From positions 106,798-162,824 of the forward strand of contig JAVHLM010000015.1 in the NCBI GenBank assembly GCA_031082125.1: a stretch of 56,027 nucleotides of DNA, read 5' to 3'. The stretch is from Candidatus Eremiobacterota bacterium (lineage in GTDB: Bacteria > Vulcanimicrobiota > CADAWZ01 > Ess09-12). Made by a program: the position numbers and the translations under genes. A model generated the notes under the pieces. The model was not told the DNA's origin. It saw only the letters and a program-made list of their open reading frames with translations, and did not search any database. Shown one piece after another: positions 1-56,027 of this stretch (positions within the stretch are counted from its first letter, which is position 1; every line of letters starts with the position of its first letter).

Positions 1-338
1 TCCGGCGCATGGAACTCATCTTCCCTGGAAAGAGGCCTGGGCGGCGGCATCGGGGCAGGTTCCGGCGCATGGAACTCAGGAGGGCTCTTTTCCTTCAGAG
101 GCTGCATGCCATAGTCCTGCTGCGGTCTTAAATACTGGGTGACGGGGGGGTCATCAGGCATGGGGACTGGCGGCGCACCTTGCCTGAGTTCCTCTTTTGG
201 CTGGCCTTTCAGAGAAATCTCGAGGTTCTTCAGGGTGTTTTTGAGAATATCTATCTCGGAGGGTCCCCGCATTCCCTCGTGCTGCTCAGGAACCTTCCGC
301 ACCGGTTCCTTTCCTTGCTTCTCATCCGGTGAATTCAT
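1..338 (-). CDS. Partial Pro/Glu-rich hypothetical protein (C-terminus outside window)
   Basis: Reading leftwards from an ATG at 338, the frame stays open to the left edge, giving at least 112 residues and no stop, so the 3' end is missing. The visible part is hydrophilic and of low complexity, rich in Pro, Glu, Gln and Lys, with no signal peptide or membrane segment. The hexapeptide EFHAPE occurs twice (second copy at the very edge), encoded by an 18-bp direct repeat at 1-18 and 61-78. The first 45 residues contain a short possible helix (ILKNTLKNLEISLK). There is no strong ribosome binding site upstream, so the start is tentative. I do not recognise a family. Composition suggests a linker-rich or disordered protein. 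Confidence 0.6.
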   Translation of the reverse strand, partial: MNSPDEKQGKEPVRKVPEQHEGMRGPSEIDILKNTLKNLEISLKGQPKEELRQGAPPVPMPDDPPVTQYLRPQQDYGMQPLKEKSPPEFHAPEPAPMPPPRPLSREDEFHAP

Positions 339-480
339 AGGCTCTCGCGGCCTTCATGCCTTACAGTAAAAGCAGCCGGCCCTGTCGCCTCCTGATTTCA
401 TCTCTCCTTGACGTGTCTCAATAACGTTCGTTCGACGGAAAAAGGGAAATTTCCTCCACTTCCCTCTCCGGCCAGTGGCC

Positions 481-544
481 CCTAAAAGTATAAGCCGGAG
501 AAGGGGGGGGTGGGGGAACCATCCTTCTCCAGCTTACTTTTAGG
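481..544. repeat. Long inverted repeat with G-rich loop
   Basis: The left arm (481-504) and right arm (523-544) are almost exact reverse complements. They share a 10-base outer block (cctaaaagta) and an inner block (gagaagg), with a small mismatch/bulge between. The loop is very G-rich, with a run of eight G straddling the arm-loop boundary, then T and five G. No T-run follows on either side, so it is not a classical intrinsic terminator. It could be a REP-like palindrome, a processing site or a non-autonomous mobile relic. No second copy was noticed in this window. Confidence 0.7.
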
Positions 545-802
545 AGTGAACACGCTTTGTTGCTGCTTTAATAGTATATCAGTTATACGTATGTTTCAGG
601 GTCTTGACTGCCGCTCTTGCCTGCATTCACCCCTCTTTCGAGGTGAGAGCTGGTGTTTCGTTCATTGCTGCTTCCAGGCTGCGAAATAAGCAACATTACT
701 TACAACAAAATGATAATCTATTTGTAGGGAATTTGCAATCAACAAAAAGAAGGAATTTTTCTTTACAAGAAAGGATCCCGGGAAAAAACTAAGACTTTTG
801 GA

Positions 803-820
803 CTAGTCCTTGAGGACTAG
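803..820. repeat. Perfect 8-bp dyad (ctagtcct-tg-aggactag)
   Basis: Perfect inverted repeat with a two-base centre, 30 bases past the stop of the minus-strand PilZ gene. It could be a protein-binding operator or a weak hairpin at the end of the PilZ transcript. No T-run follows on the minus strand. Confidence 0.45.
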
Positions 821-850
821 ATCGTGCTTTTCATGGTGACTTCACAGATT

Positions 851-1288
851 TTATGAACACAGCAGGGAGAAGCGGGGTGACACCGTGTTCTGTGCCAGAA
901 GACTGTATATATAGCGTTTCATAAGGCACACATTTCGGCATGTGGGCGCAGTGAAGCGCGCTCCATATTCGTATGATTTCGATGACTTTCGTGACCACGA
1001 TACCTTGAGGGGGAGAAGGAGCGGCGTCCCGTTGAATAAAAAAAGAATCTCCCCTTCCGTCTCAGGGGGAAGCTCATTGTCCATCGCGAGTTTTACCCCT
1101 CCCATGCTGATGTCCACTACCGTTGCCTGCAGGCATCTGCCGAAAAGGGTATAGAAAAAGGTAGTCTGGCCATCATGGCAGCGCAGTGTTCCCCGCCGCT
1201 CTGTATCGGTGTGAGAAACCCTGGTGCTGCGACGCTCCTCCTTGAAGAAAGCCCTGAACCTGCTGCTGAGGGAAGAGAAAATGCCCAT
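851..1288 (-). CDS. PilZ domain protein (probable c-di-GMP receptor)
   Basis: A 145-residue soluble protein. After a short basic N-terminus comes ERRSTRVS, matching the RxxxR half of the PilZ cyclic-di-GMP site. Around residues 57-65 VVDISMGGVKL matches the D/NxSxxG half, followed by the beta-barrel pattern of PilZ (hydrophobic strands and a KVSW motif). The family binds c-di-GMP and alters motility, adhesion or polysaccharide export through a partner, and this one has no other domain. The ATG at 1288 is preferred over the TTG one codon upstream, with an AGGA-type site further upstream. The AT-rich 1330-1420 region probably holds divergent promoters for this gene and the phosphoesterase at 1546. 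The partner is unknown. Confidence 0.8.
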   Translation of the reverse strand: MGIFSSLSSRFRAFFKEERRSTRVSHTDTERRGTLRCHDGQTTFFYTLFGRCLQATVVDISMGGVKLAMDNELPPETEGEILFLFNGTPLLLPLKVSWSRKSSKSYEYGARFTAPTCRNVCLMKRYIYSLLAQNTVSPRFSLLCS

Positions 1289-1545
1289 CAATCTGCCGTC
1301 CGTTCCTGCGGGAAATATGACCTACCATGAATATCACATGAATCGGTGGCAAAGTAAATTAAAATATAACGACAAAAGATAACATTATGTAAACAAAAGT
1401 AACAATTTTGTAAATATCGCTCTTCGTGACGAAAGGAGATTCTCTCAGGGAATGATAATTTAAAGGTGGGCAGTCGCCTGCGCAAGAAGACCGCAGCAGG
1501 CAGGCCCGATAAAAAGAACCCGGAAAATTCACGGAGCGTGATGGA

Positions 1546-2022
1546 ATGAAGCTCGGAGTTCTCTCCGATACTCACTGGCAGTCACCAGATCAGTTCGACA
1601 GGAGGCTTTTCAAAGTTTTCCACGATGTTGACGCCATCCTCCACGCGGGAGATATGGTCCATGGGGCAGTGCTCAGCCTGCTCGAAGGCTTCAGGCCCAC
1701 CTATGCGGTCACAGGCAATTGCGATGAGTGGGATCTGCACGGGAGAGTGCCTGAGAAAAGGCTTATTGAGATAAGGGGATTCCGCATCGGCCTTATCCAT
1801 GGATGGCGCCGTGATCTTCATTATCTTTCCGAACTGGGCAGGGAGTTTGACGGCGTACATGTGGTAGTGTTCGGCCATTCCCATTGTGCGGTCGAGGAAA
1901 ACCGGGGGGGAGTCCTTTATTTCAACCCGGGAAGCGCCACATGCCCCCGCGACGGAGGGGGCCCGACGGTAGGAATCATTGAGATAGCAGGCATGTTGGA
2001 GACTTATCACGTCCCTCTCTGA
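1546..2022 (+). CDS. YfcE/MJ0936-type metallophosphoesterase
   Basis: A 158-residue calcineurin-like phosphoesterase of the small YfcE/MJ0936 class, at the normal length for that group. The metal-binding motifs appear in order: SDTH near the N-terminus, GDMVH at about residue 36, GNCD at about 60, an HG at about 84 and GHSH at about 111, followed by NPGS. Members hydrolyse phosphodiesters such as bis-pNPP or cAMP in the cytoplasm with two metal ions. The physiological substrate cannot be told from sequence. The start is the ATG at 1546, with GGAG upstream; a nearby ATG at 1541 meets a stop at once. The last 47 bases overlap tail-to-tail with the YihY gene on the other strand. Confidence 0.88.
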   Translation: MKLGVLSDTHWQSPDQFDRRLFKVFHDVDAILHAGDMVHGAVLSLLEGFRPTYAVTGNCDEWDLHGRVPEKRLIEIRGFRIGLIHGWRRDLHYLSELGREFDGVHVVVFGHSHCAVEENRGGVLYFNPGSATCPRDGGGPTVGIIEIAGMLETYHVPL

Positions 2023-2881
2023 GGCTTTTCTGTTCCAGATGGCCCACGTAGACCGAGGTAAATTCCCCGCCGACAAGATAAACATTTGAACAGACGAGGA
2101 GCCAGAATAGAAGACCGATGACACCGGCCATTGAGCCGTACACGATGCTGAAATGCGCCATATGCCTCAGGAAAAGAAAGTAAAGCATTTCCGAGGCTTT
2201 CCAGGCCGCGGTGGCCAGGAGCGCCCCGGGGATTGTGGAGAGAAAGGAAACCTTCCTGTTCGGCAGGATCATGAAAAGGAGCGAAAAAGCAAGGCACACG
2301 GAAAAAGGGATGAAAAAAAACCTTGTGATGAGACTGTGAGGCACCGGCTGCAGAAAAGAGAGAAAGCCCCAGGACGGCACAATCTTGACAAAGATATTGT
2401 AAAGCACCGAAAGGGAGAACACGGCTCCCACCAGGGGAATGAGCAGGAGTGCCATGAGGTTTCTCTGTAAGTAGCTGCGCGTCTCTTCGATATTCCATGC
2501 CTTGTTGAGACTATGTTCCATGGCAAGGAAAACCTGCCGTGCGGACCAGGCGAGGAGGATAAAGCCCACGAAGCTGAATTTCATGCCGTAGCGCTGCATT
2601 CTCAAGATGCTCTCCTGAATGAGTGAATTGAAATAGGGGCTCAGCTCGCTTGAGAGCACCGAGGACTGCTTGATCACCAGGGCGGGGCTGATGAATATGC
2701 TCATCGCGTAGGTGAAGATGATAAAAAGAGGAATAATGCAGAGAAAAAGATAAAAAGCAATACCTGCCGCCATGAAGGCACATCCATCCTTGGAGTACTG
2801 AAGGGCTGTCTCTCTGAGCAGTGCAAAGACAGTTCTGAAAGAAGCCCCAAGATTTGACAGGAAGTTTTTTTTCACAGGCAA
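1976..2881 (-). CDS. YihY/BrkB family inner membrane protein
   Basis: A 301-residue integral membrane protein with about six hydrophobic segments, the usual length for YihY/BrkB (annotated in older literature as ribonuclease BN). Typical features are the N-terminal MAAGIAFY segment, the central AWSARQVFLAMEHSLNKAWN region with its conserved aromatic/Asn-Lys-Ala-Trp pattern, and the C-terminal YGSMAGVIGLLFWL segment. The function of the family is not settled; it has been proposed to act as a transporter or flippase-like protein. The start is uncertain: TTG at 2881 or GTG at 2875, neither with a good ribosome binding site. A run of eight A on the coding strand follows directly and an ATG at 2888 lies in another frame. 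It overlaps the phosphoesterase gene by 47 bases. Confidence 0.85.
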   Translation of the reverse strand: MPVKKNFLSNLGASFRTVFALLRETALQYSKDGCAFMAAGIAFYLFLCIIPLFIIFTYAMSIFISPALVIKQSSVLSSELSPYFNSLIQESILRMQRYGMKFSFVGFILLAWSARQVFLAMEHSLNKAWNIEETRSYLQRNLMALLLIPLVGAVFSLSVLYNIFVKIVPSWGFLSFLQPVPHSLITRFFFIPFSVCLAFSLLFMILPNRKVSFLSTIPGALLATAAWKASEMLYFLFLRHMAHFSIVYGSMAGVIGLLFWLLVCSNVYLVGGEFTSVYVGHLEQKSLREGRDKSPTCLLSQ

Positions 2882-2969
2882 CAGGCATCGGCGATTGACT
2901 AGACTTCATGGTTATTATACACAAAATCCCTGAGAGGGCAAGGGCAGCCTGCAGTCTGAAGGAGGCGTC

Positions 2970-3959
2970 GTGGGAATCAGGGCCTATCTTGTGAATGAGG
3001 AGTATCAGGATCCGCTGCTTTTCGTGCAGTTTGACGGGCACAGGGAAGCGCTTCTTTTCGACTGCGGATACCTCTTTCCCCTTAAGATGAGGGATATCCA
3101 GAGGATTACCTCAATCTTCATCTCCCACACCCATTTTGATCATTTCATGGGCTTTGATCACATCCTGCGCCTGAGCCTGGAGCAGCAGAAGAGGATGGAG
3201 CTTTACGGCCCCCTCAATTTTGTCCAGCAGGCTGCCTGCAAGCTTGGAGGCTATTCATGGAATCTCTGCGGGAACCTGGAGCTGGACTTTGTTGCCTGCG
3301 AGGTCCAGGACGGCTCTATGGCGGAAGCGGAGCTGAAGGGGCGCGAAGCCTACAGGCTCTCAGCAATGTCGTCGAGGCCCTTCATCGGAGGCCTGCTGAA
3401 GGAGCACCCACTTTACACGGTAAGCGCAGCGGTTCTTGATCACAGGATCCCTTCGCTTGCTTTCTCAGTGAAGGAAAAGGATTCATTAAGGGCAAAAAAC
3501 GAAGCACTGGAGAAGCTTGGCCTTGCGCCGGGCCCCTGGGTAGGCGAGCTGAAGGAGCTGGCCGAAGGCGGTGATTATGGTGACCGCTCGCTCACCGTGG
3601 AAGGCCGCACCTATCCTGCAAAAGCTCTCATCGACACCGTCCTCGAGGAGAAGAGGGGAAGGAAGATCTCCTATGTGGTTGACACCATATTCAATAAAGA
3701 GACAGTAAAGAGAATTGTGGCCCTCGCGGGCGGCTCCGATGATTTTTACTGCGAGGCTGCCTATCTTACGGCAGAGAAAGAGAAGGCCCGTGAAAACTAC
3801 CATCTCACGGCCAAGCAGGCAGGCATCCTGGCCCGCGAGGCCCGCGTGGGAAAGCTCATCCCGATCCATTTCTCCAAGAGGTATGACAAGCGATACGGCG
3901 AGCTCATTGAAGAGGCTCGCCGTGAATTTCCCTGTGTGGAGCTCGGTCAGAAATACTAG
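2970..3959 (+). CDS. RNase Z-like metallo-beta-lactamase fold hydrolase
   Basis: A 329-residue MBL-fold protein. HTHFDHFMGFDH at about residues 53-64 is the HxHxDH metal site in the form seen in RNase Z-like enzymes. A later Asp in YVVDTIF and a His in LIPIHFSKRY complete the expected metal ligands, and the FSKRY ending resembles the HFSxRY of RNase Z. The middle (about 90-210) is longer and less conserved than in tRNase Z, and I see no flexible arm, so tRNA 3'-processing is possible but not assured. The start is a GTG with a strong AAGGAGG site. The stop is only four bases from the convergent transglycosylase stop. Confidence 0.8.
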   Translation: MGIRAYLVNEEYQDPLLFVQFDGHREALLFDCGYLFPLKMRDIQRITSIFISHTHFDHFMGFDHILRLSLEQQKRMELYGPLNFVQQAACKLGGYSWNLCGNLELDFVACEVQDGSMAEAELKGREAYRLSAMSSRPFIGGLLKEHPLYTVSAAVLDHRIPSLAFSVKEKDSLRAKNEALEKLGLAPGPWVGELKELAEGGDYGDRSLTVEGRTYPAKALIDTVLEEKRGRKISYVVDTIFNKETVKRIVALAGGSDDFYCEAAYLTAEKEKARENYHLTAKQAGILAREARVGKLIPIHFSKRYDKRYGELIEEARREFPCVELGQKY

Positions 3960-3963
3960 GCCG

Positions 3964-4767
3964 CTATTTTTCCAGCGCTTTGAGGACTTTCCAGATATAG
4001 TGCCTTGCTGTATTATTGGGCGGGACATTCCCTGCCCTTGAGACTGCGCCGGGACCCTGGTTGTAAGCGGCAAGCGCCGTCTTCAGGTTCCCGAACTTGT
4101 CCAGCATCAGGCGTATGTACTTGGTGCCGGCCTCTATGTTCTTTTCCGGGTTCCAGTAATTGAATATCCCCATGTCGAAGGCTGTTGAGGGTTTGAGCTG
4201 CATGAGGCCGCAGGCCCCTGAGCAGGAGATTGCCGAGGGATTGAAGCTGGACTCGACCTCTATGATGGCCTTTATTATGTAAGGATTTACGCCGTAAAGC
4301 TTTGCGTGCCTGAGGATTATCGGTGAGATATCTTCCCTGACCTTTTTTCTCACGTACCGGGCTGCCCGCTCTGCCGTTCCTGAGCGGGAGGAGAGGGAAC
4401 GGCGGCGGTGATCGCTGCCGGGAGTCGCGGAGCTTTTCTCGGTCTCGAGGGGCACCTTTTTCAGCACGGTAATATAGAGAGAAGGGAAGTTGAGGTATGC
4501 CTCGTCAGAGGTGTAATTCCAGTTCCCCGTCGATGACACGTCCTTGCCGCTGCCCTGGGAGCCCGGAACCTTCTCTTCCACGATGCCTCTGATGATGAGC
4601 TGCTCCATGTCGCCGTCTATGACAAGCGGTGCGCTCTCTTCCTGTGCTTCCACAACAGCGGGATTCTGGTCCTCCTGTGAGAACTGCTGAGCTGATGCGG
4701 GGGCAGTGAATACACTACAGGCGAAGATGGCAAGCATAAATGCTGCAAAATACAGTTTTGCCGTCAT
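3964..4767 (-). CDS. Secreted lytic transglycosylase (SLT domain)
   Basis: A 267-residue protein with a Sec signal peptide (cleavage near APASA-QQ), a Ser/Pro/Glu-rich spacer to about residue 140, and a C-terminal SLT/goose-lysozyme-like domain. The catalytic Glu is in AIIEVESSFNPSAIS, followed by GLMQLKP and AAYNQGPGAV, the three hallmark motifs of family 1 lytic transglycosylases. These cleave the MurNAc-GlcNAc bond of peptidoglycan in the periplasm, forming 1,6-anhydro ends. The ATG follows an ideal AAAGGAGGTG site. It has no operon partner: convergent with the RNase Z-like gene and followed upstream by a gene-free stretch. The LysM-less architecture suggests general wall turnover. Confidence 0.92.
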   Translation of the reverse strand: MTAKLYFAAFMLAIFACSVFTAPASAQQFSQEDQNPAVVEAQEESAPLVIDGDMEQLIIRGIVEEKVPGSQGSGKDVSSTGNWNYTSDEAYLNFPSLYITVLKKVPLETEKSSATPGSDHRRRSLSSRSGTAERAARYVRKKVREDISPIILRHAKLYGVNPYIIKAIIEVESSFNPSAISCSGACGLMQLKPSTAFDMGIFNYWNPEKNIEAGTKYIRLMLDKFGNLKTALAAYNQGPGAVSRAGNVPPNNTARHYIWKVLKALEK

Positions 4768-5071
4768 TACCCACCTCCTTTCAAGTACTGCATAGAGGGT
4801 TCTATGAACAAAAACCTCTAAAATGATAGCATGATCAGGGTGTCCTTGTCAAACCGGCATGGCCTGGCGGTAATCGCGAAAGAATGGTGAAACTCATGGT
4901 TTCTGATGCCCCGTCACGATAACCATGGCCCTTTCCCCTGCGGGGAAAAGGCCGCCGCCGGAGAAGGCCTGTTTTGCATGAAGCTCAGACCTTTTCTGAC
5001 GTGAAGGAAAATCGGGGAATTTTACAGAATCCATGGAATTCCCTCGAGACCAGAGAGAATGGAGAAAAAAC
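4768..5071. other. Gene-free divergent region
   Basis: About 300 bases between the transglycosylase start (leftwards) and the transporter start (rightwards). It should hold both promoters. It contains the hairpin at 4927-4953. I see no ORF with a ribosome binding site and no recognisable riboswitch. Confidence 0.4.
4927..4953. repeat. 12-bp inverted repeat, 3-base loop
   Basis: ggccctttcccc / ggggaaaaggcc with one mismatch and loop tgc. No T-run follows. It lies about 120 bases upstream of the transporter start and could be an operator or a leader hairpin. Confidence 0.5.
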
Positions 5072-6841
5072 ATGGTTCACTCCAATGATCTTGTGCAAAA
5101 AAGTCCGGAATATAAGTTTGAGCTCCGACGACTTGTGAACTGGCTCCCGCTTGGGATGATGTACGCGGCTTTTTATATGAGCCGCTATAATTTTACGGTG
5201 ACCAACCCCGCACTCTGCAAAGAATTTGGATGGTCAAATGCGCAGATCGGCGGTGTTATCTCCCTGTCCCTGCTGGTCTATGGGCTGAGCGTTTTCCTCA
5301 ATGGTCCGATTGCGGACAAGATAGGGGGGAAAAAAGCCATTCTCATCGGCTGCATCGGGGCGCTGGTTTTTAACCTGCTGTTCGCCGCCGGGGTATGCTT
5401 CAGGATTTTCAGCTGGGATAAAGCCCCCTGGGTCGGGCTTCTTACCTATTTTTCCGTGATATGGGCATTTAACATGTATTTCCAGAGCTTTGGAGCCCTC
5501 TCGGTGGTGAAGGTGAACGCATCATGGTTTTCAATTTCCGAGAGAGGCATATTTGCCGGTCTTTTCGGTGCCATGATCCAGTTCGGGAGAATACTTGCGG
5601 TGCCTGTAGGCGGTGTAATTCTTGCAACAAGCAGCTGGGAGTGGGTGCATGTGGTCCCCGCGATAGTTCTTGGTTTGATCGGCCTCCTCACGCTCCTGGT
5701 GGTGAAAGATACCCCCGAGGAGCTGGGATTTCCCCGCCAGGATGAAGTACTTGTTGTCGAGGAAAAGGAAGAGTCTCCCTCCCTCGGAGCCATATTGAAA
5801 ACCATTCTCTTGAATCCTACGATGCTCATTATCACGGGCGCGATGATGGCAACCGGTCTTATCCGCCATTCACTGGAACAGTGGGCACCGAAATATTTCA
5901 TAGACGTTCACGGCGTTTCGTCTGACTCAATGATTTTTATCCTTGCCTTCGCCGGGCAGGTGATGATTGGCATTTTCGGAGCCTTTGTGATGGGCAACGT
6001 CTCGGACAGGTATTTTCAGTCCCGCAGGGGGCCCGTCACTGCGATAGCGTATTTTGTGCAGGCTTTTCTTCTCCTGGCCTTTGCGCTCCTCAAGCCAGGC
6101 CCATGGCTCGCCGCGATCATTCTGATGCTTTTCTATTTTTTTCTCAATGGCTGCCATGGACTCATTGCAGGGACTGCAAGCATGGATTTCGGGGGGAGAA
6201 AGGCTGCGGCCACTGCCGCAGGGCTGCTGGACGGCTCCCAGTACCTGGTGGGCTCCATTGCAGGTATCGGCATGGGCATGCTTCTTGACAGGTTCGGCTG
6301 GGGCGCCTGGTCATGGAGTATCATCATATTTGCATTGATAGCAGGCGCGCTTATGGCCACAAGGTGGAATGTCCTCCCGCCAAGAGCAAAGAAACAGGAA
6401 CTGGTAGTCTGCAGGAAATGCGAAGCTTCCTACCATATCAATGATGAGAGCTGCAGTCAATGCGGCGAGGCCAACCCGGAAATAACTCTGAAAAAGATAG
6501 TGCTGATGTCAAAGGAAGCTTTTAATACTGCCATATTCAGCATATTCATGTTCCTGTTCCCCCTCATCATCCTGATTTCAAAGGTTTTAGGGGGAATTGT
6601 AAAGCCTGAGACCAGGAGTGACAGCGTCAATTCCGTGCTGATTTTCGCATTTCTCGGTATTCTCATAGGTCTGCTTGCCTATAACCGCTCAATTGCCGCG
6701 AGGAGACTCATTGAATTGAAAAACATGGGAACCCAGTATCTTGAAATTGTGAAGCCATCTTCCTCATTGGCAAAGGCAGCCCTTATCCTGAGCGGCATTG
6801 CAACGGTATATGGATTTATCTGGCTGCAGAAGTGCCTTTAG
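5072..6841 (+). CDS. OPA-type MFS transporter fused to zinc ribbon and extra membrane domain
   Basis: A 589-residue protein. Residues 1-430 are a 12-helix major facilitator resembling the organophosphate:phosphate antiporter group (GlpT/UhpT): YMSRYNFTVTNPAL in helix 1, GPIADKIGGKKAIL as the loop 2-3 motif A, and GNVSDRYFQSRRG between the halves. Unusually, a zinc ribbon follows at about residues 447-467 (CRKC...CSQCG), then two to three more membrane helices up to the C-terminus. The substrate may be a phosphorylated sugar or glycerol phosphate, judged by family only. The ATG at 5072 has a GGAG site seven bases upstream. An in-frame ATG at 5033 has none, so the shorter form is preferred. It is monocistronic. 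Confidence 0.82.
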   Translation: MVHSNDLVQKSPEYKFELRRLVNWLPLGMMYAAFYMSRYNFTVTNPALCKEFGWSNAQIGGVISLSLLVYGLSVFLNGPIADKIGGKKAILIGCIGALVFNLLFAAGVCFRIFSWDKAPWVGLLTYFSVIWAFNMYFQSFGALSVVKVNASWFSISERGIFAGLFGAMIQFGRILAVPVGGVILATSSWEWVHVVPAIVLGLIGLLTLLVVKDTPEELGFPRQDEVLVVEEKEESPSLGAILKTILLNPTMLIITGAMMATGLIRHSLEQWAPKYFIDVHGVSSDSMIFILAFAGQVMIGIFGAFVMGNVSDRYFQSRRGPVTAIAYFVQAFLLLAFALLKPGPWLAAIILMLFYFFLNGCHGLIAGTASMDFGGRKAAATAAGLLDGSQYLVGSIAGIGMGMLLDRFGWGAWSWSIIIFALIAGALMATRWNVLPPRAKKQELVVCRKCEASYHINDESCSQCGEANPEITLKKIVLMSKEAFNTAIFSIFMFLFPLIILISKVLGGIVKPETRSDSVNSVLIFAFLGILIGLLAYNRSIAARRLIELKNMGTQYLEIVKPSSSLAKAALILSGIATVYGFIWLQKCL

Positions 6842-6856
6842 TCTCCGCGCCGGCCC

Positions 6857-7420
6857 CTATTTCGTCAGAGGCTCCAGCAGTGCGTGGGGGTCATCGGGGA
6901 GGGCATGGCCTGAATAGTGCACCGCGCCCTTCCTGTCTATGATGAAATTCGTGGGGACGCCCACAAGTCCATACTGCTTTGCCACCTGGCCGTCCCAGTC
7001 GTTGAGGACTCTGTAGGGAATGGCCTCTTTCTCAGCGAAGGCCTGCAGGGTCTTCGCGCTTTCCTTGACACTCACCGCCAGTATCTCGAAGTTTTTGCCC
7101 TTCATGGACTCGGCAAGTTTCTTCAGCTCGGGGATCTCCTCACGGCATGAGGGGCACCATGTAGCCCAGAAGACGAGGAGGACCGCTTTTTTTCCATAGA
7201 CTTCCGACAGGGTAATGGCGTCGCCCTTCAGGTCATGCAGCGTAAAATCGGGGGCCTTTGCGGGAGCCTGTCCTTTCGGTTCCAGAACAGCCCGCGGGGT
7301 GGGCGGCGAGAACGGGGAAGTCGTAGGCGAGGAAGCGCCTGCCGGCCCGGGAGCCTTTGCGCAGCCTGCGGCAAGGGCAATCAGCAGCGCGATGAGAATG
7401 GTGATCACTGTTTTTTCCAT
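6857..7420 (-). CDS. TlpA/ResA-like lipoprotein thiol-disulfide oxidoreductase
   Basis: A 187-residue protein with a lipoprotein signal peptide (LAAGC lipobox, Cys at residue 20), a Pro/Ala/Ser spacer and a C-terminal thioredoxin-fold domain. The active site is WATWCPSCREEIPEL, a CPSC variant of the CxxC in TlpA/ResA proteins, and the cis-Pro lies in GVPTNFIIDRKG. Such proteins reduce disulfides outside the membrane, for example in cytochrome c maturation, with electrons from CcdA. It is the last gene of the trx-ccdA-tlpA operon, which supports that route. The ATG at 7420 directly precedes the signal peptide and has an AAGGAA site. The frame is open further upstream but lies inside ccdA. Confidence 0.9.
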   Translation of the reverse strand: MEKTVITILIALLIALAAGCAKAPGPAGASSPTTSPFSPPTPRAVLEPKGQAPAKAPDFTLHDLKGDAITLSEVYGKKAVLLVFWATWCPSCREEIPELKKLAESMKGKNFEILAVSVKESAKTLQAFAEKEAIPYRVLNDWDGQVAKQYGLVGVPTNFIIDRKGAVHYSGHALPDDPHALLEPLTK

Positions 7421-7434
7421 ACAACCGGTTCCTT

Positions 7435-8142
7435 TCAGATTGATTTCTGCCCCGCGATGAAAATAAAATACTCCCCGATGCCGATGAGCACCGCTCCCAT
7501 GAAGCGCCTCACCCGCTCCATCCACGGCCCTGCCTTGGGGAGGGACATGAGGATACCGGCAAAAGTCCCTATTGCCAGGATGATCAACCCCATGCCGAGG
7601 GAGTAAGTGAAGAGAAGCGAGATGCCGAAGAGCATGTTCTGCTTTGACGCCACGTAGGCAAGCGTGACGCCGAGCACCGCCGCCGTGCAGGGGCCGACGA
7701 CAAGGCCCGAGAAGATCCCCAGGAAGAAAATGGCCACATAGCCGCTCCCTACCTTCTTTGACTGGAGGTTGGCGATGAATGACGGCATCCTGATGCTAAA
7801 GAGGTCAAACATGGAGAGGCCCAGGATAATGCAGACATTCCCCATTATGAGGTTCACCGCGGGCTTCTGGCTGATCTCGCCAAAGAGGCTTCCCGTGAGG
7901 GCGGCAATGGCCCCGAGGGCAGAGTACATGAGGGCCATTCCCATCACATAGACGAAGGAGAGGAAGAAGCCTTTAAACCTTGACCCGCCGGCCTGGCTCC
8001 CGATGAAGCTGACCGTAATGGGGAGCATGGTATAAATGCAGGGTTCAAAGCTTGTCAGTATGCCTCCCAGGAATACTGCAGCGAAGGCAAGCAGGGGTGA
8101 GCTCGTGAGATAGCTTCCAAGGTGTCCGACAAACTCGTTCAC
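7435..8142 (-). CDS. ccdA: CcdA/DsbD-type membrane electron transporter
   Basis: A 235-residue membrane protein with six hydrophobic helices. The two conserved redox Cys-Pro or Pro-Cys motifs of the CcdA family are visible: SFEPCIYTMLPI in helix 1 and VVGPCTAAVLGV in helix 4. It carries electrons from cytoplasmic thioredoxin to extracytoplasmic TlpA-like thioredoxins. The start is GTG with GGAG upstream, and it overlaps the thioredoxin stop by four bases (GTGA), so translation is probably coupled. The TlpA-like gene follows after 14 bases. This gives a full relay: thioredoxin (inside), CcdA (membrane), TlpA-like lipoprotein (outside). Confidence 0.92.
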   Translation of the reverse strand: MNEFVGHLGSYLTSSPLLAFAAVFLGGILTSFEPCIYTMLPITVSFIGSQAGGSRFKGFFLSFVYVMGMALMYSALGAIAALTGSLFGEISQKPAVNLIMGNVCIILGLSMFDLFSIRMPSFIANLQSKKVGSGYVAIFFLGIFSGLVVGPCTAAVLGVTLAYVASKQNMLFGISLLFTYSLGMGLIILAIGTFAGILMSLPKAGPWMERVRRFMGAVLIGIGEYFIFIAGQKSI

Positions 8143-8456
8143 AGGTGCTTCTCCACAAACGACCTGAGAGGCCCTTCACCGAGGAACCCGAGATTTCTCT
8201 TCACTTCTTTCCCCTCCTTGAAGATGATGAGGGTGGGCGTCGAGAGGACAGCGTGATCGACGGCCAGTTTCTGGTCCTTTATGGCGTCAATCTTTACCAC
8301 TTTCACCAGGTCCTCCATTGAAGCCGAGAGCTTATCCACAAGGGGGGCCAGGGACCTGCATGAGGGGCACCACTCAGACTGAAAGTAGGCGAGGACCGGG
8401 AGCCTTTCCAGCAGCACCTCCTGCTGAAAGGTTTTTTCTTCAACGTCTTTTACCAT
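8139..8456 (-). CDS. Thioredoxin-like protein with WCPSC active site
   Basis: A 105-residue cytoplasmic thioredoxin, normal length. The active site is EWCPSCRSLAPLV instead of the classical WCGPC, which should change redox potential. The cis-Pro loop is STPTLIIFKEG, and the buried Asp of thioredoxins is not obvious. It heads the trx-ccdA-tlpA operon (overlap GTGA with ccdA), so it is probably the dedicated cytoplasmic electron donor to CcdA. It shares the CPSC core with the TlpA-like protein at the other end of the operon. The ATG has a strong GGGAGGAGC site. Confidence 0.9.
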   Translation of the reverse strand: MVKDVEEKTFQQEVLLERLPVLAYFQSEWCPSCRSLAPLVDKLSASMEDLVKVVKIDAIKDQKLAVDHAVLSTPTLIIFKEGKEVKRNLGFLGEGPLRSFVEKHL

Positions 8457-8559
8457 GGCAGCTCCTCCCTGATTCTGTTTCCATGACCTGCCTGCCCGTA
8501 AGGTAAGATGAATGACTCTACAAAAAGATTCATAAACAGGAAAGGATTTCCTGCTTTCC

Positions 8560-8621
8560 GGGGGGCTCCCAGCCGCCGCGGTGCCTTCTGCCTTCAGGCA
8601 GGTAAAAGCCCCCCTTTTTTT
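8560..8621 (+). terminator. Terminator-like structure without an obvious upstream gene
   Basis: An 8-bp stem (ggggggct 8560-8567 with agcccccc 8607-8614) encloses an inner hairpin (8588-8601, ctgcct/aggcag) and is followed by seven T on the plus strand. The nearest genes to its left run the other way, so it either ends a short non-coding transcript starting in 8457-8560 or attenuates the cyclophilin operon, whose ATG lies 50 bases downstream. Confidence 0.5.
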
Positions 8622-8670
8622 GAATTAGAATATACACTCAATCCTCGCCCAGTCTGAAAGGAGATCTGCC

Positions 8671-9246
8671 ATGCGATTCGCCATTCTGTCAACGGTCGTT
8701 GCGCTTCTGTTGCTCACCGCTCCGGTACGGGGAGCCGATGCGAAGCAGTGGGACAAGACAGTCGTTCTCAGGACAAGCCAGGGAGACATTGTGCTCAAGC
8801 TCATGCCCTACGTGGCACCCCTGGCCTGCGAGAATTTCGTGAGGCTTGTCAAGAAGGGATACTACAACGGCCTCACTTTTCACCGCGTCATCAAGGGCTT
8901 CATGATCCAGGGGGGCGATCCCAATGGCGACGGGTCCGGAGGATCATCCATCTGGGGTAAGGACTTCAAGATCGAGGCGAGCACCCAGGTGAAATTTGAT
9001 AAAGTGGGCCTTCTCGCCATGGCGAACAGCGGCCCCGACTCAAACGGCAGCCAGTTTTTCATCACCACGGGCGTGGAGACCACCAAGCATCTCAATATGA
9101 AATATACCATCTTTGGCAAAGTGACCAAGGGTATGGAGGCAGTGACGAAAATAGAAAATACCCCCACGGGCGCTGAAGACAAGCCTCTCAAAGCTCAAAA
9201 GATAATAAAGGCCTTTATCAAGGAAAGCCCCAAGGCGGGAAAATGA
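8671..9246 (+). CDS. Secreted cyclophilin-type peptidyl-prolyl isomerase
   Basis: A 191-residue protein with a Sec signal peptide (cleavage near VRGADA) and one cyclophilin domain. The catalytic motif is FHRVIKGFMIQGGDPNGDG, with the active Arg in FHR and the Gln/Gly core. ANSGPDSNGSQFFIT and the FGKV segment follow as expected. It catalyses cis-trans isomerisation of Xaa-Pro bonds in the periplasm or outside the cell. The ATG has an AAAGGAGATC site. The stop overlaps the next start (ATGA), so it is translationally coupled to the secreted glycosidase-like protein, perhaps helping it fold. Upstream lies the terminator-like hairpin. Confidence 0.92.
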   Translation: MRFAILSTVVALLLLTAPVRGADAKQWDKTVVLRTSQGDIVLKLMPYVAPLACENFVRLVKKGYYNGLTFHRVIKGFMIQGGDPNGDGSGGSSIWGKDFKIEASTQVKFDKVGLLAMANSGPDSNGSQFFITTGVETTKHLNMKYTIFGKVTKGMEAVTKIENTPTGAEDKPLKAQKIIKAFIKESPKAGK

Positions 9247-11534
9247 GCAGAAACCTGCTTATCATCACGGCGCTTCTTACTCTTGCGTGCCCTGCATTCA
9301 GGGGGGATGCCATAGCCATGGAGAAGAGCAGCTTTTCTATTGCAGAGGGGCACAACAGAAACTATTTCCTCGTCTCAGACGAGGCCCTCTGCCACCTTGT
9401 TCTCACCGACAGGTCAAATCCCCGGGTGCTCGTCAATTTCCCCGCGGGAAATTCCGGCATAGCTCTCTGGTTTTCCAGGGAAGAGCATGAGGGGCCTGAG
9501 ATCTCCCTTGTCGAGGGGCTTGAGCCCGCCACAGACAAAAAGGGCGGCACAGCCGCCTCGTTCTCCGTAAGCTTCGGCAGGGGGAAGGCTGTCCTGTCAG
9601 ACTGGGTTCTTGACAGCGTGAGGCAGGTCAGGAATTATGGAGACCCGCAGTCTGAAGATTTCAACAGTAAAAAGGAGCGCTATGGCGAGGATCATGCCGT
9701 GCCTCCCCACTGGATCAAGCCGGAGGTGCTGATAATAAATTCGCGCGATGGAACTGTTCTCTCCATTGAAAGGAAAACACTCGATAACGGCTCTTACCAT
9801 CTGCTCCTCAAGTTTGCAGGCCCGGTGACGGTGAAGGAGCTCCCGTCGGGAAAGATCTCCATGGAGAGAGCTGACGGCTCGCCCCTTGCCTGCAAGGTGA
9901 CCGCCTCGGTGCCCTTTGCCCCTCTTGCCCCCTTCAAGCGCCAGTCGCTCTTTTCTCCCGGGCTTCTCGCGTTCAGGGAAAGGCTGGCAGGGACAGAGGG
10001 GGCAGCAATGAAGTCCTTCGATGAGTCCCTCAGAAATCTTCTTTTTCTCTCGTCCCGGGAGAAATACTGTGCGGGATCCTGGCGTTTTCTTACGTACTTC
10101 GGGAGAGATACCATTCTCTCACTGCTGCTCATGAGGGAGGCCCTCACGGCTGAAGCCTTTTCCCTCGGGATGGAGAGCATTCTGGACAGGCTCTCCGACG
10201 AGGGCTCTGTGGCCCACGAGGAGGACATAGGCTCCTGGGCCGAGTTCAGGTACATAGAGGAAGCCCTTTCCCGGCCTTCCCGGGAGGCTCCTGTGAAAAG
10301 GGAAGCCTATTATGACTATAAGATGATCGACGATGACTTTCTCTTTCCTCTCATGGCGAAGGCCTGGCTTCTTGACGGCTCCATTTCCCTGGAGGTGAAA
10401 AGGGCCTTCCTGGAAGAGAAAAATGCAAGGGGCGAGAAGAACATCGTCTCGATGGCGAGAAACTGGGACTACGTACTGGGGAAAGCCCTGCCCCTCAGCG
10501 GGGGCAAAGCCGATTACAGGAACCTTATAAGGACAGGGCGCGGCGAAGAGGTAGGCGACTGGCGCGACTCCCGGGAAGGCCTGGGAGGCGGCGTTTATCC
10601 TGGGAGCGTCAATATCGAGATGGTGGCCCAGTGCATCTCTTCCGTCGATGCGCTGGCGGGCTCCGGCCTGTATCCCCCCTCTGACCTCCAGGCGATGGCG
10701 AGGTCCCGGAAGTGCTCCTCACTTGCCGAGTTTCTCTCCTGGGAGCCACGCCGGAGAAAACAGCTGGTGGAAGCCTGGCACGAAGCGAAGAGCCATTTTA
10801 TTGTGTCACTGGAAGCCGGTGAGATGAGAAGGCGCCTCAGGTCCTACATGGACGGCGCGCTTGAGAGGGCCGAGAGGGCCGTGTTGATGAGGCAGCCTCT
10901 CGGCGAGGGGATCACCCTGCAGGATTTCCTGGACAAAGGCTCCGTACCGGCCTCACTTGCAAAGGGAATCGAGTTTTATGCACTCTCACTTGATGAAAAA
11001 GGCAATGCCGTCCCCGTCATGAACTCTGACTTCTCCTTCTGGCTTTTCCTGGGCGAGCCCGATCCCGGGGAGATTCGCTCAATGCTCAGGATCCTAAGGC
11101 TCCCATACCCTGTGGGCCTGAGAAGCGAGGCAGGCATATTCGTGGCAAATCCGGCATACTCGCCTGATAAGGCCCACTGGGTCACCCTCGGCAGGAAAGC
11201 CTACCATGGCACCGTCGTATGGAGCTGGCAGCTCTCGATGCTTGAAATGGGGCTCTCAGTGCAGATAGAGCGCTACAGGAATTTCAAGAGGAATGAGAGG
11301 CTCGTGGAAGAGATGTTGCCGGTCCTCAGGGACATAAGGGCTCTCCGTGAAAAGGCAGGCGCGCTTGCCAGCTCGGAGCTCTGGTCCTACAGGGTCAAGG
11401 GCCTGTCCCTTGTGCCGTCGCCTTACGGTGCCGAGGAGGGAAGCCAGGATGAGTCCAACGCGGTGCAGCTCTGGAGCACCGTGCTTCCCGCCGTGATGAT
11501 GAAGGAGGCCTCAGTACTGGGCCTCGGGAAGTGA
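9243..11534 (+). CDS. Secreted six-hairpin glycosidase-like protein
   Basis: A 763-residue protein with a signal peptide (cleavage near residue 25). After a beta-rich N-terminal part (about 30-240), residues about 270-700 carry motifs of (alpha/alpha)6-barrel glucosidases related to amylo-alpha-1,6-glucosidase and GH63-like enzymes: LTYFGRDTILSLLLM at about 283-297, an acidic YDYKMIDDDFLFPL, EVGDWRDSREGLGGGVYPGS near 435-455, and AYHGTVVWSWQ near 653-663. Acidic residues in WRD and the DD cluster are candidate catalysts. It may trim alpha-glucans in the periplasm or medium; substrate and activity are not shown. It is coupled to the cyclophilin by an ATGA overlap. Confidence 0.62.
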   Translation: MSRNLLIITALLTLACPAFRGDAIAMEKSSFSIAEGHNRNYFLVSDEALCHLVLTDRSNPRVLVNFPAGNSGIALWFSREEHEGPEISLVEGLEPATDKKGGTAASFSVSFGRGKAVLSDWVLDSVRQVRNYGDPQSEDFNSKKERYGEDHAVPPHWIKPEVLIINSRDGTVLSIERKTLDNGSYHLLLKFAGPVTVKELPSGKISMERADGSPLACKVTASVPFAPLAPFKRQSLFSPGLLAFRERLAGTEGAAMKSFDESLRNLLFLSSREKYCAGSWRFLTYFGRDTILSLLLMREALTAEAFSLGMESILDRLSDEGSVAHEEDIGSWAEFRYIEEALSRPSREAPVKREAYYDYKMIDDDFLFPLMAKAWLLDGSISLEVKRAFLEEKNARGEKNIVSMARNWDYVLGKALPLSGGKADYRNLIRTGRGEEVGDWRDSREGLGGGVYPGSVNIEMVAQCISSVDALAGSGLYPPSDLQAMARSRKCSSLAEFLSWEPRRRKQLVEAWHEAKSHFIVSLEAGEMRRRLRSYMDGALERAERAVLMRQPLGEGITLQDFLDKGSVPASLAKGIEFYALSLDEKGNAVPVMNSDFSFWLFLGEPDPGEIRSMLRILRLPYPVGLRSEAGIFVANPAYSPDKAHWVTLGRKAYHGTVVWSWQLSMLEMGLSVQIERYRNFKRNERLVEEMLPVLRDIRALREKAGALASSELWSYRVKGLSLVPSPYGAEEGSQDESNAVQLWSTVLPAVMMKEASVLGLGK

Positions 11535-11554
11535 GGCAGGGTGGTGCCGAAAAT

Positions 11555-11608
11555 TAACAAATTGTTATCCTGGGGCGCCTTGTGAGGCCCCGGCTTTTCT
11601 GGTAAAGT
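11555..11608 (+). promoter_or_regulatory. Probable promoter with upstream dyad for the C11 protease gene
   Basis: A perfect dyad taacaa-a-ttgtta lies at 11555-11567. Then TTGTGA (11580-11585), 17 bases and TAAAGT (11603-11608) form a plausible sigma-70-type promoter 70 bases before the protease ATG. A GC-rich imperfect hairpin between them may end the preceding transcript. Confidence 0.4.
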
Positions 11609-11677
11609 AAAGGGAGAAGAGCCTCATCCCTGCCGGACGGCAGGACATGGCACAACAGCAACAAGAGGTGATGCGAG

Positions 11678-13171
11678 ATGGAGAGTATCCCCACTACAGG
11701 ATTGATGCGCCCCGCGGGAAAAGAGCGATTCCTGGAGAAGCTCAGGGAGCGGGAAGAAGAGGCCCGGAGGCTTGCCGCTGTCAAGGCCGAGCAAAAGCCT
11801 GTCGATACCGCCGAGATTTCCTCGACGGCCTCATCAGGCAGGCCTGCCGTCAAGGAGGGTCCCCCTGAGCCGCCTCAGGCTCCAGAGAAGAAGGAGTGGA
11901 CCGTTCTCTGCTACATAGACGGGAACAACGACCTTGAGCCTTATGCCACTTTCAGCATGCTGGATCTGGAGAAGGCGGGCTCAAGCAGAGAAGTGAATGT
12001 CCTCGCTGAGCTCGGGCGTATCTCCCAGGACAGGCTTAAGGAGATCAACGCACAGCTGGGGCGCCCCTATGAGCCCACTGGCATTGACGGCGACTGGGCG
12101 GGTGTGAGAAGGTACGAGGTGAAGAAGGATGACCCTGCCGACCCCGGAGCGGTACGCCAGATCAACTCTCCCGCTGTGGCGGACATGAAGGACGCCGACA
12201 TGAGCAATCCCGCCACGCTCAGCGATTTTCTCGTCTGGGGCGTCAAGAAGTACCCGGCGAAGCATTATCTCGTGGTGCTGATGGATCACGGCGGTGGATG
12301 GCTCGGTGCCTTTACCGACGACGCCTCGGCGGGAGGCCACCACATTATGACGACACCGCAGATATCCCAGGCCTTCAAGGAGCTGGAAAAGCAGACCGGC
12401 GTGAAGCCGGATGTGGTGGACATGGTGGCCTGCCTCATGGGGAGCGGCGAGGTGGCCCACCAGGTGAAGGACTCCATGAAATACCTGGTGGCTTCAGAGG
12501 AGATAGGCACGACGGATTCCTTTGAATACAGCCCCAACGTGGAATTTCTCCAGAAGAAGGTGGCCTCGGGCGAGGAGTTCACCGCCAGGGACCTGGCGCG
12601 CCACCTGGTGACCTATTACGCCGACAGGCCCTCAGCCTTTGTCACCAAGTCCGCCATCGACCTTTCTAAAATGGGGGAGGTCAAGGACGCCATTGACGGC
12701 CTTGCCAGGGCCCTTATTGCCACCGATGCGAGCCCCGCCGCCATCAAGGAGGCAATCAACAAGGCTCAGAACTTCAGCCGTGTCTATTATCTCGAGTTTT
12801 ACTCCCACTTCAGGGACCTTTACAGCGTGGCGGAACAGCTTGCAAAAAGCGACAAGATTGCCGATCCGAAAGTCAAGGAAGCCGCAGGCATGGTGATGAA
12901 ATCGGTGAAGGAGGCTGTGATAGAAAAGGTATCCAGCCCTTACTCCCGGGAGGAGGTCCTGGATGTGAGCCAGTCCCCTGACGGGAAAGAGGAGATAACC
13001 CTTATGAAGGTCTCCAGGGGAAAGATGGAGGCTGAAGGCATCTCCATCTACGCGCCCACCGACAAAAAATACACTGATGACGGCGCCACGATGGGAAGAT
13101 ACGGCGCCCTGGACCTGGCCAGGGAGACCCAGTGGGACGAGTTTCTCAGGAAGAACACCATGGAGTCTTGA
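11678..13171 (+). CDS. Clostripain-family (C11) cysteine peptidase
   Basis: A 497-residue protein. Residues 1-70 are Pro/Ala/Glu-rich and charged with no Sec signal. From about residue 73 (WTVLCYIDGNNDLEPYA) the clostripain fold begins. The catalytic His is H204 in VLMDHGGGW and the catalytic Cys is C252 in VDMVACLMGSGEV, both in the canonical C11 context. The family cleaves after Arg or Lys and often activates itself. A lysine-rich linker could be an autoprocessing site. The missing signal peptide suggests cytoplasmic action or a non-Sec export route. The N-terminus (MESIPTTGLMRP) loosely resembles that of the RelA-like protein at 46419. A secreted chagasin-type inhibitor is encoded elsewhere in the window (48128), but chagasins inhibit papain-type enzymes, so no link is claimed. 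Confidence 0.88.
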   Translation: MESIPTTGLMRPAGKERFLEKLREREEEARRLAAVKAEQKPVDTAEISSTASSGRPAVKEGPPEPPQAPEKKEWTVLCYIDGNNDLEPYATFSMLDLEKAGSSREVNVLAELGRISQDRLKEINAQLGRPYEPTGIDGDWAGVRRYEVKKDDPADPGAVRQINSPAVADMKDADMSNPATLSDFLVWGVKKYPAKHYLVVLMDHGGGWLGAFTDDASAGGHHIMTTPQISQAFKELEKQTGVKPDVVDMVACLMGSGEVAHQVKDSMKYLVASEEIGTTDSFEYSPNVEFLQKKVASGEEFTARDLARHLVTYYADRPSAFVTKSAIDLSKMGEVKDAIDGLARALIATDASPAAIKEAINKAQNFSRVYYLEFYSHFRDLYSVAEQLAKSDKIADPKVKEAAGMVMKSVKEAVIEKVSSPYSREEVLDVSQSPDGKEEITLMKVSRGKMEAEGISIYAPTDKKYTDDGATMGRYGALDLARETQWDEFLRKNTMES

Positions 13172-13200
13172 AAAGCCGCCTGGCATCCCCGGAAGGAACC

Positions 13201-14709
13201 TCACAGCCACATGCGGCCGTCCCTCTGGATAAGCTCCGCCGCCTCGGGGGGGCCCCATGTGCCGGCCTCGTAATCGGGGAAATCTCCCGGCTTCACTTCG
13301 TCCCATCTTTTTGTGATCGGATCGACGACGGACCATGCGGCCTCGATCTCGTCCTGCCTTGCAAAGAGCGTGAGGTCGCCCTTCATGAGATCAACAAGGA
13401 TCTTTTCGTAAGGTGGGTGGCGCCTGATATGAAATGCCTCGTCGTAGTTGAAGTCCATGGTCACAGGGTAGATGGTGTTGGCTTTCCCCGGGTATTTTAC
13501 TCCGAAGTGGATTGATATGCGCTCTTCTGGCTGTATGGTGAGAACGAGCACGTCGGGATCAAGAGTGTCGCAGGTGCTGCTGAAAAGCTTGAGAGGCGGC
13601 TGTTTGAAATGGATGCTGATCCTGGTGATACCTGAAGCGAGGCGCTTCCCGGCCCTCACGTAAAAAGGAACCCCGGCCCATCGCCAGTTGTCGATATGAA
13701 AGACTCCTGCAAAGAACGTGGGAGTTGCCGAGCCCCTGTCCACGAGCTCCTCTTCCCTGTAGCCTCTCACTGCCTCGCCGCCGATCCGGCCGGGGCCATA
13801 CTGGCCTCTCACGGTAAGCCTGTCTATTGTCTCATCGTTCATGGGTCGGAGAGCCCTGAAGACTTTTACCCTCTCATTGCGGATGAGGTCGGCTTCGAAG
13901 GCTGCGGGGGGCTCCATGGCGGTGAGGGCGATGAGCTGCAGCAGGTGGTTCTGGACTATGTCACGCACGACGCCCGTTTTTTCATAAAAGCGGCCTCTGG
14001 CCCCAATCCCTATCTCTTCGGCCACGGTAATCTGGACGTGATCGATATAGAGCCTGTTCCAGAGGGGCTCAAAGATGCTGTTGGAAAAGCGGAAGAACAT
14101 GATGTTCTGCACTGTGTCCTTGGCAAGGTAATGATCTATCCTGAAAATATTCTGCTCCCTGAAAGCGGCAAGGGCAATGCCGTTAAGCTCCTCCGCCGAG
14201 GGCCTGTCCCAGCCGAAGGGCTTTTCCATCACGACCTTCCCGGCAGGGAAGCGGGCTGTAATCATTGCAGCGTTGAGTTTTTCAATAATGACTGGCGAGA
14301 ACTCCGGCTGCACGGCAAGGTAATAGATGATGCCGTTCTTTGCCGACTCATGTTCCTTCAGGAAGTTATGGAGCAGCTCATAGTGCTCTTCCCTGGTGAC
14401 ATCCATGGGGAGGTAGCTGATGTGGGAGGCAAAGCTGGCAAGGCATCCTTCGCCGGGCTTCTCCCTGCAGTTCTTCCTTACCGACTCCATGGCGAACTCC
14501 CTGTACTCCTCAATGCTCCTGGGCCTGGTGCCCACGCCTAGAATTATGGAGTCATGGGGAAAGCGGTGATCGACAAAGGTATGGAAGAGGGCGGGGAGGA
14601 GCTTCTTCTGGCTCAGGTCCCCCGTGCCGCCGAAGATGACCATCACGAAAGGGCTGATGTTGAGGCTCTCTACAGGAATATTGCAGACATAAAGGCCGCT
14701 TTCCTCCAT
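13201..14709 (-). CDS. zwf: Glucose-6-phosphate 1-dehydrogenase
   Basis: A 502-residue enzyme, full length. It oxidises glucose-6-phosphate to 6-phosphogluconolactone with NADP+, the first NADPH-yielding step of the pentose phosphate pathway. The nucleotide-binding GGTGDLSQKKLLPAL is at the N-terminus, and the active-site RIDHYLAKD (RIDHYLGKE in most enzymes) lies near residue 187. EKPFGWD and the C-terminal beta domain are as expected. The ATG has a GGAGG site. It is the last gene of gnd-tal-rpiB-sodN-zwf, 12 bases after sodN. No 6-phosphogluconolactonase gene is present in the operon; the lactone may open spontaneously or be handled elsewhere. Confidence 0.96.
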   Translation of the reverse strand: MEESGLYVCNIPVESLNISPFVMVIFGGTGDLSQKKLLPALFHTFVDHRFPHDSIILGVGTRPRSIEEYREFAMESVRKNCREKPGEGCLASFASHISYLPMDVTREEHYELLHNFLKEHESAKNGIIYYLAVQPEFSPVIIEKLNAAMITARFPAGKVVMEKPFGWDRPSAEELNGIALAAFREQNIFRIDHYLAKDTVQNIMFFRFSNSIFEPLWNRLYIDHVQITVAEEIGIGARGRFYEKTGVVRDIVQNHLLQLIALTAMEPPAAFEADLIRNERVKVFRALRPMNDETIDRLTVRGQYGPGRIGGEAVRGYREEELVDRGSATPTFFAGVFHIDNWRWAGVPFYVRAGKRLASGITRISIHFKQPPLKLFSSTCDTLDPDVLVLTIQPEERISIHFGVKYPGKANTIYPVTMDFNYDEAFHIRRHPPYEKILVDLMKGDLTLFARQDEIEAAWSVVDPITKRWDEVKPGDFPDYEAGTWGPPEAAELIQRDGRMWL

Positions 14710-14721
14710 AATGCCTCCATG

Positions 14722-15180
14722 CTAAGGCTTTTTCATATACAGGGTTTTGAACTGCCTGAGCAGATCCCGCAGTTTCTCCACGTTCTTGAGGTCCGTGGTC
14801 TGCTTTGCTTTCGCGCCGTAAATAAGCATTTCATGGAGGAGGGCAATCTTCTTCAAGTAAAGGGCGCGGTTCTCCTTGTCGCTTTCATCGGCGGGCTTGA
14901 CGCGCTGCGTCAGAAAATACTGCGAGACCGAATGCTGGAACTCATCGGCATGGTGCTCTTTGTTCATTATCCAGCGCACCATCTGATTGTAGTTCAGATC
15001 TTTTTCCCCGGAGAGGCGGATGATTTCATTGATTGACTTCTCAATGGTGGTGAGGTGCTCCTCCATCTTGATGAAGGTATTTTCATCATCATAGATGCCG
15101 CAGGGGATCTCGCAGTGGGCAAAGGCTCCCGCAGCGGCAAGCAGCGAAAACAGAAGGGTGAGGACGAGGGTTTTTCTCAT
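14722..15180 (-). CDS. sodN: Nickel superoxide dismutase with Sec signal peptide
   Basis: A 152-residue precursor. A clear signal peptide (residues 1-21, ending AGAFA) is followed directly by HCEIPCGIY, an exact match to the Ni-hook consensus HCxxPCxxY. After cleavage His would be residue 1 and supply the N-terminal amine, with Cys2 and Cys6 as nickel thiolates. The remaining 130 residues form a helical protein aligning with the NiSOD four-helix bundle, with the KEHHADEFQHSVSQYF region as the conserved helix 3. It converts superoxide to peroxide and oxygen. Most NiSODs are cytoplasmic and matured by the SodX protease; here signal peptidase would do both jobs and place the enzyme outside the membrane. 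Strong AAAGGAGGAGC site; it sits between rpiB and zwf. Confidence 0.88.
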   Translation of the reverse strand: MRKTLVLTLLFSLLAAAGAFAHCEIPCGIYDDENTFIKMEEHLTTIEKSINEIIRLSGEKDLNYNQMVRWIMNKEHHADEFQHSVSQYFLTQRVKPADESDKENRALYLKKIALLHEMLIYGAKAKQTTDLKNVEKLRDLLRQFKTLYMKKP

Positions 15181-15205
15181 TGAACGCTCCTCCTTTGCAT
15201 TTTAT

Positions 15206-15670
15206 TTATTGAAGATATCTATTCTCAATGGCGGTAATTTTATTCACCCGCGCGAGGTGGCGCCCCCCCGCGAAAGGTGTGGCAAGCCATACTCTCACCA
15301 TTTTTTCCACCAGGTCCCTGTCAAAGGGGCGACCGGCAAGGGCAAGCACATTGGCGTCATTGTGCTCACGGCTCAAGCGCGCCGTCTCCTCGTCTTTCAC
15401 CAGGGCCGCCCTTATGCCTTTCACTTTGTTGGCGGCAATCGAAGCCCCAATTCCCGTGCCGCAGGAGAGAATCCCCAGGCTTGCCCTGCCACCCGCGACC
15501 CTGAGAGCAACTTTTTCGGCAACATCAGGGTAATCGACGCTCTCAGTCGAATGAGTTCCCTCATCATCAACGGCATAGCCCAAGGAGGTCACAAGAGATT
15601 TCACGAACTCCTTGAGCTCGTAGCCCGCGTGATCGGAGCCTACCGCTACCCTTGTTTTTTGTGCTTTCAT
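15206..15670 (-). CDS. rpiB: Ribose-5-phosphate isomerase B
   Basis: A 154-residue RpiB/LacAB-family isomerase interconverting ribulose-5-phosphate and ribose-5-phosphate. The N-terminal VAVGSDHAGYELK binds the substrate. The catalytic Cys lies in GILSCGTGIGASIAANK, and REHNDANVLALAGR is the conserved second motif. The length is normal. It lies nine bases downstream of tal and 25 bases upstream of sodN, in the oxidative pentose phosphate operon, where it connects the 6-phosphogluconate dehydrogenase product to the transaldolase branch. The ATG has an AAGGATAAGG site. No transketolase or ribulose-5-phosphate epimerase gene is nearby. Confidence 0.95.
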   Translation of the reverse strand: MKAQKTRVAVGSDHAGYELKEFVKSLVTSLGYAVDDEGTHSTESVDYPDVAEKVALRVAGGRASLGILSCGTGIGASIAANKVKGIRAALVKDEETARLSREHNDANVLALAGRPFDRDLVEKMVRVWLATPFAGGRHLARVNKITAIENRYLQ

Positions 15671-15679
15671 CGCTTTACC

Positions 15680-16816
15680 TTATCCTTTCGCGGCAAGTTT
15701 CCTTGACTTGGCCTCAAGGCTCGCAAGAAGCGAGTCAAAGGATTTTTCAAAGGACACGAGTCCCTCAAGGAGGAGCTTCTCGCAGACATCGTCCAGGGAT
15801 ATGCCTTCCCTTGAAAGCTCCGCTACGAGGTCGGAAGGCTTCCCGGTGCGCTCTGCCAGCGAGTCTTTCACTTCTCCGTGCTCGAGGAACGCGTTGAGGG
15901 TCTGTTCAGGAATAGTGTTCACCGTGTTTTTCACGATGAGCTCCTCGACGTATTTCACGTCGCGGTATGCGGGGTTCTTGGTGCTTGTCGAGCCCCAGAG
16001 AACCCTCTGGAAATTCGCGCCCTTTTCCTTGAGGGCAGTAAACTCCGGCAGGGCGAAAAGCTCGCGGTGCTTTTCACTGATGAGGAGTGAATTGGCAACG
16101 GCCGCCTTTCCCTTGAGAGCCTCAAGCCTTCCCTTTGCGGCGGGGTCTTCAGTGCCCTGGATCTTTTCATCCAGAAGCCTGTCCACTGCCGAATCTATCC
16201 TGCTCACGAAGACGCTTGCCACCGAGTGGACTGCTGCCGGGGAGCCGCCTCCCTTTACAAGCTTTTCAAGGCCTTTCATGTAGGCCCTGGCAGTTTTTTC
16301 GTACTGGCGCTGAGAGAAAATAAGCGTCACATTGACGTTGATACCATGGGAGAGAATCTCCTCGACGGCGGGAAATCCTTCATCGGTGGCAGGGACTTTC
16401 AGCATCAGGTTGGCTCTGTTGACCTTCCGGTGAAGCCTCAGGCCCTCTTCCACGGTCTCCCTGGCGTTCCTGGCGAGTTTCGGGTTTATCTCAAGGCTCA
16501 CGTATCCGTCATGACCCCTGGTAGTCTCGTGTATGGGGAGAAACAGGTCCGCCGCCTCCTGGATATCTCTCACTGTGAGCTCGTCATAGATGGAGAAGAG
16601 GGGCAGGCCCTTTTCCGCCAGGCTCCTTATCTCGTCGTCGTAGTCCTCGCTCTTGCTTATGGCGTTATCAAAGATGGTGGGATTGGACGTGAGGCCCAGG
16701 AGCCCCATGAAGGTAAGCTCCCTGAGCCTGCCGCTCCTGAGAAGCTTCCTGTTGATGTTGTCAAGCCATACGCTCTGCCCCAGCTTTGCAAGGTCGTGCA
16801 TCCTGGTTTTCGGCAT
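15680..16816 (-). CDS. tal: Transaldolase
   Basis: A 378-residue enzyme of the long TalA/TalB-like bacterial type. It moves a dihydroxyacetone unit between sugar phosphates in the non-oxidative pentose phosphate pathway. The Schiff-base Lys is in ANLMLKVPATDEG near residue 142. GLTSNPTIFDNAI near residue 40, INVNVTLIFSQRQY and WGSTSTKNPAY are typical of the class found next to zwf and gnd in actinobacteria and cyanobacteria. The ATG has a strong GTAAGGAGGG site. It follows gnd after about 110 bases, the largest gap in this operon, so an internal promoter is possible. Confidence 0.95.
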   Translation of the reverse strand: MPKTRMHDLAKLGQSVWLDNINRKLLRSGRLRELTFMGLLGLTSNPTIFDNAISKSEDYDDEIRSLAEKGLPLFSIYDELTVRDIQEAADLFLPIHETTRGHDGYVSLEINPKLARNARETVEEGLRLHRKVNRANLMLKVPATDEGFPAVEEILSHGINVNVTLIFSQRQYEKTARAYMKGLEKLVKGGGSPAAVHSVASVFVSRIDSAVDRLLDEKIQGTEDPAAKGRLEALKGKAAVANSLLISEKHRELFALPEFTALKEKGANFQRVLWGSTSTKNPAYRDVKYVEELIVKNTVNTIPEQTLNAFLEHGEVKDSLAERTGKPSDLVAELSREGISLDDVCEKLLLEGLVSFEKSFDSLLASLEAKSRKLAAKG

Positions 16817-16928
16817 GGATTTCCCTCCTTACATGTTTGATGTTTTTCCTCTGCGCGTCTCTATCTACCGGGCTATGGGGCCGCCTCTCTGGAAATTTCT
16901 TCCCGGCGGAGCCCTTATCCTCCAGGCG

Positions 16929-17828
16929 TCACTTTTTTTTCATGCCATGGCCGCCGAACTCGTTTCTCAGCGCGGCAAGCACCTTGGCGCTGAATGACTC
17001 GCTCTGCCTGGAGGCGATGCGCGCGATGAGGGAATAGGTGATAATCGGCGCCGGCACGTTGTTCTGCAGGGCTTCCGCCACGGTCCAGCGCCCCTCGCCC
17101 GAGTCCTCCACGTAGCCTCTCACCGATTCCAGGTGCGGCTCGGCAGCGAAAATCCTCTCGGAAAGCTCGAGCAGCCACGACTTGATGACGCTTCCCCTGT
17201 TCCAGAGGGCTGCCATGCCATGGAGATCAAAACTGAACTCCTTCTTGGATTCAAGGATCTCGAAGCCCTCGGCGTAGGCCTGCATCAGGCCGTATTCGAT
17301 GCCGTTATGGACCATCTTGGCGAAGTGTCCCGCACCGCTTGGCCCCACGTGGGCATAGCCGCCGGGGGGAGCAAGAGCCCTGAAGATATCCTCGGCATAA
17401 TCGAAGGCTTCCCTGTCGCCTCCCACCATGAGGCAGTAGCCCTTTTCCAGGCCCCAAATGCCACCGCTTGTCCCTGCGTCAAGGAAAAATATCCCTTTTT
17501 CCCTGAGCTTTGCGGCTCTTCCCGCCGAGTCGCCGTAATAGGAGTTTCCCCCGTCGATGAGGATATCGCCCTTTTTCAGCAGGGATGCGAGGGATTCCAC
17601 CATCTCCCCGGTGGCGCTCCCTGCAGGGACCATTATCCAGATAATGCGGGGAGCATTCAGCCTTTCCGCCAGGTCCTGCAGGGAGAGGGCAGGCGAAGCG
17701 CCCTCCTGCTCCACGGCCTTCAGCTTTTCGGGGCTCCTGTTGTAAGCGACGACCCTGTGGCCTCCCCTGAGGAGCCTTATCACCATGGGGGATCCCATCT
17801 TTCCGAGTCCCGCAAAGCCGATTTCCAT
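16929..17828 (-). CDS. gnd: 6-phosphogluconate dehydrogenase, decarboxylating (short form)
   Basis: A 299-residue enzyme of the short, probably NAD-preferring Gnd type, against about 470 residues for the long NADP form. It converts 6-phosphogluconate to ribulose-5-phosphate and CO2. The N-terminal MEIGFAGLGKMGSPMV is the Rossmann motif, IDGGNSYYGDS the conserved substrate loop, and GPSGAGHFAKMVHNGIEYG contains the catalytic Lys and Asn. I chose the ATG at 17828 because GGAGG lies just upstream; an ATG at 17840 has no site. It heads the five-gene operon. The cofactor matters for the redox meaning: if NAD-linked, only zwf makes NADPH here. Confidence 0.95.
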   Translation of the reverse strand: MEIGFAGLGKMGSPMVIRLLRGGHRVVAYNRSPEKLKAVEQEGASPALSLQDLAERLNAPRIIWIMVPAGSATGEMVESLASLLKKGDILIDGGNSYYGDSAGRAAKLREKGIFFLDAGTSGGIWGLEKGYCLMVGGDREAFDYAEDIFRALAPPGGYAHVGPSGAGHFAKMVHNGIEYGLMQAYAEGFEILESKKEFSFDLHGMAALWNRGSVIKSWLLELSERIFAAEPHLESVRGYVEDSGEGRWTVAEALQNNVPAPIITYSLIARIASRQSESFSAKVLAALRNEFGGHGMKKK

Positions 17829-17897
17829 AAGAGCCTCCATGAAGAATTTTACTGGAATTTCACCTTGCCACAGTATGAATCATCATATTCCCCCTGA

Positions 17898-17913
17898 AAC
17901 CGGGTTCCCGGTT
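17898..17913. promoter_or_regulatory. Perfect dyad in the gnd / sensor kinase divergent region
   Basis: aaccggg-tt-cccggtt, 7-bp arms, 70 bases upstream of gnd and 66 upstream of the kinase frame. It is a candidate operator for one or both. No clear -10 or -35 boxes are visible beside it. Confidence 0.3.
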
Positions 17914-17978
17914 CCGGGTCTCTTTTTGGGGTCGGGCAGGTACATGATTCGCAAAAGAGGGGGAAACACCTCTGATGG

Positions 17979-20570
17979 ATGAATTCTATAAGGAGGAAGC
18001 CTTATTCGAAAAAATACCTGGAGCGGTGTCTCTCTATGAAAAAGAGCAGCAGGCCTGTGGTCCTCATTTTTTTCGCCATCTTTATCCCCTCTCTTCTTGT
18101 TCTCCTCCTAGTTACGGCGGGCGTTTACGAGATAGAGACAAAAACCCGCGCCCAGATAGCGATGATAAGCCAGAATGCCGATGCAGAGCTACTCACCGCC
18201 TCAATCACCGCCGACCTGAGAGATGCATTCTCTGATCTGATGGTCTTTGCCTCGGAGTTTGAGGTCTGGGTCTTCGACCATCAGGGACGGAAAGACTGGC
18301 GCGACGTGCTGGTGGAGGAATACCTCTCGGTGATGAGGACAAAGACTGCCTATGGCAGCATATCCTTTCTGGACGAGACCGGAAGGGAGATTTTCAATAT
18401 CTGCTCCAGCCCGGGGGGGCCCTACGCCACCGCATATGAGAGACTGAGAAATATCGGGCAGGAGCAGCATTTTATCAAGACCAGGAGCCTTGACAGGAAG
18501 GGGCTTTTTATCTCAACGCTGGTGAATGATGAGGGTGCGGGGCCGGGAAAGACCCTCTTTTTCCACCTGGGAAAGCCTCTCTATGACAAGGCAGGCACTA
18601 TGAAAGGCGTGCTCTTTGTACGCTACCTGGCCTCCACCATCACTGACAAGCTCAGGAATTTCGCCTTTCACTCCACCGGCATTGATGTGGTTATTGATTC
18701 AGCAGGCATGGTGGTGATGCGGGAAGATATACCGGGAGACGGAAGGTTCCATGGCGAGTACCAGGATACCGAGATGCTGAGAGAGCGCTTTCCCACGGAA
18801 TGGAAGCGTATTACGGGCCAGGACAGGGGACAGTTTGAGACATCACAGGGGCTTTTCTCTTTCAGGACCATATATTTTGACGATGAGGCCCGCAGGTTTG
18901 CGGCGAAGATTCAAGGCCTGCCGGGAGAGGGGACAGCTTCCCGGCCTTCGCAGGGATATTTCTGGAAAGTGATCTCCTATCTTCCCAGAACCTCCATAAA
19001 AGAGTCTGCCCAGTCTGTCCTCAGGGAGCTGGCCCTGCTCGACATGGCACTGCTCGTGGTGATTGCCCTGATATCGTGGTTTCTTGCCGTGGCGAGAAGC
19101 AGGAGGGAAAAGGCCGAGGAAGCCCTCAGGGAGTCCGAGGCGCAGTACTCAACGCTTGTGGAGCAGGCCCATGACGGTGTGCTGCTCATCAAGGAGGGGG
19201 TCATTGCCTTTTCCAACTCTGCAATGAGGGAAATCACTCTTTACCAGGCTGATGAGCTCAAGGGTATGAGATTTCTGGAGCTTGTAGTGCCTGAGGACAG
19301 GGAAAAAGCCGGGGAAGCCCTGGGATCCTGCAGCAAGCTCAGGGAAAAACCGCCGTTTCTGGAGATAGGTCTTACCGGCAAGGACGGAGCCAAGAGGCAT
19401 ATCGAGTTCTCCTCGTGTCCTATCTCCCTTGGCGGCGAGTATCCCCTGATGGCCGTGCTCAGGGATATTACGGCAAGAAAGCTTGCCGAGGATGAGCTTG
19501 CGAAAGCGAGGGAAGAGTTTATCTCCACCCTCACCCATGATATGAAGAGCCCTCTCACTTCAATCATGGGATTTCTTCAGCTCATCGCCGACAGGCGCTT
19601 CGGAGAGATCTCACAGAGAAAGCTGGATTTCGTGCAGACGATCAGGAACATGTGTGAAGTGCTGCTCTCCATGATAAACAACATCGTAAATGCCTCGAGG
19701 CTCCAGGCGGGAGAGATGTCCTACCACATGGAGGACTTTTCCCTGAAAGGCCTCCTGGGGGAGCTCGAGGAGACTTTTCACTCTCTCGCCGTCATCGGAA
19801 ATGTGACGCTTGATTTCAGGTGCTCCGGGGAGCTGTGGCTCCATGGCGACCGCGCCAGGATAAGGGAGGTCTTTTATAACCTTATAAGCAACGCACTGAG
19901 GTACACCCCTTCGGCGGGAACAATCATCGTCAATGCAGCCGGTGACAAGGGGCGCGTCAATATCACCCTCTCCGATACAGGGTGCGGAATTCCCCAGGCC
20001 GAGCAGGGCAAGCTTTTCCAGAAATTCTCCCAGGTGAAGGGTGAACGTCAGGGCACAGGCCTGGGCCTCTTCATCGTGAAGAACATCCTTGCAGGCCATG
20101 GCTCCACGATAAAGCTTGAAAGCACCCCGGGGAAAGGCACGGCTTATTTTTTCAGCCTTCCTGAGGGCATGGCCTCAGTCGAAGAGGCGCCTGCCGTGAA
20201 ATCCATTATCATTGCAGGCGATGACCAGAGCGGCATTGAGGCAGTGAAGGAGATGCTTGCACTGGAAGGCTATTCCATAGAGGTTACCAGGACATGCAAA
20301 GACCTTATTGAGATGCTCGGAAAGAAGAGCTATTCCCTCCTTATCCTTTACCAGAAGCTCCAGGACAGGGAAATAGCCGACCTTGCCGGCCTCTGTGGGA
20401 AAGAGCCTCTCCTTTCTGCCCTGCCGCGGATCCTTATCACCACTCTGAGGCTCCCCTCGACGGAAGGCGCCTTTGACGAGGTCATTCCCCTCCCAGTCGA
20501 TACGCAGCTCCTCAAGATAATCGTAAAGAAAGTCCTTGCCCGTAATGCCCCGTCGGGCGCCCCGCTCTGA
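17979..20570 (+). CDS. Membrane sensor histidine kinase with PAS domain and degenerate receiver
   Basis: An 863-residue protein. A membrane helix at about 27-48, a large extracytoplasmic sensor of double-Cache type (about 50-345) and a second helix (about 348-370) are followed by a PAS domain (about 385-500) and a HisKA domain with His520 in LTHDMKSPLTS. The HATPase domain has N-box NLISNALRY, G1 DTGCGIP and G2 GTGLGLFIV. The C-terminal domain (about 745-860) resembles a receiver and keeps the acidic GDD, but Tyr791 stands where the phospho-accepting Asp should be (LLILYQKLQD). It should therefore autophosphorylate but not pass phosphate internally. No partner regulator is adjacent. ATG 18036, just before the first helix, is an alternative start. 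Confidence 0.87.
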   Translation: MNSIRRKPYSKKYLERCLSMKKSSRPVVLIFFAIFIPSLLVLLLVTAGVYEIETKTRAQIAMISQNADAELLTASITADLRDAFSDLMVFASEFEVWVFDHQGRKDWRDVLVEEYLSVMRTKTAYGSISFLDETGREIFNICSSPGGPYATAYERLRNIGQEQHFIKTRSLDRKGLFISTLVNDEGAGPGKTLFFHLGKPLYDKAGTMKGVLFVRYLASTITDKLRNFAFHSTGIDVVIDSAGMVVMREDIPGDGRFHGEYQDTEMLRERFPTEWKRITGQDRGQFETSQGLFSFRTIYFDDEARRFAAKIQGLPGEGTASRPSQGYFWKVISYLPRTSIKESAQSVLRELALLDMALLVVIALISWFLAVARSRREKAEEALRESEAQYSTLVEQAHDGVLLIKEGVIAFSNSAMREITLYQADELKGMRFLELVVPEDREKAGEALGSCSKLREKPPFLEIGLTGKDGAKRHIEFSSCPISLGGEYPLMAVLRDITARKLAEDELAKAREEFISTLTHDMKSPLTSIMGFLQLIADRRFGEISQRKLDFVQTIRNMCEVLLSMINNIVNASRLQAGEMSYHMEDFSLKGLLGELEETFHSLAVIGNVTLDFRCSGELWLHGDRARIREVFYNLISNALRYTPSAGTIIVNAAGDKGRVNITLSDTGCGIPQAEQGKLFQKFSQVKGERQGTGLGLFIVKNILAGHGSTIKLESTPGKGTAYFFSLPEGMASVEEAPAVKSIIIAGDDQSGIEAVKEMLALEGYSIEVTRTCKDLIEMLGKKSYSLLILYQKLQDREIADLAGLCGKEPLLSALPRILITTLRLPSTEGAFDEVIPLPVDTQLLKIIVKKVLARNAPSGAPL

Positions 20571-20652
20571 GAGCCACCCTTTCACTGTGCTTCGCGGCAC
20601 AGATTTCTCCGCCCGGTCGGGATATACTTGAGAGAGAAAGGGAGGTGTGATT

Positions 20653-20853
20653 ATGAAGGTTCATGTGCGCTGCCAGGGAAAAAGCACCACGCTCGACGCC
20701 GCCGAATGGGGCATTCATGGCGACATGCCCGACAATACCATCAGGAGCATTCTTTCAGATTTCATCGAGCTGCCCCGCCAGGAGCTCAGCAAGCTCGTGA
20801 TAGACAGGAACCCTGACGGGATTGTCATCCGCCCCCCCGCGGTTTTTGGTTAG
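20653..20853 (+). CDS. Ubiquitin-like small protein candidate ending in glycine
   Basis: A 66-residue protein with a GGAGG site seven bases before the ATG. The pattern is beta-hairpin (MKVHVRCQGKSTTL), then helix (TIRSILSDFIEL), then two strands (KLVIDRNPDGIVI), and the chain stops at PPAVFG with a terminal glycine. Order, size and the C-terminal Gly fit the beta-grasp fold of ThiS/MoaD/ubiquitin-like proteins that E1-like enzymes adenylate. It lies 11 bases upstream of the next gene and two genes before a ThiF/E1-like protein. The fold is inferred from pattern only. ThiS and MoaD end in Gly-Gly, whereas a single Gly is known in some Ubl families, such as PRTRC protein C. Confidence 0.6.
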   Translation: MKVHVRCQGKSTTLDAAEWGIHGDMPDNTIRSILSDFIELPRQELSKLVIDRNPDGIVIRPPAVFG

Positions 20854-20864
20854 AAGGTGCTGTC

Positions 20865-21680
20865 ATGTCAATGGAGGTGCTTGAGAAGATACTCTCCCGT
20901 GAGGAGACCATGGTGGGCCGGCAGTTCGTCGCCCCCGTCATCGCCGGCAGAAAAGTACAGATGAGACACTCCGGCGCAGTGAGAGAGCTTTCTCTTGCCC
21001 GCTCCCATGAGGGCTGGGGAGTCTTTGCCGTCAGAGCCGGCGGCAGGGCCGGGTTCGTGAGGGAGGCCGAGGAATGGGAGCGCCAGGACTACCTTGCCTC
21101 GTGCCGCAGGGTCTCCATGTTGCTCTTTCACCGCGATATGGGCGGGACCTGGTGGGCCTGCGACATGGGCAGGGGAAGAGCTATCGCAGTGCATCTCGTC
21201 GAGGGCTGCCGCATGTTTGACAGAATCGTGGTGGCTCATGACGGTCTCTCTCATCTGTTTGTGTACCTCGACGAGAAAGTGTCGCCAGAGAAAGGCGAGA
21301 AGCTCCGTGAAGCCTTTGTGGGCGAGAGGCCTGCAGAAACGCTCTCCCTGGATTTTTTCACCGCCAGGGAGCTTGAAGCCTATGTACGGGCTCTTGATCT
21401 CCATAAGATAACGGAGAAATCACACAAAGAGGCTCACATAAGGCGGATAGAGGAAGCTCTCCGCCTCGGCGAGGGGCACCTCGTGGAGTGCACCGAGGTC
21501 GATGCCGGGTACAGGGTGATATGGACCAGGAACGGCGTGGGGTATTCGACGATCCTTGACAGGAATCTGTCAGTCCTCTCGGCGGGGTTCTGCCTGGCCG
21601 GAGGCGACAGGCTCCAGGACATCACGTCGCTTTCTTCGCTTGTGGCGTTGAGGGGAACCATCGGTGACAGACCTCGTTGA
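20865..21680 (+). CDS. Unknown protein between Ubl-like and E1-like genes
   Basis: A 271-residue soluble protein that I cannot assign. It is rich in Arg, Glu, Gly and Val with scattered Cys (in ASCRR, WWACDMG, EGCRMF, VECTEV and GFCLAG). It looks like two alpha/beta parts, 1-130 and 130-271, joined by a charged helix (KSHKEAHIRRIEEALRL). Its place between a Ubl-like gene and an E1-like gene, where related loci carry an E2-like or PRTRC-B protein, suggests the conjugation or transfer partner, and a Cys could serve. I see no E2 active-site pattern. The ATG has an AAGGTG site; the stop overlaps the next start by 17 bases if the GTG there is used. Confidence 0.75.
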   Translation: MSMEVLEKILSREETMVGRQFVAPVIAGRKVQMRHSGAVRELSLARSHEGWGVFAVRAGGRAGFVREAEEWERQDYLASCRRVSMLLFHRDMGGTWWACDMGRGRAIAVHLVEGCRMFDRIVVAHDGLSHLFVYLDEKVSPEKGEKLREAFVGERPAETLSLDFFTARELEAYVRALDLHKITEKSHKEAHIRRIEEALRLGEGHLVECTEVDAGYRVIWTRNGVGYSTILDRNLSVLSAGFCLAGGDRLQDITSLSSLVALRGTIGDRPR

Positions 21681-22284
21681 GGTCGAAAGGAAAGCCATGG
21701 AAGCTGAAAAGAGACTTCTTATCTGCGGCGCCGGTACCCTTGGCGGGAACCTTGCCGAGAACCTCGCGCGGATGGGTATAAAGAGGTTCACGGTCCTGGA
21801 CAGGGACCGTGTGGAGGAGAGAAACCTTGCAAACCAGCCATACAGTACCGCTGACGTGGGCCAGCCCAAGGCGAAGGCCCTGGCGTTTTTTCTCTCCCGT
21901 GCCTGCAGAGCTGAAGTCACCTCCCTCAACAAGGACCTCGTCGAGGGGAACTCGGACCACCTCCTGAAAGACTGCGGCCTTGTCATCGATGCCTTCGACA
22001 ACAGCATGGCGAGGGGAATAGTGAAGGATACCGCAGCGAGGCTTTCAATTCCCTGTGTCCATGCCGGTATCAGCAACGACGGCTACGGCGAGGTCATATG
22101 GAATGAGCGCTATAGAGTGCCGGAAGGAGGCGGTGAGGACCCCTGCGAGAGGCCCCTCTCGAGGAACCTCTCACTTCTTGTGGTGTCGGTGGCCACAGAG
22201 GTAATTCTGGCCTACCTGGAAGAGGGAACCATGAGGAATTACACTGTCACGCTGAAGGATCTCGCCATCACCGAATACTGCTAG
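21664..22284 (+). CDS. ThiF/MoeB/E1-like adenylyltransferase
   Basis: A 206-residue protein with the E1-like Rossmann core only. LLICGAGTLGGNLAENLARMG is the ATP loop (here split: GAGTLGG then NLAENLARMG). VLDRDRVEERNLANQPYS is the DxDxVxxxNLnRQ motif with Ala-Asn replacing Asn-Arg, DVGQPKAKAL contains the conserved Lys, and VIDAFDN the second Asp. The CxxC zinc pair of MoeB/ThiF is absent; a lone Cys in EDPCERPLS could be the acceptor, and the protein ends in Cys. E1-like enzymes adenylate the C-terminal Gly of a Ubl. The start is GTG 21664 (overlapping the previous gene) or ATG 21697, which has a good AAAGGA site. Confidence 0.85.
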   Translation: MTDLVEVERKAMEAEKRLLICGAGTLGGNLAENLARMGIKRFTVLDRDRVEERNLANQPYSTADVGQPKAKALAFFLSRACRAEVTSLNKDLVEGNSDHLLKDCGLVIDAFDNSMARGIVKDTAARLSIPCVHAGISNDGYGEVIWNERYRVPEGGGEDPCERPLSRNLSLLVVSVATEVILAYLEEGTMRNYTVTLKDLAITEYC

Positions 22285-22316
22285 CAAACCGGCCATCAAC
22301 ACTACTGCGCCAGCCT

Positions 22317-22745
22317 TCAGCAGTCGGCCAGGAACTTTTTCGCGGCCTGTTCCCAGAGTCTGTTCTGGCTCATTCTTCTCTCTCTGGCAATGTCGCGCAT
22401 GCTTTCAAATATTTCATTGCTCACAAAGAGCCCTATCTTTCTCTTGCTCGGGCGCTCTCCCCTCATGTTCCTGCACACCGGGCACTGGCAGTATTTCTTG
22501 TGGGCCATGCGCTGGATTATATGGATATGGGGCTGGACCCAGAGAATGTCATCACCTTTCACGCTTGTGGAGACAGGCACTCTGCGGTTCTGGTCAATGA
22601 ACTGTTTTATCGTCGCAGACAATATCTCGCTTGCGTTCTTTTCAAGCTCTTCCAAGGTGTCGCCCCGGGCCGAGAGATTCCTGAAATTGATAAAATCAGC
22701 GGAAAAGCCCTTTTCCTCTATCGTCACTCGTGCAGGGTACCTCAT
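22317..22745 (-). CDS. Orphan HicB-like protein with Cys cluster and RHH-like tail
   Basis: A 142-residue protein. Residues 1-70 (RYPARVTIEEKGFSADFINF and TLEELEKNASEILSATI) match the partial RNase H fold of HicB antitoxins. A CQCPVC cluster lies near residue 86-91. The tail KRKIGLFVSNEIFESM with a following helix pair looks like a ribbon-helix-helix DNA-binding unit. HicB antitoxins neutralise HicA RNases and repress their own promoter, but no HicA-like gene is adjacent on either side, so it may act as a stand-alone regulator. The ATG at 22745 has GGAGG eight bases upstream; the ATG at 22760 has none. A consensus promoter with a dyad lies upstream. Confidence 0.72.
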   Translation of the reverse strand: MRYPARVTIEEKGFSADFINFRNLSARGDTLEELEKNASEILSATIKQFIDQNRRVPVSTSVKGDDILWVQPHIHIIQRMAHKKYCQCPVCRNMRGERPSKRKIGLFVSNEIFESMRDIARERRMSQNRLWEQAAKKFLADC

Positions 22746-22838
22746 GGTCCAATCCTCCATTTTTCATTGCCTGACTTGCTGCAAAGCCGGCTTTATCTAT
22801 TCTTCCGTGCCTTCCTGTTGCCGTCATCATCTAATTAT

Positions 22839-22867
22839 ATTATAGCATATTGCTAGTAATATGTTAA
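22839..22867 (-). promoter_or_regulatory. Promoter and dyad operator of the HicB-like gene
   Basis: On the minus strand TTAACA (22867-22862), a 17-base spacer and TATAAT (22844-22839) form a near-consensus sigma-70 promoter. The dyad catatt-N6-aatatg (22846-22863) fills the spacer, a good position for autorepression by the RHH-like tail. Confidence 0.65.
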
Positions 22868-23071
22868 TGGCCCCCCGGCCTCACGATTCTGGCTTGCTTT
22901 TGCACGGAACAAGCGACTGGCAAAAGATGAGCCGATAATCACTGTCACATTCCGATTCAGGCCCATCTGTGCTCCGGGGCACACAGGGGCGGTATCATGG
23001 AGCACCGACCTTTTTCCCCTCTGCTGGTATACTGGAGATACAAAGAGAAACTACCGCAGAGGAGGATCACT
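22868..23071. other. Non-coding region before the vWA gene
   Basis: Together with the HicB-like promoter region, about 325 bases separate the two divergent genes. A TATACT box near 23026 may serve the vWA gene. No ORF with a ribosome binding site is visible. Because the vWA protein resembles Ro60-type proteins in layout, a Y-like RNA could lie near here, but I could not fold one convincingly. Confidence 0.3.
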
Positions 23072-24739
23072 ATGAAAGCCTTCGCAAAACTGATAAAGCG
23101 CCTGGGGGGAAAGAGCGGCGAATCCGAAGCCGCGGAAGTGCAGCACATCACCCCCCCCTCGACACGACAGCAGAGAAAGCGCAGCAAAGGAATGGGTAAA
23201 AATAAGGCCGTCCTTGCGCCCATCCTTGAATACCGCGATATCCTCAGCCGCTCCCGCAGCAATGCCTCGTCCACAGGTGAATGCGGCATCCGCTCGAGGC
23301 TCATCGACAGCTTCCTCAAGGCCAGCCATGGCGACCTGGCAACCTTCGGGAAGATTCACCTCCGGGCCCTCGAGGAGGATCCCATCTTTTACGCCCACAT
23401 CGCCCGGTGGTACCTCGAGAAAGGCACAATCCGCGATCACCACGAGCTCTTCGCGGCCCACCTTCTCACGAGCACTTTTCCCGAGCACAGGATCCACGGC
23501 ACGGTGCTCCTCCAGCACCTCCGCCCCTACCAGGTGGCACGGGTAGTCCGCTACTGCAAGGAGATTCTCAATTTCACCACGAGGGCCCTCAGGTCAGCCG
23601 TCACCTTCTACCTCAGGAGAAGGGAAGAGAATCCCCTCTGGTTCGATGAGCACGTCATCAGGAGGCGCGATGTCCTCAAGTATCTTTATGCCACGCTCCA
23701 TATCAAGCCCGGCGAGAGGGCGGAGAAGGTGCTCTTCCGCAATGACCCCCCCCAGGACAGCAGGGTCTTCGTCGCCAAGAGGCTCAAGCAGTATGCCGAC
23801 AGGCCCGACGAGCAGGCGAGGATGATTCTTTCCCACAGGATCCATTTCACTGCCTGCCTTGGTGCCATCAAGCATTTCACGCCCGGCATCCTCTACGCCC
23901 TTGCGTCGGTAATGACGCCCCAGCAGGTAATCAATTCCCTCAAGTTCTTCGAGAAGAGGGGCGCCCTCCAGAGCGGCGAGACAAGATCGGTCATCGAGGA
24001 GAAGCTCCGCCATGGAGCCAAGGAGTCCCGCGTGTCGGACTTCAAGTCCATGGTGGCCCTCTCAAGGATAAATGCCGACGCCAATCTTGCGAAAGAGCTC
24101 ATTGAGCTCACGGCAAAGCGCATCAAGAACAGAGGCACCATCAACATTCCCACGGCAATCTTCGTAGACAAGTCGGGGAGTATGGAGTGCTGCATCGAGA
24201 TAGGAAAGCTCCTGGCCACCATGTGCTCGTCAATTGCCACGGCGGACCTTCACGTATACGCCTTTGACAGCAACTCCTTCGAGATACAGGCGAAAACCGG
24301 CGATTTCACCGCCTGGGAGCGGGCCTTCGCCCCCATCAGGGCCAACAACGCCACGAGCATCGGGGCGCCTTTCTCCCGCCTCATGGAAAAGAATATCGAT
24401 CAGGTGCTTGTCATTTCCGATGGTGAGGAAAATGTGCCTCCCAAGTTCAAGGACATGCTTGAGCGTTACGAAGCGCGCCACAGGAAGACTGTGAAAGTGA
24501 TATTTGTCAAGGTCAATAACCACGGGGTGACTTGCTTTGAGAAGGACATGGAGGGGAAGGACTTCACGGTAATTACCTTTGACGGCGATTACTACAACCT
24601 TCCCAACGTGATCCCCCTTCTCCTGCCCGGCAGCGGCTTCGAGCTCGTCGAGGAGGTGCTGTCGCTCCCTCTCTATGAAAAGGAGGCACTGAACAGTCTT
24701 CCCGTGCAGTTTGACGAAAACACCTTTGAAGTGCTTTAA
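23072..24739 (+). CDS. vWA protein with helical-repeat N-half (Ro60/TROVE-like layout)
   Basis: A 555-residue soluble protein. Residues 1-60 are basic. About 60-340 is an alpha-helical repeat region (paired helices such as FYAHIARWYLEKG, LLQHLRPYQVARVVRYCKEIL). Residues about 355-545 form a von Willebrand A domain with MIDAS motif FVDKSGSM (Asp366) and VISDGEEN. Helical repeats followed by vWA is the arrangement of Ro60/Rsr proteins, which bind Y RNA and misfolded RNA, and the basic surface would fit, but sequence similarity is not proven. No RtcB, Y RNA or PNPase gene is adjacent. The ATG has GGAGG seven bases upstream; an in-frame frame extension to 22997 has no site. Confidence 0.72.
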   Translation: MKAFAKLIKRLGGKSGESEAAEVQHITPPSTRQQRKRSKGMGKNKAVLAPILEYRDILSRSRSNASSTGECGIRSRLIDSFLKASHGDLATFGKIHLRALEEDPIFYAHIARWYLEKGTIRDHHELFAAHLLTSTFPEHRIHGTVLLQHLRPYQVARVVRYCKEILNFTTRALRSAVTFYLRRREENPLWFDEHVIRRRDVLKYLYATLHIKPGERAEKVLFRNDPPQDSRVFVAKRLKQYADRPDEQARMILSHRIHFTACLGAIKHFTPGILYALASVMTPQQVINSLKFFEKRGALQSGETRSVIEEKLRHGAKESRVSDFKSMVALSRINADANLAKELIELTAKRIKNRGTINIPTAIFVDKSGSMECCIEIGKLLATMCSSIATADLHVYAFDSNSFEIQAKTGDFTAWERAFAPIRANNATSIGAPFSRLMEKNIDQVLVISDGEENVPPKFKDMLERYEARHRKTVKVIFVKVNNHGVTCFEKDMEGKDFTVITFDGDYYNLPNVIPLLLPGSGFELVEEVLSLPLYEKEALNSLPVQFDENTFEVL

Positions 24740-24790
24740 GAGTGCTCTTCTCTGCGGCAGTATGCTGCCAAGCCCCGCAAGGGGCCTTTT

Positions 24791-25135
24791 CTATTGCTTC
24801 AGCGCCGAAGCGCAGGCTTTCCTGAGGCTCTCCGCGGTGATGAAATAGTGCGATGCGTTCCACACCGGCGCGCCGTTCACGAAGAGGATGGCCTGGGGAG
24901 ACTGATGGGCAATGCCTGTCTTTTCGGCTATGATCCGGGCAAGGTCTCTCTCCTCGATGACAGGGATTTTCCAGCACTCCACGCCCCCGGCGGCAGCAGC
25001 GAAGGTTTCAAACTCGCGGTTGGCCTTGGCTGAGATGGGGCACTGCGTCGAGTGCTTCAGGAGAAGCACGGGCTTCGCTCTGCTCGAAGCGACGAGCTTT
25101 TCATAGTCTTCCCGGGACTCACAGGGATTGATCAT
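24791..25135 (-). CDS. ytxJ: YtxJ-type bacilliredoxin
   Basis: A 114-residue thioredoxin-fold protein of normal length for the YtxJ/BrxC family. The redox Cys is in [13 protein letters not shown], and [15 protein letters not shown] with the following SHYFIT are family hallmarks. These monothiol proteins remove bacillithiol from S-bacillithiolated proteins or otherwise reduce low-molecular-weight thiol adducts, so the cell may make bacillithiol. No bshA/B/C gene is in the window. The ATG has an AAGGAG site. It is convergent with the vWA gene and divergent from the ABM gene at 25302. Confidence 0.88.
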
Positions 25136-25301
25136 TTGCGGCGCTCCTTCACACAGGATTCATGAGGTCCATGAAGTATATTATACGATGAGACCCTCAA
25201 TGAGTGCAAGGAGCGGTTGCAGGCACCTCAGTCATGAAAAAGTGATCCCCTCGCCTGGAAAACCGCAGCACTCCCCATACAGAGTAAAAGGAGGAAAGAT
25301 T

Positions 25302-25622
25302 ATGCTTGTGGTGCTTGTGCATGTCCATGTGAAGGAAGAGTCTATCGGGTCATTCAGGGAGGCTTCTCTTGAGAACGCCAGGGCGAGCATCAAGGAGCCG
25401 GGAATTGCCCGGTTTGACGTCATCCAGCAGAAGGACGACCCTTCAAAGTTCATCCTTATAGAGGTGTACAGGACTCCCGACGACCCGGCGAAGCACAAGG
25501 AGACAGCCCATTACAGGAAGTGGAAGGACACCGTCGAGGCGATGATGGCCGGGCCGAGGGCGAGCTCGAAATATGACAACGTGTTCCCCGGAGAGGGCGG
25601 GTGGGATTACCATGAAGTTTGA
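25302..25622 (+). CDS. ABM-fold monooxygenase (quinol monooxygenase-like)
   Basis: A 106-residue protein of the antibiotic biosynthesis monooxygenase superfamily. [10 protein letters not shown] at the N-terminus, [31 protein letters not shown] and [14 protein letters not shown] follow the YgiN/LsrG pattern. Members act as dimers on quinols or small dicarbonyl compounds without a cofactor. The conserved His in TAHYRKW is present. The ATG has an ideal AAAAGGAGG site. Its end overlaps the iron-type dehydrogenase start by 11 bases, so the two are probably coupled and act on the same substrate, as in other ABM-dehydrogenase pairs. Confidence 0.88.
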
Positions 25623-26799
25623 GTTTGCCACAGCCACCAGGATAGTCTTCGGGAAGGGGGTGAAGGACGAGCTCGCAAAGCTTTCAGCCTCCTTCGGATC
25701 CCGTGCCTTCGTGGCTTCAGGGATGCCTTCCGCGGTGCGCGATCCCCTGCTGGAAAGCCTTTCATCCCAGCAGATAGGCTGGAGCCTCTTTGAAGTGAAG
25801 AGTGAGCCCACCATGGCCATGGTGAGGGAAGGCACAGAGAAGGCCAGGGCTTTCCGGTGTGATATGGTAATCGGGATAGGCGGAGGGAGCGCCATGGACA
25901 CCGCCAAGGCCATAGGGGCCCTCCTCGCCAATGACGGTGACCTCCTTGATTTTCTTGAAGTGATAGGGAAAGGCATGCCTCTGGAGAACCCGCCTTTTCC
26001 CGTCATTGCCGTTCCCACCACGGCGGGGACAGGAGCCGAGGTGACCTGCAATGCCGTTATGGAATCTCCGGAGCACAGGGTGAAGGTGAGTCTCAGGAGC
26101 GCTCTCATGTTTCCCCGTATCGCCCTTGTGGACCCTCTCCTCACGGTGGGCCTCCCGAAGGAGGTGACGGCAAGCTCGGGCCTTGATGCCCTCACGCAGG
26201 TCATTGAGCCTTTTGTATCCCACAAGGCAAATCCCATGACCGATGCGATCTGCCGTGAAGGCATCGCGAGGGCAGGGAGGTCCCTCAGGCGCGCTTATGA
26301 ATGCGGAACAGACGAGGCAGCCAGGGAGGATATGTCGCTTGTGAGCCTTTTCGGTGGCATGGCCCTTTCAAATGCCAAGCTTGGTGCGGTCCATGGCTTT
26401 GCCGGCCCACTCGGGGGGATGTTCCACGGGAGCCATGGCGCTCTCTGCGCCTCGCTCCTTCCCCATGTGACGGCAGCAAATATAAGAGCCCTCAGGAAGC
26501 GCGGGTCAGGAAGGGAATCACTTTCACGATTTGATGAAATAGGGCGTCTTCTCACAGGCAATGAAAAGGCGGCCTCCAGGGAGGCCGTAGAGTGGCTGGA
26601 AACAGTGTGCGCGGCACTTGAGGTGCCTCCGCTGTCAGCTTTTGGAGTGAAGGAGGAGGATATTCCCCTCGTGGTTGAGAAGGCAAAAGGGGCAAGCAGC
26701 ATGCAGGGAAATTCTGTGAAGCTCGAGGACGGTGAGCTCGCAGAGATCCTGGCGATGGCTCTCGCAGGGAAAAGCTCAGTCCCTCAGGGCAGGAAATAG
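25612..26799 (+). CDS. Iron-type alcohol dehydrogenase family protein
   Basis: A 395-residue group III dehydrogenase. [17 protein letters not shown] binds NAD(P), and [16 protein letters not shown] and [12 protein letters not shown] are family signatures. By spacing, the metal ligands would be Asp192, residue 196, His261 and His275. Residue 196 is Gln ([12 protein letters not shown]) where FucO-type enzymes have His. This Gln variant defines a recognisable subgroup, and the metal may differ or bind more weakly. The substrate is unknown; coupling to the ABM protein suggests an aldehyde or hydroxy-keto compound. The ATG at 25612 lies inside the last codons of the ABM gene; the frame is open upstream but within that gene. 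Confidence 0.88.
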
Positions 26800-26872
26800 C
26801 ACTCTTACGAGGGAAGGAGGACTCCAGGGGAAAAGAAACATCTGCAACATCAGACCGGAAAGGAGAATTTGC

Positions 26873-28144
26873 ATGTCATCAGTCAAAGAACGACAGAGCG
26901 TGTACCAGAACGTGATCACGCAGTTCAACCATGCTGCTGACCTGATGAAGCTCGATTCCGACATCAGGGCCATACTGTCAAGGACCACCAATGAGGTGAT
27001 TGTGAACTTTCCTGTGAAGATGGATGACGGCAGGATAGAGATGTTCACAGGCTACCGCGTCCAGCATAACAATGCCCTCGGCCCTTACAAGGGAGGGCTC
27101 CGCTTTCATCCCGCCGTCGATATTGACGAGGTGAGGGCCCTTGCCACCTGGATGACCTGGAAGTCCGCCATTGCCAATATCCCTTACGGCGGTGCCAAGG
27201 GGGGCATCCAGCTTGATCCCGCGAAGTATTCCGACCATGAGATTGAGAGGATATCAAGGCGCTTCACCTTTGCTCTCGGCGCGAACATCGGCCCCGAGTA
27301 CGATATCCCGGCTCCTGACGTGAACACCAACGCCCAGATAATGGCATGGATTCTTGACACCTACCTCTCGACCATGCCTCCCCATGAGCGCCAGCGCTGT
27401 GTCCACGTCGTGACGGGGAAGCCCATCGAGTCGGGCGGGAGCCTCGGAAGGGACAAGGCCACCGGCCAGGGTGTTGTATATACCATCGAAGAATGGGCCA
27501 AGGACAGGAAATTTAATCTCAAGCGCGCCACCTATATGGTCCAGGGCTTTGGCAATGTAGGCTCATGGGCTGCCAGGCTCCTCCATCCCCATGGGAGCAG
27601 GCTTATCACCGTCGAGGACCATACAGGCGCCCTCGCCAATCCCAAAGGGATTGACCCTTTCGCCCTCGCGGATCACGTGAAGAAGAAAAGAGGCGTCAAG
27701 GGATTCGCTCATGCCAGTGAGATAAGCCACAAGGAGTTTCTTGCCACAAAGGCCGACATATTCATCCCTGCGGCCCTGGAGAACCAGATAACGAAGGACA
27801 CCGCGCCTCTCCTGAATGTAAAGCTCATCGCCGAAGGGGCCAACGGTCCCACCGATATTGACGGTGATAAAATTCTCCGGCAGAAGAAGATCGATCTTAT
27901 TCCAGATGTTCTCTGCAACGCCGGGGGAGTGATCGTAAGCTACTTTGAGTGGCTCCAGAACAAGAGAAGCGAGATATGGGAGCTTGAAGAGGTTGACGAC
28001 AAGCTCCACAAGAAGATGGTGAGCAGCTACCAGAGGGTCCGTGAAACGTCGCTCCATCACAAGGTGGACTGGAGGACAGCGGCATACATGGTGGCCCTGA
28101 GCAGGCTTGAGAAAACATATAAGGAGCGCGGCATATTCCCGTGA
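26873..28144 (+). CDS. gdhA: Glutamate dehydrogenase
   Basis: A 423-residue Glu/Leu/Phe/Val dehydrogenase of the hexameric small type. It interconverts glutamate with 2-oxoglutarate and ammonia. PYKGGLRFHPAVDIDEVRAL and the catalytic-Lys motif IPYGGAKGGIQLDP lie near residues 77-120. GFGNVGSWAARLL is the Rossmann motif, and IFIPAALENQI and LIAEGANGPT follow. An acidic residue after the second strand (TVEDHTGA) hints at NAD rather than NADP, which is weak evidence. The ATG has an AAAGGAG site; an in-frame extension to 26732 overlaps the previous gene and is unlikely. A strong terminator lies 32 bases after the stop. Confidence 0.95.
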   Translation: MSSVKERQSVYQNVITQFNHAADLMKLDSDIRAILSRTTNEVIVNFPVKMDDGRIEMFTGYRVQHNNALGPYKGGLRFHPAVDIDEVRALATWMTWKSAIANIPYGGAKGGIQLDPAKYSDHEIERISRRFTFALGANIGPEYDIPAPDVNTNAQIMAWILDTYLSTMPPHERQRCVHVVTGKPIESGGSLGRDKATGQGVVYTIEEWAKDRKFNLKRATYMVQGFGNVGSWAARLLHPHGSRLITVEDHTGALANPKGIDPFALADHVKKKRGVKGFAHASEISHKEFLATKADIFIPAALENQITKDTAPLLNVKLIAEGANGPTDIDGDKILRQKKIDLIPDVLCNAGGVIVSYFEWLQNKRSEIWELEEVDDKLHKKMVSSYQRVRETSLHHKVDWRTAAYMVALSRLEKTYKERGIFP

Positions 28145-28176
28145 TATGCAGTCGGGGTCTTTTACGCCAGCCACAA

Positions 28177-28199
28177 GGCCGGGGAGACCCGGCCTTTTT
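28177..28199 (+). terminator. Intrinsic terminator after glutamate dehydrogenase
   Basis: A perfect 7-bp GC stem (ggccggg/cccggcc) with loop gaga is followed by five T, 32 bases past the stop codon. Confidence 0.9.
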
Positions 28200-28217
28200 A
28201 ATCCCCCCTGCGGCGCA

Positions 28218-28246
28218 TTGAAAGAACTTGCAGGATCGGGTATAAT
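28218..28246 (+). promoter_or_regulatory. Near-consensus sigma-70 promoter
   Basis: TTGAAA (28218-28223), 17 bases, TATAAT (28241-28246), about 49 bases before the phosphotransferase ATG and just after the preceding terminator. Confidence 0.8.
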
Positions 28247-28294
28247 AGGGATACTGATTCTGCAACCAGGAAAATTCAGATACAGGTTATTGCT

Positions 28295-29305
28295 ATGAAC
28301 GGCGAATACTGCGGCAGGCTCTCAAGGCTTGACCCCCTCTATTACTGTCTTGACGAGGATGTAATGCCTCTTCTCGGGGTGGCTCCCGGAGGCAATGAAT
28401 ATCATGTCTTCAAGGCCAACAGCTCAAAGGACGTTTATCTTTACGAATGCGAAGGCGGCCCTGCCGTGGTGGGCAAGTTTTATTCACGGTCTCACGAGGG
28501 GTATAATGATCATGCAGGGCGCTGTGCCCTCCACGAGTTCCACAACCTGAGCCTCCTCAGGAGCTATGGGCTCCATGACTATCCTCACTATGTCGCGAGG
28601 CCCCTTGCTTTCAACGCATCCTGCAACAATGTCCTTTTTGAGGAGTTCTGCAAGGGCGAGCCCCTCTCAGCCTTTATCGACAGGGCCCTTTATGACGGTG
28701 ACGAAGGCGGGCTTTATGAATGCCTCACAGCCCTTGGCTTTTTCCTGGCCACGCTTCACAACAGGACTGCCAACGGCCACCCGGTGTACTTCCGCCAGGA
28801 ATGCTCCTACATGGGGAAGCTTATGGAGCAGCTTCAAGAAAAATCCTTGATAGGGTATGAAGAAGCGGAGGATTTCATGTTCTTCTGCGGGAGGTGGCAT
28901 GACCGCCCCGAGATGTGGGAAGACCGCCAGGTCCTTATCCATGGTGATGCCACGCCCTCCAATTTCATATTCAGCGGCGGCATCTCGGTAACGGCCATCG
29001 ATCTTGAGCGCCTGAAGCGCGCCGACAGGGCCCATGACCTCGGCAGGATTGCCGGCGAATTGAAGCACATGTTCCTCATGGCAAGGGGAGAGGGACAGAG
29101 CGCCGAGCCTTTCATCGGCCACCTTCTCGGTGCTTATTCATCGCATTTCCCCGACAGGGTGAGGGCCTTTTTCTCAATCACTGCGAGGATTCCTTTCTAC
29201 ATGGCAGAGACGCTTCTGAGGATCGCCAGGAATGACTGGTGTGAGAAAGAGCACCGCCTGCGGCTCATAGCGGAGGCCTTCCACACCCTCAGGAGCGGCG
29301 AATGA
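28295..29305 (+). CDS. Aminoglycoside/choline-kinase-fold phosphotransferase
   Basis: A 336-residue soluble protein with the APH kinase-like fold. The catalytic loop LIHGDATPSNFIF (HGDxxxxN) lies near residue 213, followed by VTAIDLERLKRADRAHDLGRI, where DLE takes the place of the metal-binding DFD/DFG. The N-lobe is longer than in APH enzymes and the ATP Lys is probably in AVVGKFYSR. The family phosphorylates small hydroxylated compounds (choline, homoserine, sugars, aminoglycosides). The substrate is not predictable. A HAD hydrolase overlaps its stop by four bases, a kinase-phosphatase pairing that suggests one shared metabolite. A strong promoter lies upstream; the ribosome site is weak. 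Confidence 0.82.
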   Translation: MNGEYCGRLSRLDPLYYCLDEDVMPLLGVAPGGNEYHVFKANSSKDVYLYECEGGPAVVGKFYSRSHEGYNDHAGRCALHEFHNLSLLRSYGLHDYPHYVARPLAFNASCNNVLFEEFCKGEPLSAFIDRALYDGDEGGLYECLTALGFFLATLHNRTANGHPVYFRQECSYMGKLMEQLQEKSLIGYEEAEDFMFFCGRWHDRPEMWEDRQVLIHGDATPSNFIFSGGISVTAIDLERLKRADRAHDLGRIAGELKHMFLMARGEGQSAEPFIGHLLGAYSSHFPDRVRAFFSITARIPFYMAETLLRIARNDWCEKEHRLRLIAEAFHTLRSGE

Positions 29306-30060
29306 CTCTCAAGGCCATACTCTTCGACGTCAATGGAACCCTGGTGGACGTCCTTACCGATGAGGGCATGGAGGAGATCTACAGGGCCATCGGCCACTTT
29401 CTCTCCTATTACGGCATCAGGCTCCACAGGCACGAGGTCAGGTCCCTCTACTTCTCCATAATGGATGAGCAGCGGCATGCCGGTGGTGAGCAATACCCTG
29501 AATTTGACGCCGTTGCCATATTCAGGGAAATCATCAGCCGCTATGAGACTAAGCGCATCAAGTGCCTCACCGCCAGAGAGCATAAATACATGGCTCTTTT
29601 CCTCGCTCAGCTCTACAGGGGGATTTCCCGTAAGCGCCTGGAGCTTTACCCCGGGGTGAAAGAGGTGCTGGAAAGCCTGAAGGAGAGATATCCCCTCGCC
29701 GTGGTCACCGACGCACAGAGCGCCTACGCAGTTCCCGAGATGGAGCTGGCAGGGATCGGCGGCTATTTTTCCCCGGTGATCATCTCGGGCGACTACGGGT
29801 ACCGAAAGCCGGACCCGAGGCTTTTCCAGCATGCCCTGTCGGCTCTCAAGGTGAAGGGCGGTGAGGCGCTGTTCGTGGGAAATGACATATACAGAGATAT
29901 TTACGGCGCACGGCAGGCTGAGATGAAAACAGTGCTCTTCATGACCGACCATGGCGACAAGGAGAGGGAGGGCACGGAGCCGGATTTCGTGGTAAGGGAT
30001 TTCAGGGAGCTTCTCGAGGCCGTCGAAATACTGGAAAGGGGGCAGGGGGATTGGAAATGA
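29302..30060 (+). CDS. HAD-superfamily hydrolase with altered motif I
   Basis: A 252-residue HAD protein with a helical cap (about 15-100). Motif I is FDVNGTL: the nucleophile Asp9 is present, but the usual acid/base Asp two residues later is Asn11. Motif II is VVTDAQS, motif III the Lys in YGYRKPDPRLF, and motif IV VGNDIYRDI. The D-to-N change, like the Tyr of haloacid dehalogenases, may mean a different chemistry or slow phosphatase activity. The gene overlaps the APH-fold gene (ATGA). The stop TGA lies inside the first unit of an 18-bp tandem repeat that supplies start codons to the next gene. Confidence 0.87.
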   Translation: MTLKAILFDVNGTLVDVLTDEGMEEIYRAIGHFLSYYGIRLHRHEVRSLYFSIMDEQRHAGGEQYPEFDAVAIFREIISRYETKRIKCLTAREHKYMALFLAQLYRGISRKRLELYPGVKEVLESLKERYPLAVVTDAQSAYAVPEMELAGIGGYFSPVIISGDYGYRKPDPRLFQHALSALKVKGGEALFVGNDIYRDIYGARQAEMKTVLFMTDHGDKEREGTEPDFVVRDFRELLEAVEILERGQGDWK

Positions 30061-30100
30061 GATCAGGATTGGAAATGAGATCAGGATTGGAAATGAGATC
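30049..30100 (+). repeat. 18-bp tandem repeat, three copies, across a gene junction
   Basis: Unit gattggaaatgagatcag at 30049-30066 and 30067-30084, and a partial third copy of 16 bases at 30085-30100. Each unit holds an in-frame ATG (30057, 30075, 30093). The first unit also contains the HAD stop TGA overlapping its ATG. Confidence 0.95.
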
Positions 30101-31088
30101 TATCCGCCGTGCAGCATTTTTTGGAGGTGCAGCCTTGATCATGGTCATTATGCTGTTGCATTCATTACCCGGCGCGTGGAGTGTTGAAGGGAGCGAGCGT
30201 CGCTTCATCATAAGAAAGTCTGCCGTTGCGCACTGCAAGAGGGGCCCGGCGCGCTGTGCGAAATGCGCTGCCGCCCAGGAAAGGAGATACTGCCTCCTGG
30301 AGCTTCTTCCACCCGGTGAAGCCCAGCGGCGCGTCATCGAGGTAGTGATTGACGGGAAAAAGCAGTTCTGCGAATATGAAACCACCAGGATCTTTTCCTC
30401 TCTTCCCGAGGCGCAGGCATACGCGGCACAGCATGGCATCACCGATGTGAAGTGGGAGGATGAAGACCTGGTGAGTGTGAAGCACCAGGATGATCCCTGC
30501 CTCAGTGCCATAGCCGCTGCCCTCCCCGCGGGCTGGAAGCTCTGGATTGACGAGGACCGCCTTATGGTAGAGCGGAGCGACCCCGTGTGGGTCCTTGCGG
30601 GAAACAGGATCAATGCGCCTGCGGAAAAACCGGAAGAAAGGGAGGCGCGCATCAGGAAATATGGGAAAAAAGCGCTCTGTGGCTTCATTTTCAGGCTTGA
30701 GCCCCGCTGGAGCGCTGAGAAGCTGAAAAGCATCACCGCGCAGAATGACAAAATCAAGGAAGCCCTGAAAGCTCTCCCTGAGAAATACGGCATCATAAAG
30801 CTCTATGATGCCGCCCTAAGCAGGAAGGGCGAGCCGGTCTACGCCGGGAAGACTGAAGAGGAGAAAAAGCTCGTGGCTTCCTTTATTAAGGAGCAAAGCA
30901 CTCTTTCGGCGGCGCAGCAGAAGCTCCCCGATTATGAAACCCGCTGGTACAGTCTCTTCCTGGAATCAGAGGAGGGGCAGGATGACGGCTTTCACCAGGT
31001 TTTTCCCGGCGCGGCCCCGGTGGAGCTCGGGAAAGTCCAGGAGCTTTTTATCAAGCATGCGGAAAGAGGGGCAAGACAGGGAGAATAA
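30093..31088 (+). CDS. Secreted hypothetical protein with Cys-rich N-terminus
   Basis: A 331-residue protein. The form starting at ATG 30093 gives a normal signal peptide (RSIRRAAFFGG then a hydrophobic core, cleavage near AWS). Starts at 30075 or 30057 would add one or two copies of the hexapeptide encoded by the tandem repeat. The mature N-terminus has a Cys cluster (HCKRGPARCAKC, then RRYC), perhaps a small metal or disulfide knot. The rest is Lys/Glu-rich and helical, with a last segment ending in GARQGE. I do not recognise a family. It follows the HAD gene without a gap and precedes another small secreted unknown. Confidence 0.7.
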   Translation: MRSIRRAAFFGGAALIMVIMLLHSLPGAWSVEGSERRFIIRKSAVAHCKRGPARCAKCAAAQERRYCLLELLPPGEAQRRVIEVVIDGKKQFCEYETTRIFSSLPEAQAYAAQHGITDVKWEDEDLVSVKHQDDPCLSAIAAALPAGWKLWIDEDRLMVERSDPVWVLAGNRINAPAEKPEEREARIRKYGKKALCGFIFRLEPRWSAEKLKSITAQNDKIKEALKALPEKYGIIKLYDAALSRKGEPVYAGKTEEEKKLVASFIKEQSTLSAAQQKLPDYETRWYSLFLESEEGQDDGFHQVFPGAAPVELGKVQELFIKHAERGARQGE

Positions 31089-31118
31089 TACCCAGGGTTT
31101 ATAAAGAAGGAGGTTTCC

Positions 31119-31499
31119 ATGAAAAAGATTCTTTTACTGCTGTCGGTCATTATGGTGATTTTTCTCGCAGGTGCGGCATCTGGCCAGGACAAGTTCTACG
31201 ATTTCCGCATGGGGCCTTACCCCGTTGATGGCGGGAACACGCTGGAGTTCAGCTTCCCCTCTGAGACCATGGATACCCTTTACTGCTTCAACCTCAAGGA
31301 GTGGAAAGGAACGCGCCCCGCAAAGTGCAGGCTCACCGTCAAGCTTTACAACAGGAGCAAGGTGCTGATGGCCACGGGGGAGAGCGTCTCCATCACCAGC
31401 GCCTATCCTTCCTTCGGCTCAATAGCCTTCAGGGGCATCACGAGGGAACTGGCGAAAGACGTGGCGTATTTCACCTATGCCGTGGCGGAGAGCCAGTAA
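31119..31499 (+). CDS. Small secreted hypothetical protein
   Basis: A 126-residue protein with a signal peptide (cleavage near GAASGQ), leaving about 105 residues of mostly beta structure (KCRLTVKLYNRSKVLM, GESVSI, AYFTYAVAES). One Cys pair (YCF and AKCR) could form a disulfide. No family is recognised; an immunoglobulin-like or jelly-roll fold is possible. The ATG has a strong AAGGAGG site. It is probably co-transcribed with the preceding secreted protein, 30 bases upstream. Confidence 0.75.
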   Translation: MKKILLLLSVIMVIFLAGAASGQDKFYDFRMGPYPVDGGNTLEFSFPSETMDTLYCFNLKEWKGTRPAKCRLTVKLYNRSKVLMATGESVSITSAYPSFGSIAFRGITRELAKDVAYFTYAVAESQ

Positions 31500-31561
31500 G
31501 GTGGCTTTGGCTGCCTGCGGCATGGTATAATAAGCATAAGACCAAACCGGGAGGGTAGGCT

Positions 31562-33184
31562 ATGGGCAGAGGGAAAATTCTCATTATTTCCCTCTGCCTT
31601 TTTATTCTTTCATACACAAGCCCGGCATTCCCTGACACGACATGGAGTGAGTGGCCTTATACGGACACCGTGCTCTACAAGGGCAATTTCGCCGCAAAGA
31701 CACAGATCTCCGGCGGCACTGCCACCATTGACGGCACTTCGACGGCACTTCGCGCCCTCGGGCTGAATCTGATTGTATTCGCGGATATGGGATCGGGTCA
31801 TAACCTGCGCACGTGGCTTCTTACCAAGGGGGAGGCCTACTATGTGAGTGATAAGACCTTCGCTCTATTTCCCGGCTTCACGTGGACGGGCAACGCCGAT
31901 GAGCCCTCCGTGGCGGTTCTCAGCACCAAGGGAATCTGCTCGAGCACAGACAACGAGCAGCCTCCCTTCATGGGGAAATCCTTCGTGACCAATGAAGAGC
32001 CTTACGCTTATCTTGCCGCCGTGGGAGACGGAAACCACCTTGGCGGCGGAACTCCTGATGACGCTGACCATGGCATAGTCGATGACCTGGCATATTTCAA
32101 AGAAAAGCTGGACGGCTACCTGCAGAGTAATCCGGGCACCAGCAATATCGTTGCCATGGCATTTCTTGTCGGTCTCATGGACGGCATTTTCGCGGCAAGC
32201 GACAAAGACGGCATGTCCTTCAAGAACAAGCTGCCCTACGAGATCCATCCTTATTGGACACCGCAGGTGAAAACGCTCAATGGCTTCAATTCCTGGCTTA
32301 AAGGCAGCAGCGGGCAGGGCGGTCTCTGCTTTTTTACCATGCCATGGCCCGCCGGCGCCACGGCGGAGTATTTCAGGCAGAAATATGACGCCAGCTCAGG
32401 CCTCAGGGATATGATGGCCGGCTGTGATGTCACATCTATTGACGGCACCGGGAGGCTCTCAGTCTCGGAGGGCACCTACAGGAACGTGCTTGCGGGGATG
32501 TGGAGGGTATTCCCCGTATTTGGATTCCACACCGCGAGCACTTCCGGGAATGTAGCAGCCTATATGGGAATGTGGCTTGAGAAGGATTACATGGACGCCA
32601 TCCCCACGCCGCGGCGAGAGTTCTATGAGACCATCGATGCCCTGGCAGCCCTCCTGGAGCACTTGAGGACTTCCAGGCGCGTCTACATAAGCTCTTTTAT
32701 CGTTTCCGGCCAGCAGAGCTCCCTGAAGCTCCAGCTCAAGGATTATTCCTCCGGCTCCGTCATTGCCACGATGGGAGAGAGCAGGGATCTGCAGGGGCCC
32801 GTGAAAGCCGAGCTCACCGTAGACTACAGTGCCAATACTCCCAAGGACAATCTCTACCTGGACGGCGCCTCTTTCGTGGTGGTCTATGAATATGCCCCGG
32901 GGCAGCTCGCGGCAAAGGAGGTCTCATGCACGGGGCTCCACTCGCCCATGAGAAATTATTTTTTCGACCGCCACAGGGACAAGGAGGTCAAGAACAGGAC
33001 CTTTTTCCGCATCTTCGATGATATATCCCGCTACCGCTGTATATACGGAAAGGCCGTTTACCATCGGCCCGATATCACGGGCCTTCAAAATGCGAGGGAT
33101 TTATACGAGGTGAAAAAGCGGGTGGGCGTCTCGAATACCTATACGGCCTTCACGGCGCCCATATGGATGAAGACTTACCCGTAG
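31562..33184 (+). CDS. Secreted protein with remote resemblance to PHP phosphoesterases
   Basis: A 540-residue protein with a signal peptide (cleavage near TSPAFP-DT). The segment RALGLNLIVFADMGSG, then GFTWTGNADEPSVAVLST, loosely follows the order seen in PHP-domain proteins (a GLDFIAITDH-like strand, then an FPGxEW-like strand), but the metal-binding His residues are missing, so catalysis by that route is unlikely. Residues about 370-470 form a beta-rich C-terminal part. An 11-base tandem duplication (gacggcacttc) near 31730 makes a DGTSTAL stretch. A TATAAT and a GGAGGG site precede the ATG. Its stop is two bases from the convergent prepilin-like stop. Confidence 0.65.
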   Translation: MGRGKILIISLCLFILSYTSPAFPDTTWSEWPYTDTVLYKGNFAAKTQISGGTATIDGTSTALRALGLNLIVFADMGSGHNLRTWLLTKGEAYYVSDKTFALFPGFTWTGNADEPSVAVLSTKGICSSTDNEQPPFMGKSFVTNEEPYAYLAAVGDGNHLGGGTPDDADHGIVDDLAYFKEKLDGYLQSNPGTSNIVAMAFLVGLMDGIFAASDKDGMSFKNKLPYEIHPYWTPQVKTLNGFNSWLKGSSGQGGLCFFTMPWPAGATAEYFRQKYDASSGLRDMMAGCDVTSIDGTGRLSVSEGTYRNVLAGMWRVFPVFGFHTASTSGNVAAYMGMWLEKDYMDAIPTPRREFYETIDALAALLEHLRTSRRVYISSFIVSGQQSSLKLQLKDYSSGSVIATMGESRDLQGPVKAELTVDYSANTPKDNLYLDGASFVVVYEYAPGQLAAKEVSCTGLHSPMRNYFFDRHRDKEVKNRTFFRIFDDISRYRCIYGKAVYHRPDITGLQNARDLYEVKKRVGVSNTYTAFTAPIWMKTYP

Positions 33185-33186
33185 CC

Positions 33187-33801
33187 TTACTGCCTCATGC
33201 GCACTTTTGACCAGAGATACATACCCGAGCCCTGGTAGCCGGGGGCGTCCAGAGATTTCATAGCGAACCGAACCGTGTGGGGCGAGAGGGGATTCAGGGC
33301 AGGATTGGTTATGATGGAGGGATCCTGGGGCTGCACCCTGTCTTCCCAGGTAAAGGTGAGGAGCTCAATTTTTTTCCCAATATCCTTGCTTTCCAGCGCT
33401 ACCCAGGTCTCGGGGAGCTCGGCATTGAATGTTGAATAATCATAGAGCGATCTCACGACGGACTGCCTTGCCATGTCATGGGAGTATGATACCGCGTATA
33501 TCATGCCGTTCTGAACGATTCTGAGGGTAAGTACGCTTGTAGTGAGCGGGGTTTCATTCATGGATATAAGGGAGGGCCTCGGAACGACAATCTCCTCTCC
33601 CCCCCTTATATCCTTGGTGAGGGCATACGATACAATCCTTACCTGCGTGAGGAGGTACAGGCGCTCATCGCTCCCCCTGAAAGTGCGCAGGGCCCTGGTG
33701 ACAAGGGTGTAGCAGGCGCCCATGAAAAGGAGAAGAAGCAGGCAGGCAATCAGCACCTCTGCGAGGCTCACTCCCCGGGGCCGTCTAAAAGTTGTTCTCA
33801 A
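33187..33801 (-). CDS. Type IV prepilin-like protein (PilW/GspJ type)
   Basis: A 204-residue protein. The leader RRPRG is followed by VSLAEVLIACLLLLLFMG, a class III prepilin signal with Gly before the cut and Glu at position +5. The rest is a beta-rich pseudopilin head, long for a minor pilin and comparable to PilW/GspJ. It would be cleaved by a prepilin peptidase and sit at the tip of a type IV pilus or type II secretion pseudopilus. The start is TTG with a GGGAGG site six bases upstream. It is the third gene of a three-prepilin operon, overlapping the previous gene by 17 bases. Confidence 0.82.
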   Translation of the reverse strand: MRTTFRRPRGVSLAEVLIACLLLLLFMGACYTLVTRALRTFRGSDERLYLLTQVRIVSYALTKDIRGGEEIVVPRPSLISMNETPLTTSVLTLRIVQNGMIYAVSYSHDMARQSVVRSLYDYSTFNAELPETWVALESKDIGKKIELLTFTWEDRVQPQDPSIITNPALNPLSPHTVRFAMKSLDAPGYQGSGMYLWSKVRMRQ

Positions 33802-34192
33802 TGTTGCCTCCCGCCCCTTTCAAGGCATCGTAGCGCATGATGGTCACCGATCCTCCATCCCTCATTTTTGAGACCTCTACGGAAATCTGGATAAGAGAAG
33901 GCTTGTTCTGAAAGGCTGTTTTCGTGACCCTGAAGAAAAGCGAAGGGTATTCGGTAAAGGAGCTTTCCTCGACAGGTGCCACGTGGGCGGGGAGCAACAG
34001 GACCTCCTCGAGCTTGGCCTGCCCGAGAAAGATAGCTGCGGTGAGGTCCTTCGTGCGGCTTATCTCCTGCATCCCCAGCGGGAAGAGGTACATGATGGCG
34101 ATAATGCCGATGGTGAATATCACCATGGCAATGAGCACCTCGGTAAGGCTGAATCCCCTCCCTGAGGAGCGCTTAATTATTCCACGCGCCAT
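33785..34192 (-). CDS. Type IV prepilin-like protein (PilV/GspI type)
   Basis: A 135-residue protein with a textbook prepilin start: GRG followed by FSLTEVLIAMVIFTIGIIAI, Glu at +5. The small C-terminal head is beta-rich and the length fits PilV/GspI minor pilins. It overlaps the upstream PilX-like gene by 16 bases and the downstream PilW-like gene by 17, so the three are translated together. No pilus motor, secretin or prepilin peptidase gene is in the window, so the machine they serve is encoded elsewhere. Confidence 0.87.
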   Translation of the reverse strand: MARGIIKRSSGRGFSLTEVLIAMVIFTIGIIAIMYLFPLGMQEISRTKDLTAAIFLGQAKLEEVLLLPAHVAPVEESSFTEYPSLFFRVTKTAFQNKPSLIQISVEVSKMRDGGSVTIMRYDALKGAGGNIENNF

Positions 34193-34647
34193 GACAGTAT
34201 CTCTCCTGATGTGCTTATTGTGGCCCTAATGGTGACCACGCCATTTCTGGAAAAGAGAGAATCGTTGAGGGTCCGCCGCAGCATCCCCCTCGAGATGAGA
34301 GCCAGGTTACCGCCTGCGTCTATCACGTCAACTTCTACATAACCAGAGGGGAATTCAAGGGGGAAGGTCCCTGCCGGGGGGGATCCTGAAGGCCAGTTGA
34401 CCCGATCATAAATGCAGTATTCAATGCCGGCCTCGGCAAGGTAGTAAAGCTGGTTGCGGCGGGCCACATCGCTTGTGAAGATCAGGTGCTGGTCGCAGTA
34501 GAATCTATAAGTGAGGCCCAGCAGGAAGAGAAATACAAGGATGAGAAGGGCGGTGAGAAGGGCTATCCCCGGGCGTCTTCTTCTCATGGCAGAGCAAATC
34601 CCCCCCGATCGGTCGCTGAGGTATAAGACTTCGCCCGCAGATGCCAT
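34177..34647 (-). CDS. PilX/GspK-like minor prepilin
   Basis: A protein of 156 residues from the ATG at 34647, or 136 from the ATG at 34587. RRRRPG followed by IALLTALLILVFLFLLGL is a prepilin-type signal without Glu at +5, as in PilX and GspK. FYCDQHLI and the RRNQLYYLAEAGIEYCIY region match the PilX N-terminal AExG helix. The 34647 start has a GAGG site five bases upstream and gives a 27-residue leader; the 34587 start gives a conventional short leader but only a G-run upstream. First gene of the three-prepilin operon, divergent from the large membrane protein at 34754. Confidence 0.75.
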   Translation of the reverse strand: MASAGEVLYLSDRSGGICSAMRRRRPGIALLTALLILVFLFLLGLTYRFYCDQHLIFTSDVARRNQLYYLAEAGIEYCIYDRVNWPSGSPPAGTFPLEFPSGYVEVDVIDAGGNLALISRGMLRRTLNDSLFSRNGVVTIRATISTSGEILSWRVE

Positions 34648-34753
34648 GATTCCTCGCAGTTCCGGACCATGCAGAATTCCCTGCCCTGATGCAATATTTT
34701 TCATGCTCATGCGCCTATCTCTGCAGTCAGAAAAATTCAAGGGAGGATAAGCC

Positions 34754-37009
34754 ATGATAAGGAAAATCACTGCCATGATCATCGCCCTGCTGGCCGCCGT
34801 GATAATGACGGCATCAGTCCCTCAAGCCTGGGGAGAGGAGAATGTCTCTGGCGGAACCGTCACCCTGCCTCTCCAGACCTTTCTGAACCTCACCAAGAAG
34901 CCGCCTTCTCCGGGCGGTGCTCCCACAGCCCCGAAGGCACCAGGCGAGACCCTGCCGGTCAGGTATATCTTCACAAGCGGCCGCTATGCCGTCACGGCAA
35001 CGCCGTGGAACGCCCGTGTGGAGGGAGATATCTCCCTGGTCATCTACGGCTCGGGATGGGTTGAAGTGCCTTTTGTGAAAAAAAGCGTGGCCATAAGCAG
35101 CGTCCAGCTTGACGGCAATGAGCTGCCCCTCTTTGTAAAGGATGGAAACTATTGCTTCATGGGAAAAGGCGAGGGCACCCACAGCCTCAAGGTGGCCTTT
35201 TATGTGAACACATCCAAAAATAGCAACACGACTTCCATAGCTTTCGCGGTCCCCCAGACAACGGTGTCCAATATCGATGCCGTGGTGCCCATGACGAGGG
35301 CCCAGGTGTCGATAGCATCAGCTATAATCAAGTCGCAATATGAGAAGAACGGGAAAACGGTTGTTGAGGCAACGATCCCTTCGGCAGAAAATGATGTCGT
35401 TATCTCGTGGACTCCCAAAGCGGTCATACCGTCGGTGATAAAGGCCGCAAAAAACGAGAGACCGAAACTCTATGCCGTCATCGACACGATTCTCTCGGTG
35501 AAACAGGACGCCATCACCGCCACGAGCTTCATCAACTACTCCATACTTTATAACAAGGTGAGCCAGTTCTCATTTGCAATCCCCAAGGGTGCAGGCATAG
35601 TGAACGTGAGCGGCGCGAATTTCCTTAACTGGGAAAAGAAAGAGGGAAAAGATGAGGATGTGATCAGCGTCCTTCTCTCATCGGGTGTCGAGGGCTCATA
35701 CACGCTCACCGTGGAATATGAAAAGCCAATCGGGAAGATTAACAGCACATGGCCCCTGCCGCAGCTCAGCCTCCTGGGCGTGGAGCGCCAGAAGGGCACT
35801 TTCGGCTGCCTCTCCGAGGATAACATTGAGATCACCATGGCGGGCCTCCAGGGCGCAGGGAGGATCGACGAGAAGGACCTCCCTCTCGAAGTGAGAAATA
35901 AGGCGGCAAAGCCAATCCTGCTGGCTTTCAAATACCAGGCCATTCCCTGCCAGATCTCCCTTGAAACGAGGAAACTGGACGAGGTGCCTGTGCTTGCCAC
36001 CACCATTGACATTGCCAGGGCCATTACCGTGGTAAACGATGAAGGGACTGGCATCACCACCCTGACCTACGAGATGAGGAACAATGAGAAGCAGTACCTC
36101 GATCTCACCCTTCCTCTCCGCAGCAGGCTCCTTGGCGCCTTCGTAAACAACCTGCCGGTGAAGCCTGTAAAAGGCAAGGGCGATGCCGTCAAGATCCCCC
36201 TCCTGAAGTCAAAAGGGGAGGGCGCAGCTGAGGCTTTCATCGTGGAGATCACCTACCTCACTGACCTGGGAGAGTTCAGGGGATTCACGGCCAAGAAGGT
36301 GCTTCCCCCCCTCTGCAGTATCCCCATATCGGATTTCTACTGGTCCCTCTACCTTCCCAGGGAGCAGCGCGTGCTCAGGTTCGGTGGAACGATGCAGCTT
36401 GTCACCGAGTCCGACGTCCGTATGGTCACTGAGAGGGTAAGCGCACCTGGCGACCTTCAGCAGAATGAAGCCGCCATGGAAAAGAAATGCATGAAGGAGG
36501 AATCAGAAATAAGTGTTGCGGGAAAAGACAAGTTACAGATGAAGCCCTCAATTGCAAGGCAGCGTGACTTTGAGGGAGCCACCCTGGCAAGGATCGACCA
36601 GGTAGTGTCGAGCAGCACCAAAGGAGTCAACCCCGTCAAGATAAGCATACCCCAGGCGGGAAGGCTCTACCGCTTCAACAAGCTCCTGGTCATTGACAGG
36701 AGCCCTGCCGTCATAGCATACTGCTACCAGAACTGGATATACTCGGCGCTTCTGCTGGTTTCCTTCGGCGCGGTGCTGGCCATGGGCGTGGCCCTGGCGA
36801 ACCGCGGTGTCACAAGGAAAGCGGGTGCCATGGCGGTTCTTTCGCTTATAGTGCTCATCGCCGTCCGCACACACCTTGGAGAGTTCTTCAAGTACGGAAT
36901 GACGGCATTCTTCCTGGCCTTTCTCTACTGGCTCTGGATCACTTACTCCGGGCAGGTTATCGACGCATTGAAGCTGAAGGCCGGTCGCAATGAGGCTGCG
37001 GCTTCATAA
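34754..37009 (+). CDS. Large membrane-anchored extracytoplasmic protein of unknown function
   Basis: A 751-residue protein with a signal peptide (cleavage near QAWG-EE), a Pro-rich stretch at about 50-65, and about 600 residues of repeated beta-strand pattern typical of stacked immunoglobulin-like or beta-sandwich domains. Three membrane helices follow at the C-terminus (about 660-740: YSALLLVSFGAVLAMGVALA, AMAVLSLIVLIAV, MTAFFLAFLYWLWI). A lone Lys-rich linker (about 575-600) precedes the helices. No catalytic motif or family is recognised. It is divergent from the prepilin operon, so a link to pilus or surface assembly is possible but unproven. The ATG has a GGGAGGATAA site. A bidirectional terminator follows. 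Confidence 0.75.
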   Translation: MIRKITAMIIALLAAVIMTASVPQAWGEENVSGGTVTLPLQTFLNLTKKPPSPGGAPTAPKAPGETLPVRYIFTSGRYAVTATPWNARVEGDISLVIYGSGWVEVPFVKKSVAISSVQLDGNELPLFVKDGNYCFMGKGEGTHSLKVAFYVNTSKNSNTTSIAFAVPQTTVSNIDAVVPMTRAQVSIASAIIKSQYEKNGKTVVEATIPSAENDVVISWTPKAVIPSVIKAAKNERPKLYAVIDTILSVKQDAITATSFINYSILYNKVSQFSFAIPKGAGIVNVSGANFLNWEKKEGKDEDVISVLLSSGVEGSYTLTVEYEKPIGKINSTWPLPQLSLLGVERQKGTFGCLSEDNIEITMAGLQGAGRIDEKDLPLEVRNKAAKPILLAFKYQAIPCQISLETRKLDEVPVLATTIDIARAITVVNDEGTGITTLTYEMRNNEKQYLDLTLPLRSRLLGAFVNNLPVKPVKGKGDAVKIPLLKSKGEGAAEAFIVEITYLTDLGEFRGFTAKKVLPPLCSIPISDFYWSLYLPREQRVLRFGGTMQLVTESDVRMVTERVSAPGDLQQNEAAMEKKCMKEESEISVAGKDKLQMKPSIARQRDFEGATLARIDQVVSSSTKGVNPVKISIPQAGRLYRFNKLLVIDRSPAVIAYCYQNWIYSALLLVSFGAVLAMGVALANRGVTRKAGAMAVLSLIVLIAVRTHLGEFFKYGMTAFFLAFLYWLWITYSGQVIDALKLKAGRNEAAAS

Positions 37010-37033
37010 GGGCTCAATCATGGCTTGAATAAA

Positions 37034-37064
37034 AAAAGCCCTGGCCTCGACGGCCGGGGCTTTT
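37034..37064. terminator. Bidirectional intrinsic terminator
   Basis: A 13-bp stem (aaaagccctggcc with ggccggggctttt, one G-T pair) and loop tcgac. The minus-strand side ends in seven T and the plus side in four T. It serves both the membrane protein (plus) and the VIT/vWA gene (minus). Confidence 0.9.
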
Positions 37065-37084
37065 CGATTTTCCCGGGAGGGCCT

Positions 37085-39673
37085 CTATATGGTTTCCTCC
37101 CAGAAGGCGCCTGCGGCATCAGGTGGTGCAGTGCCTTTGGCGCCGATATTTTTCAGGATAAGCTCGAGAGCCTTGTAATGCTTTTCAAAGAGGGCCGCAA
37201 GCGACTGGGGCTTCACACCCGGCACGGAAAGCGAGGCCACGAGCTCCACGGCCTCGGTGCGCAGGAACTTCATAAGCTCGGGAAGCTCATGGGCTCTCTC
37301 GTAGTCCCCAAGGATTTCCAGGAGAGCCTTGCGGGGCTTTTCCATGAGCTCGCCGTCGGGGAGCTGTCCTTTTTTAAGCTTTTGGAGGGCCTCCTCGACC
37401 GATTTCCTGTACTCCTCGAGGGCCTGGCCGAAGGGGATGGAGGGGGCCTTCTGCCTTTGCATCTGCGGTTTCTTCTCCATGGGCTCGGGCTTCGGCACGA
37501 GTTCATTCCTGACAGGGCTCGTGGACTTGCCTTTTGCGGCGATATCTCCTATTGTCTTCGCCATCCTTGAGATTGATTTCATAGGACCGGGCATTCCTTC
37601 AGCGGCTATCGCACCCTCAAAGCACTCATCCATCGCTGGGGAGAAGCACTCAGCTGCCGTTATCATCGGCATCGCTGCTGAGAGACTTGCCATGAAGCCC
37701 GGAGCAGGGGCACCTGCTCCCCTTGGCGCGCTTTGCTGCTTGAGCTTCATGTCCCACTGGTCCGGCATTTCCACGGGCTGCACCACCGTTCGCCGCGAGC
37801 CATCCTTGTTGACGATCTCGCTCTCATCGACGACGATGAATGCCGTGAAGCGAGAGAGGATGCTGTGGCCTGTAGATATGGCGATAATTTCCCTCTTTAT
37901 CTCCTGCTGCCTCTGGGGCTCTATCCTGAATCGGTCTTCCAGGTCGGCAATGCGGGATCGCGCCCAGAGGGAAGAGAGGGCATGGAGGGGCAGTTCCTCG
38001 GGGGTTATGGTCTCCTCAAAGGAAGAGCCGTCGATATGGCGCCCCTTTACTTTCAGCGCTCCCACTGCCTTGTGGGTGAAATAGACGCAGGTTGCCTTCC
38101 CCGCAAAGAGATCGGCAACGGGGAAAGGTGCCAGCGACGCCCTGTCGGCCTGGGCACCTTCGTCGGCTATCGAGATGTCAGTTACTATGGGAGCGCCGAT
38201 TTCGCGTCCTATGGTCCTGAGGGCTTTCTCGAGCGACTCTCCCGGCGCCACAAAGGCGGCGGTGCCTCCTCCAAGGCCGGCAAGCCTCTTCAGGAAGCCT
38301 TCGTTGACAGCGGTATCAATGCCCACCGTGAAGATCCGCGTGCTGCCGAGAGACTTCTGGATGGTCTTGAGGACCCGGGACTCATCGCCGATCTGCCCGT
38401 CGGTAAGGAGCACGATAAGGGGCAGGGCCGCCGATTCCTGCCGCGATGAAATCTTCGAGAGGGCATCGTTTACCGCCCGGTCAATCTCTGTTCCTCCGCG
38501 GCTGTCAATGCCGCGCAGGAACCTGTTCCCCTTCTCCTGTCCATCCTCGTCGGCATGGACGAAGCAGTGCACCTTGCCCTCGGCTGACTGCTCCATCCAT
38601 TCCACCTTGTCGTCAAAGGCCAGGATGGCAAAGCGGTCCCTGGGCTCGAGGGTTGCCAGCAGGAGCGCGCAGGCCCTCGCTGCCGAGGCCATCTTGATGC
38701 CTTCCATCGAGCCGGAGCGGTCAAGGATGAATACGACATCACGGGCAAGGCCCCTGAAGCCTTCCCTGAGAGGAGGAACCAGTGAGATCATGCCGTACCG
38801 TTCTCCCTGAGCGCTCAGGGCCGTGATGAACCTGGTGGTGACTTTTTCGCCGGCGAGGCGCCAGCGAAGCACGAAGTCCCTGTTGAGGCGCTCGCTCTCG
38901 CGGGCGAGTTCCACGGTGATGGTGCCGTTATCGTTTGACGTCCTGGTGGCGTGCTGTGAGCACACCAGGTCGGCAAAGCCTTGTTCTCCCTTGTGTGAAG
39001 ATGGCAGGAACTCCACCCTGATGCCGAGGCGCACGGCGGGATCCATCCCGGGGACAAGGCGCGGCGGGGTAATGCGGGAGGCGTCAGGCACCACGTCGGT
39101 GTCATCTTCAACACCCCGGCCCACCTGATCCCTTTCCAGGGGCGCCCCGGGGATATAGCGGGGCGCCACCACGAGAGGCAGCCTGATTTCCGTCGAGCCG
39201 TCCTCAAAGTAAGGGAGCCCCTCACAGTAGGTGATCTTGACGGAAATCTCCTCTCCGGGAGGCACGTTTCCCACCTGCACGGTGAACACATCATCGCGCT
39301 CCTTTTCCAGCAGAGCGGCCCTCTTGCCGTCACTGAGGGCCTTCTGGTAATCCCGGCGGGCCTCCTCGCGCTCCTTCACGACTCCCTTTATCACCCTGTC
39401 CTTCACCTTCATCTCGAAGGAAGTGACGGCGGCGCCCCCTGCGAGGGGAAAGATGTAGACCGCCTCCAGGTGCTCAGTGAAGGTATTCCTGAATACCTCT
39501 GTCACCGTCACCTCGGCGATACGCTCGGTGACGCATGCGGTGATATCCACCGAGGCAAGGGGAAGCGCCACTTTGCCGCCGGGAGTGCTGAGGGTGAGCA
39601 TCCCGAGGGCCCTCTTGAGGGGCTCGCCTTTCAGCTCGAGAAGAGGGAGTTCTGTCTTTGTCGTTCCAGCCAT
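37085..39673 (-). CDS. VIT domain and von Willebrand A domain protein
   Basis: An 862-residue protein without a signal peptide. Residues about 20-150 form a VIT domain (ITACVTERIAEVTVTEVFRN, then YIFPLAGGAAVTSFEM). About 310-480 is a vWA domain with MIDAS motif FILDRSGSM (Asp318) and LLTDGQIGDES. The C-terminal 300 residues are helical and charged, with a Met/Pro-rich linker (about 640-700). VIT-vWA proteins, like the inter-alpha-trypsin inhibitor heavy chains for which VIT is named, are thought to mediate protein-protein contacts. The ATG at 39673 has an AAAGGAG site. It is 19 bases downstream of the MerR gene in one operon, divergent from the secreted CHAT locus. Confidence 0.87.
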   Translation of the reverse strand: MAGTTKTELPLLELKGEPLKRALGMLTLSTPGGKVALPLASVDITACVTERIAEVTVTEVFRNTFTEHLEAVYIFPLAGGAAVTSFEMKVKDRVIKGVVKEREEARRDYQKALSDGKRAALLEKERDDVFTVQVGNVPPGEEISVKITYCEGLPYFEDGSTEIRLPLVVAPRYIPGAPLERDQVGRGVEDDTDVVPDASRITPPRLVPGMDPAVRLGIRVEFLPSSHKGEQGFADLVCSQHATRTSNDNGTITVELARESERLNRDFVLRWRLAGEKVTTRFITALSAQGERYGMISLVPPLREGFRGLARDVVFILDRSGSMEGIKMASAARACALLLATLEPRDRFAILAFDDKVEWMEQSAEGKVHCFVHADEDGQEKGNRFLRGIDSRGGTEIDRAVNDALSKISSRQESAALPLIVLLTDGQIGDESRVLKTIQKSLGSTRIFTVGIDTAVNEGFLKRLAGLGGGTAAFVAPGESLEKALRTIGREIGAPIVTDISIADEGAQADRASLAPFPVADLFAGKATCVYFTHKAVGALKVKGRHIDGSSFEETITPEELPLHALSSLWARSRIADLEDRFRIEPQRQQEIKREIIAISTGHSILSRFTAFIVVDESEIVNKDGSRRTVVQPVEMPDQWDMKLKQQSAPRGAGAPAPGFMASLSAAMPMITAAECFSPAMDECFEGAIAAEGMPGPMKSISRMAKTIGDIAAKGKSTSPVRNELVPKPEPMEKKPQMQRQKAPSIPFGQALEEYRKSVEEALQKLKKGQLPDGELMEKPRKALLEILGDYERAHELPELMKFLRTEAVELVASLSVPGVKPQSLAALFEKHYKALELILKNIGAKGTAPPDAAGAFWEETI

Positions 39674-39692
39674 GGTATGGGCTCCTTTCGCT

Positions 39693-40196
39693 TCAGCAAG
39701 AAGCATTTTTTAATGCGGCAAGGGCCGCTTTGAACCTTTGAAGCAGCAGTGAGGGGTCGCCCGGGGGCTCCCACCCTTTTTCCGCCACGATCTTGAAGCC
39801 GGGCTCAAGGATAATCTCCTGGAGCGAGATGACGGGGAGCGGCCGAGGACCTTCATCCTTCCGGGCCTCCTCGACGGCGGTGAGCATGGCCTCCAGCTCA
39901 TCATTGCTCAGCCCGTAGAGTTTTTCCTGTATCCGGGAGAGGGGAAGTGCGAGGGCCTGGAGAGCCTTGACTGCCATGAGCTGGAGCACATGGCGTTTCC
40001 CGTAATGGGCGTGGCGGCCCGACTGGGAAGGCCTGTCAAGAAGGCCCAGCGTGGTATAGTACCTGATGGTCCTTGTATCGGGCACCGAGGAGACACGGTT
40101 GTCGGGGAGGCTCCTGTCAATGCCCCTTTTCCTCAGCAGGTTCTCCACTTCCCTTGAAAGCTCTTCTATGGTGAGGTGTCCATCTTGCAGGTTCAT
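39693..40196 (-). CDS. MerR-family transcription regulator
   Basis: A 167-residue protein. After a 40-residue N-terminal extension (LTIEELSREVENLL), the winged helix RTIRYYTTLGLLDRP then GRHAHYGKRHVLQLM matches MerR regulators, with a following helix pair LPLSRIQEKLYGLSNDEL. There is no Cys effector site, so it is not a metal-sensing MerR; the C-terminal part (about 115-165) may sense a protein or small molecule. The start codon lies only three bases or so from the predicted transcription start, and there is no Shine-Dalgarno sequence, so the mRNA is probably leaderless. It is likely to bind the dyad over its own promoter and control the VIT/vWA gene downstream and perhaps the CHAT genes. Confidence 0.87.
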   Translation of the reverse strand: MNLQDGHLTIEELSREVENLLRKRGIDRSLPDNRVSSVPDTRTIRYYTTLGLLDRPSQSGRHAHYGKRHVLQLMAVKALQALALPLSRIQEKLYGLSNDELEAMLTAVEEARKDEGPRPLPVISLQEIILEPGFKIVAEKGWEPPGDPSLLLQRFKAALAALKNASC

Positions 40197-40235
40197 CTTG
40201 ACAGTATTATAGCAAATTACTGTAAAACTGTCAAG
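40197..40235. promoter_or_regulatory. Divergent promoter region inside a perfect 9-bp dyad
   Basis: cttgacagt (40197-40205) and actgtcaag (40227-40235) are perfect inverted repeats. Minus strand: TTGACA (40234-40229), 17 bases, TATAAT (40211-40206), fully consensus, with the start point expected near 40199. Plus strand: TTGACA (40198-40203), 17 bases, TGTAAA (40221-40226), a weaker promoter facing the zinc-finger/CHAT genes. An inner dyad acagta-N11-tactgt (40201-40223) is nested inside. Confidence 0.8.
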
Positions 40236-40312
40236 ATATGGGGAAAAGGTCCATTTCCCCGGGGGGAAGAATATTCATAGAGAAGAGTCAAGAAAAACAA
40301 GGCGGTGTCACA

Positions 40313-40744
40313 ATGAAAAAGACCATGACATGGGGCGCAAGGGCGGCAGTGTTTTGCCTGGCGGCAATTCTGCTTTTTTCCCTCGGGGCGATGTGGGCGA
40401 AGGAGGGAGGGCTCAAGATAACGGTGAACAATGCCCCTTCAGAGATAACGCCCCTTGAGAGCGGCGGCACTCTTCTCGTGCCCCTCAGTTTTCCCATTGA
40501 AGAGGGAAAGAGCACATGGACTGTCACCATGGAATATGACAAGGCCAAGGGGACCCTCAATATCCAGAAGACCCTCTACAAGGAGAAGCTCCGCGGCGAT
40601 ACGAAATGCCAGCGCTGTGACGGCACGGGGAAGTGCCAGGCATGCTACCCCGCGGGATCGGGGAAGAATGCCGTTGGCAATCCATGTTACATCTGCGACG
40701 GCACGGGGAAATGCTTTTACTGCAACGGTGAGGGGAAATACTGA
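40313..40744 (+). CDS. Secreted zinc-finger protein (paralogue 1)
   Basis: A 143-residue protein. A signal peptide or N-terminal anchor (about 1-29, ending AMWAKEG) is followed by a beta domain (ITVNNAPSEITPLESGG, LLVPLSFPIEEGKSTWTV) that resembles the copper amine oxidase N-terminal domain. Last come two DnaJ-like Cys-rich repeats, CQRCDGTGKCQACYPAGSG and CYICDGTGKCFYCNGEG, eight Cys able to bind two zinc ions. It is the paralogue of the gene at 44726, and the two flank the TPR-CHAT protease. It could be a substrate, activator or adaptor of that protease. The ATG at 40313 is supported by the signal peptide; the ribosome site is modest (AAGGCGG). Confidence 0.82.
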   Translation: MKKTMTWGARAAVFCLAAILLFSLGAMWAKEGGLKITVNNAPSEITPLESGGTLLVPLSFPIEEGKSTWTVTMEYDKAKGTLNIQKTLYKEKLRGDTKCQRCDGTGKCQACYPAGSGKNAVGNPCYICDGTGKCFYCNGEGKY

Positions 40745-40797
40745 GAATAAGGGAAGAGCAGCCACCTGGCAGGCTCGAGAGAAGACGATAGGTGAGA

Positions 40798-43700
40798 ATG
40801 GTGAAAAGAGTCTTTCTTGAGGGAATAATTCTCTTTCTCATCTTGGCGGGAATGGCTCCTCTGCAGGCAGGAGAGCCGGCAGGGGGCCTTGAGAAGGGCA
40901 TTCTCTGCCTTAAAAAGAGCCAGTACGCCGAATGCCGGAGAGAGCTTGATGGGGCGATCAGGATCGCCAGGGGAAAAAAGGACAGAGCGGCAGAGGCGAA
41001 AGCGCTTCTCTGGCGTGCCCGCCTTTCCTTCGAGCTCTGCCTTTATGACAGCCTCTTCCGGGATGCCTCCGACGCAGAGCGGATCTTCACCGCCATGGGA
41101 AACAGCGAGGGAATTGCTTCCGGCCGTATCCTCACCGCATGGTATTATCTTTCAAAAGACAGGCGCGCAGAGGCCTGGAAAGTCCTTGAGGAGGTCTCCG
41201 GGCTGAAAGACAGCTCGCCTGAGAATGCGGCGGATTATTATCTCCTGAGAGGAAGGCTTTTAATCGCGCGCGAGGCTTACGACATGGCGGGGAAGAACTT
41301 TGAAGAGGCGTCGAAGCGAGCCGCGGCCTGCGGCGACAGGGAGCGCTCTCTGCTGGCGGCATTGGGAGCCGCGCGGCTTGCCTCTGCTGAAAAAAAATTT
41401 GAAAAGGCTCATCAGGCCTGCACCACAGCAATGGACGATGCCAGAGAGTCAGGGAGGCCGTATCTTGCGGCGCTGCTTCTCCAGGCACAGGCCGAGGTGA
41501 GCCGGGCGGAAAACCGCACCGACGAGGCCATGGTAGATTTCTTCTCTGCTGCGGTCATGTTTGAGAATCTCGGGAATAAAGGCAAGGCAGCCCAGGTAAA
41601 CCTCCAGCTTGCCGATCTCTTCCAGGGCCTCAGCAGGTGGGATAAGGCTACACTTTACGGCAGAAAGGCCCTCTCGCTTTACCAGTCATCCCACGATTAC
41701 TATGGCACGCTCATCTCATGCTATGCTCTTATCTCACAGATTTACACGACGGAGGATAAATCCGGTTTAGAGCCCCTGCTTGCTCAGATGAGAGAGGCCT
41801 CCGCCAGGTGCACAGATCCCCGGGACAGGGCCTGGGAAAAGCAGCTCGAGGGGAATTTCACTGCCTACCTCAAGAATGACAGAATTGCATCACTCTCCCT
41901 TTATAAGGAGAGCGTTGATCTCTACAGGGCATGCGGCGATAAAAGAGGCCTTCTCAAGAGCCTCATGGCAGAGGCAGGCGTCCTGAGTTTCCTTGCACGT
42001 TACAATCAAGCGATAAAGCTTTACCGGGAGGCGCTTGCTCTTTCTACATCGCTTCCTCCCCTGCCGGAGGGCGATGACAGGGAGTTTTTCCATTTCCAGA
42101 GCCCCGGTGCGATAAGTGCGAAGATAGGTGACACCCTTCTCATGCAGTCAATGTACCGGGACGCCCTGGAGTATTATGACAAAGCCATTGCCTTCAACGA
42201 AGGCGATACCCATACCTTTGACAGGATTCAGAACCGTTTCGGCGCCATTATCGTGTCTATCGCCACCTATGATCTGGAGCGGGCAGAGAAAGATATCAGG
42301 ACATCACTCAGTGAGATCAAGACTCTCACAAAGCCCCCCCAGAGAGCTGTCTCATATTATCTCATCTCAACCGCTCTGTCCATGTCCAGAAGCTCCCAGG
42401 GGATAAAAGGTTATTCCCGCTTCACCTCGATGAAGGAATCGGTGAGCGGGGAGCTCATGAAAAAGATCTTTTCCGATCCTCTTCTTCGCGAGCAGGTGCT
42501 CAGCGGCTACAGGGACTGGATTGCCTATGCCCACGAGAAGAAAAGCAAGCTGGATGAAGGGATGGCCCACCTTTTCCTCGGTTTTTTCTATTTTTCAGGG
42601 GGGAGGAATGATGAAGCCATCACCTATTATGGAAAAGCCAGGGAGCTCTTCATGCAGGGAGGCGCCCCCATGTGGGAGCAGATGGGCTATATTTACATGT
42701 CCCAGCTCTACATGGAAGAAGGGAAGAAGAGAGAAGCCCTGAGGCTCCTGAAAGAGGCGGTAAGCTCCAAGGGACCAGGCCTGCAGCCTGACATGAAAAT
42801 GAGTTTTCTTTGCACAATGGCCGCGCTGGCGCGGGACATCGAGGGGCCGGAGAAAGCCCTCCATTATTACCGTGAAGCCCTCGACGAGGCGAAGAAACAG
42901 CAGAATCCAAGGCTTGTCCCCCATATCCTGGTGGGGATGAGCAATAAATACCACGAGATGGGGAATTACCAGGAATCGAGCAGGTGCAGTAATGAAGCGC
43001 TCTCTTTGCTGAAAGAATCGGGGAGCAGGATGATTGCCGCGCTTGCCAGCTTTTACCTGGGGAGAGATGCCGAGGCGCTTGGCAGGGATGAAGAGGCCAT
43101 TGCCTTTTACCGGCGGGCAATGGATGGCTTCAGAGCGATCGGGAGCATTTACGACGAGAGAGATACGGTGCTGAAGCTCGGCGGTCTCCTCGAAAAAAAG
43201 GGGAGCGCGAGTGAAGCGCTTGCCCTTTACCGGGAGATGATAAAAGAACTCTCTGACATGACCCGGCGTGACCTGACAGGGCAGAAGGCAGGCAGGGGAG
43301 ATGCCCAGGTAAAGGAGCTTTTTGAGAGGACTCTCGCGATTCTGATAAAGAACGGCAAATATGATGAAGCATTAAGCTGTTTTAACCTCTCGGCAACTTT
43401 TGACGTTGCCGGTAATATTGACCTTGTGAAGTTCTCTAAAAATGATGAAAAACTCAAGAAACTGCTGGAAAGGATGCAATCGCTGGGCTCCGCGATGAAG
43501 ACCATCCAGAGTGATCTTGAAAATGTAGATGATAAGAAACGGACTGATTTTCTCTCGGGAATTCTCGCGAAGACCCGCCAGGAGTTCTTTGCCGTGATCA
43601 ACGAGATCAGGGAGAAAAACCCTGACTATGAGCAGTTTCTCTCCATGCAGGGAGCCGATCTCGCGGCGCTGCAGCCCATCATTCCCCAGGATACACTCCT

Positions 43701-44667
43701 TCTCCAGTATTACCCGGCCAGGGAGGCCCTCTATATTTTCCTCGTGGACAGGGCCCGCTTTTCCATAAGAAAAGTGGAAGTGCCCCGTGAGCAGCTTTAT
43801 TCACTCGTGAGGCAGTTCAGGGAGGAACTCTTCTCGCGCCGTCACGGTGCCTTCCCGGGGAAGAGCCGTGCTCACCTTTACCGTTATCTCCTTGCGCCTG
43901 TGAAGGATGAGATAGCAAAGAAGAAACAGCTTGAAGTGATCCCCGGCGGCCTCCTATGGTACATTCCCTTTGAAGTGCTTGGCGATGAGGGAAAACCGAG
44001 TCTCATCGAGGAAATTTCGGTAGGATACCTCTATTCTTCAGATATAACAAAGCTTTTTGGCGCATCAAAAGGAGCATCTGTTTCACCTTCAAGCCTCCTC
44101 GCCTTTGGGGCTCCCGCTGGATCTGATGTGCCCTCGTCACTCCAGGAGGTGCAGGATATCGGAAAGATTTTCAGCTCTTCCAGGATCTACCATGGCAGCG
44201 AGGCAACAAAGGAGCGCTTCACAAGGGAGGCACCCTCGGCTTCGATTATACACCTTGCCACTCACAGCAGCCTCAACAGAGATGATATCAATAAGTCATA
44301 TATCCAGTTCTCAGGAGGCGAGGGAAAGCTCTACCTCGGAGACATATATGGGCTCCAGGTTCCCGGGGCGTCAATAGTGGTCCTCAGTTCGTGCGAGAGC
44401 GCCCTGGGGGATGAGAACCCGGGGAGGGAATATGCAAGCCTTGCATCGGCCTTCGCCATCGCGGGAAGCCCCTCGGTAATCGCTTCTCTCTGGCGGGTAG
44501 AGGACAAGGGAACGGCTCTCCTGTTCAGGGAGTTCTATTCGGGCCTCAAGGAAGGCCTTGGCAGGTCAGAGGCCCTCAGGAGGGCGAAGATATCACTGAT
44601 GGGCAAAAAAGACACGGCCTCCCCCTTTTACTGGGCAGGTTTCATCCTGTTGGGCGACTGGCGCTGA
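40798..44667 (+). CDS. Secreted TPR-CHAT caspase-like protease
   Basis: A 1289-residue protein with a signal peptide (cleavage near PLQAG). Residues about 35-860 form a TPR array of some 18-20 helix pairs (for example DALEYYDKAIAFNEGD, EAITYYGKARELFMQGG). A coiled linker (about 880-950) leads to a C-terminal CHAT domain (about 990-1285) with the catalytic dyad His1156 (IIHLATHSS) and Cys1199 (VVLSSCESALGD), then the conserved FAIAGSPSVIASLWRVED and a final YWAGFILLGDW. CHAT proteases such as Craspase are switched on by partners docking on the TPRs; most are cytoplasmic, but this one has an export signal. Small secreted zinc-finger paralogues lie on both sides. The ATG at 40798 has an AGGTGAGA site. 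Confidence 0.9.
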   Translation: MVKRVFLEGIILFLILAGMAPLQAGEPAGGLEKGILCLKKSQYAECRRELDGAIRIARGKKDRAAEAKALLWRARLSFELCLYDSLFRDASDAERIFTAMGNSEGIASGRILTAWYYLSKDRRAEAWKVLEEVSGLKDSSPENAADYYLLRGRLLIAREAYDMAGKNFEEASKRAAACGDRERSLLAALGAARLASAEKKFEKAHQACTTAMDDARESGRPYLAALLLQAQAEVSRAENRTDEAMVDFFSAAVMFENLGNKGKAAQVNLQLADLFQGLSRWDKATLYGRKALSLYQSSHDYYGTLISCYALISQIYTTEDKSGLEPLLAQMREASARCTDPRDRAWEKQLEGNFTAYLKNDRIASLSLYKESVDLYRACGDKRGLLKSLMAEAGVLSFLARYNQAIKLYREALALSTSLPPLPEGDDREFFHFQSPGAISAKIGDTLLMQSMYRDALEYYDKAIAFNEGDTHTFDRIQNRFGAIIVSIATYDLERAEKDIRTSLSEIKTLTKPPQRAVSYYLISTALSMSRSSQGIKGYSRFTSMKESVSGELMKKIFSDPLLREQVLSGYRDWIAYAHEKKSKLDEGMAHLFLGFFYFSGGRNDEAITYYGKARELFMQGGAPMWEQMGYIYMSQLYMEEGKKREALRLLKEAVSSKGPGLQPDMKMSFLCTMAALARDIEGPEKALHYYREALDEAKKQQNPRLVPHILVGMSNKYHEMGNYQESSRCSNEALSLLKESGSRMIAALASFYLGRDAEALGRDEEAIAFYRRAMDGFRAIGSIYDERDTVLKLGGLLEKKGSASEALALYREMIKELSDMTRRDLTGQKAGRGDAQVKELFERTLAILIKNGKYDEALSCFNLSATFDVAGNIDLVKFSKNDEKLKKLLERMQSLGSAMKTIQSDLENVDDKKRTDFLSGILAKTRQEFFAVINEIREKNPDYEQFLSMQGADLAALQPIIPQDTLLLQYYPAREALYIFLVDRARFSIRKVEVPREQLYSLVRQFREELFSRRHGAFPGKSRAHLYRYLLAPVKDEIAKKKQLEVIPGGLLWYIPFEVLGDEGKPSLIEEISVGYLYSSDITKLFGASKGASVSPSSLLAFGAPAGSDVPSSLQEVQDIGKIFSSSRIYHGSEATKERFTREAPSASIIHLATHSSLNRDDINKSYIQFSGGEGKLYLGDIYGLQVPGASIVVLSSCESALGDENPGREYASLASAFAIAGSPSVIASLWRVEDKGTALLFREFYSGLKEGLGRSEALRRAKISLMGKKDTASPFYWAGFILLGDWR

Positions 44668-44725
44668 AGAGGAGGGAGGGAGAGGCGGTGAAAGGGAGAA
44701 TAGGTGAAATGAGGAGGTGATTGTC

Positions 44726-45163
44726 ATGGTGAAATTGTTCCACAGGTATGGCCTGATTCTGATTCTTCTCGCAGTCCTTGCAGGGGCTCTGATCTTCTCT
44801 CTCAATGGTGCTGCCGCGAAGGGAAAATCCCCCGCGGTCTTTATCAACAGCGCGGCTTCCGCCATTGTTCCCGTTGAGTCAGGGGGCTCCCTTTTCCTTC
44901 CCCTCAACTTTCCCCTCGAGGAGGGGAAGAGCACATGGACTGTCACCCTTGACTATAACAAGGAGAAAGGGACCGTCAATGTGCAGAAATCCCTGGCAAA
45001 GGAGAAGCTCCGAGGTGACACGAAATGCTCGCGCTGCGGCGGTTCCGGCAAGTGCCAGTCCTGCTACCCCGCGGGGTCAGGCAAGAGCATCAATGACGGT
45101 GTCTGCAACGGTTGCGACGGAAACGGGAAATGCTTTTACTGCAACGGTGCGGGAAGCTATTGA
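44726..45163 (+). CDS. Secreted zinc-finger protein (paralogue 2)
   Basis: A 145-residue protein with the same plan as the one at 40313: signal or anchor helix (about 8-33), beta domain with ESGGSLFLPLNFPLEEGKS, and a double Cys-rich finger (CSRCGGSGKCQSCYPAGSG, CNGCDGNGKCFYCNGAG). The two share long identical blocks (GKSTWTVT, KEKLRGDTKC, CYPAGSGK, NGKCFYCNG-like) but differ in the N-terminal half, so they are duplicated and diverged rather than recently copied. The ATG has a strong GAGGAGG site, 58 bases after the CHAT stop. Retention of paralogues on both sides suggests that both work with the protease. Confidence 0.82.
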   Translation: MVKLFHRYGLILILLAVLAGALIFSLNGAAAKGKSPAVFINSAASAIVPVESGGSLFLPLNFPLEEGKSTWTVTLDYNKEKGTVNVQKSLAKEKLRGDTKCSRCGGSGKCQSCYPAGSGKSINDGVCNGCDGNGKCFYCNGAGSY

Positions 45164-45204
45164 CAGGGAGTCCGGGAGCCAGAATTTGTGAGAGGTGTAC
45201 CGCA

Positions 45205-46320
45205 ATGAAAACACTCCAGTTGAACAGCCATTACTGCCAGACCTACCTTGTCGGTGAAGAGGGCTCAAGGAAGGCTATACTCATCGACCCGGTTCTGGAT
45301 GGTGTTGACTCATACCTTGCCTTCCTTGAGAAAGAAGGGCTCGCCCTCAGTCATGTTATTGACACCCATACCCATGCCGATCATATCTCCGGCGCCGCAG
45401 TCCTTGCCGACAGGACAGGCTGTCTGTACCTCATGCACAGCAGGTCGCCCGCACCCTGTGCAACCATGCGCCTTCATGACGGCTCTGAATTCAAGGTGGG
45501 GGCCCTCACCGCCAGGGTGATCCATACACCGGGTCATACCAGGGATTCCATCTGCCTGGTCTTTCCTGACAGGATTTTTACCGGCGACACGCTCTTCCTT
45601 GATGACGGCGGCGCAGGAAGGGATGACCTTCCCGGCGGTGACGCCGGGGGGCACTGGGACAGCCTGGAGAAAATCAGGGCTCTCCCGGGCCACCTGGTGG
45701 TATATCCTGCCCACGAATACAGGAACAGGAAGCCCTCGACCCTCAACGAGCAGAAGGAGCGCAATCCCCATTTCAAAAGAAGAACAAGGGAGGAGTTTAT
45801 CAGTTTTGTCGAGGACCTGAAGCTTGGCCCGGCCGACTGGATGAAGGAGGTTCTCGCCGCCAACGCCACATGCGCCCGTGATCCCGGCAAGGTATGGATT
45901 CCTGCCGATCTCCCCTCGTGCGAGGTGAAAGGCACGCTGGAGAAAAATGTCAACGAGCAGGAAGTGCTCACCCTGTCTGCCGCTGATCTCAAGGAGAAGC
46001 TTGAGAGAGGGGAGACCCCCTTTCTTCTAGATGTCCGTGAAGCCCGGGAGCTTACAGGCGGAACGGGACACCTCACCGGCATAGTGCATATCCCCATAGG
46101 ATCGCTGGCCAGGCGCCTCGGCGAGCTTGACCATGCGAAAGAGAGGGAGATTCTGACGATATGCCATTCGGGAGGAAGAGCCCACACGGCGGCGCAGATG
46201 CTTGCCCTAGCGGGGTTCCACAAGGTGAGGAAGCTGGAAGGCGGCATGATGGCCTGGCACAATGAAGGCTATACAGCGCTCTATACGGCGCCAGACCATG
46301 AAAAGTCTGCTGAAAATTAA
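45205..46320 (+). CDS. Persulfide dioxygenase-rhodanese fusion
   Basis: A 371-residue protein. Residues 1-240 form an MBL-fold ETHE1-like domain (THTHADHISGAAVL, HTPGHTRDSICLV, FTGDTLFLDDGGAGRDD, VYPAHEY), the pattern of iron persulfide dioxygenases that oxidise glutathione or other low-molecular-weight persulfide to sulfite. Residues about 260-365 are a rhodanese domain with active-site Cys320 in ICHSGGRAHTA. Such fusions (as in Burkholderia PRF and Staphylococcus CstB) couple persulfide oxidation with sulfur transfer. The ATG at 45205 has a GAGGTG site, 41 bases after the zinc-finger gene, so it may be in the same transcript. No sulfide:quinone oxidoreductase is near. Confidence 0.9.
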   Translation: MKTLQLNSHYCQTYLVGEEGSRKAILIDPVLDGVDSYLAFLEKEGLALSHVIDTHTHADHISGAAVLADRTGCLYLMHSRSPAPCATMRLHDGSEFKVGALTARVIHTPGHTRDSICLVFPDRIFTGDTLFLDDGGAGRDDLPGGDAGGHWDSLEKIRALPGHLVVYPAHEYRNRKPSTLNEQKERNPHFKRRTREEFISFVEDLKLGPADWMKEVLAANATCARDPGKVWIPADLPSCEVKGTLEKNVNEQEVLTLSAADLKEKLERGETPFLLDVREARELTGGTGHLTGIVHIPIGSLARRLGELDHAKEREILTICHSGGRAHTAAQMLALAGFHKVRKLEGGMMAWHNEGYTALYTAPDHEKSAEN

Positions 46321-46418
46321 CATTTTTTTAACACAGGGCACATATACTTCCCCGGCGCAATGATATATCATAGAGAGGGAATCTCCAGACCAAGGTGTTC
46401 CAGGGAGGATATGCTTAT

Positions 46419-47726
46419 ATGGACAGCAAGCCGATAATAAGTGGTTTTACTCCTTTGCAGGGGGCCCCGCCTCTTCAGGGCATCTCACCCCAGAAAACAC
46501 TGCCTGCAATAGAGCCGCTCCACGAGGAGACTTCGCAGGCGCCCGGCGATTCCGTCGATATCAAGCTTCCGTCGGCAAAGGCGGAAAAGACTGAGAAGCG
46601 GGAAAAACCTGCCGCGAAGGAGGTAAAGGCCGAGGCTCCCCGTGCCCCTGTCCCTTCTCCGTACGAAGTCCTTTCATCGCTCTCCCTGCCTGCAACGCAG
46701 AATGCGGTGGTAGCGGGAAGTGCAGCCAACCCCACCTCGATAGCGCTTTTTGACGAGTTCTCCGATGTGAGCAGCAAGGATGCGCCCCTCGTTGCAAGGC
46801 TGAGCCAGGAACTGGCCGCACAGCCAGGTCTTGCTCTCACGATTGAGAAGTATCTTGGCGATTCATCACACCCGATGAATATCGTGGCATCACTCCGGGA
46901 TCCGGAGAGAAGAGAAGCGGTCATCGCCGAGCTTAAGGACATGGCATCCAAGAAGCCTCTCTCAAGCGAGGAGCTCAGGACCGAAGTGGACAGGCACTTT
47001 GATCCTTCAAGGCCCCTCATGCGCTCGAATGATGCCGAGTTTAATATTGACACCGCAAGCGGCCAGAAGAAATCGGAGCTCCTCAAAGAGAAGCTTCTTG
47101 CCAGGGACAGCCTCCTTTACTCCACGGGCGACAAGCCTTCACCTGAGCAGTTCAGCGCTCTCGATGAGCATGCCGGCAGACTGAGGAAGGATATCATGCC
47201 GGCCCTTGTCAGGGAGCTCAACGCTGTCGTTGAGGGAATGCCCAGGGAGCAAGGCTATCCCGACATAAACGCGAGGGCCAAGAGAGCGGACGGCATAGTG
47301 GACAAGATCCACCGCATGAGGGAGGGAAATGACGGGAAGGCCCCGCGGCCGGATTACTGCCTCGCCGATATGCCCGATGCCGTGGGCGGGAGGATCACCG
47401 TGAGGACCCCCCAGCAACTCGAGCAGGTCATGGTGCGCCTTGAAGAGCGTTTCGGCAAGGAGAACATCCATGAGAAAGACAGCTTCTATTCAAATCCCAA
47501 GAAGAAATACAGCCCTTACCGGGTTCTCACCTACACGGTGACCGTGGACGGCGTACCCTGCGAGGTGCAGCTCACGACATTGAAAGCGAGCCTGGCGGCC
47601 GATCTCTGGCATAACACGGGCTACAAGAACCTCCATCCCGATCTTCCCAGATCCGTGCTGGACTCCCTGAGCGGGATGCAGAGGGCCGTCGCTGCAGAGG
47701 AGCACAGGCAGATCTGCTCCACCTGA
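46419..47726 (+). CDS. RelA/SpoT-like nucleotidyltransferase with long disordered N-terminus
   Basis: A 435-residue protein. Residues 1-85 are Pro/Lys/Glu-rich and probably disordered; 85-270 are helical. The C-terminal part (about 280-430) matches the alarmone-synthetase fold: RAKRADGIVDKIHRM, then MPDAVGGRITV with the metal Asp320, NPKKKYSPYRVLTYTV in place of the usual GYRSxH, and CEVQLTTLKASLA with Glu382, the second catalytic acid, ending at WHNTGYKNLHP. The catalytic Asp and Glu are kept but the GYRxxH segment is changed, so it may make (p)ppGpp, modify another target as toxSAS toxins do, or be inactive. The ATG at 46419 has a GGGAGG site. No neutralising gene is obvious, though a small unknown follows. 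Confidence 0.72.
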   Translation: MDSKPIISGFTPLQGAPPLQGISPQKTLPAIEPLHEETSQAPGDSVDIKLPSAKAEKTEKREKPAAKEVKAEAPRAPVPSPYEVLSSLSLPATQNAVVAGSAANPTSIALFDEFSDVSSKDAPLVARLSQELAAQPGLALTIEKYLGDSSHPMNIVASLRDPERREAVIAELKDMASKKPLSSEELRTEVDRHFDPSRPLMRSNDAEFNIDTASGQKKSELLKEKLLARDSLLYSTGDKPSPEQFSALDEHAGRLRKDIMPALVRELNAVVEGMPREQGYPDINARAKRADGIVDKIHRMREGNDGKAPRPDYCLADMPDAVGGRITVRTPQQLEQVMVRLEERFGKENIHEKDSFYSNPKKKYSPYRVLTYTVTVDGVPCEVQLTTLKASLAADLWHNTGYKNLHPDLPRSVLDSLSGMQRAVAAEEHRQICST

Positions 47727-47843
47727 CGCAGAGAGCGCCTGGCCAGAAACCATTGAGCGGCAAGTCCATCGGGGTTCCAGAAACTCCCGAGCTCTCTATG
47801 AACTTCAGTGGGAATAGTGTTATTATAGATAAAAGGGGAGAAT

Positions 47844-48119
47844 ATGAGTGAACCTGGCGTGAAACCACAAAAGGGATGGGTTTATGTAATAAGGCTCGGC
47901 ATGAAAGACGGTACTGCATGGTACCCCGTGATGGTGAAGGAAGGTCAGGAAGGGTGGGAAAAAGACCTTGACGAGGCCGAGCAGTACTTTGAAAAGACTT
48001 ACAAGGGCAGGGGATTCGTAACGGTCCATTATGCCGAGAATGTCTATTCCGCAGGGGTGAACGACGTGGAAAACCTCCTTGAATGGAAAGTTTTCAAAGA
48101 GAAGCATTATATCACCTAG
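47844..48119 (+). CDS. Small hypothetical protein
   Basis: A 91-residue cytoplasmic protein with a GGGGAG site. It begins PGVKPQKGWVYVIRLG and contains aromatic-rich strands (TAWYPVMVKEG, RGFVTVHYAENVYSAG) with a central acidic helix (LDEAEQYFEKTY). I do not recognise a family. It lies eight bases before the chagasin-like gene and about 115 bases after the RelA-like gene. Its size and position would suit a partner or antitoxin of the RelA-like protein, but nothing in the sequence proves it. Confidence 0.65.
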   Translation: MSEPGVKPQKGWVYVIRLGMKDGTAWYPVMVKEGQEGWEKDLDEAEQYFEKTYKGRGFVTVHYAENVYSAGVNDVENLLEWKVFKEKHYIT

Positions 48120-48127
48120 GAGGTTTT

Positions 48128-48799
48128 ATGGTCAGGGCCTTTTATCTGGCATTCCTGGCTGCAGTCATTCTTGTCCTGATGCAGGCCCTTCCTGCCGCAG
48201 CAGAAGGAGAGGGGGGAAAGCCCATGGGGAAGCCTCTTGCAGTGGAAGAGGGAAAAGAGTTCAGCATTACACTGGAATCGAAGGAAGCCGCGGGGTTCCG
48301 CTGGTTCCTGTGGAGCCCTCTCAATGAGAAGATAGTGAAGCTCGTCAGCTCGCACCCTGAGAAGGGAGCCGGAGGGCGGGAAATATGGACTTTCCGCGCC
48401 GTGGGCAGGGGAGAGACCTCCATTCATTTAAAATACGTTCGTGCCCGGCAGGACACACCAGGGGAAGATTCCACCGCCACCTTCGTGGTCTTTGTGGAGG
48501 CTTCCGAAAAGCCGCTCCAGGCCGAGGCCGGGAAAGAGTTCACCATCACGGTTCCTTCCAACGAGACGACAGGTTACAAGTGGGAGCTTGACGGCCCGCT
48601 GGATGAAAAGCTGGTTACCTTCGTGAAATCAGAGTATCTTGAGCCCCGGGATCCCAAACCGGGGGCAGGAGGCTCAGAGGCATGGACCTTCAGGGCGCAG
48701 CGGAAAGGCCTGGTGTCAATTTCCCTTAAATACGTGAGGCCCTGGGAGAAGAATAAGCCTCCTGCAAAGCAGAAGACCTTCACGATCCAGATCAGATAA
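48128..48799 (+). CDS. Secreted tandem chagasin-type (I42) protease inhibitor
   Basis: A 223-residue protein with a signal peptide (cleavage near LPAAA-EG) and two chagasin-like domains, about 35-125 and 130-223. Domain 2 has SNETTGYKWELDG for the L2 loop (NPTTGYxW in chagasin), GAGGSEAWTFRAQRKG for L4 and KYVRPWEK for L6. Domain 1 has SKEAAGFRWFLWS, GAGGREIWTFRAVGRG and KYVRARQD, with a more altered L2 and L6. Chagasins block papain-type cysteine proteases. A secreted double inhibitor may protect against outside proteases or restrain the cell's own exported ones. The ATG has an AGGAGG site. The stop lies four bases from the convergent kinase stop. Confidence 0.85.
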   Translation: MVRAFYLAFLAAVILVLMQALPAAAEGEGGKPMGKPLAVEEGKEFSITLESKEAAGFRWFLWSPLNEKIVKLVSSHPEKGAGGREIWTFRAVGRGETSIHLKYVRARQDTPGEDSTATFVVFVEASEKPLQAEAGKEFTITVPSNETTGYKWELDGPLDEKLVTFVKSEYLEPRDPKPGAGGSEAWTFRAQRKGLVSISLKYVRPWEKNKPPAKQKTFTIQIR

Positions 48800-48803
48800 C
48801 CCG

Positions 48804-51800
48804 CTAAAAATTATCGTCAAGCCTCTGGTAGTGGAGCACATGGAGGGGCTCAGTGAATTCAAGCCCGAAATTCAGGGGCAGATCAAATGGAATCTCGCTT
48901 TCGTCCATAAGCGGGAGTCCTGCAAGGGAAACGGTCTCCTCCTCGAGGCAGTCCTTCCATTTCTGGTAAATATCGCCGCTCTTTCCCTCGAGTGCCTGAA
49001 GGGCTTTTTCCGACGCGTTCCTGTCGCCCTGCAGCTTGAAGAGCACCGCCCTTCCTATAATGGCGTCGGTCAGGTCAGGTTGAAGCGAGAGGGCCTTGTT
49101 GAAATATCTTTCTGTGCCCATGACCTTTTTGAGGTGAAGGGACAGCACTCCCAGGTTATACCAGGCCCACCCCTTCTTCTCACCGGTCTCGCCGGCCTTG
49201 GACAGGCTCTCGAAGCTCTCGGCGATCTTTTTCTGCTCAAACTCTATGAGGCCCCGCTGGGTCCACCCATAGAAATCGAAGGGCACGTAATAAAGGGCCT
49301 TCACGATGCTCCGGTATGCCTCGTCAAGGTTTCCCCGCTTCCGGTACGCGGCGCCGCGGCACATCCAGGCATAACCGTTTTCAGTGTCGATCCTCAGGGC
49401 CCTCTCTGCATAGTGGAGGGCCTCGGCAAATTTCCCCCGCTTGAGGCAGAATATTCCCAGGTTGGACCAGCCCTTGGTGAAGCGGTTCTGGATATCGAGG
49501 GCTTTTCTGAAGTAGCTCTCCGAGGTTTCGTAATCGTTCACCTGGAAGCATGTGGCGCCGAGGAGGAGCCATATCTGGGGATCAAGGGGGTAATGGACAA
49601 GAAACTTCTCGAACTGGGAGAGGGCCTCGTTGTAACGGTGCATCATGTAGCAGGATATTCCTTTCCCTATCAGGCCTGGACCGTTGAGGGGATCAAGGGA
49701 GAGTATGTTCTCAAAATATTCAAGGGCCTTTTCGGGAAGGTGTGCCGTGAGGTGAAGGGCGCCGGCGCCTTTCTGCAGGTGGATGTTGTCGGCCTTAGAG
49801 GCAAGGCCGTCCTTCATCACGGTAAGGGCCTCATGGAGCTTTCCAGAGCTTGCGAGCGATCGTGCCCTCAGCTGGTGGAGCAGCACGGAGTAGTGAGTGA
49901 GGTGGTAGAGGCTTGAATAAAAGCCGATGAATTTCCCGAAATTTCCGAACTCCACGAAAATCTGGGCCTTCTTGATGGTGAGCAGGGACGATGCCGGCTT
50001 GAGCTTGATGGCTTCCTCGATAAGCCTCGTGGATTCCTTTTCATTTTTTGCCTCTATCTGAAGGTTCGCCGAGAGGTAAAGGCCGATTACGGCGGCGTTG
50101 TCCATCTCCGAGAGCTTCTTGTAAATGCGCAGGGCTTCCTGCGTCTTTCCCGAGAGCTCGTCACATTTTGCCGTCCCCAGCACCGCAAAAGGGTTTGAAG
50201 CGCTGTAGTGAAGGCTCCTTGCAAAAAATTTAGATGCCCTCTCGTGCCTTTTCAGATACACGGCCAGGATCCCCCTGAGGTTCCAGTAAAGGGCGCTCTT
50301 TTTTGAGAGGGTCCACCTGTTGATGAAATTCTCCAGGAGTTCGATGGTAAGCAGGTAAAGCTCCTCCTCCTTCTGGTTCTCTATAAGGTAGCTGAAATAT
50401 GCAAGCCATGAATAGGGGTTCTGGGGAAGGAGGCCTATCCACCGGTGATAGTAGTCTTCAAGAGTCCCCGGATCAATATCCTGAGGCGCGCTGAGAATCC
50501 TGTACTTATAGTAGCCCGGTGAATAGGGAGACATGGTGGCAAAGGTGCTGAAGCACTGCTCGGCTTTCTCATTCTTTCCCATGGTTTTCAGCAGCTTTCC
50601 CATGCATAACCAGCAGCAGGCCATGGAGGGGTCAAACTTGAGGGCCTGCTGAAAGGACTCAAGTGCCTGGTTTTCATCGCCCCTCCTCATTTTTCTGAGG
50701 CCCCGCACAAACCAGTCGCCGGCCGTTGACGGCGGTTTCGCCTCTTTCTTGAAGAGCCCTCCCAGGAACCCCTTTTTGTCCTCGCGGGCTTTTTTTGCAG
50801 CCTCGTTCTCTTTCTGCGTCACGTCCAGGAAGTTGCGGGCCTCCTGGAAGTCATCCCTGAGGAGAAGGGCCTGCTCGCAGGAAAAGCAGGTGTCGTCATA
50901 AGCTTCCGCCATTTTTTGGATGCGGGCGAGAAGATACCACAGATCTGCATCAGCCTTGATGGCTATCTTGTCCTTGAGGTGGGTGATGGCGTCATCGATA
51001 TCGCAGAAAGTAGCGAGCAGGGTGTGAGGATCGCCGTAAAGCTTTTTTTCCTCAATGGGGCGGTATCTTGTGATTGCCTGGATGATTTTTTCCTTTTCCC
51101 CGTTCCAGTAGGAAGCTGAGTCCGATATGAGGCCCGCATCCCTGTTGGAAATATCCTGCGAAAGGATCTGGGAGCATACCGAGAGCGCTTTTTTAAAATA
51201 CCCCATACTCAGGTGGATCCTTGCCATTTCCAGCATTATGGGGATATCGCTGAGGCCTTCGCTCAGTGCCTGCTTCAGGCATTGAAGTGCACGCTCGCGG
51301 AGGGTCATCTCGGCAAGGAGCCTCGCATTGCCGAGATAACCGCCGCTGAATTTCCTGTCGAGCTGGAGAGCCTTGTAATAGCTGGCGCGGGCCTTGTCAT
51401 AATTCTTGAGCTCACGGTAGTTGTTCCCTATCTTCACATTGGTTTCAGGATCCTGGGGAGAGAGGGTGAGGGCTTTCTGGTAATGGTTTATCGACTCCTG
51501 GTAAAATCCAAGACGGTACAGGGCTTCTCCCCTTGCGATCCACGCATTGACAAAGCGGGGATTGATTTCGATGGCTTTGGAGAAGCACTCATCGGCTTCC
51601 TGAACCATCTGGTACTCCAGCAGGACATTGCCTTTCTCCGTAAGGAGCTCTTCATTCTCGGGGAAAAGCGCGAGGGCCCTGTTGAAGCACTCGAGGGCTC
51701 TTTTCCTGTGGCCCATGCGGGCCAGGACCTTTCCCTTGCTGGTGAAAACCTCTGCCCTTGTAGGGTTCAGCTCTAGGGCGAAGTCAAAGCAGTTAAATGC

Positions 51801-53540
51801 CTCCTCGACGGCTTCAAGGGCAAGAAGGGCCTCGCCCTTGTAATACCAGGACTCCCAGTTTTCGGGATCTTTCTGCATGGCGTCGTTGAAGCACTGGAGA
51901 GCTTCCTCAAACTTCTTGAGCTCCAGGAGGGAGCGGCCTTTCATGATGAGGGCCTTTATTGACTCCTCATTGATGATGATAGCCTGATCAAAGGTGATCA
52001 CCGCCTCACGGTGCCTTCCAAGTGAGGCGAGGGAAATACCCTTATTGATCCAGTCATCCTCGGAGAAAATGTCCTCGGTCTCCTCGAGCGCGTAAGGGGT
52101 GCCAAAAGTCTCTTCATACACTTTTTCAAGCCTTTCCTTGATGGTGAAAAAGCTGTCAAAGCGCTCCTCGGGGTTCTTTTTCACGCAGGTGAGCAGGATC
52201 TCGCCGAGGGAATGGGGGATCTCGGTATTGTAATAATCCGGTGATTCAGGCTCCTTGAAGAGGTGGTTCTGCACCACCTCCGAGGGATCCTCGTTGAAGA
52301 AGGGATTGAAGCCTGTCAGCATCATGTAGAGCACTATGCCAAAGGCATAGATATCGGTCTTTACGCTCGAGGACTTGAGATCAGTGAAAAGCTCCGGCGC
52401 CATGAAAGGCAGAGTCCCTGCCATCGAGGTAGAAGAGCTTGTTACCTTCTTGCCACCATCCTTGAGGGAGATGACAAGCGGCTCGCCTTCTACGGGATTG
52501 TCATCAAATATTTTTCCCAGGCCGAAATCTGAGATCTTGAGAATCCCATCCCTGGTTATGAGGCAGTTTGAAGGCTTGATGTCCCTGTGGATAAGGCCCA
52601 GCTTACGGAATGCGTAATGCATTCCGTCACAGAACTGCATGGCGAAGCTCAGGGCCTGCTTGAGGATGAGAGGGCCCTTTTTCAGCTCATCCTCAAGGTT
52701 GGAGCCCTGCACATACTCAAGGAATATGCAGGGCTTCCCCTGTACGATCCTTACCAGCTTTGCCTGCACGATATGGGGATGGCGTTCCAGGTTGATCCAG
52801 ATCGCCGCCTCCTTGATGAACTGATTGATGACCCGCTCATTCCAGAGGTAACGCTGCTGGTAGGTCTTGAGGGCGAAAAAGGCCACCTCCTCGGGATCAA
52901 AGACCACATAGACGATTCCCATCCCGCCTTTCATGATCTGCTGGACGGTGTATTTTCCCTCTATTATGGCGCCCTCTTTCCACTTCTCCTCCTCTGTGGA
53001 GGGCTTTTGCACCTTTCTGAGATCCTCGGTGATCGCCTCGATTGAGGGCGCTTTTTTGGCGCTCCCTTCGGGCATTGCCTCGACAATCTGGGCGCAGTAA
53101 GCCCCCGCGTCCTGGATCGTGGAAAAGACGGGGAGAAAGATTATGCTGCTTTGTATGCACTCGACAAGAGGCCTGTCAATATAAGCTCTCTCCAGTCTCG
53201 AGCAGATCTCCTCGGCGATCCATTTGAAGCTCTTTTCGAAAATATCAACAGTCCTTGGAGTGACATAGTTCTTCCTGGAAGTGCTGTCATGGCTCTCCTT
53301 TGCCGTGAAGGTGAAGAGGCGGGGATTGATCTTTGTGCCGTCAATATGGTAGAAGCCCTCCATCCCCCTTACCTTCAGAATAAGCAGGGGGGGCTCTTCC
53401 CTGCTGAAGGTCTTCACCTTCACGGCAAAGGCATGGGTGATGTCTATCCAGCGGAATGAAAATTCCCCGTAGTCAAGGGTGACATTGGCACTCTCGTAGC
53501 TGCCGTTCAGCAGCGCGATCCGGGTAAACTTAATCTCCAT
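48804..53540 (-). CDS. Giant Ser/Thr protein kinase with TPR array
   Basis: A 1578-residue protein without a signal peptide or membrane helix. Residues 1-190 are an unknown N-terminal domain. A Hanks-type kinase domain follows (about 198-480): GGMGIVYVVFD glycine loop, Lys225 in FALKTYQQ, LIHRDIKPSNCLI with Asp320, ISDFGLGKIF, and MAPELF, all catalytic residues present. From about 500 to 1480 a long TPR array (some 25 repeats, for example ALECFNRALALFPENEELL) binds partners. It is cytoplasmic and probably phosphorylates proteins docked on its TPRs. No phosphatase of the PP2C type is near. The ribosome site is weak. The region is minus-strand alone, with antisense frames that are shadows. Confidence 0.92.
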   Translation of the reverse strand: MEIKFTRIALLNGSYESANVTLDYGEFSFRWIDITHAFAVKVKTFSREEPPLLILKVRGMEGFYHIDGTKINPRLFTFTAKESHDSTSRKNYVTPRTVDIFEKSFKWIAEEICSRLERAYIDRPLVECIQSSIIFLPVFSTIQDAGAYCAQIVEAMPEGSAKKAPSIEAITEDLRKVQKPSTEEEKWKEGAIIEGKYTVQQIMKGGMGIVYVVFDPEEVAFFALKTYQQRYLWNERVINQFIKEAAIWINLERHPHIVQAKLVRIVQGKPCIFLEYVQGSNLEDELKKGPLILKQALSFAMQFCDGMHYAFRKLGLIHRDIKPSNCLITRDGILKISDFGLGKIFDDNPVEGEPLVISLKDGGKKVTSSSTSMAGTLPFMAPELFTDLKSSSVKTDIYAFGIVLYMMLTGFNPFFNEDPSEVVQNHLFKEPESPDYYNTEIPHSLGEILLTCVKKNPEERFDSFFTIKERLEKVYEETFGTPYALEETEDIFSEDDWINKGISLASLGRHREAVITFDQAIIINEESIKALIMKGRSLLELKKFEEALQCFNDAMQKDPENWESWYYKGEALLALEAVEEAFNCFDFALELNPTRAEVFTSKGKVLARMGHRKRALECFNRALALFPENEELLTEKGNVLLEYQMVQEADECFSKAIEINPRFVNAWIARGEALYRLGFYQESINHYQKALTLSPQDPETNVKIGNNYRELKNYDKARASYYKALQLDRKFSGGYLGNARLLAEMTLRERALQCLKQALSEGLSDIPIMLEMARIHLSMGYFKKALSVCSQILSQDISNRDAGLISDSASYWNGEKEKIIQAITRYRPIEEKKLYGDPHTLLATFCDIDDAITHLKDKIAIKADADLWYLLARIQKMAEAYDDTCFSCEQALLLRDDFQEARNFLDVTQKENEAAKKAREDKKGFLGGLFKKEAKPPSTAGDWFVRGLRKMRRGDENQALESFQQALKFDPSMACCWLCMGKLLKTMGKNEKAEQCFSTFATMSPYSPGYYKYRILSAPQDIDPGTLEDYYHRWIGLLPQNPYSWLAYFSYLIENQKEEELYLLTIELLENFINRWTLSKKSALYWNLRGILAVYLKRHERASKFFARSLHYSASNPFAVLGTAKCDELSGKTQEALRIYKKLSEMDNAAVIGLYLSANLQIEAKNEKESTRLIEEAIKLKPASSLLTIKKAQIFVEFGNFGKFIGFYSSLYHLTHYSVLLHQLRARSLASSGKLHEALTVMKDGLASKADNIHLQKGAGALHLTAHLPEKALEYFENILSLDPLNGPGLIGKGISCYMMHRYNEALSQFEKFLVHYPLDPQIWLLLGATCFQVNDYETSESYFRKALDIQNRFTKGWSNLGIFCLKRGKFAEALHYAERALRIDTENGYAWMCRGAAYRKRGNLDEAYRSIVKALYYVPFDFYGWTQRGLIEFEQKKIAESFESLSKAGETGEKKGWAWYNLGVLSLHLKKVMGTERYFNKALSLQPDLTDAIIGRAVLFKLQGDRNASEKALQALEGKSGDIYQKWKDCLEEETVSLAGLPLMDESEIPFDLPLNFGLEFTEPLHVLHYQRLDDNF

Positions 53541-53572
53541 AGTACACCATTCAGCTCTGTCCCAATGCGGTA

Positions 53573-53992
53573 TTATTCATCAAGAAAGCCGGAAGGTGAA
53601 GGCATCTGGCATGGAGTGCCGTCGATGGTATAGAGAAGCTGGCCTGTGTAAGCATTCCATCCTGCCTCGGTGACACCCCCCGTGTCCGGCAGAAGCTCAA
53701 GTGAGGTCTCAATGGCGACGGTGTGCTCAGGATCTTCCTGGGTATCATTCCTGTCTTGAAAAGTGAAGAGAAGAAAGCGATATCTGTTTCCATTTGTCTT
53801 GACGGGGATGTAGTAAAGCACGTCATGGAAGAGATCCAGGTGGGAATCCAGCATCTTCCGGGAGTCATTGGCATAACATTCAATGACAAGAGTTGATGAA
53901 TCCTTTTCAAAGTAGCCTGCAAGCTCCATGTCCAATTCCGGATGGGTCTCGTAAAGCTTCTTAAGGCCTTCATCAATCATTGCCTGTTCCAT
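53573..53992 (-). CDS. Hypothetical cytoplasmic protein
   Basis: A 139-residue soluble protein. It starts EQAMIDEGLKKLYETHPELD, has a central alpha/beta part (LVIECYANDSRKMLDSHLD, VLYYIPVKTNGNRYRFLLFT) and an acidic C-terminus (GTPCQMPSPSGFLDE). I do not recognise it. It resembles the immunity-type or substrate-docking proteins often found next to kinases only in size. The ATG at 53992 has a GAGGAGG site six bases upstream; the frame is open to 54019 from a TTG. It lies upstream of the giant kinase gene on the same strand, 32 bases away, so the two may be co-transcribed. Confidence 0.7.
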   Translation of the reverse strand: MEQAMIDEGLKKLYETHPELDMELAGYFEKDSSTLVIECYANDSRKMLDSHLDLFHDVLYYIPVKTNGNRYRFLLFTFQDRNDTQEDPEHTVAIETSLELLPDTGGVTEAGWNAYTGQLLYTIDGTPCQMPSPSGFLDE

Positions 53993-54055
53993 GCCGAACC
54001 TCCTCAGCGAAGCCACCAAGCATGCCGCTCATATGCTATATTTACTCTGCCGGGG

Positions 54056-54883
54056 TTATTTACCTGCATTGCCCCTTATTTTTCTTGTTTTCTCATCAGG
54101 CCTGCCCGGGCCCGAGAGAAATTCCCCAAGCATCCTGTTGAATTCTCCAGGTTTATCAACCTGCGGAGAATGGCCGCCGCCCTTTATGAGCCATACGGGG
54201 GCTCCGCCCATAAGCCGCGAGAGGATCCAGGCGTGGTTGATCGAGGTGATACGGTCCTGGTCGCCCCAGATAATGAGAGCGGGCTTGCTGAATGATGCAA
54301 GGGCGCCCTTCATGTCATAGCTCCTGAGTGCCTCATTGGCCGTGCTGAATGTAATGCCGGCCTGGGCGAGGCTTTCATTCATAAGGGCTGTTATTTTCGT
54401 ATCAGCTCCCGGAAAGACAAGGCGGGCATCTTCCACGGAAACACGGGGTGTTCCATCGGCCTTGATCCAGGTGGTGAGCGTGCTGAGAGTCTTTTCCAGC
54501 TCATTTTTATCTACCGAGGGAGTCCCCACAAGCACTATCCTCTCCACAAGTTCAGGAAATCTGGTGGCGCACTCAATGGCTACGACGCCGCCGAGGGAGT
54601 TGCCAACCAGGTGGACCCTGGTGAGGGAGAAGTGCCTGGCGATCTCCGCCACAGAGGCGACCAGCATCTCTATTGAAAAAGATGACGGCTTCTCGGAGCG
54701 GCCGTACCCGGGCAGGTCAGGGGCAATGACGCGGAATTTTCTCGCCATGGGGCCGATGGTCGAGGCCCAGCTTTCAAGGTCTCCCCCGTTGCCGTGGAGG
54801 AGTATCACGGGAAAACCTGTGCCCGACTCTTTGTAACGGACCCTCCCCATGGAAAGGGTGAGGAACTGCTCATGATGAATCAT
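54056..54883 (-). CDS. Alpha/beta hydrolase
   Basis: A 275-residue alpha/beta-hydrolase fold enzyme, normal length. HGNGGDLESW forms the oxyanion strand, VHLVGNSLGGVVAIE the nucleophile elbow (Ser in GNSLGG), WGDQDRIT supplies the acid and GGGHSPQVDKP the His. The closest look is to the MhpC/BphD-like or esterase group; the substrate is unknown. The ATG at 54883 is inside the end of the upstream TauE-like gene (14-base overlap), so it is probably coupled to it. No strong ribosome site is seen. The C-terminal tail is basic (KTRKIRGNAGK). Confidence 0.9.
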   Translation of the reverse strand: MIHHEQFLTLSMGRVRYKESGTGFPVILLHGNGGDLESWASTIGPMARKFRVIAPDLPGYGRSEKPSSFSIEMLVASVAEIARHFSLTRVHLVGNSLGGVVAIECATRFPELVERIVLVGTPSVDKNELEKTLSTLTTWIKADGTPRVSVEDARLVFPGADTKITALMNESLAQAGITFSTANEALRSYDMKGALASFSKPALIIWGDQDRITSINHAWILSRLMGGAPVWLIKGGGHSPQVDKPGEFNRMLGEFLSGPGRPDEKTRKIRGNAGK

Positions 54884-55148
54884 AATCACGTTTTAGACAT
54901 TTTGCTCTCACTTTCCTCTCGCGGAAGATGGCAAGAAGGTAGGAAAAGGAGAGCCAGGCAATAATGAGGGAGAGCACTGTGTTGGTGGCGCTCACTGAAG
55001 AGCCCGTGATGCCCAGCACTGAAAGCTGGTAGGGGACCAGCAGGAGGGCGCCTGACAGGCCTCCCAGAGAGGAGAAAAAGGAGATGGCGAAGGAGTAGAG
55101 GAAAGGCCCCCAGGGAGAGACGGTGATATCGCTGGCGGGGAAGTGCAT
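54870..55148 (-). CDS. C-terminally truncated TauE/SafE-like membrane protein
   Basis: A 92-residue protein with two hydrophobic segments. FISFF-type helix 1 with SSLGGLSGALLLVPYQ and SVSATNTVLSLIIAW match the first repeat of a TauE/SafE subfamily in which GVSGAFLLLPFQxSVLG and PSVSATN are typical. Full-length proteins have about 250 residues and eight helices; here the reading frame ends soon after an RERKV segment that lines up with REGRM of the family. The missing part is replaced by the alpha/beta hydrolase gene, so this is either a decayed remnant or a half-sized protein. The ATG has an AGGT site. Sulfite/sulfonate export by such a stub is unlikely. Confidence 0.62.
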   Translation of the reverse strand: MHFPASDITVSPWGPFLYSFAISFFSSLGGLSGALLLVPYQLSVLGITGSSVSATNTVLSLIIAWLSFSYLLAIFRERKVRAKCLKRDYDSS

Positions 55149-55155
55149 CAGTGAC

Positions 55156-55647
55156 CTATTTCACGCGATCCTTGTAATCTCTCCTGGAGTCGAAGGAGGG
55201 GAAATCTTTTTTCTCATAGAGCACGATGCTCTTGGTTTTACCCAGGCTTATCCGGTAGGCATGGGTGTCCCCGGGGCAGCAGAAGGTGCATTCCTTGCCC
55301 TTCTCAAGCACCTTGTACGATGGTGAGTAACCGTTCTTTCCGGAGACGGAGCATGTGGGGATTGCTTTGATATAGCGCGGGACGAGGCTTTCGAGGCGAG
55401 GAGGGAAGGCATCCTTTTCCTCGTGATATTTCACCAGCGCTATTCTCAGCACCCTCTCGTTGTTCACGCACTGCTCCGTGTTGAAGAGGAAGATCACGGT
55501 AAAATACTCAACGACGAGAGCAAGGAGGATCAGCATGAAGGCGACTATCTTTAATTTCTTTACCGAGGCGAGAATAAGGCACATGACTATGAAAAATACC
55601 AGTGCTGCGGCAGTGCATACTGCCACTTCAAAGGGAGATGCGGTCAT
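55156..55647 (-). CDS. Membrane protein with pilin-like C-terminal domain
   Basis: A 163-residue protein with two close hydrophobic helices (about 8-28 and 33-53), then an extracytoplasmic domain. There CVNNERVLRIALVKYHEEKDAFPP and LVPRYIKAIPTC follow the pattern of pseudopilin heads (xYxxxxGxYPxxLxxLvpxYlxxiP), and a Cys cluster (ECTFCCPGD) may form disulfides. There is no prepilin peptidase signal, so it is anchored by its helices. Function unknown. The ATG has an AAAGGAG site. It is the first gene of a minus-strand set with the TauE-like and hydrolase genes, and starts 50 bases downstream of the non-coding RNA candidate. Confidence 0.72.
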   Translation of the reverse strand: MTASPFEVAVCTAAALVFFIVMCLILASVKKLKIVAFMLILLALVVEYFTVIFLFNTEQCVNNERVLRIALVKYHEEKDAFPPRLESLVPRYIKAIPTCSVSGKNGYSPSYKVLEKGKECTFCCPGDTHAYRISLGKTKSIVLYEKKDFPSFDSRRDYKDRVK

Positions 55648-55698
55648 GATCTGCTCCTTTGAGTCTCCTCTTCTGTGACCGGAAGAAGAGGTATAATA

Positions 55699-55890
55699 GA
55701 AAACTTCCCCGCAAGAGCCGTAGATCCTTGATCATTGAACCTGCTTTCGCAGGTGGGAACCCCTCTGACCTCGCATATCAGGATTCCTGGCCGAAGCCTG
55801 GCATTCACACGTATGCGAGAGTTCCGCTCCCAATGTTCGGGTGTTGGCTCAAATCACCTTAGAACCCACGTACGCTGCAGGGAAGCTCTC
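55699..55890 (-). ncRNA. ssrS: Probable 6S RNA
   Basis: About 190 nt with its own promoter and no protein-coding gene. The 5' end (cttccctgca) pairs with the 3' end (tgcggggaag), one G-U pair, giving a closing stem. ctcgcata/tatgcgag and ggaac/gttcc make the inner stem, and ggc-ttcg-gcc and the stem caggaatcctg lie near the tip. A small hairpin (ccc-gaacatt-ggg) follows ttgagccaaca on the 5' side of the central bubble, in the place and style of the CCAC-loop-GTGG after CUGAGCC in E. coli 6S RNA. The 3' end has ttttc. 6S RNA mimics an open promoter and binds RNA polymerase holoenzyme. Length, rod shape and motif agree; no covariance search was done. Confidence 0.58.
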
Positions 55891-55896
55891 ATCCAT

Positions 55897-55925
55897 ATAA
55901 TAGCACATCTATGGTGATGTTGCAA
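55897..55925 (-). promoter_or_regulatory. Promoter of the 6S-like RNA
   Basis: Minus strand TTGCAA (55925-55920), 17 bases, TATTAT (55902-55897); transcription is expected to begin near 55890. Confidence 0.65.
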
Positions 55926-55932
55926 GTGAGCC

Positions 55933-55954
55933 GGCCGGGAGATTATCCCCGGCC
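55933..55954. repeat. GC-rich hairpin, 7-bp arms
   Basis: ggccggg / cccggcc with an 8-base loop, just upstream of the 6S-like promoter. No T-run on either strand. It may end a transcript entering from the right. The remaining bases to 56027 show no gene. Confidence 0.45.
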
Positions 55955-56027
55955 TCCTGACACAGAGTTACTATGAGACCCCTGCACAATGAAATGCAAT
56001 CTGTCAGCTTTGCTCCAAGCGCCTACT

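Follow-up and report, generated by a model that had tools for sequence, protein, structure and literature searches.

Four genes, encoding a small ubiquitin-like protein (Ubl), a middle protein (MID), an E1-like enzyme and a Ro60-type vWA protein, constitute one widespread system that apparently has not been described before. The best explanation of the window, by which we mean the whole 56,027-nucleotide stretch of DNA analysed here, is that it encodes the protein half of this conserved system, whose relatives also carry Y-RNA-like elements. With moderate confidence, we explain the system as a whole by Ubl conjugation coupled to a Ro60-type RNP that displays baits resembling parts of the translation machinery. 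No description of such a system was found in the available portions of the open-licence literature, including PMC1779556, PMC7159879, PMC7824862 and PMC11208441.

Gene layout in the window

An earlier, sequence-only reading of this DNA had described three tightly packed plus-strand genes with an 11-base gap and an overlap, and the ORF listing bears out both the genes and their spacing (Table 1): 11 bases separate the Ubl and MID genes, and the MID and E1 genes overlap by 17. That reading also counted only three genes, which no longer stands: the gene for the Ro60-type vWA protein belongs to the module as its fourth, and JAB genes join it in nine of 13 viral contigs, in phage LR756511 and in four loci of cellular genomes. 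The fourth gene and the RNAs of the relatives had both been missed. A HicB-like gene parts the E1 gene from the vWA gene in the window; no HicB-like gene lies between these two in the neighbourhoods of the relatives compared.

Table 1. Positions of the module genes, of three codons for conserved residues and of the intervening gene, numbered from the first letter of the window
Feature	Position	Strand	Product	Basis or remark
Ubl gene	20653..20853	+	66 aa from ATG, 68 aa from upstream GTG	ORF listing
Ubl terminal Gly66 codon	20848-20850	+		Alignment
MID gene	20865..21680	+	271 aa	ORF listing, alignments, AlphaFold2 model
MID Cys243 codon	21591-21593	+		Alignments
E1-like/ThiF enzyme gene	21664..22284	+	206 aa	PF00899, PDB matches, residue census
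E1 Cys161 codon	22144-22146	+		Census of 98 sequences
HicB-like antitoxin gene	22317..22760	-		PF15919, weak (E 0.003); outside the module
Ro60-type vWA gene	22997..24739	+	580 aa, helical N-terminal part and vWA	Fourth module member

The four proteins

Neither Ubl nor MID matched anything in Pfam, NCBIfam or PADLOC. Structure prediction of the Ubl, which had been proposed as a check, gave an AlphaFold2 model with a bb-a-bb beta-grasp (pLDDT 85), in keeping with the beta-grasp protein with a free C-terminal Gly that had been read from the letters. The top rows among its structural neighbours were mostly ubiquitin, MoaD or PB1, with a weak best E of 0.06 in Foldseek; in VIA-align MoaD came first at the best Z of 5.7, rows within 1 of that Z being counted as tied. 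The C-terminus follows the pattern ...RPxA[VI][FY]G. Gly66 is invariant in alignments of 14 and 21 sequences, and every aligned homologue terminates in [FY]G.

The E1-like enzyme belongs to the ThiF family (PF00899, 2.2e-30), with SAE2/MoeB among its best PDB matches. Its best NCBIfam scores are to ThiF/MoeB families, all far under the curated cut-offs. A CxxC pair is absent from residues 130-190 in all 98 E1 sequences of our census, the window's included, which agrees with the earlier description of a stripped-down E1 lacking the zinc pair. The nucleotide-site residues D46, D48, N54, K69, D109 and D112 are kept in 98 of 98, and Cys161 is present in 97. The Arg of the NLxRQ motif is the Arg finger of E1 enzymes; here it is replaced in every one of the 98 sequences (by T in 85, N in 11 and V in 2), so that E1 activity is not assured.

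For MID, the AlphaFold2 model (pLDDT 84 overall, below 50 at residues 238-242 and 251-271) predicts two OB folds at about residues 18-139, a long helix at 167-201 and a C-terminal domain. In fold comparison, the Mpa interdomain aligns with residues 18-139 (Z 7.6), and single OB folds reach Z 8-9. Cys243 is invariant within the stretch SAG[IF]CL, which resembles GxICL, the sequence around the active site of E2 enzymes, and is followed by conserved D252, S255 and L256. The C-terminal region is modelled as a helix and three strands, with low confidence after residue 238; a topology like that of dsRNA-binding domains (a-b-b-b-a) was considered for this domain.

It had been argued earlier that MID would have to be the transfer partner. 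One invariant Cys in the alignments makes a transfer role plausible, and to that extent the proposal stands; no E2 homology of MID is detectable by profile. The profile comparison suggested for this protein against E2 and PRTRC-B gave an hhalign probability below 1% against 14 Prok-E2_D proteins, and no Prok-E2 Pfam family matched in 25 MID sequences. In the fold search, MID matched OB folds, those of proteasomal ATPases, of eIF5A and of IF1. These matches cover the OB part only; no E2 is among those listed, which tells nothing against such a fold in the C-terminal domain. What suggests an E2 fold for MID is the motif together with the low-confidence region of the model. Among MID variants, a short form is recognisable mainly by its C-terminal domain, and two loci (L023:7374-8669 and L024:7433-8836) encode MID with a long, helical-looking C-terminal extension.

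The fourth protein carries the MIDAS motif DKSGSM, of which DKS.SM is invariant across 12 members, and the window's copy is 65% identical to a homologue from an Armatimonadetes MAG. Its profile matched the TROVE entries 9l5y/9kop in the PDB (E 0.0096), and comparison with 17 bona fide TROVE proteins of the genomes searched gave 96% in hhalign. When the alignment was split, the vWA half scored 96.2% (E 2e-9) and the helical half 0.4%. Pfam TROVE (PF05731) was found in none of the 12 members, and PF25045 appeared under its cut-off in one relative (E 0.0036). These sequence comparisons support the label "Ro60-type vWA"; a TROVE label is unproven because the similarity lies in the vWA half alone. 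Separate bona fide TROVE genes occur in 17 of the 39 genomes searched, including that of the window, where two such proteins (C29:96740-97549 and C11:56017-56235) are distinct from the module vWA protein. A second vWA paralogue of the window genome (L262) stands alone.

Linkage and distribution of the module

A MID search of 58 genomes found homologues in 13, the window's own among them. In the loci inspected in these genomes, an E1 homologue adjoins MID, as expected for the conserved partner that the E1 had been taken to be; a homologue of the 580-aa protein does so too unless the contig ends, and a Ubl gene lies upstream in most. Across a phylum set of 138 genomes, MID occurs in 13 and strong homologues of the vWA protein in 13 (18 with any match), with both in 12 (Fisher p 3e-15). 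The exceptions to this pairing are G050, where the contig ends, and G007.

Scanning with the E1 alignment recovered 221 relatives; we retained the best 80 as named loci. These are mostly from filamentous cyanobacteria, with others from an Armatimonadetes MAG, Acidobacteria and other MAGs. Within 7 kb, 43 of these best 80 of 221 loci hold all four genes, 16 hold vWA, MID and E1, 11 hold MID and E1, and 10 hold E1 alone. The survey of gene neighbourhoods that had been proposed for conserved trios has thus shown that the homologues do adjoin, with all four genes together in the 43. MID and vWA homologues are present elsewhere in all 10 genomes with E1 alone, so the parts go together even when apart. 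A single-sequence MID search of genome contigs gave no match, although the E1-alignment search there did match; the plasmids searched with MID gave no match.

A JAB (Prok-JAB) gene lies downstream of E1 in L028, L030, L031 and L032, and before E1 in phage LR756511 (L021) and in viral contig L118. PF14464 matched all five JAB candidates tested (L030, L031, L032, L118 and L021). The module is also carried on huge-phage contigs. In two further scans of viral sequences, the vWA protein turned up on 13 distinct contigs, that of L118 among them and the longest reaching 470 kb; two records of equal length were counted as one. Among the 13, vWA, MID and E1 occur together in 12, JAB sits between MID and E1 in nine, and Ubl is found in eight; seven bear a Y-like element, one of them on the opposite strand.

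Several other features were seen at these loci. L033, L034 and L035 (genomes G032, G038 and G018) are second, compact copies of the module, in which MID is shorter, the Ubl has 59-65 aa and no Y-like element was found; the same genomes hold a full copy. A conserved ORF of about 241 aa lies between Ubl and vWA in 38 cyanobacterial loci in all (for example L041:1062-1787) and has no Pfam match over the cut-off. Beside the module on viral contig L118, positions 9924-10119 match RNase P class A RNA at 49 bits (gathering score 100).

Y-RNA-like elements in the relatives

In 57 of 98 loci, tRNA genes were called by ARAGORN, most of them directly upstream of Ubl or between Ubl and vWA and starting with the unusual sequence UACAUAC. 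Rfam gave a 56-nt match to positions 1093-1148 of the 23S rRNA model, the GTPase-associated centre (GAC), in L041 and L060. Extension of this match with nhmmer produced 44 matches in 43 loci, the two query loci counted, all on the E1 strand. When the flanks were read, a common frame was found around the inserts: CGYGCCCYRAC-...-GCUUACAY-[insert]-GCUUYU..RACUUGCRCG.

We scanned 99 sequences (the window plus L021-L118) for this frame and obtained 242 matches, 237 of them non-overlapping, in 75 of the 99. Four loci are doubled in this set (L022/L038, L023/L052, L024/L042 and L026/L101), so that its counts include the duplicates; the 80-locus counts are without them. The threshold of 14 was lowered from a stricter first value and used with shuffled and viral controls, which gave no element in 1.35 Mb of shuffled sequence and none in 79 viral control loci. 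All 237 elements lie on the operon strand, and each of the 43 four-gene loci bears at least one. In the loci that hold Ubl, vWA and MID there are 198 elements: the stretch from Ubl to vWA contains 135 of them, that from vWA to MID 22, and the remaining 41 precede Ubl. No element was found by the scan in L027 and L033-L037.

A covariance model built from 36 elements gave 27 matches from 21 sources, 25 with E < 2e-5. The YrlA family (RF02553) scored 42.9 and 31.8 bits, under its gathering score of 69, at L099 and L104, two of the four loci searched. Without a structure being supplied, RNAalifold paired the outer stem, the second helix and both GAC hairpins of 16 RNAs that combine the sarcin-ricin loop (SRL) with GAC. 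Covariation counts for the elements are inflated, because the alignment rows came from a scan that rewards pairing. For RNAs chosen by ARAGORN or nhmmer, helix-1 pairing was 4.89 of 5 against at most 4.77 with the arms shuffled, in data of low diversity (115 of 129 items used; 14 were dropped for missing anchors).

The window itself yielded no Y-like element, even with all filters off (best 12.3 bits). Searches of the whole window genome were empty or at chance level, but the same search missed known elements in G026 and G070, so this negative is weak. One pattern match in the window genome (C14:122758) falls inside an ORF of L262 and was taken as chance.

Translation-related inserts

By simple rules, 95 of the 237 inserts are tRNA-like and 36 hold the SRL sequence GUACGAGAGG, 33 of these 36 together with GAC; no rule fits 78. 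The loci contain 41 copies of the SRL 12-mer AGTACGAGAGGA, of which 36 are inside Y elements; it is absent from 79 control loci. In the window genome it is found once, inside 23S rRNA. An L7/L12-like ORF (PF00542, 3e-24) recurs in 20 loci, and SRL, GAC and L7/L12 together presumably represent the ribosomal factor-binding site.

Short cyanobacterial elements of 70 nt include a hairpin similar to an anticodon arm, AACU-CU-NNN-NN-AGUU. In each of the three cyanobacterial classes, the anticodon triplet ranks with the positions that vary most, and the body is conserved. Entropies at the anticodon are 1.7, 1.4 and 1.3 bits in one tRNA-like class and 1.6, 1.5 and 1.2 bits in the second, in which 2 of 44 items, both from L084, resemble ordinary tRNAs and were kept in; in the short class the anticodon mean is 0.64 against 0.17 for the arm. 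Judged from these alignments, a variable anticodon on a conserved body is the opposite of what would be expected of orthologous tRNAs. By eye, the tRNA-like inserts at L025:1680-1816 and L099:1923-2066 look circularly permuted (T-arm, acceptor, D-arm) and joined via the anticodon arm, unlike the cyanobacterial ones.

Proposed mechanism and alternatives

Conserved linkage and co-occurrence show that the four proteins form one functional unit. From its family and its conserved nucleotide-site residues, E1 would adenylate the C-terminal Gly of the Ubl, which may then pass to a cysteine (E1 Cys161, MID Cys243 or both) and on to a target, with JAB, if present, taking it off. In most relatives the vWA protein would form the core of a Ro60-type particle and bind the Y-RNA-like stems that lie near the Ubl and vWA genes. 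The least certain steps come last: the inserts look like tRNA, like anticodon arms and like the factor-binding centre of the ribosome, and might serve as baits for, or sensors of, whatever attacks or stalls translation. An event at such a bait might in turn lead to Ubl modification, either of the particle itself or of the agent caught. For the window, the particle and bait steps are extrapolated from relatives, because no such RNA was found near its module.

A bolder form of this reading, which we hold only tentatively, is ribotoxin-sensing immunity. A library of baits (diversifying anticodon arms, whole tRNA mimics and the SRL+GAC mimic) on Y-RNA stems would be displayed by the Ro60-type protein in bacteria and huge phages, and attack on a bait would trigger modification by Ubl, E1, MID and JAB.

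One alternative to defence is a particle for quality control or repair of ribosomes or tRNA: the RNP and its mimic RNAs would draw in translation factors or enzymes of RNA repair, and the Ubl would tag damaged complexes. The Ro60-type vWA protein with a YrlA-like RNA would fit such a particle, as would the factor-binding site that SRL, GAC and L7/L12 presumably make up, and the module is chromosomal in cyanobacteria, with no obvious phage or plasmid genes in the loci inspected. However, hypervariable anticodon triplets and carriage by huge phages suit conflict better than housekeeping, and we regard the repair particle as rather doubtful.

Slightly less likely still is that the Ubl acts as a ThiS/MoaD-like sulfur carrier in the modification of tRNA or tRNA-like RNA, in which case E1 would make the thiocarboxylate and the OB folds of MID would bind RNA. 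MoaD as the first VIA-align neighbour of the Ubl (Z 5.7, with ties within 1), the resemblance of short E1s to ThiF/MoeB, and the suitability of OB folds and RNAs for RNA modification speak for it. ThiS and MoaD end in GG, however, whereas the Ubl has a single terminal Gly after [FY], and the ThiF/MoeB equivalog cut-offs are missed widely. The absence of any sulfurtransferase, thiamin or molybdopterin gene from the loci inspected bears out the earlier statement that this does not look like a sulfur-carrier operon, and that candidate was rejected on these partner genes and the missed NCBIfam cut-offs. JAB companions indicate conjugation, although JABs are found in sulfur pathways as well, according to the part of PMC1779556 available. 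That the window trio is a chance or relic cluster without joint function in this organism, left over after loss of the other parts of the system, is very improbable: the vWA gene does stand apart and searches gave no RNA partner, but the genes are tightly packed with intact motifs, the vWA protein keeps its MIDAS and its 65% identity to the Armatimonadetes MAG protein, and the co-occurrence is strong (p 3e-15).

If Ubl conjugation is indeed coupled to a Ro60-type RNP, the Ro60 RNP world would be joined to the ubiquitin-like world: a bacterial ubiquitin-like pathway would be tied to a Ro60-type RNA particle whose cargo hints at what it may watch, namely tRNAs and the ribosomal factor-binding site. 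This would assign bacterial Y RNAs a role that can be tested, provide the first natural RNA known to us in which the sarcin-ricin loop and the GTPase-associated centre are joined outside the ribosome, and add a new class of system in cells and huge phages. Mimic RNAs beside Ubl genes suggest that protein tagging may be linked to defence or repair of translation.

Relation to known systems

The operon type listed as 6d by Iyer et al. 2006 is, we presume, PRTRC. As described in the available part of PMC1779556, that operon type has a small Ubl with a conserved terminal Gly, an E1-like protein, JAB in many cases and a protein with a conserved Cys, all of which have counterparts in the present module. 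The differences are the Ro60-type vWA protein and the Y-like RNAs of the module, and a MID that is no Prok-E2_D homologue by profile. The sequence-only reading had likened the layout to PRTRC; this likeness did not hold up, with E1 at 37.3 bits against a cut-off of 144.75 for TIGR03736 (PRTRC ThiF) and MID without profile similarity to Prok-E2_D or PRTRC-B (hhalign below 1%), and PRTRC/Prok-E2_D membership was rejected.

In PADLOC, E1 matches part of E1-E2 models only. Bil and type II CBASS use Ubl-type activation with E1 and JAB, as in the present module. Unlike them, the module has no recognisable E2, its E1 is fused to neither E2 nor JAB, and no CD-NTase was seen in the loci inspected. To our knowledge, no RNAs of this kind are known from Bil or type II CBASS.

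Bacterial Ro60 (Rsr)-Y RNA particles combine a Ro60 vWA, a Y stem and a tRNA-like insert. The module resembles them in its Ro60-type vWA protein, Y-like stem, tRNA-like insert and YrlA-like scores, the latter under the cut-off. It differs in a helical half unrecognisable as TROVE, in its Ubl, E1, MID and JAB partners, and in the anticodon arms and the SRL+GAC insert; moreover, bona fide TROVE genes are separate from the module in some of the same genomes.

The vWA-centred conflict systems of PMC7159879 include vWA proteins in multicellular bacteria with UBL systems among their associations, and the available part of that paper mentions neither an operon of Ubl, E1 and Ro60-type vWA nor such RNAs. 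PRTRC, Bil, type II CBASS and Ro60-Y RNA particles each share parts with the module, and each fails at least one tested feature. Prok-E2_D (PRTRC-type) genes themselves were found at separate loci (L230-L243) in 12 of the 39 cyanobacterial and other genomes searched.

Follow-up and report, generated by a model that had tools for sequence, protein, structure and literature searches.

Bacterial caspase-like proteases are numerous, and few besides Craspase have an assigned partner or substrate. In Craspase, which belongs to type III-E CRISPR, the TPR-CHAT protease Csx29 works together with Cas7-11 and target RNA. Csx29 has a dedicated, genetically linked partner and substrate, Csx30, which it cuts in a loop, although the interdomain linker had at first been the expected site (PMC10028731). 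Another described CHAT protein, DdvA (PDB 8rot, 8rw5), is a protein of the membrane whose PDB title names it a transmembrane anti-sigma factor; its CHAT part probably lies outside the cytoplasm. In eukaryotes, the intracellular clan CD protease separase, which has a CHAT-like fold, is under the control of a dedicated partner, securin.

The locus described here lies in a window (the whole stretch of DNA that was analysed) of 56,027 nucleotides from a Candidatus Eremiobacterota bacterium. Three collinear plus-strand genes, each with a signal-peptide-like leader, encode a small protein (F1), a TPR-CHAT cysteine peptidase and an F1 paralogue (F2), as the preliminary description of this DNA had it. 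Export of a TPR-CHAT protein is already known; what is new is a conserved family of small partner proteins, which we call finger proteins. Based on sequence comparison, our tentative preference is to regard F1 and F2 as extracytoplasmic partners dedicated to the exported peptidase, most probably with a control or inhibitor role.

The TPR-CHAT peptidase and described CHAT proteins

The peptidase (40798..44667, +) is predicted from its ORF, Pfam matches and AF2 model to comprise, over 1289 aa, a leader, a TPR array and a C-terminal CHAT domain. The best start is ATG 40798, with GTG 40792 two codons earlier. The CHAT domain (43873..44658) matches Pfam PF12770 with E 7.8e-60 and 203 bits, against a curated cut-off of 24, and TPR-type and CHAT families account for all Pfam matches of the protein. 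Alignment places the catalytic residues, numbered from ATG 40798, at His1156 (codon 44263..44265, within HLATH) and Cys1199 (codon 44392..44394, within LSSCES). This dyad is invariant in 42/42 aligned CHAT domains. Leaders were judged by eye and with a hydrophobicity rule. That of the peptidase reads MVKRVFLEGIILFLILAGMAPLQA, followed by GEP, and a hydrophobicity scan found no second hydrophobic segment in the protein. The signal peptide and intact dyad reported in the preliminary description were thus both found. The AF2 model of the last 415 residues (pLDDT 88.3) has a caspase-like fold, matching Csx29, DdvA, separase and gingipain in a Foldseek search of the PDB.

Among PDB folds, Csx29 matches best (8eey_B, E 5.3e-18); it shares the TPR-CHAT architecture and His/Cys dyad. 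In contrast to Csx29, the window protein has an export leader and a far larger TPR array, and it scores 15.3 bits against the NCBIfam Csx29 model, for which the cut-off is 300. The neighbouring ORFs covered by a profile scan matched families other than Cas7-11 (gRAMP) and Csx30. PADLOC made no defence-system assignment apart from a generic TPR model. Searched against PDB sequences, the CHAT profile matches DdvA best (3e-16); DdvA is also a strong match by fold and keeps the dyad motifs ATH and AACE. Unlike DdvA, the window protein has a leader that runs directly into the TPRs, together with a separate finger partner; Pfam and hydrophobicity searches found no DdvA-type anti-sigma domain with a membrane-spanning segment ahead of its TPR-CHAT region. 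Separase is a further fold match (5fby, E 1.6e-11).

The preliminary description had presented export of a TPR-CHAT protein as a novelty. This view did not hold. Leaders are present in all eight CHAT proteins taken from the window genome. The sample included 67 complete CHAT ORFs, and a simple rule, which undercounts, gave leaders to at least 43 of them. DdvA is a precedent outside Craspase. Plasmids from cyanobacteria and Bacteroidota (L174, L172) likewise encode leader-bearing CHAT proteins. So it is the finger partner that is unusual, and not export, which is common. A literature search on exported TPR-CHAT or serpin-CHAT proteins found nothing on point. On a Caballeronia plasmid (L173, 3645-10972, +), a TPR-CHAT gene lies beside genes for an FhaC-type transporter and filamentous haemagglutinin.

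Finger proteins and their distribution in the phylum

F1 (40313..40744, +; ORF from ATG) is a small exported protein of 143 aa that combines a leader, a beta domain and a putative metal-binding domain with four CxxC motifs, as judged from sequence and AF2. F2 (44726..45163, +) was recognized from its ORF and by sequence comparison; it starts at ATG 44726, preceded by the ribosome site GGAGGTGA, and its longest frame opens at GTG 44717. Both N-termini are hydrophobic by eye and by the hydrophobicity rule. Identity between the two proteins is 57% for the complete sequences and 62% for the mature forms. They fit the earlier picture of two diverged, secreted proteins with a beta domain bracketing the peptidase. 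The metal-binding domain (Cys99 to Cys137, 40607..40723, in F1; 45026..45142 in F2) was delimited by sequence and alignment. All eight Cys are conserved in both proteins. In the AF2 model of F1, the beta domain (about residues 32-92) has a pLDDT of about 85, and the leader and linker score low. The "double DnaJ-like zinc finger" proposed previously is DnaJ-like, with CxxCxGxG-like motifs and shortened spacing; it is one centre with four CxxC motifs rather than two fingers.

A PDB fold search with the finger model gave nothing significant (best E 0.66), and the beta domain matched no known inhibitor fold. No resemblance between securin and finger proteins is known. Several candidate relationships were set aside: matches of the family profile to antibody-like and designed proteins in the PDB are due to chance, a copper-amine-oxidase N-terminal (stalk) identity for the beta domain lacks Pfam support, and weak Pfam matches to PepSY and Emfourin are at noise level and went unused.

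A search of 149 genomes from the phylum for the finger family gave a count of 17 full or near-full genes. Thirteen of them, in three families, adjoin an exported TPR-CHAT gene. This set consists of F1 and F2, ten genes in L054, L056-L060 and L063-L066, and the gene in L055, where the contig end falls inside the homologous downstream ORF and a CHAT neighbour is presumed. All finger-linked CHAT proteins are exported by the leader rule and have an intact catalytic dyad. In relatives of the window locus there is a single finger gene, upstream of the CHAT gene and usually overlapping it. Specifically, in families f12 and f13 the CHAT frame is already open when the finger stop codon is reached, and most pairs have plausible CHAT starts that lie about 19-51 nt within the finger gene. 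Given the single finger gene of relatives, F2 is, from sequence comparison, a duplicate specific to the window lineage, and the "pair" is a local duplication. Thus, of the dedicated pair of secreted partners first described, the dedicated exported partner stands, recurring in f12 and f13, and the pair does not.

Further lines bear on this association. The dN/dS of finger genes (about 0.05-0.35) shows purifying selection, and this, together with their place beside CHAT genes in other families, indicates pairing beyond chance. Finger and CHAT divergences are closely correlated (Mantel r 0.97, 0/10,000 permutations), as shared descent would also produce. Genomes G018, G044 and G050 of f12 each contain two separate paired loci, and the genes flanking finger-CHAT pairs differ between families. 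Groups g17 and g26 are single genera within each of which the pairs are orthologous loci, so the independent lineages number three, plus one case involving a different protease. In that case (L067 in G026, 8261-10001, +) there is overlap between the finger gene and a gene for a secreted caspase-like peptidase of family C14 (PF00656, 2e-21), which suggests that the finger tracks clan CD proteases and not CHAT alone; it is a single instance noticed post hoc. The other finger genes without a CHAT neighbour are the orthologous L061 and L062 and the truncated L068. Because the neighbour is absent there, the partner may serve another role at these three loci.

Seen from the protease side, the association is narrow. 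A finger neighbour accompanies 11 of the 78 CHAT genes examined. The expectation that most CHAT homologues would keep one is therefore not borne out, and a majority lacking it had been named beforehand as grounds for refutation. All 11 fall in one supported clade (100/99) of 30 rows, within which they do not form one group.

An exact-peptide scan of genome contigs with F1 confirmed no relatives, and a scan of contigs with a 5-row finger alignment returned four already known loci and unrelated secreted CxxCxGxG proteins from other phyla. Two exported proteins from other phyla (L104, 5621-6676, +; L106, 9890-10672, +) have many CxxCxGxG motifs and are without CHAT neighbours. The plasmid collection contained no full-length finger protein. 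In the window genome, a finger-only exported protein (L015, 8709-9517, +, G000:C20) is followed by an ORF that by eye is sigma-factor-like.

The upstream slot and control of the peptidase

The nearest relative of the window CHAT protein is a paralogue in the same genome (L022; 62% identical, 100/99 support) that has no finger gene. In the finger's slot, 8 nt upstream of this CHAT gene, is a gene for an exported serpin (11116-12327, -, G000:C24). The match to PF00079 (2.3e-105, 353 bits) is above the cut-off, and the hinge, EEGTVAAAVT, is by eye of the inhibitory type (P0001). Serpins target serine proteases and some cysteine proteases, clan CD caspases included. A serpin beside CHAT genes as a general rule was rejected, as only one serpin match in the phylum adjoins a listed CHAT gene.

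At 2.9 kb downstream of F2 is the one I42 gene detected in the genome (48083..48799, +), whose exported product is a cysteine-peptidase inhibitor with two chagasin-type (I42) domains. That this double-domain protein is an associate of the CHAT module is possible but unproven. Chagasins are known for papain-family targets, and papain-family peptidases in the window genome amount to two partial matches. The serpin and I42 neighbourhoods, one instance each and noticed post hoc, favour a putative control function for the upstream position and a putative active, extracytoplasmic cysteine protease as the TPR-CHAT product. Apart from CHAT genes, the window genome has nine C14 matches in total, and two C14 caspase-like clusters of three genes each lie at G000:C11:111384-116987 and G000:C14:4672-10823.

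The control role that we favour draws on gene order, the leaders, the intact dyad, the CHAT fold, the conserved pairing and the serpin in the upstream slot of the nearest paralogue. Because the upstream position is shared and the genes overlap in relatives, the protease is probably synthesized and exported along with its partner. Following joint translation and export, the finger partner would bind the CHAT protease outside the cytoplasm and would either keep it inactive or restrict its activity to the right target. Release might come from metal loss, another ligand or a cut at the partner's Arg-bearing linker. It is in this sense that we infer the "proteolytic switch" of the preliminary description. 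A bolder proposal, which we consider doubtful, is that the finger defines a new class of regulators for extracytoplasmic clan CD proteases: cotranslated with CHAT or, in one genome, C14 proteases, it would restrain them, swap with a serpin and fire by cleavage of the Arg linker. This conserved pairing of an exported protease with a small partner, whose sister unit in the same genome carries a serpin, offers a tractable case for the study of extracytoplasmic protease control.

Alternative roles for the finger partner

We favour control over three other functional readings. By analogy with Csx29 and Csx30, the finger proteins could be the substrate of the CHAT protease, with the linker between beta and metal domains cut to free a signalling or effector fragment, which we regard as unlikely. 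The two domains are joined by a lower-confidence segment in the AF2 model; this linker is basic and conserved, ending in [LV]RG ahead of the first Cys in most finger proteins, and Arg94, before that Cys, is kept in 14/15. The Asp 37 residues past the catalytic Cys, invariant in 42/42 aligned CHAT domains, is presumably the counterpart of the separase residue that holds the P1 Arg. Counter to this, the Arg is shifted two positions in the C14-paired finger protein of G026, and the basic linker may serve binding instead. The Csx29 parallel itself cuts both ways, offering a precedent for a single dedicated, genetically linked substrate and one that is cleaved in a loop, not between domains (PMC10028731).

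In place of regulating activity, the finger could help the large TPR-CHAT protein to fold or be secreted, as a chaperone in the manner of a DnaJ centre or BSD2, which seems improbable. The four CxxC motifs and GxG spacing resemble the DnaJ central domain and BSD2-type zinc proteins, and cotranslation immediately ahead of the client would suit such a role. However, finger proteins (143-148 aa) gave no J-domain match in a profile scan, are exported, have an extra beta domain and, in some members, show Asp or Glu in place of Cys. No member of the family passes any Pfam cut-off; against DnaJ_CXXCXGXG (PF00684), F1 scores 12.7 bits where 32.7 are needed, and the best family member reaches E 0.037. 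Moreover, the majority of CHAT proteins that the same genomes export manage without a finger.

The metal domain could also gate the protease by sensing metal or redox state outside the cytoplasm, a reading to which we give still less credence. The exported location and the eight Cys conserved in f1 and f13 would suit a sensor. Against it, all ten f12 fingers have Asp for Cys111 and Glu or Asp for Cys125, with the other six Cys kept. One metal site seems to have exchanged ligands, being Cys4 in some lineages and Cys2 with Asp and Asp/Glu in another, which speaks against conservation of a CxxC thiol or redox role there. The pattern agrees better with a structural metal site, and the zinc-sensor option raised previously is weakened. 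Finally, incidental adjacency of unrelated genes held in synteny would accord with orthology of the pairs within genera, with only three independent lineages and with the 4/17 finger genes lacking a CHAT neighbour, but is very improbable given the gene overlaps, the differing flanks, the two paired loci in each of three genomes and a chance adjacency estimated at about 0.3% per finger gene (about 10 CHAT genes in roughly 7,000).

Leaving the favoured control role aside, the surroundings of the module include several other features. Divergent from it, a MerR-type regulator gene overlaps a gene for a VIT/VWA-domain protein (37085-40196, -). Between the MerR-type gene and F1 is a near-palindrome (40195..40237; 21-nt arms, 86%) that overlaps a sigma-70-like promoter (12/12) on the minus strand. 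It is possibly an operator, with a putative tie to the module. Downstream are genes for a rhodanese domain fused to a metallo-beta-lactamase fold (45202-46320, +), directly followed by a RelA/SpoT-region protein (46395-47726, +), and for a 1578-aa protein with many TPRs and, by eye, an apparent Ser/Thr kinase domain (48804-53540, -).
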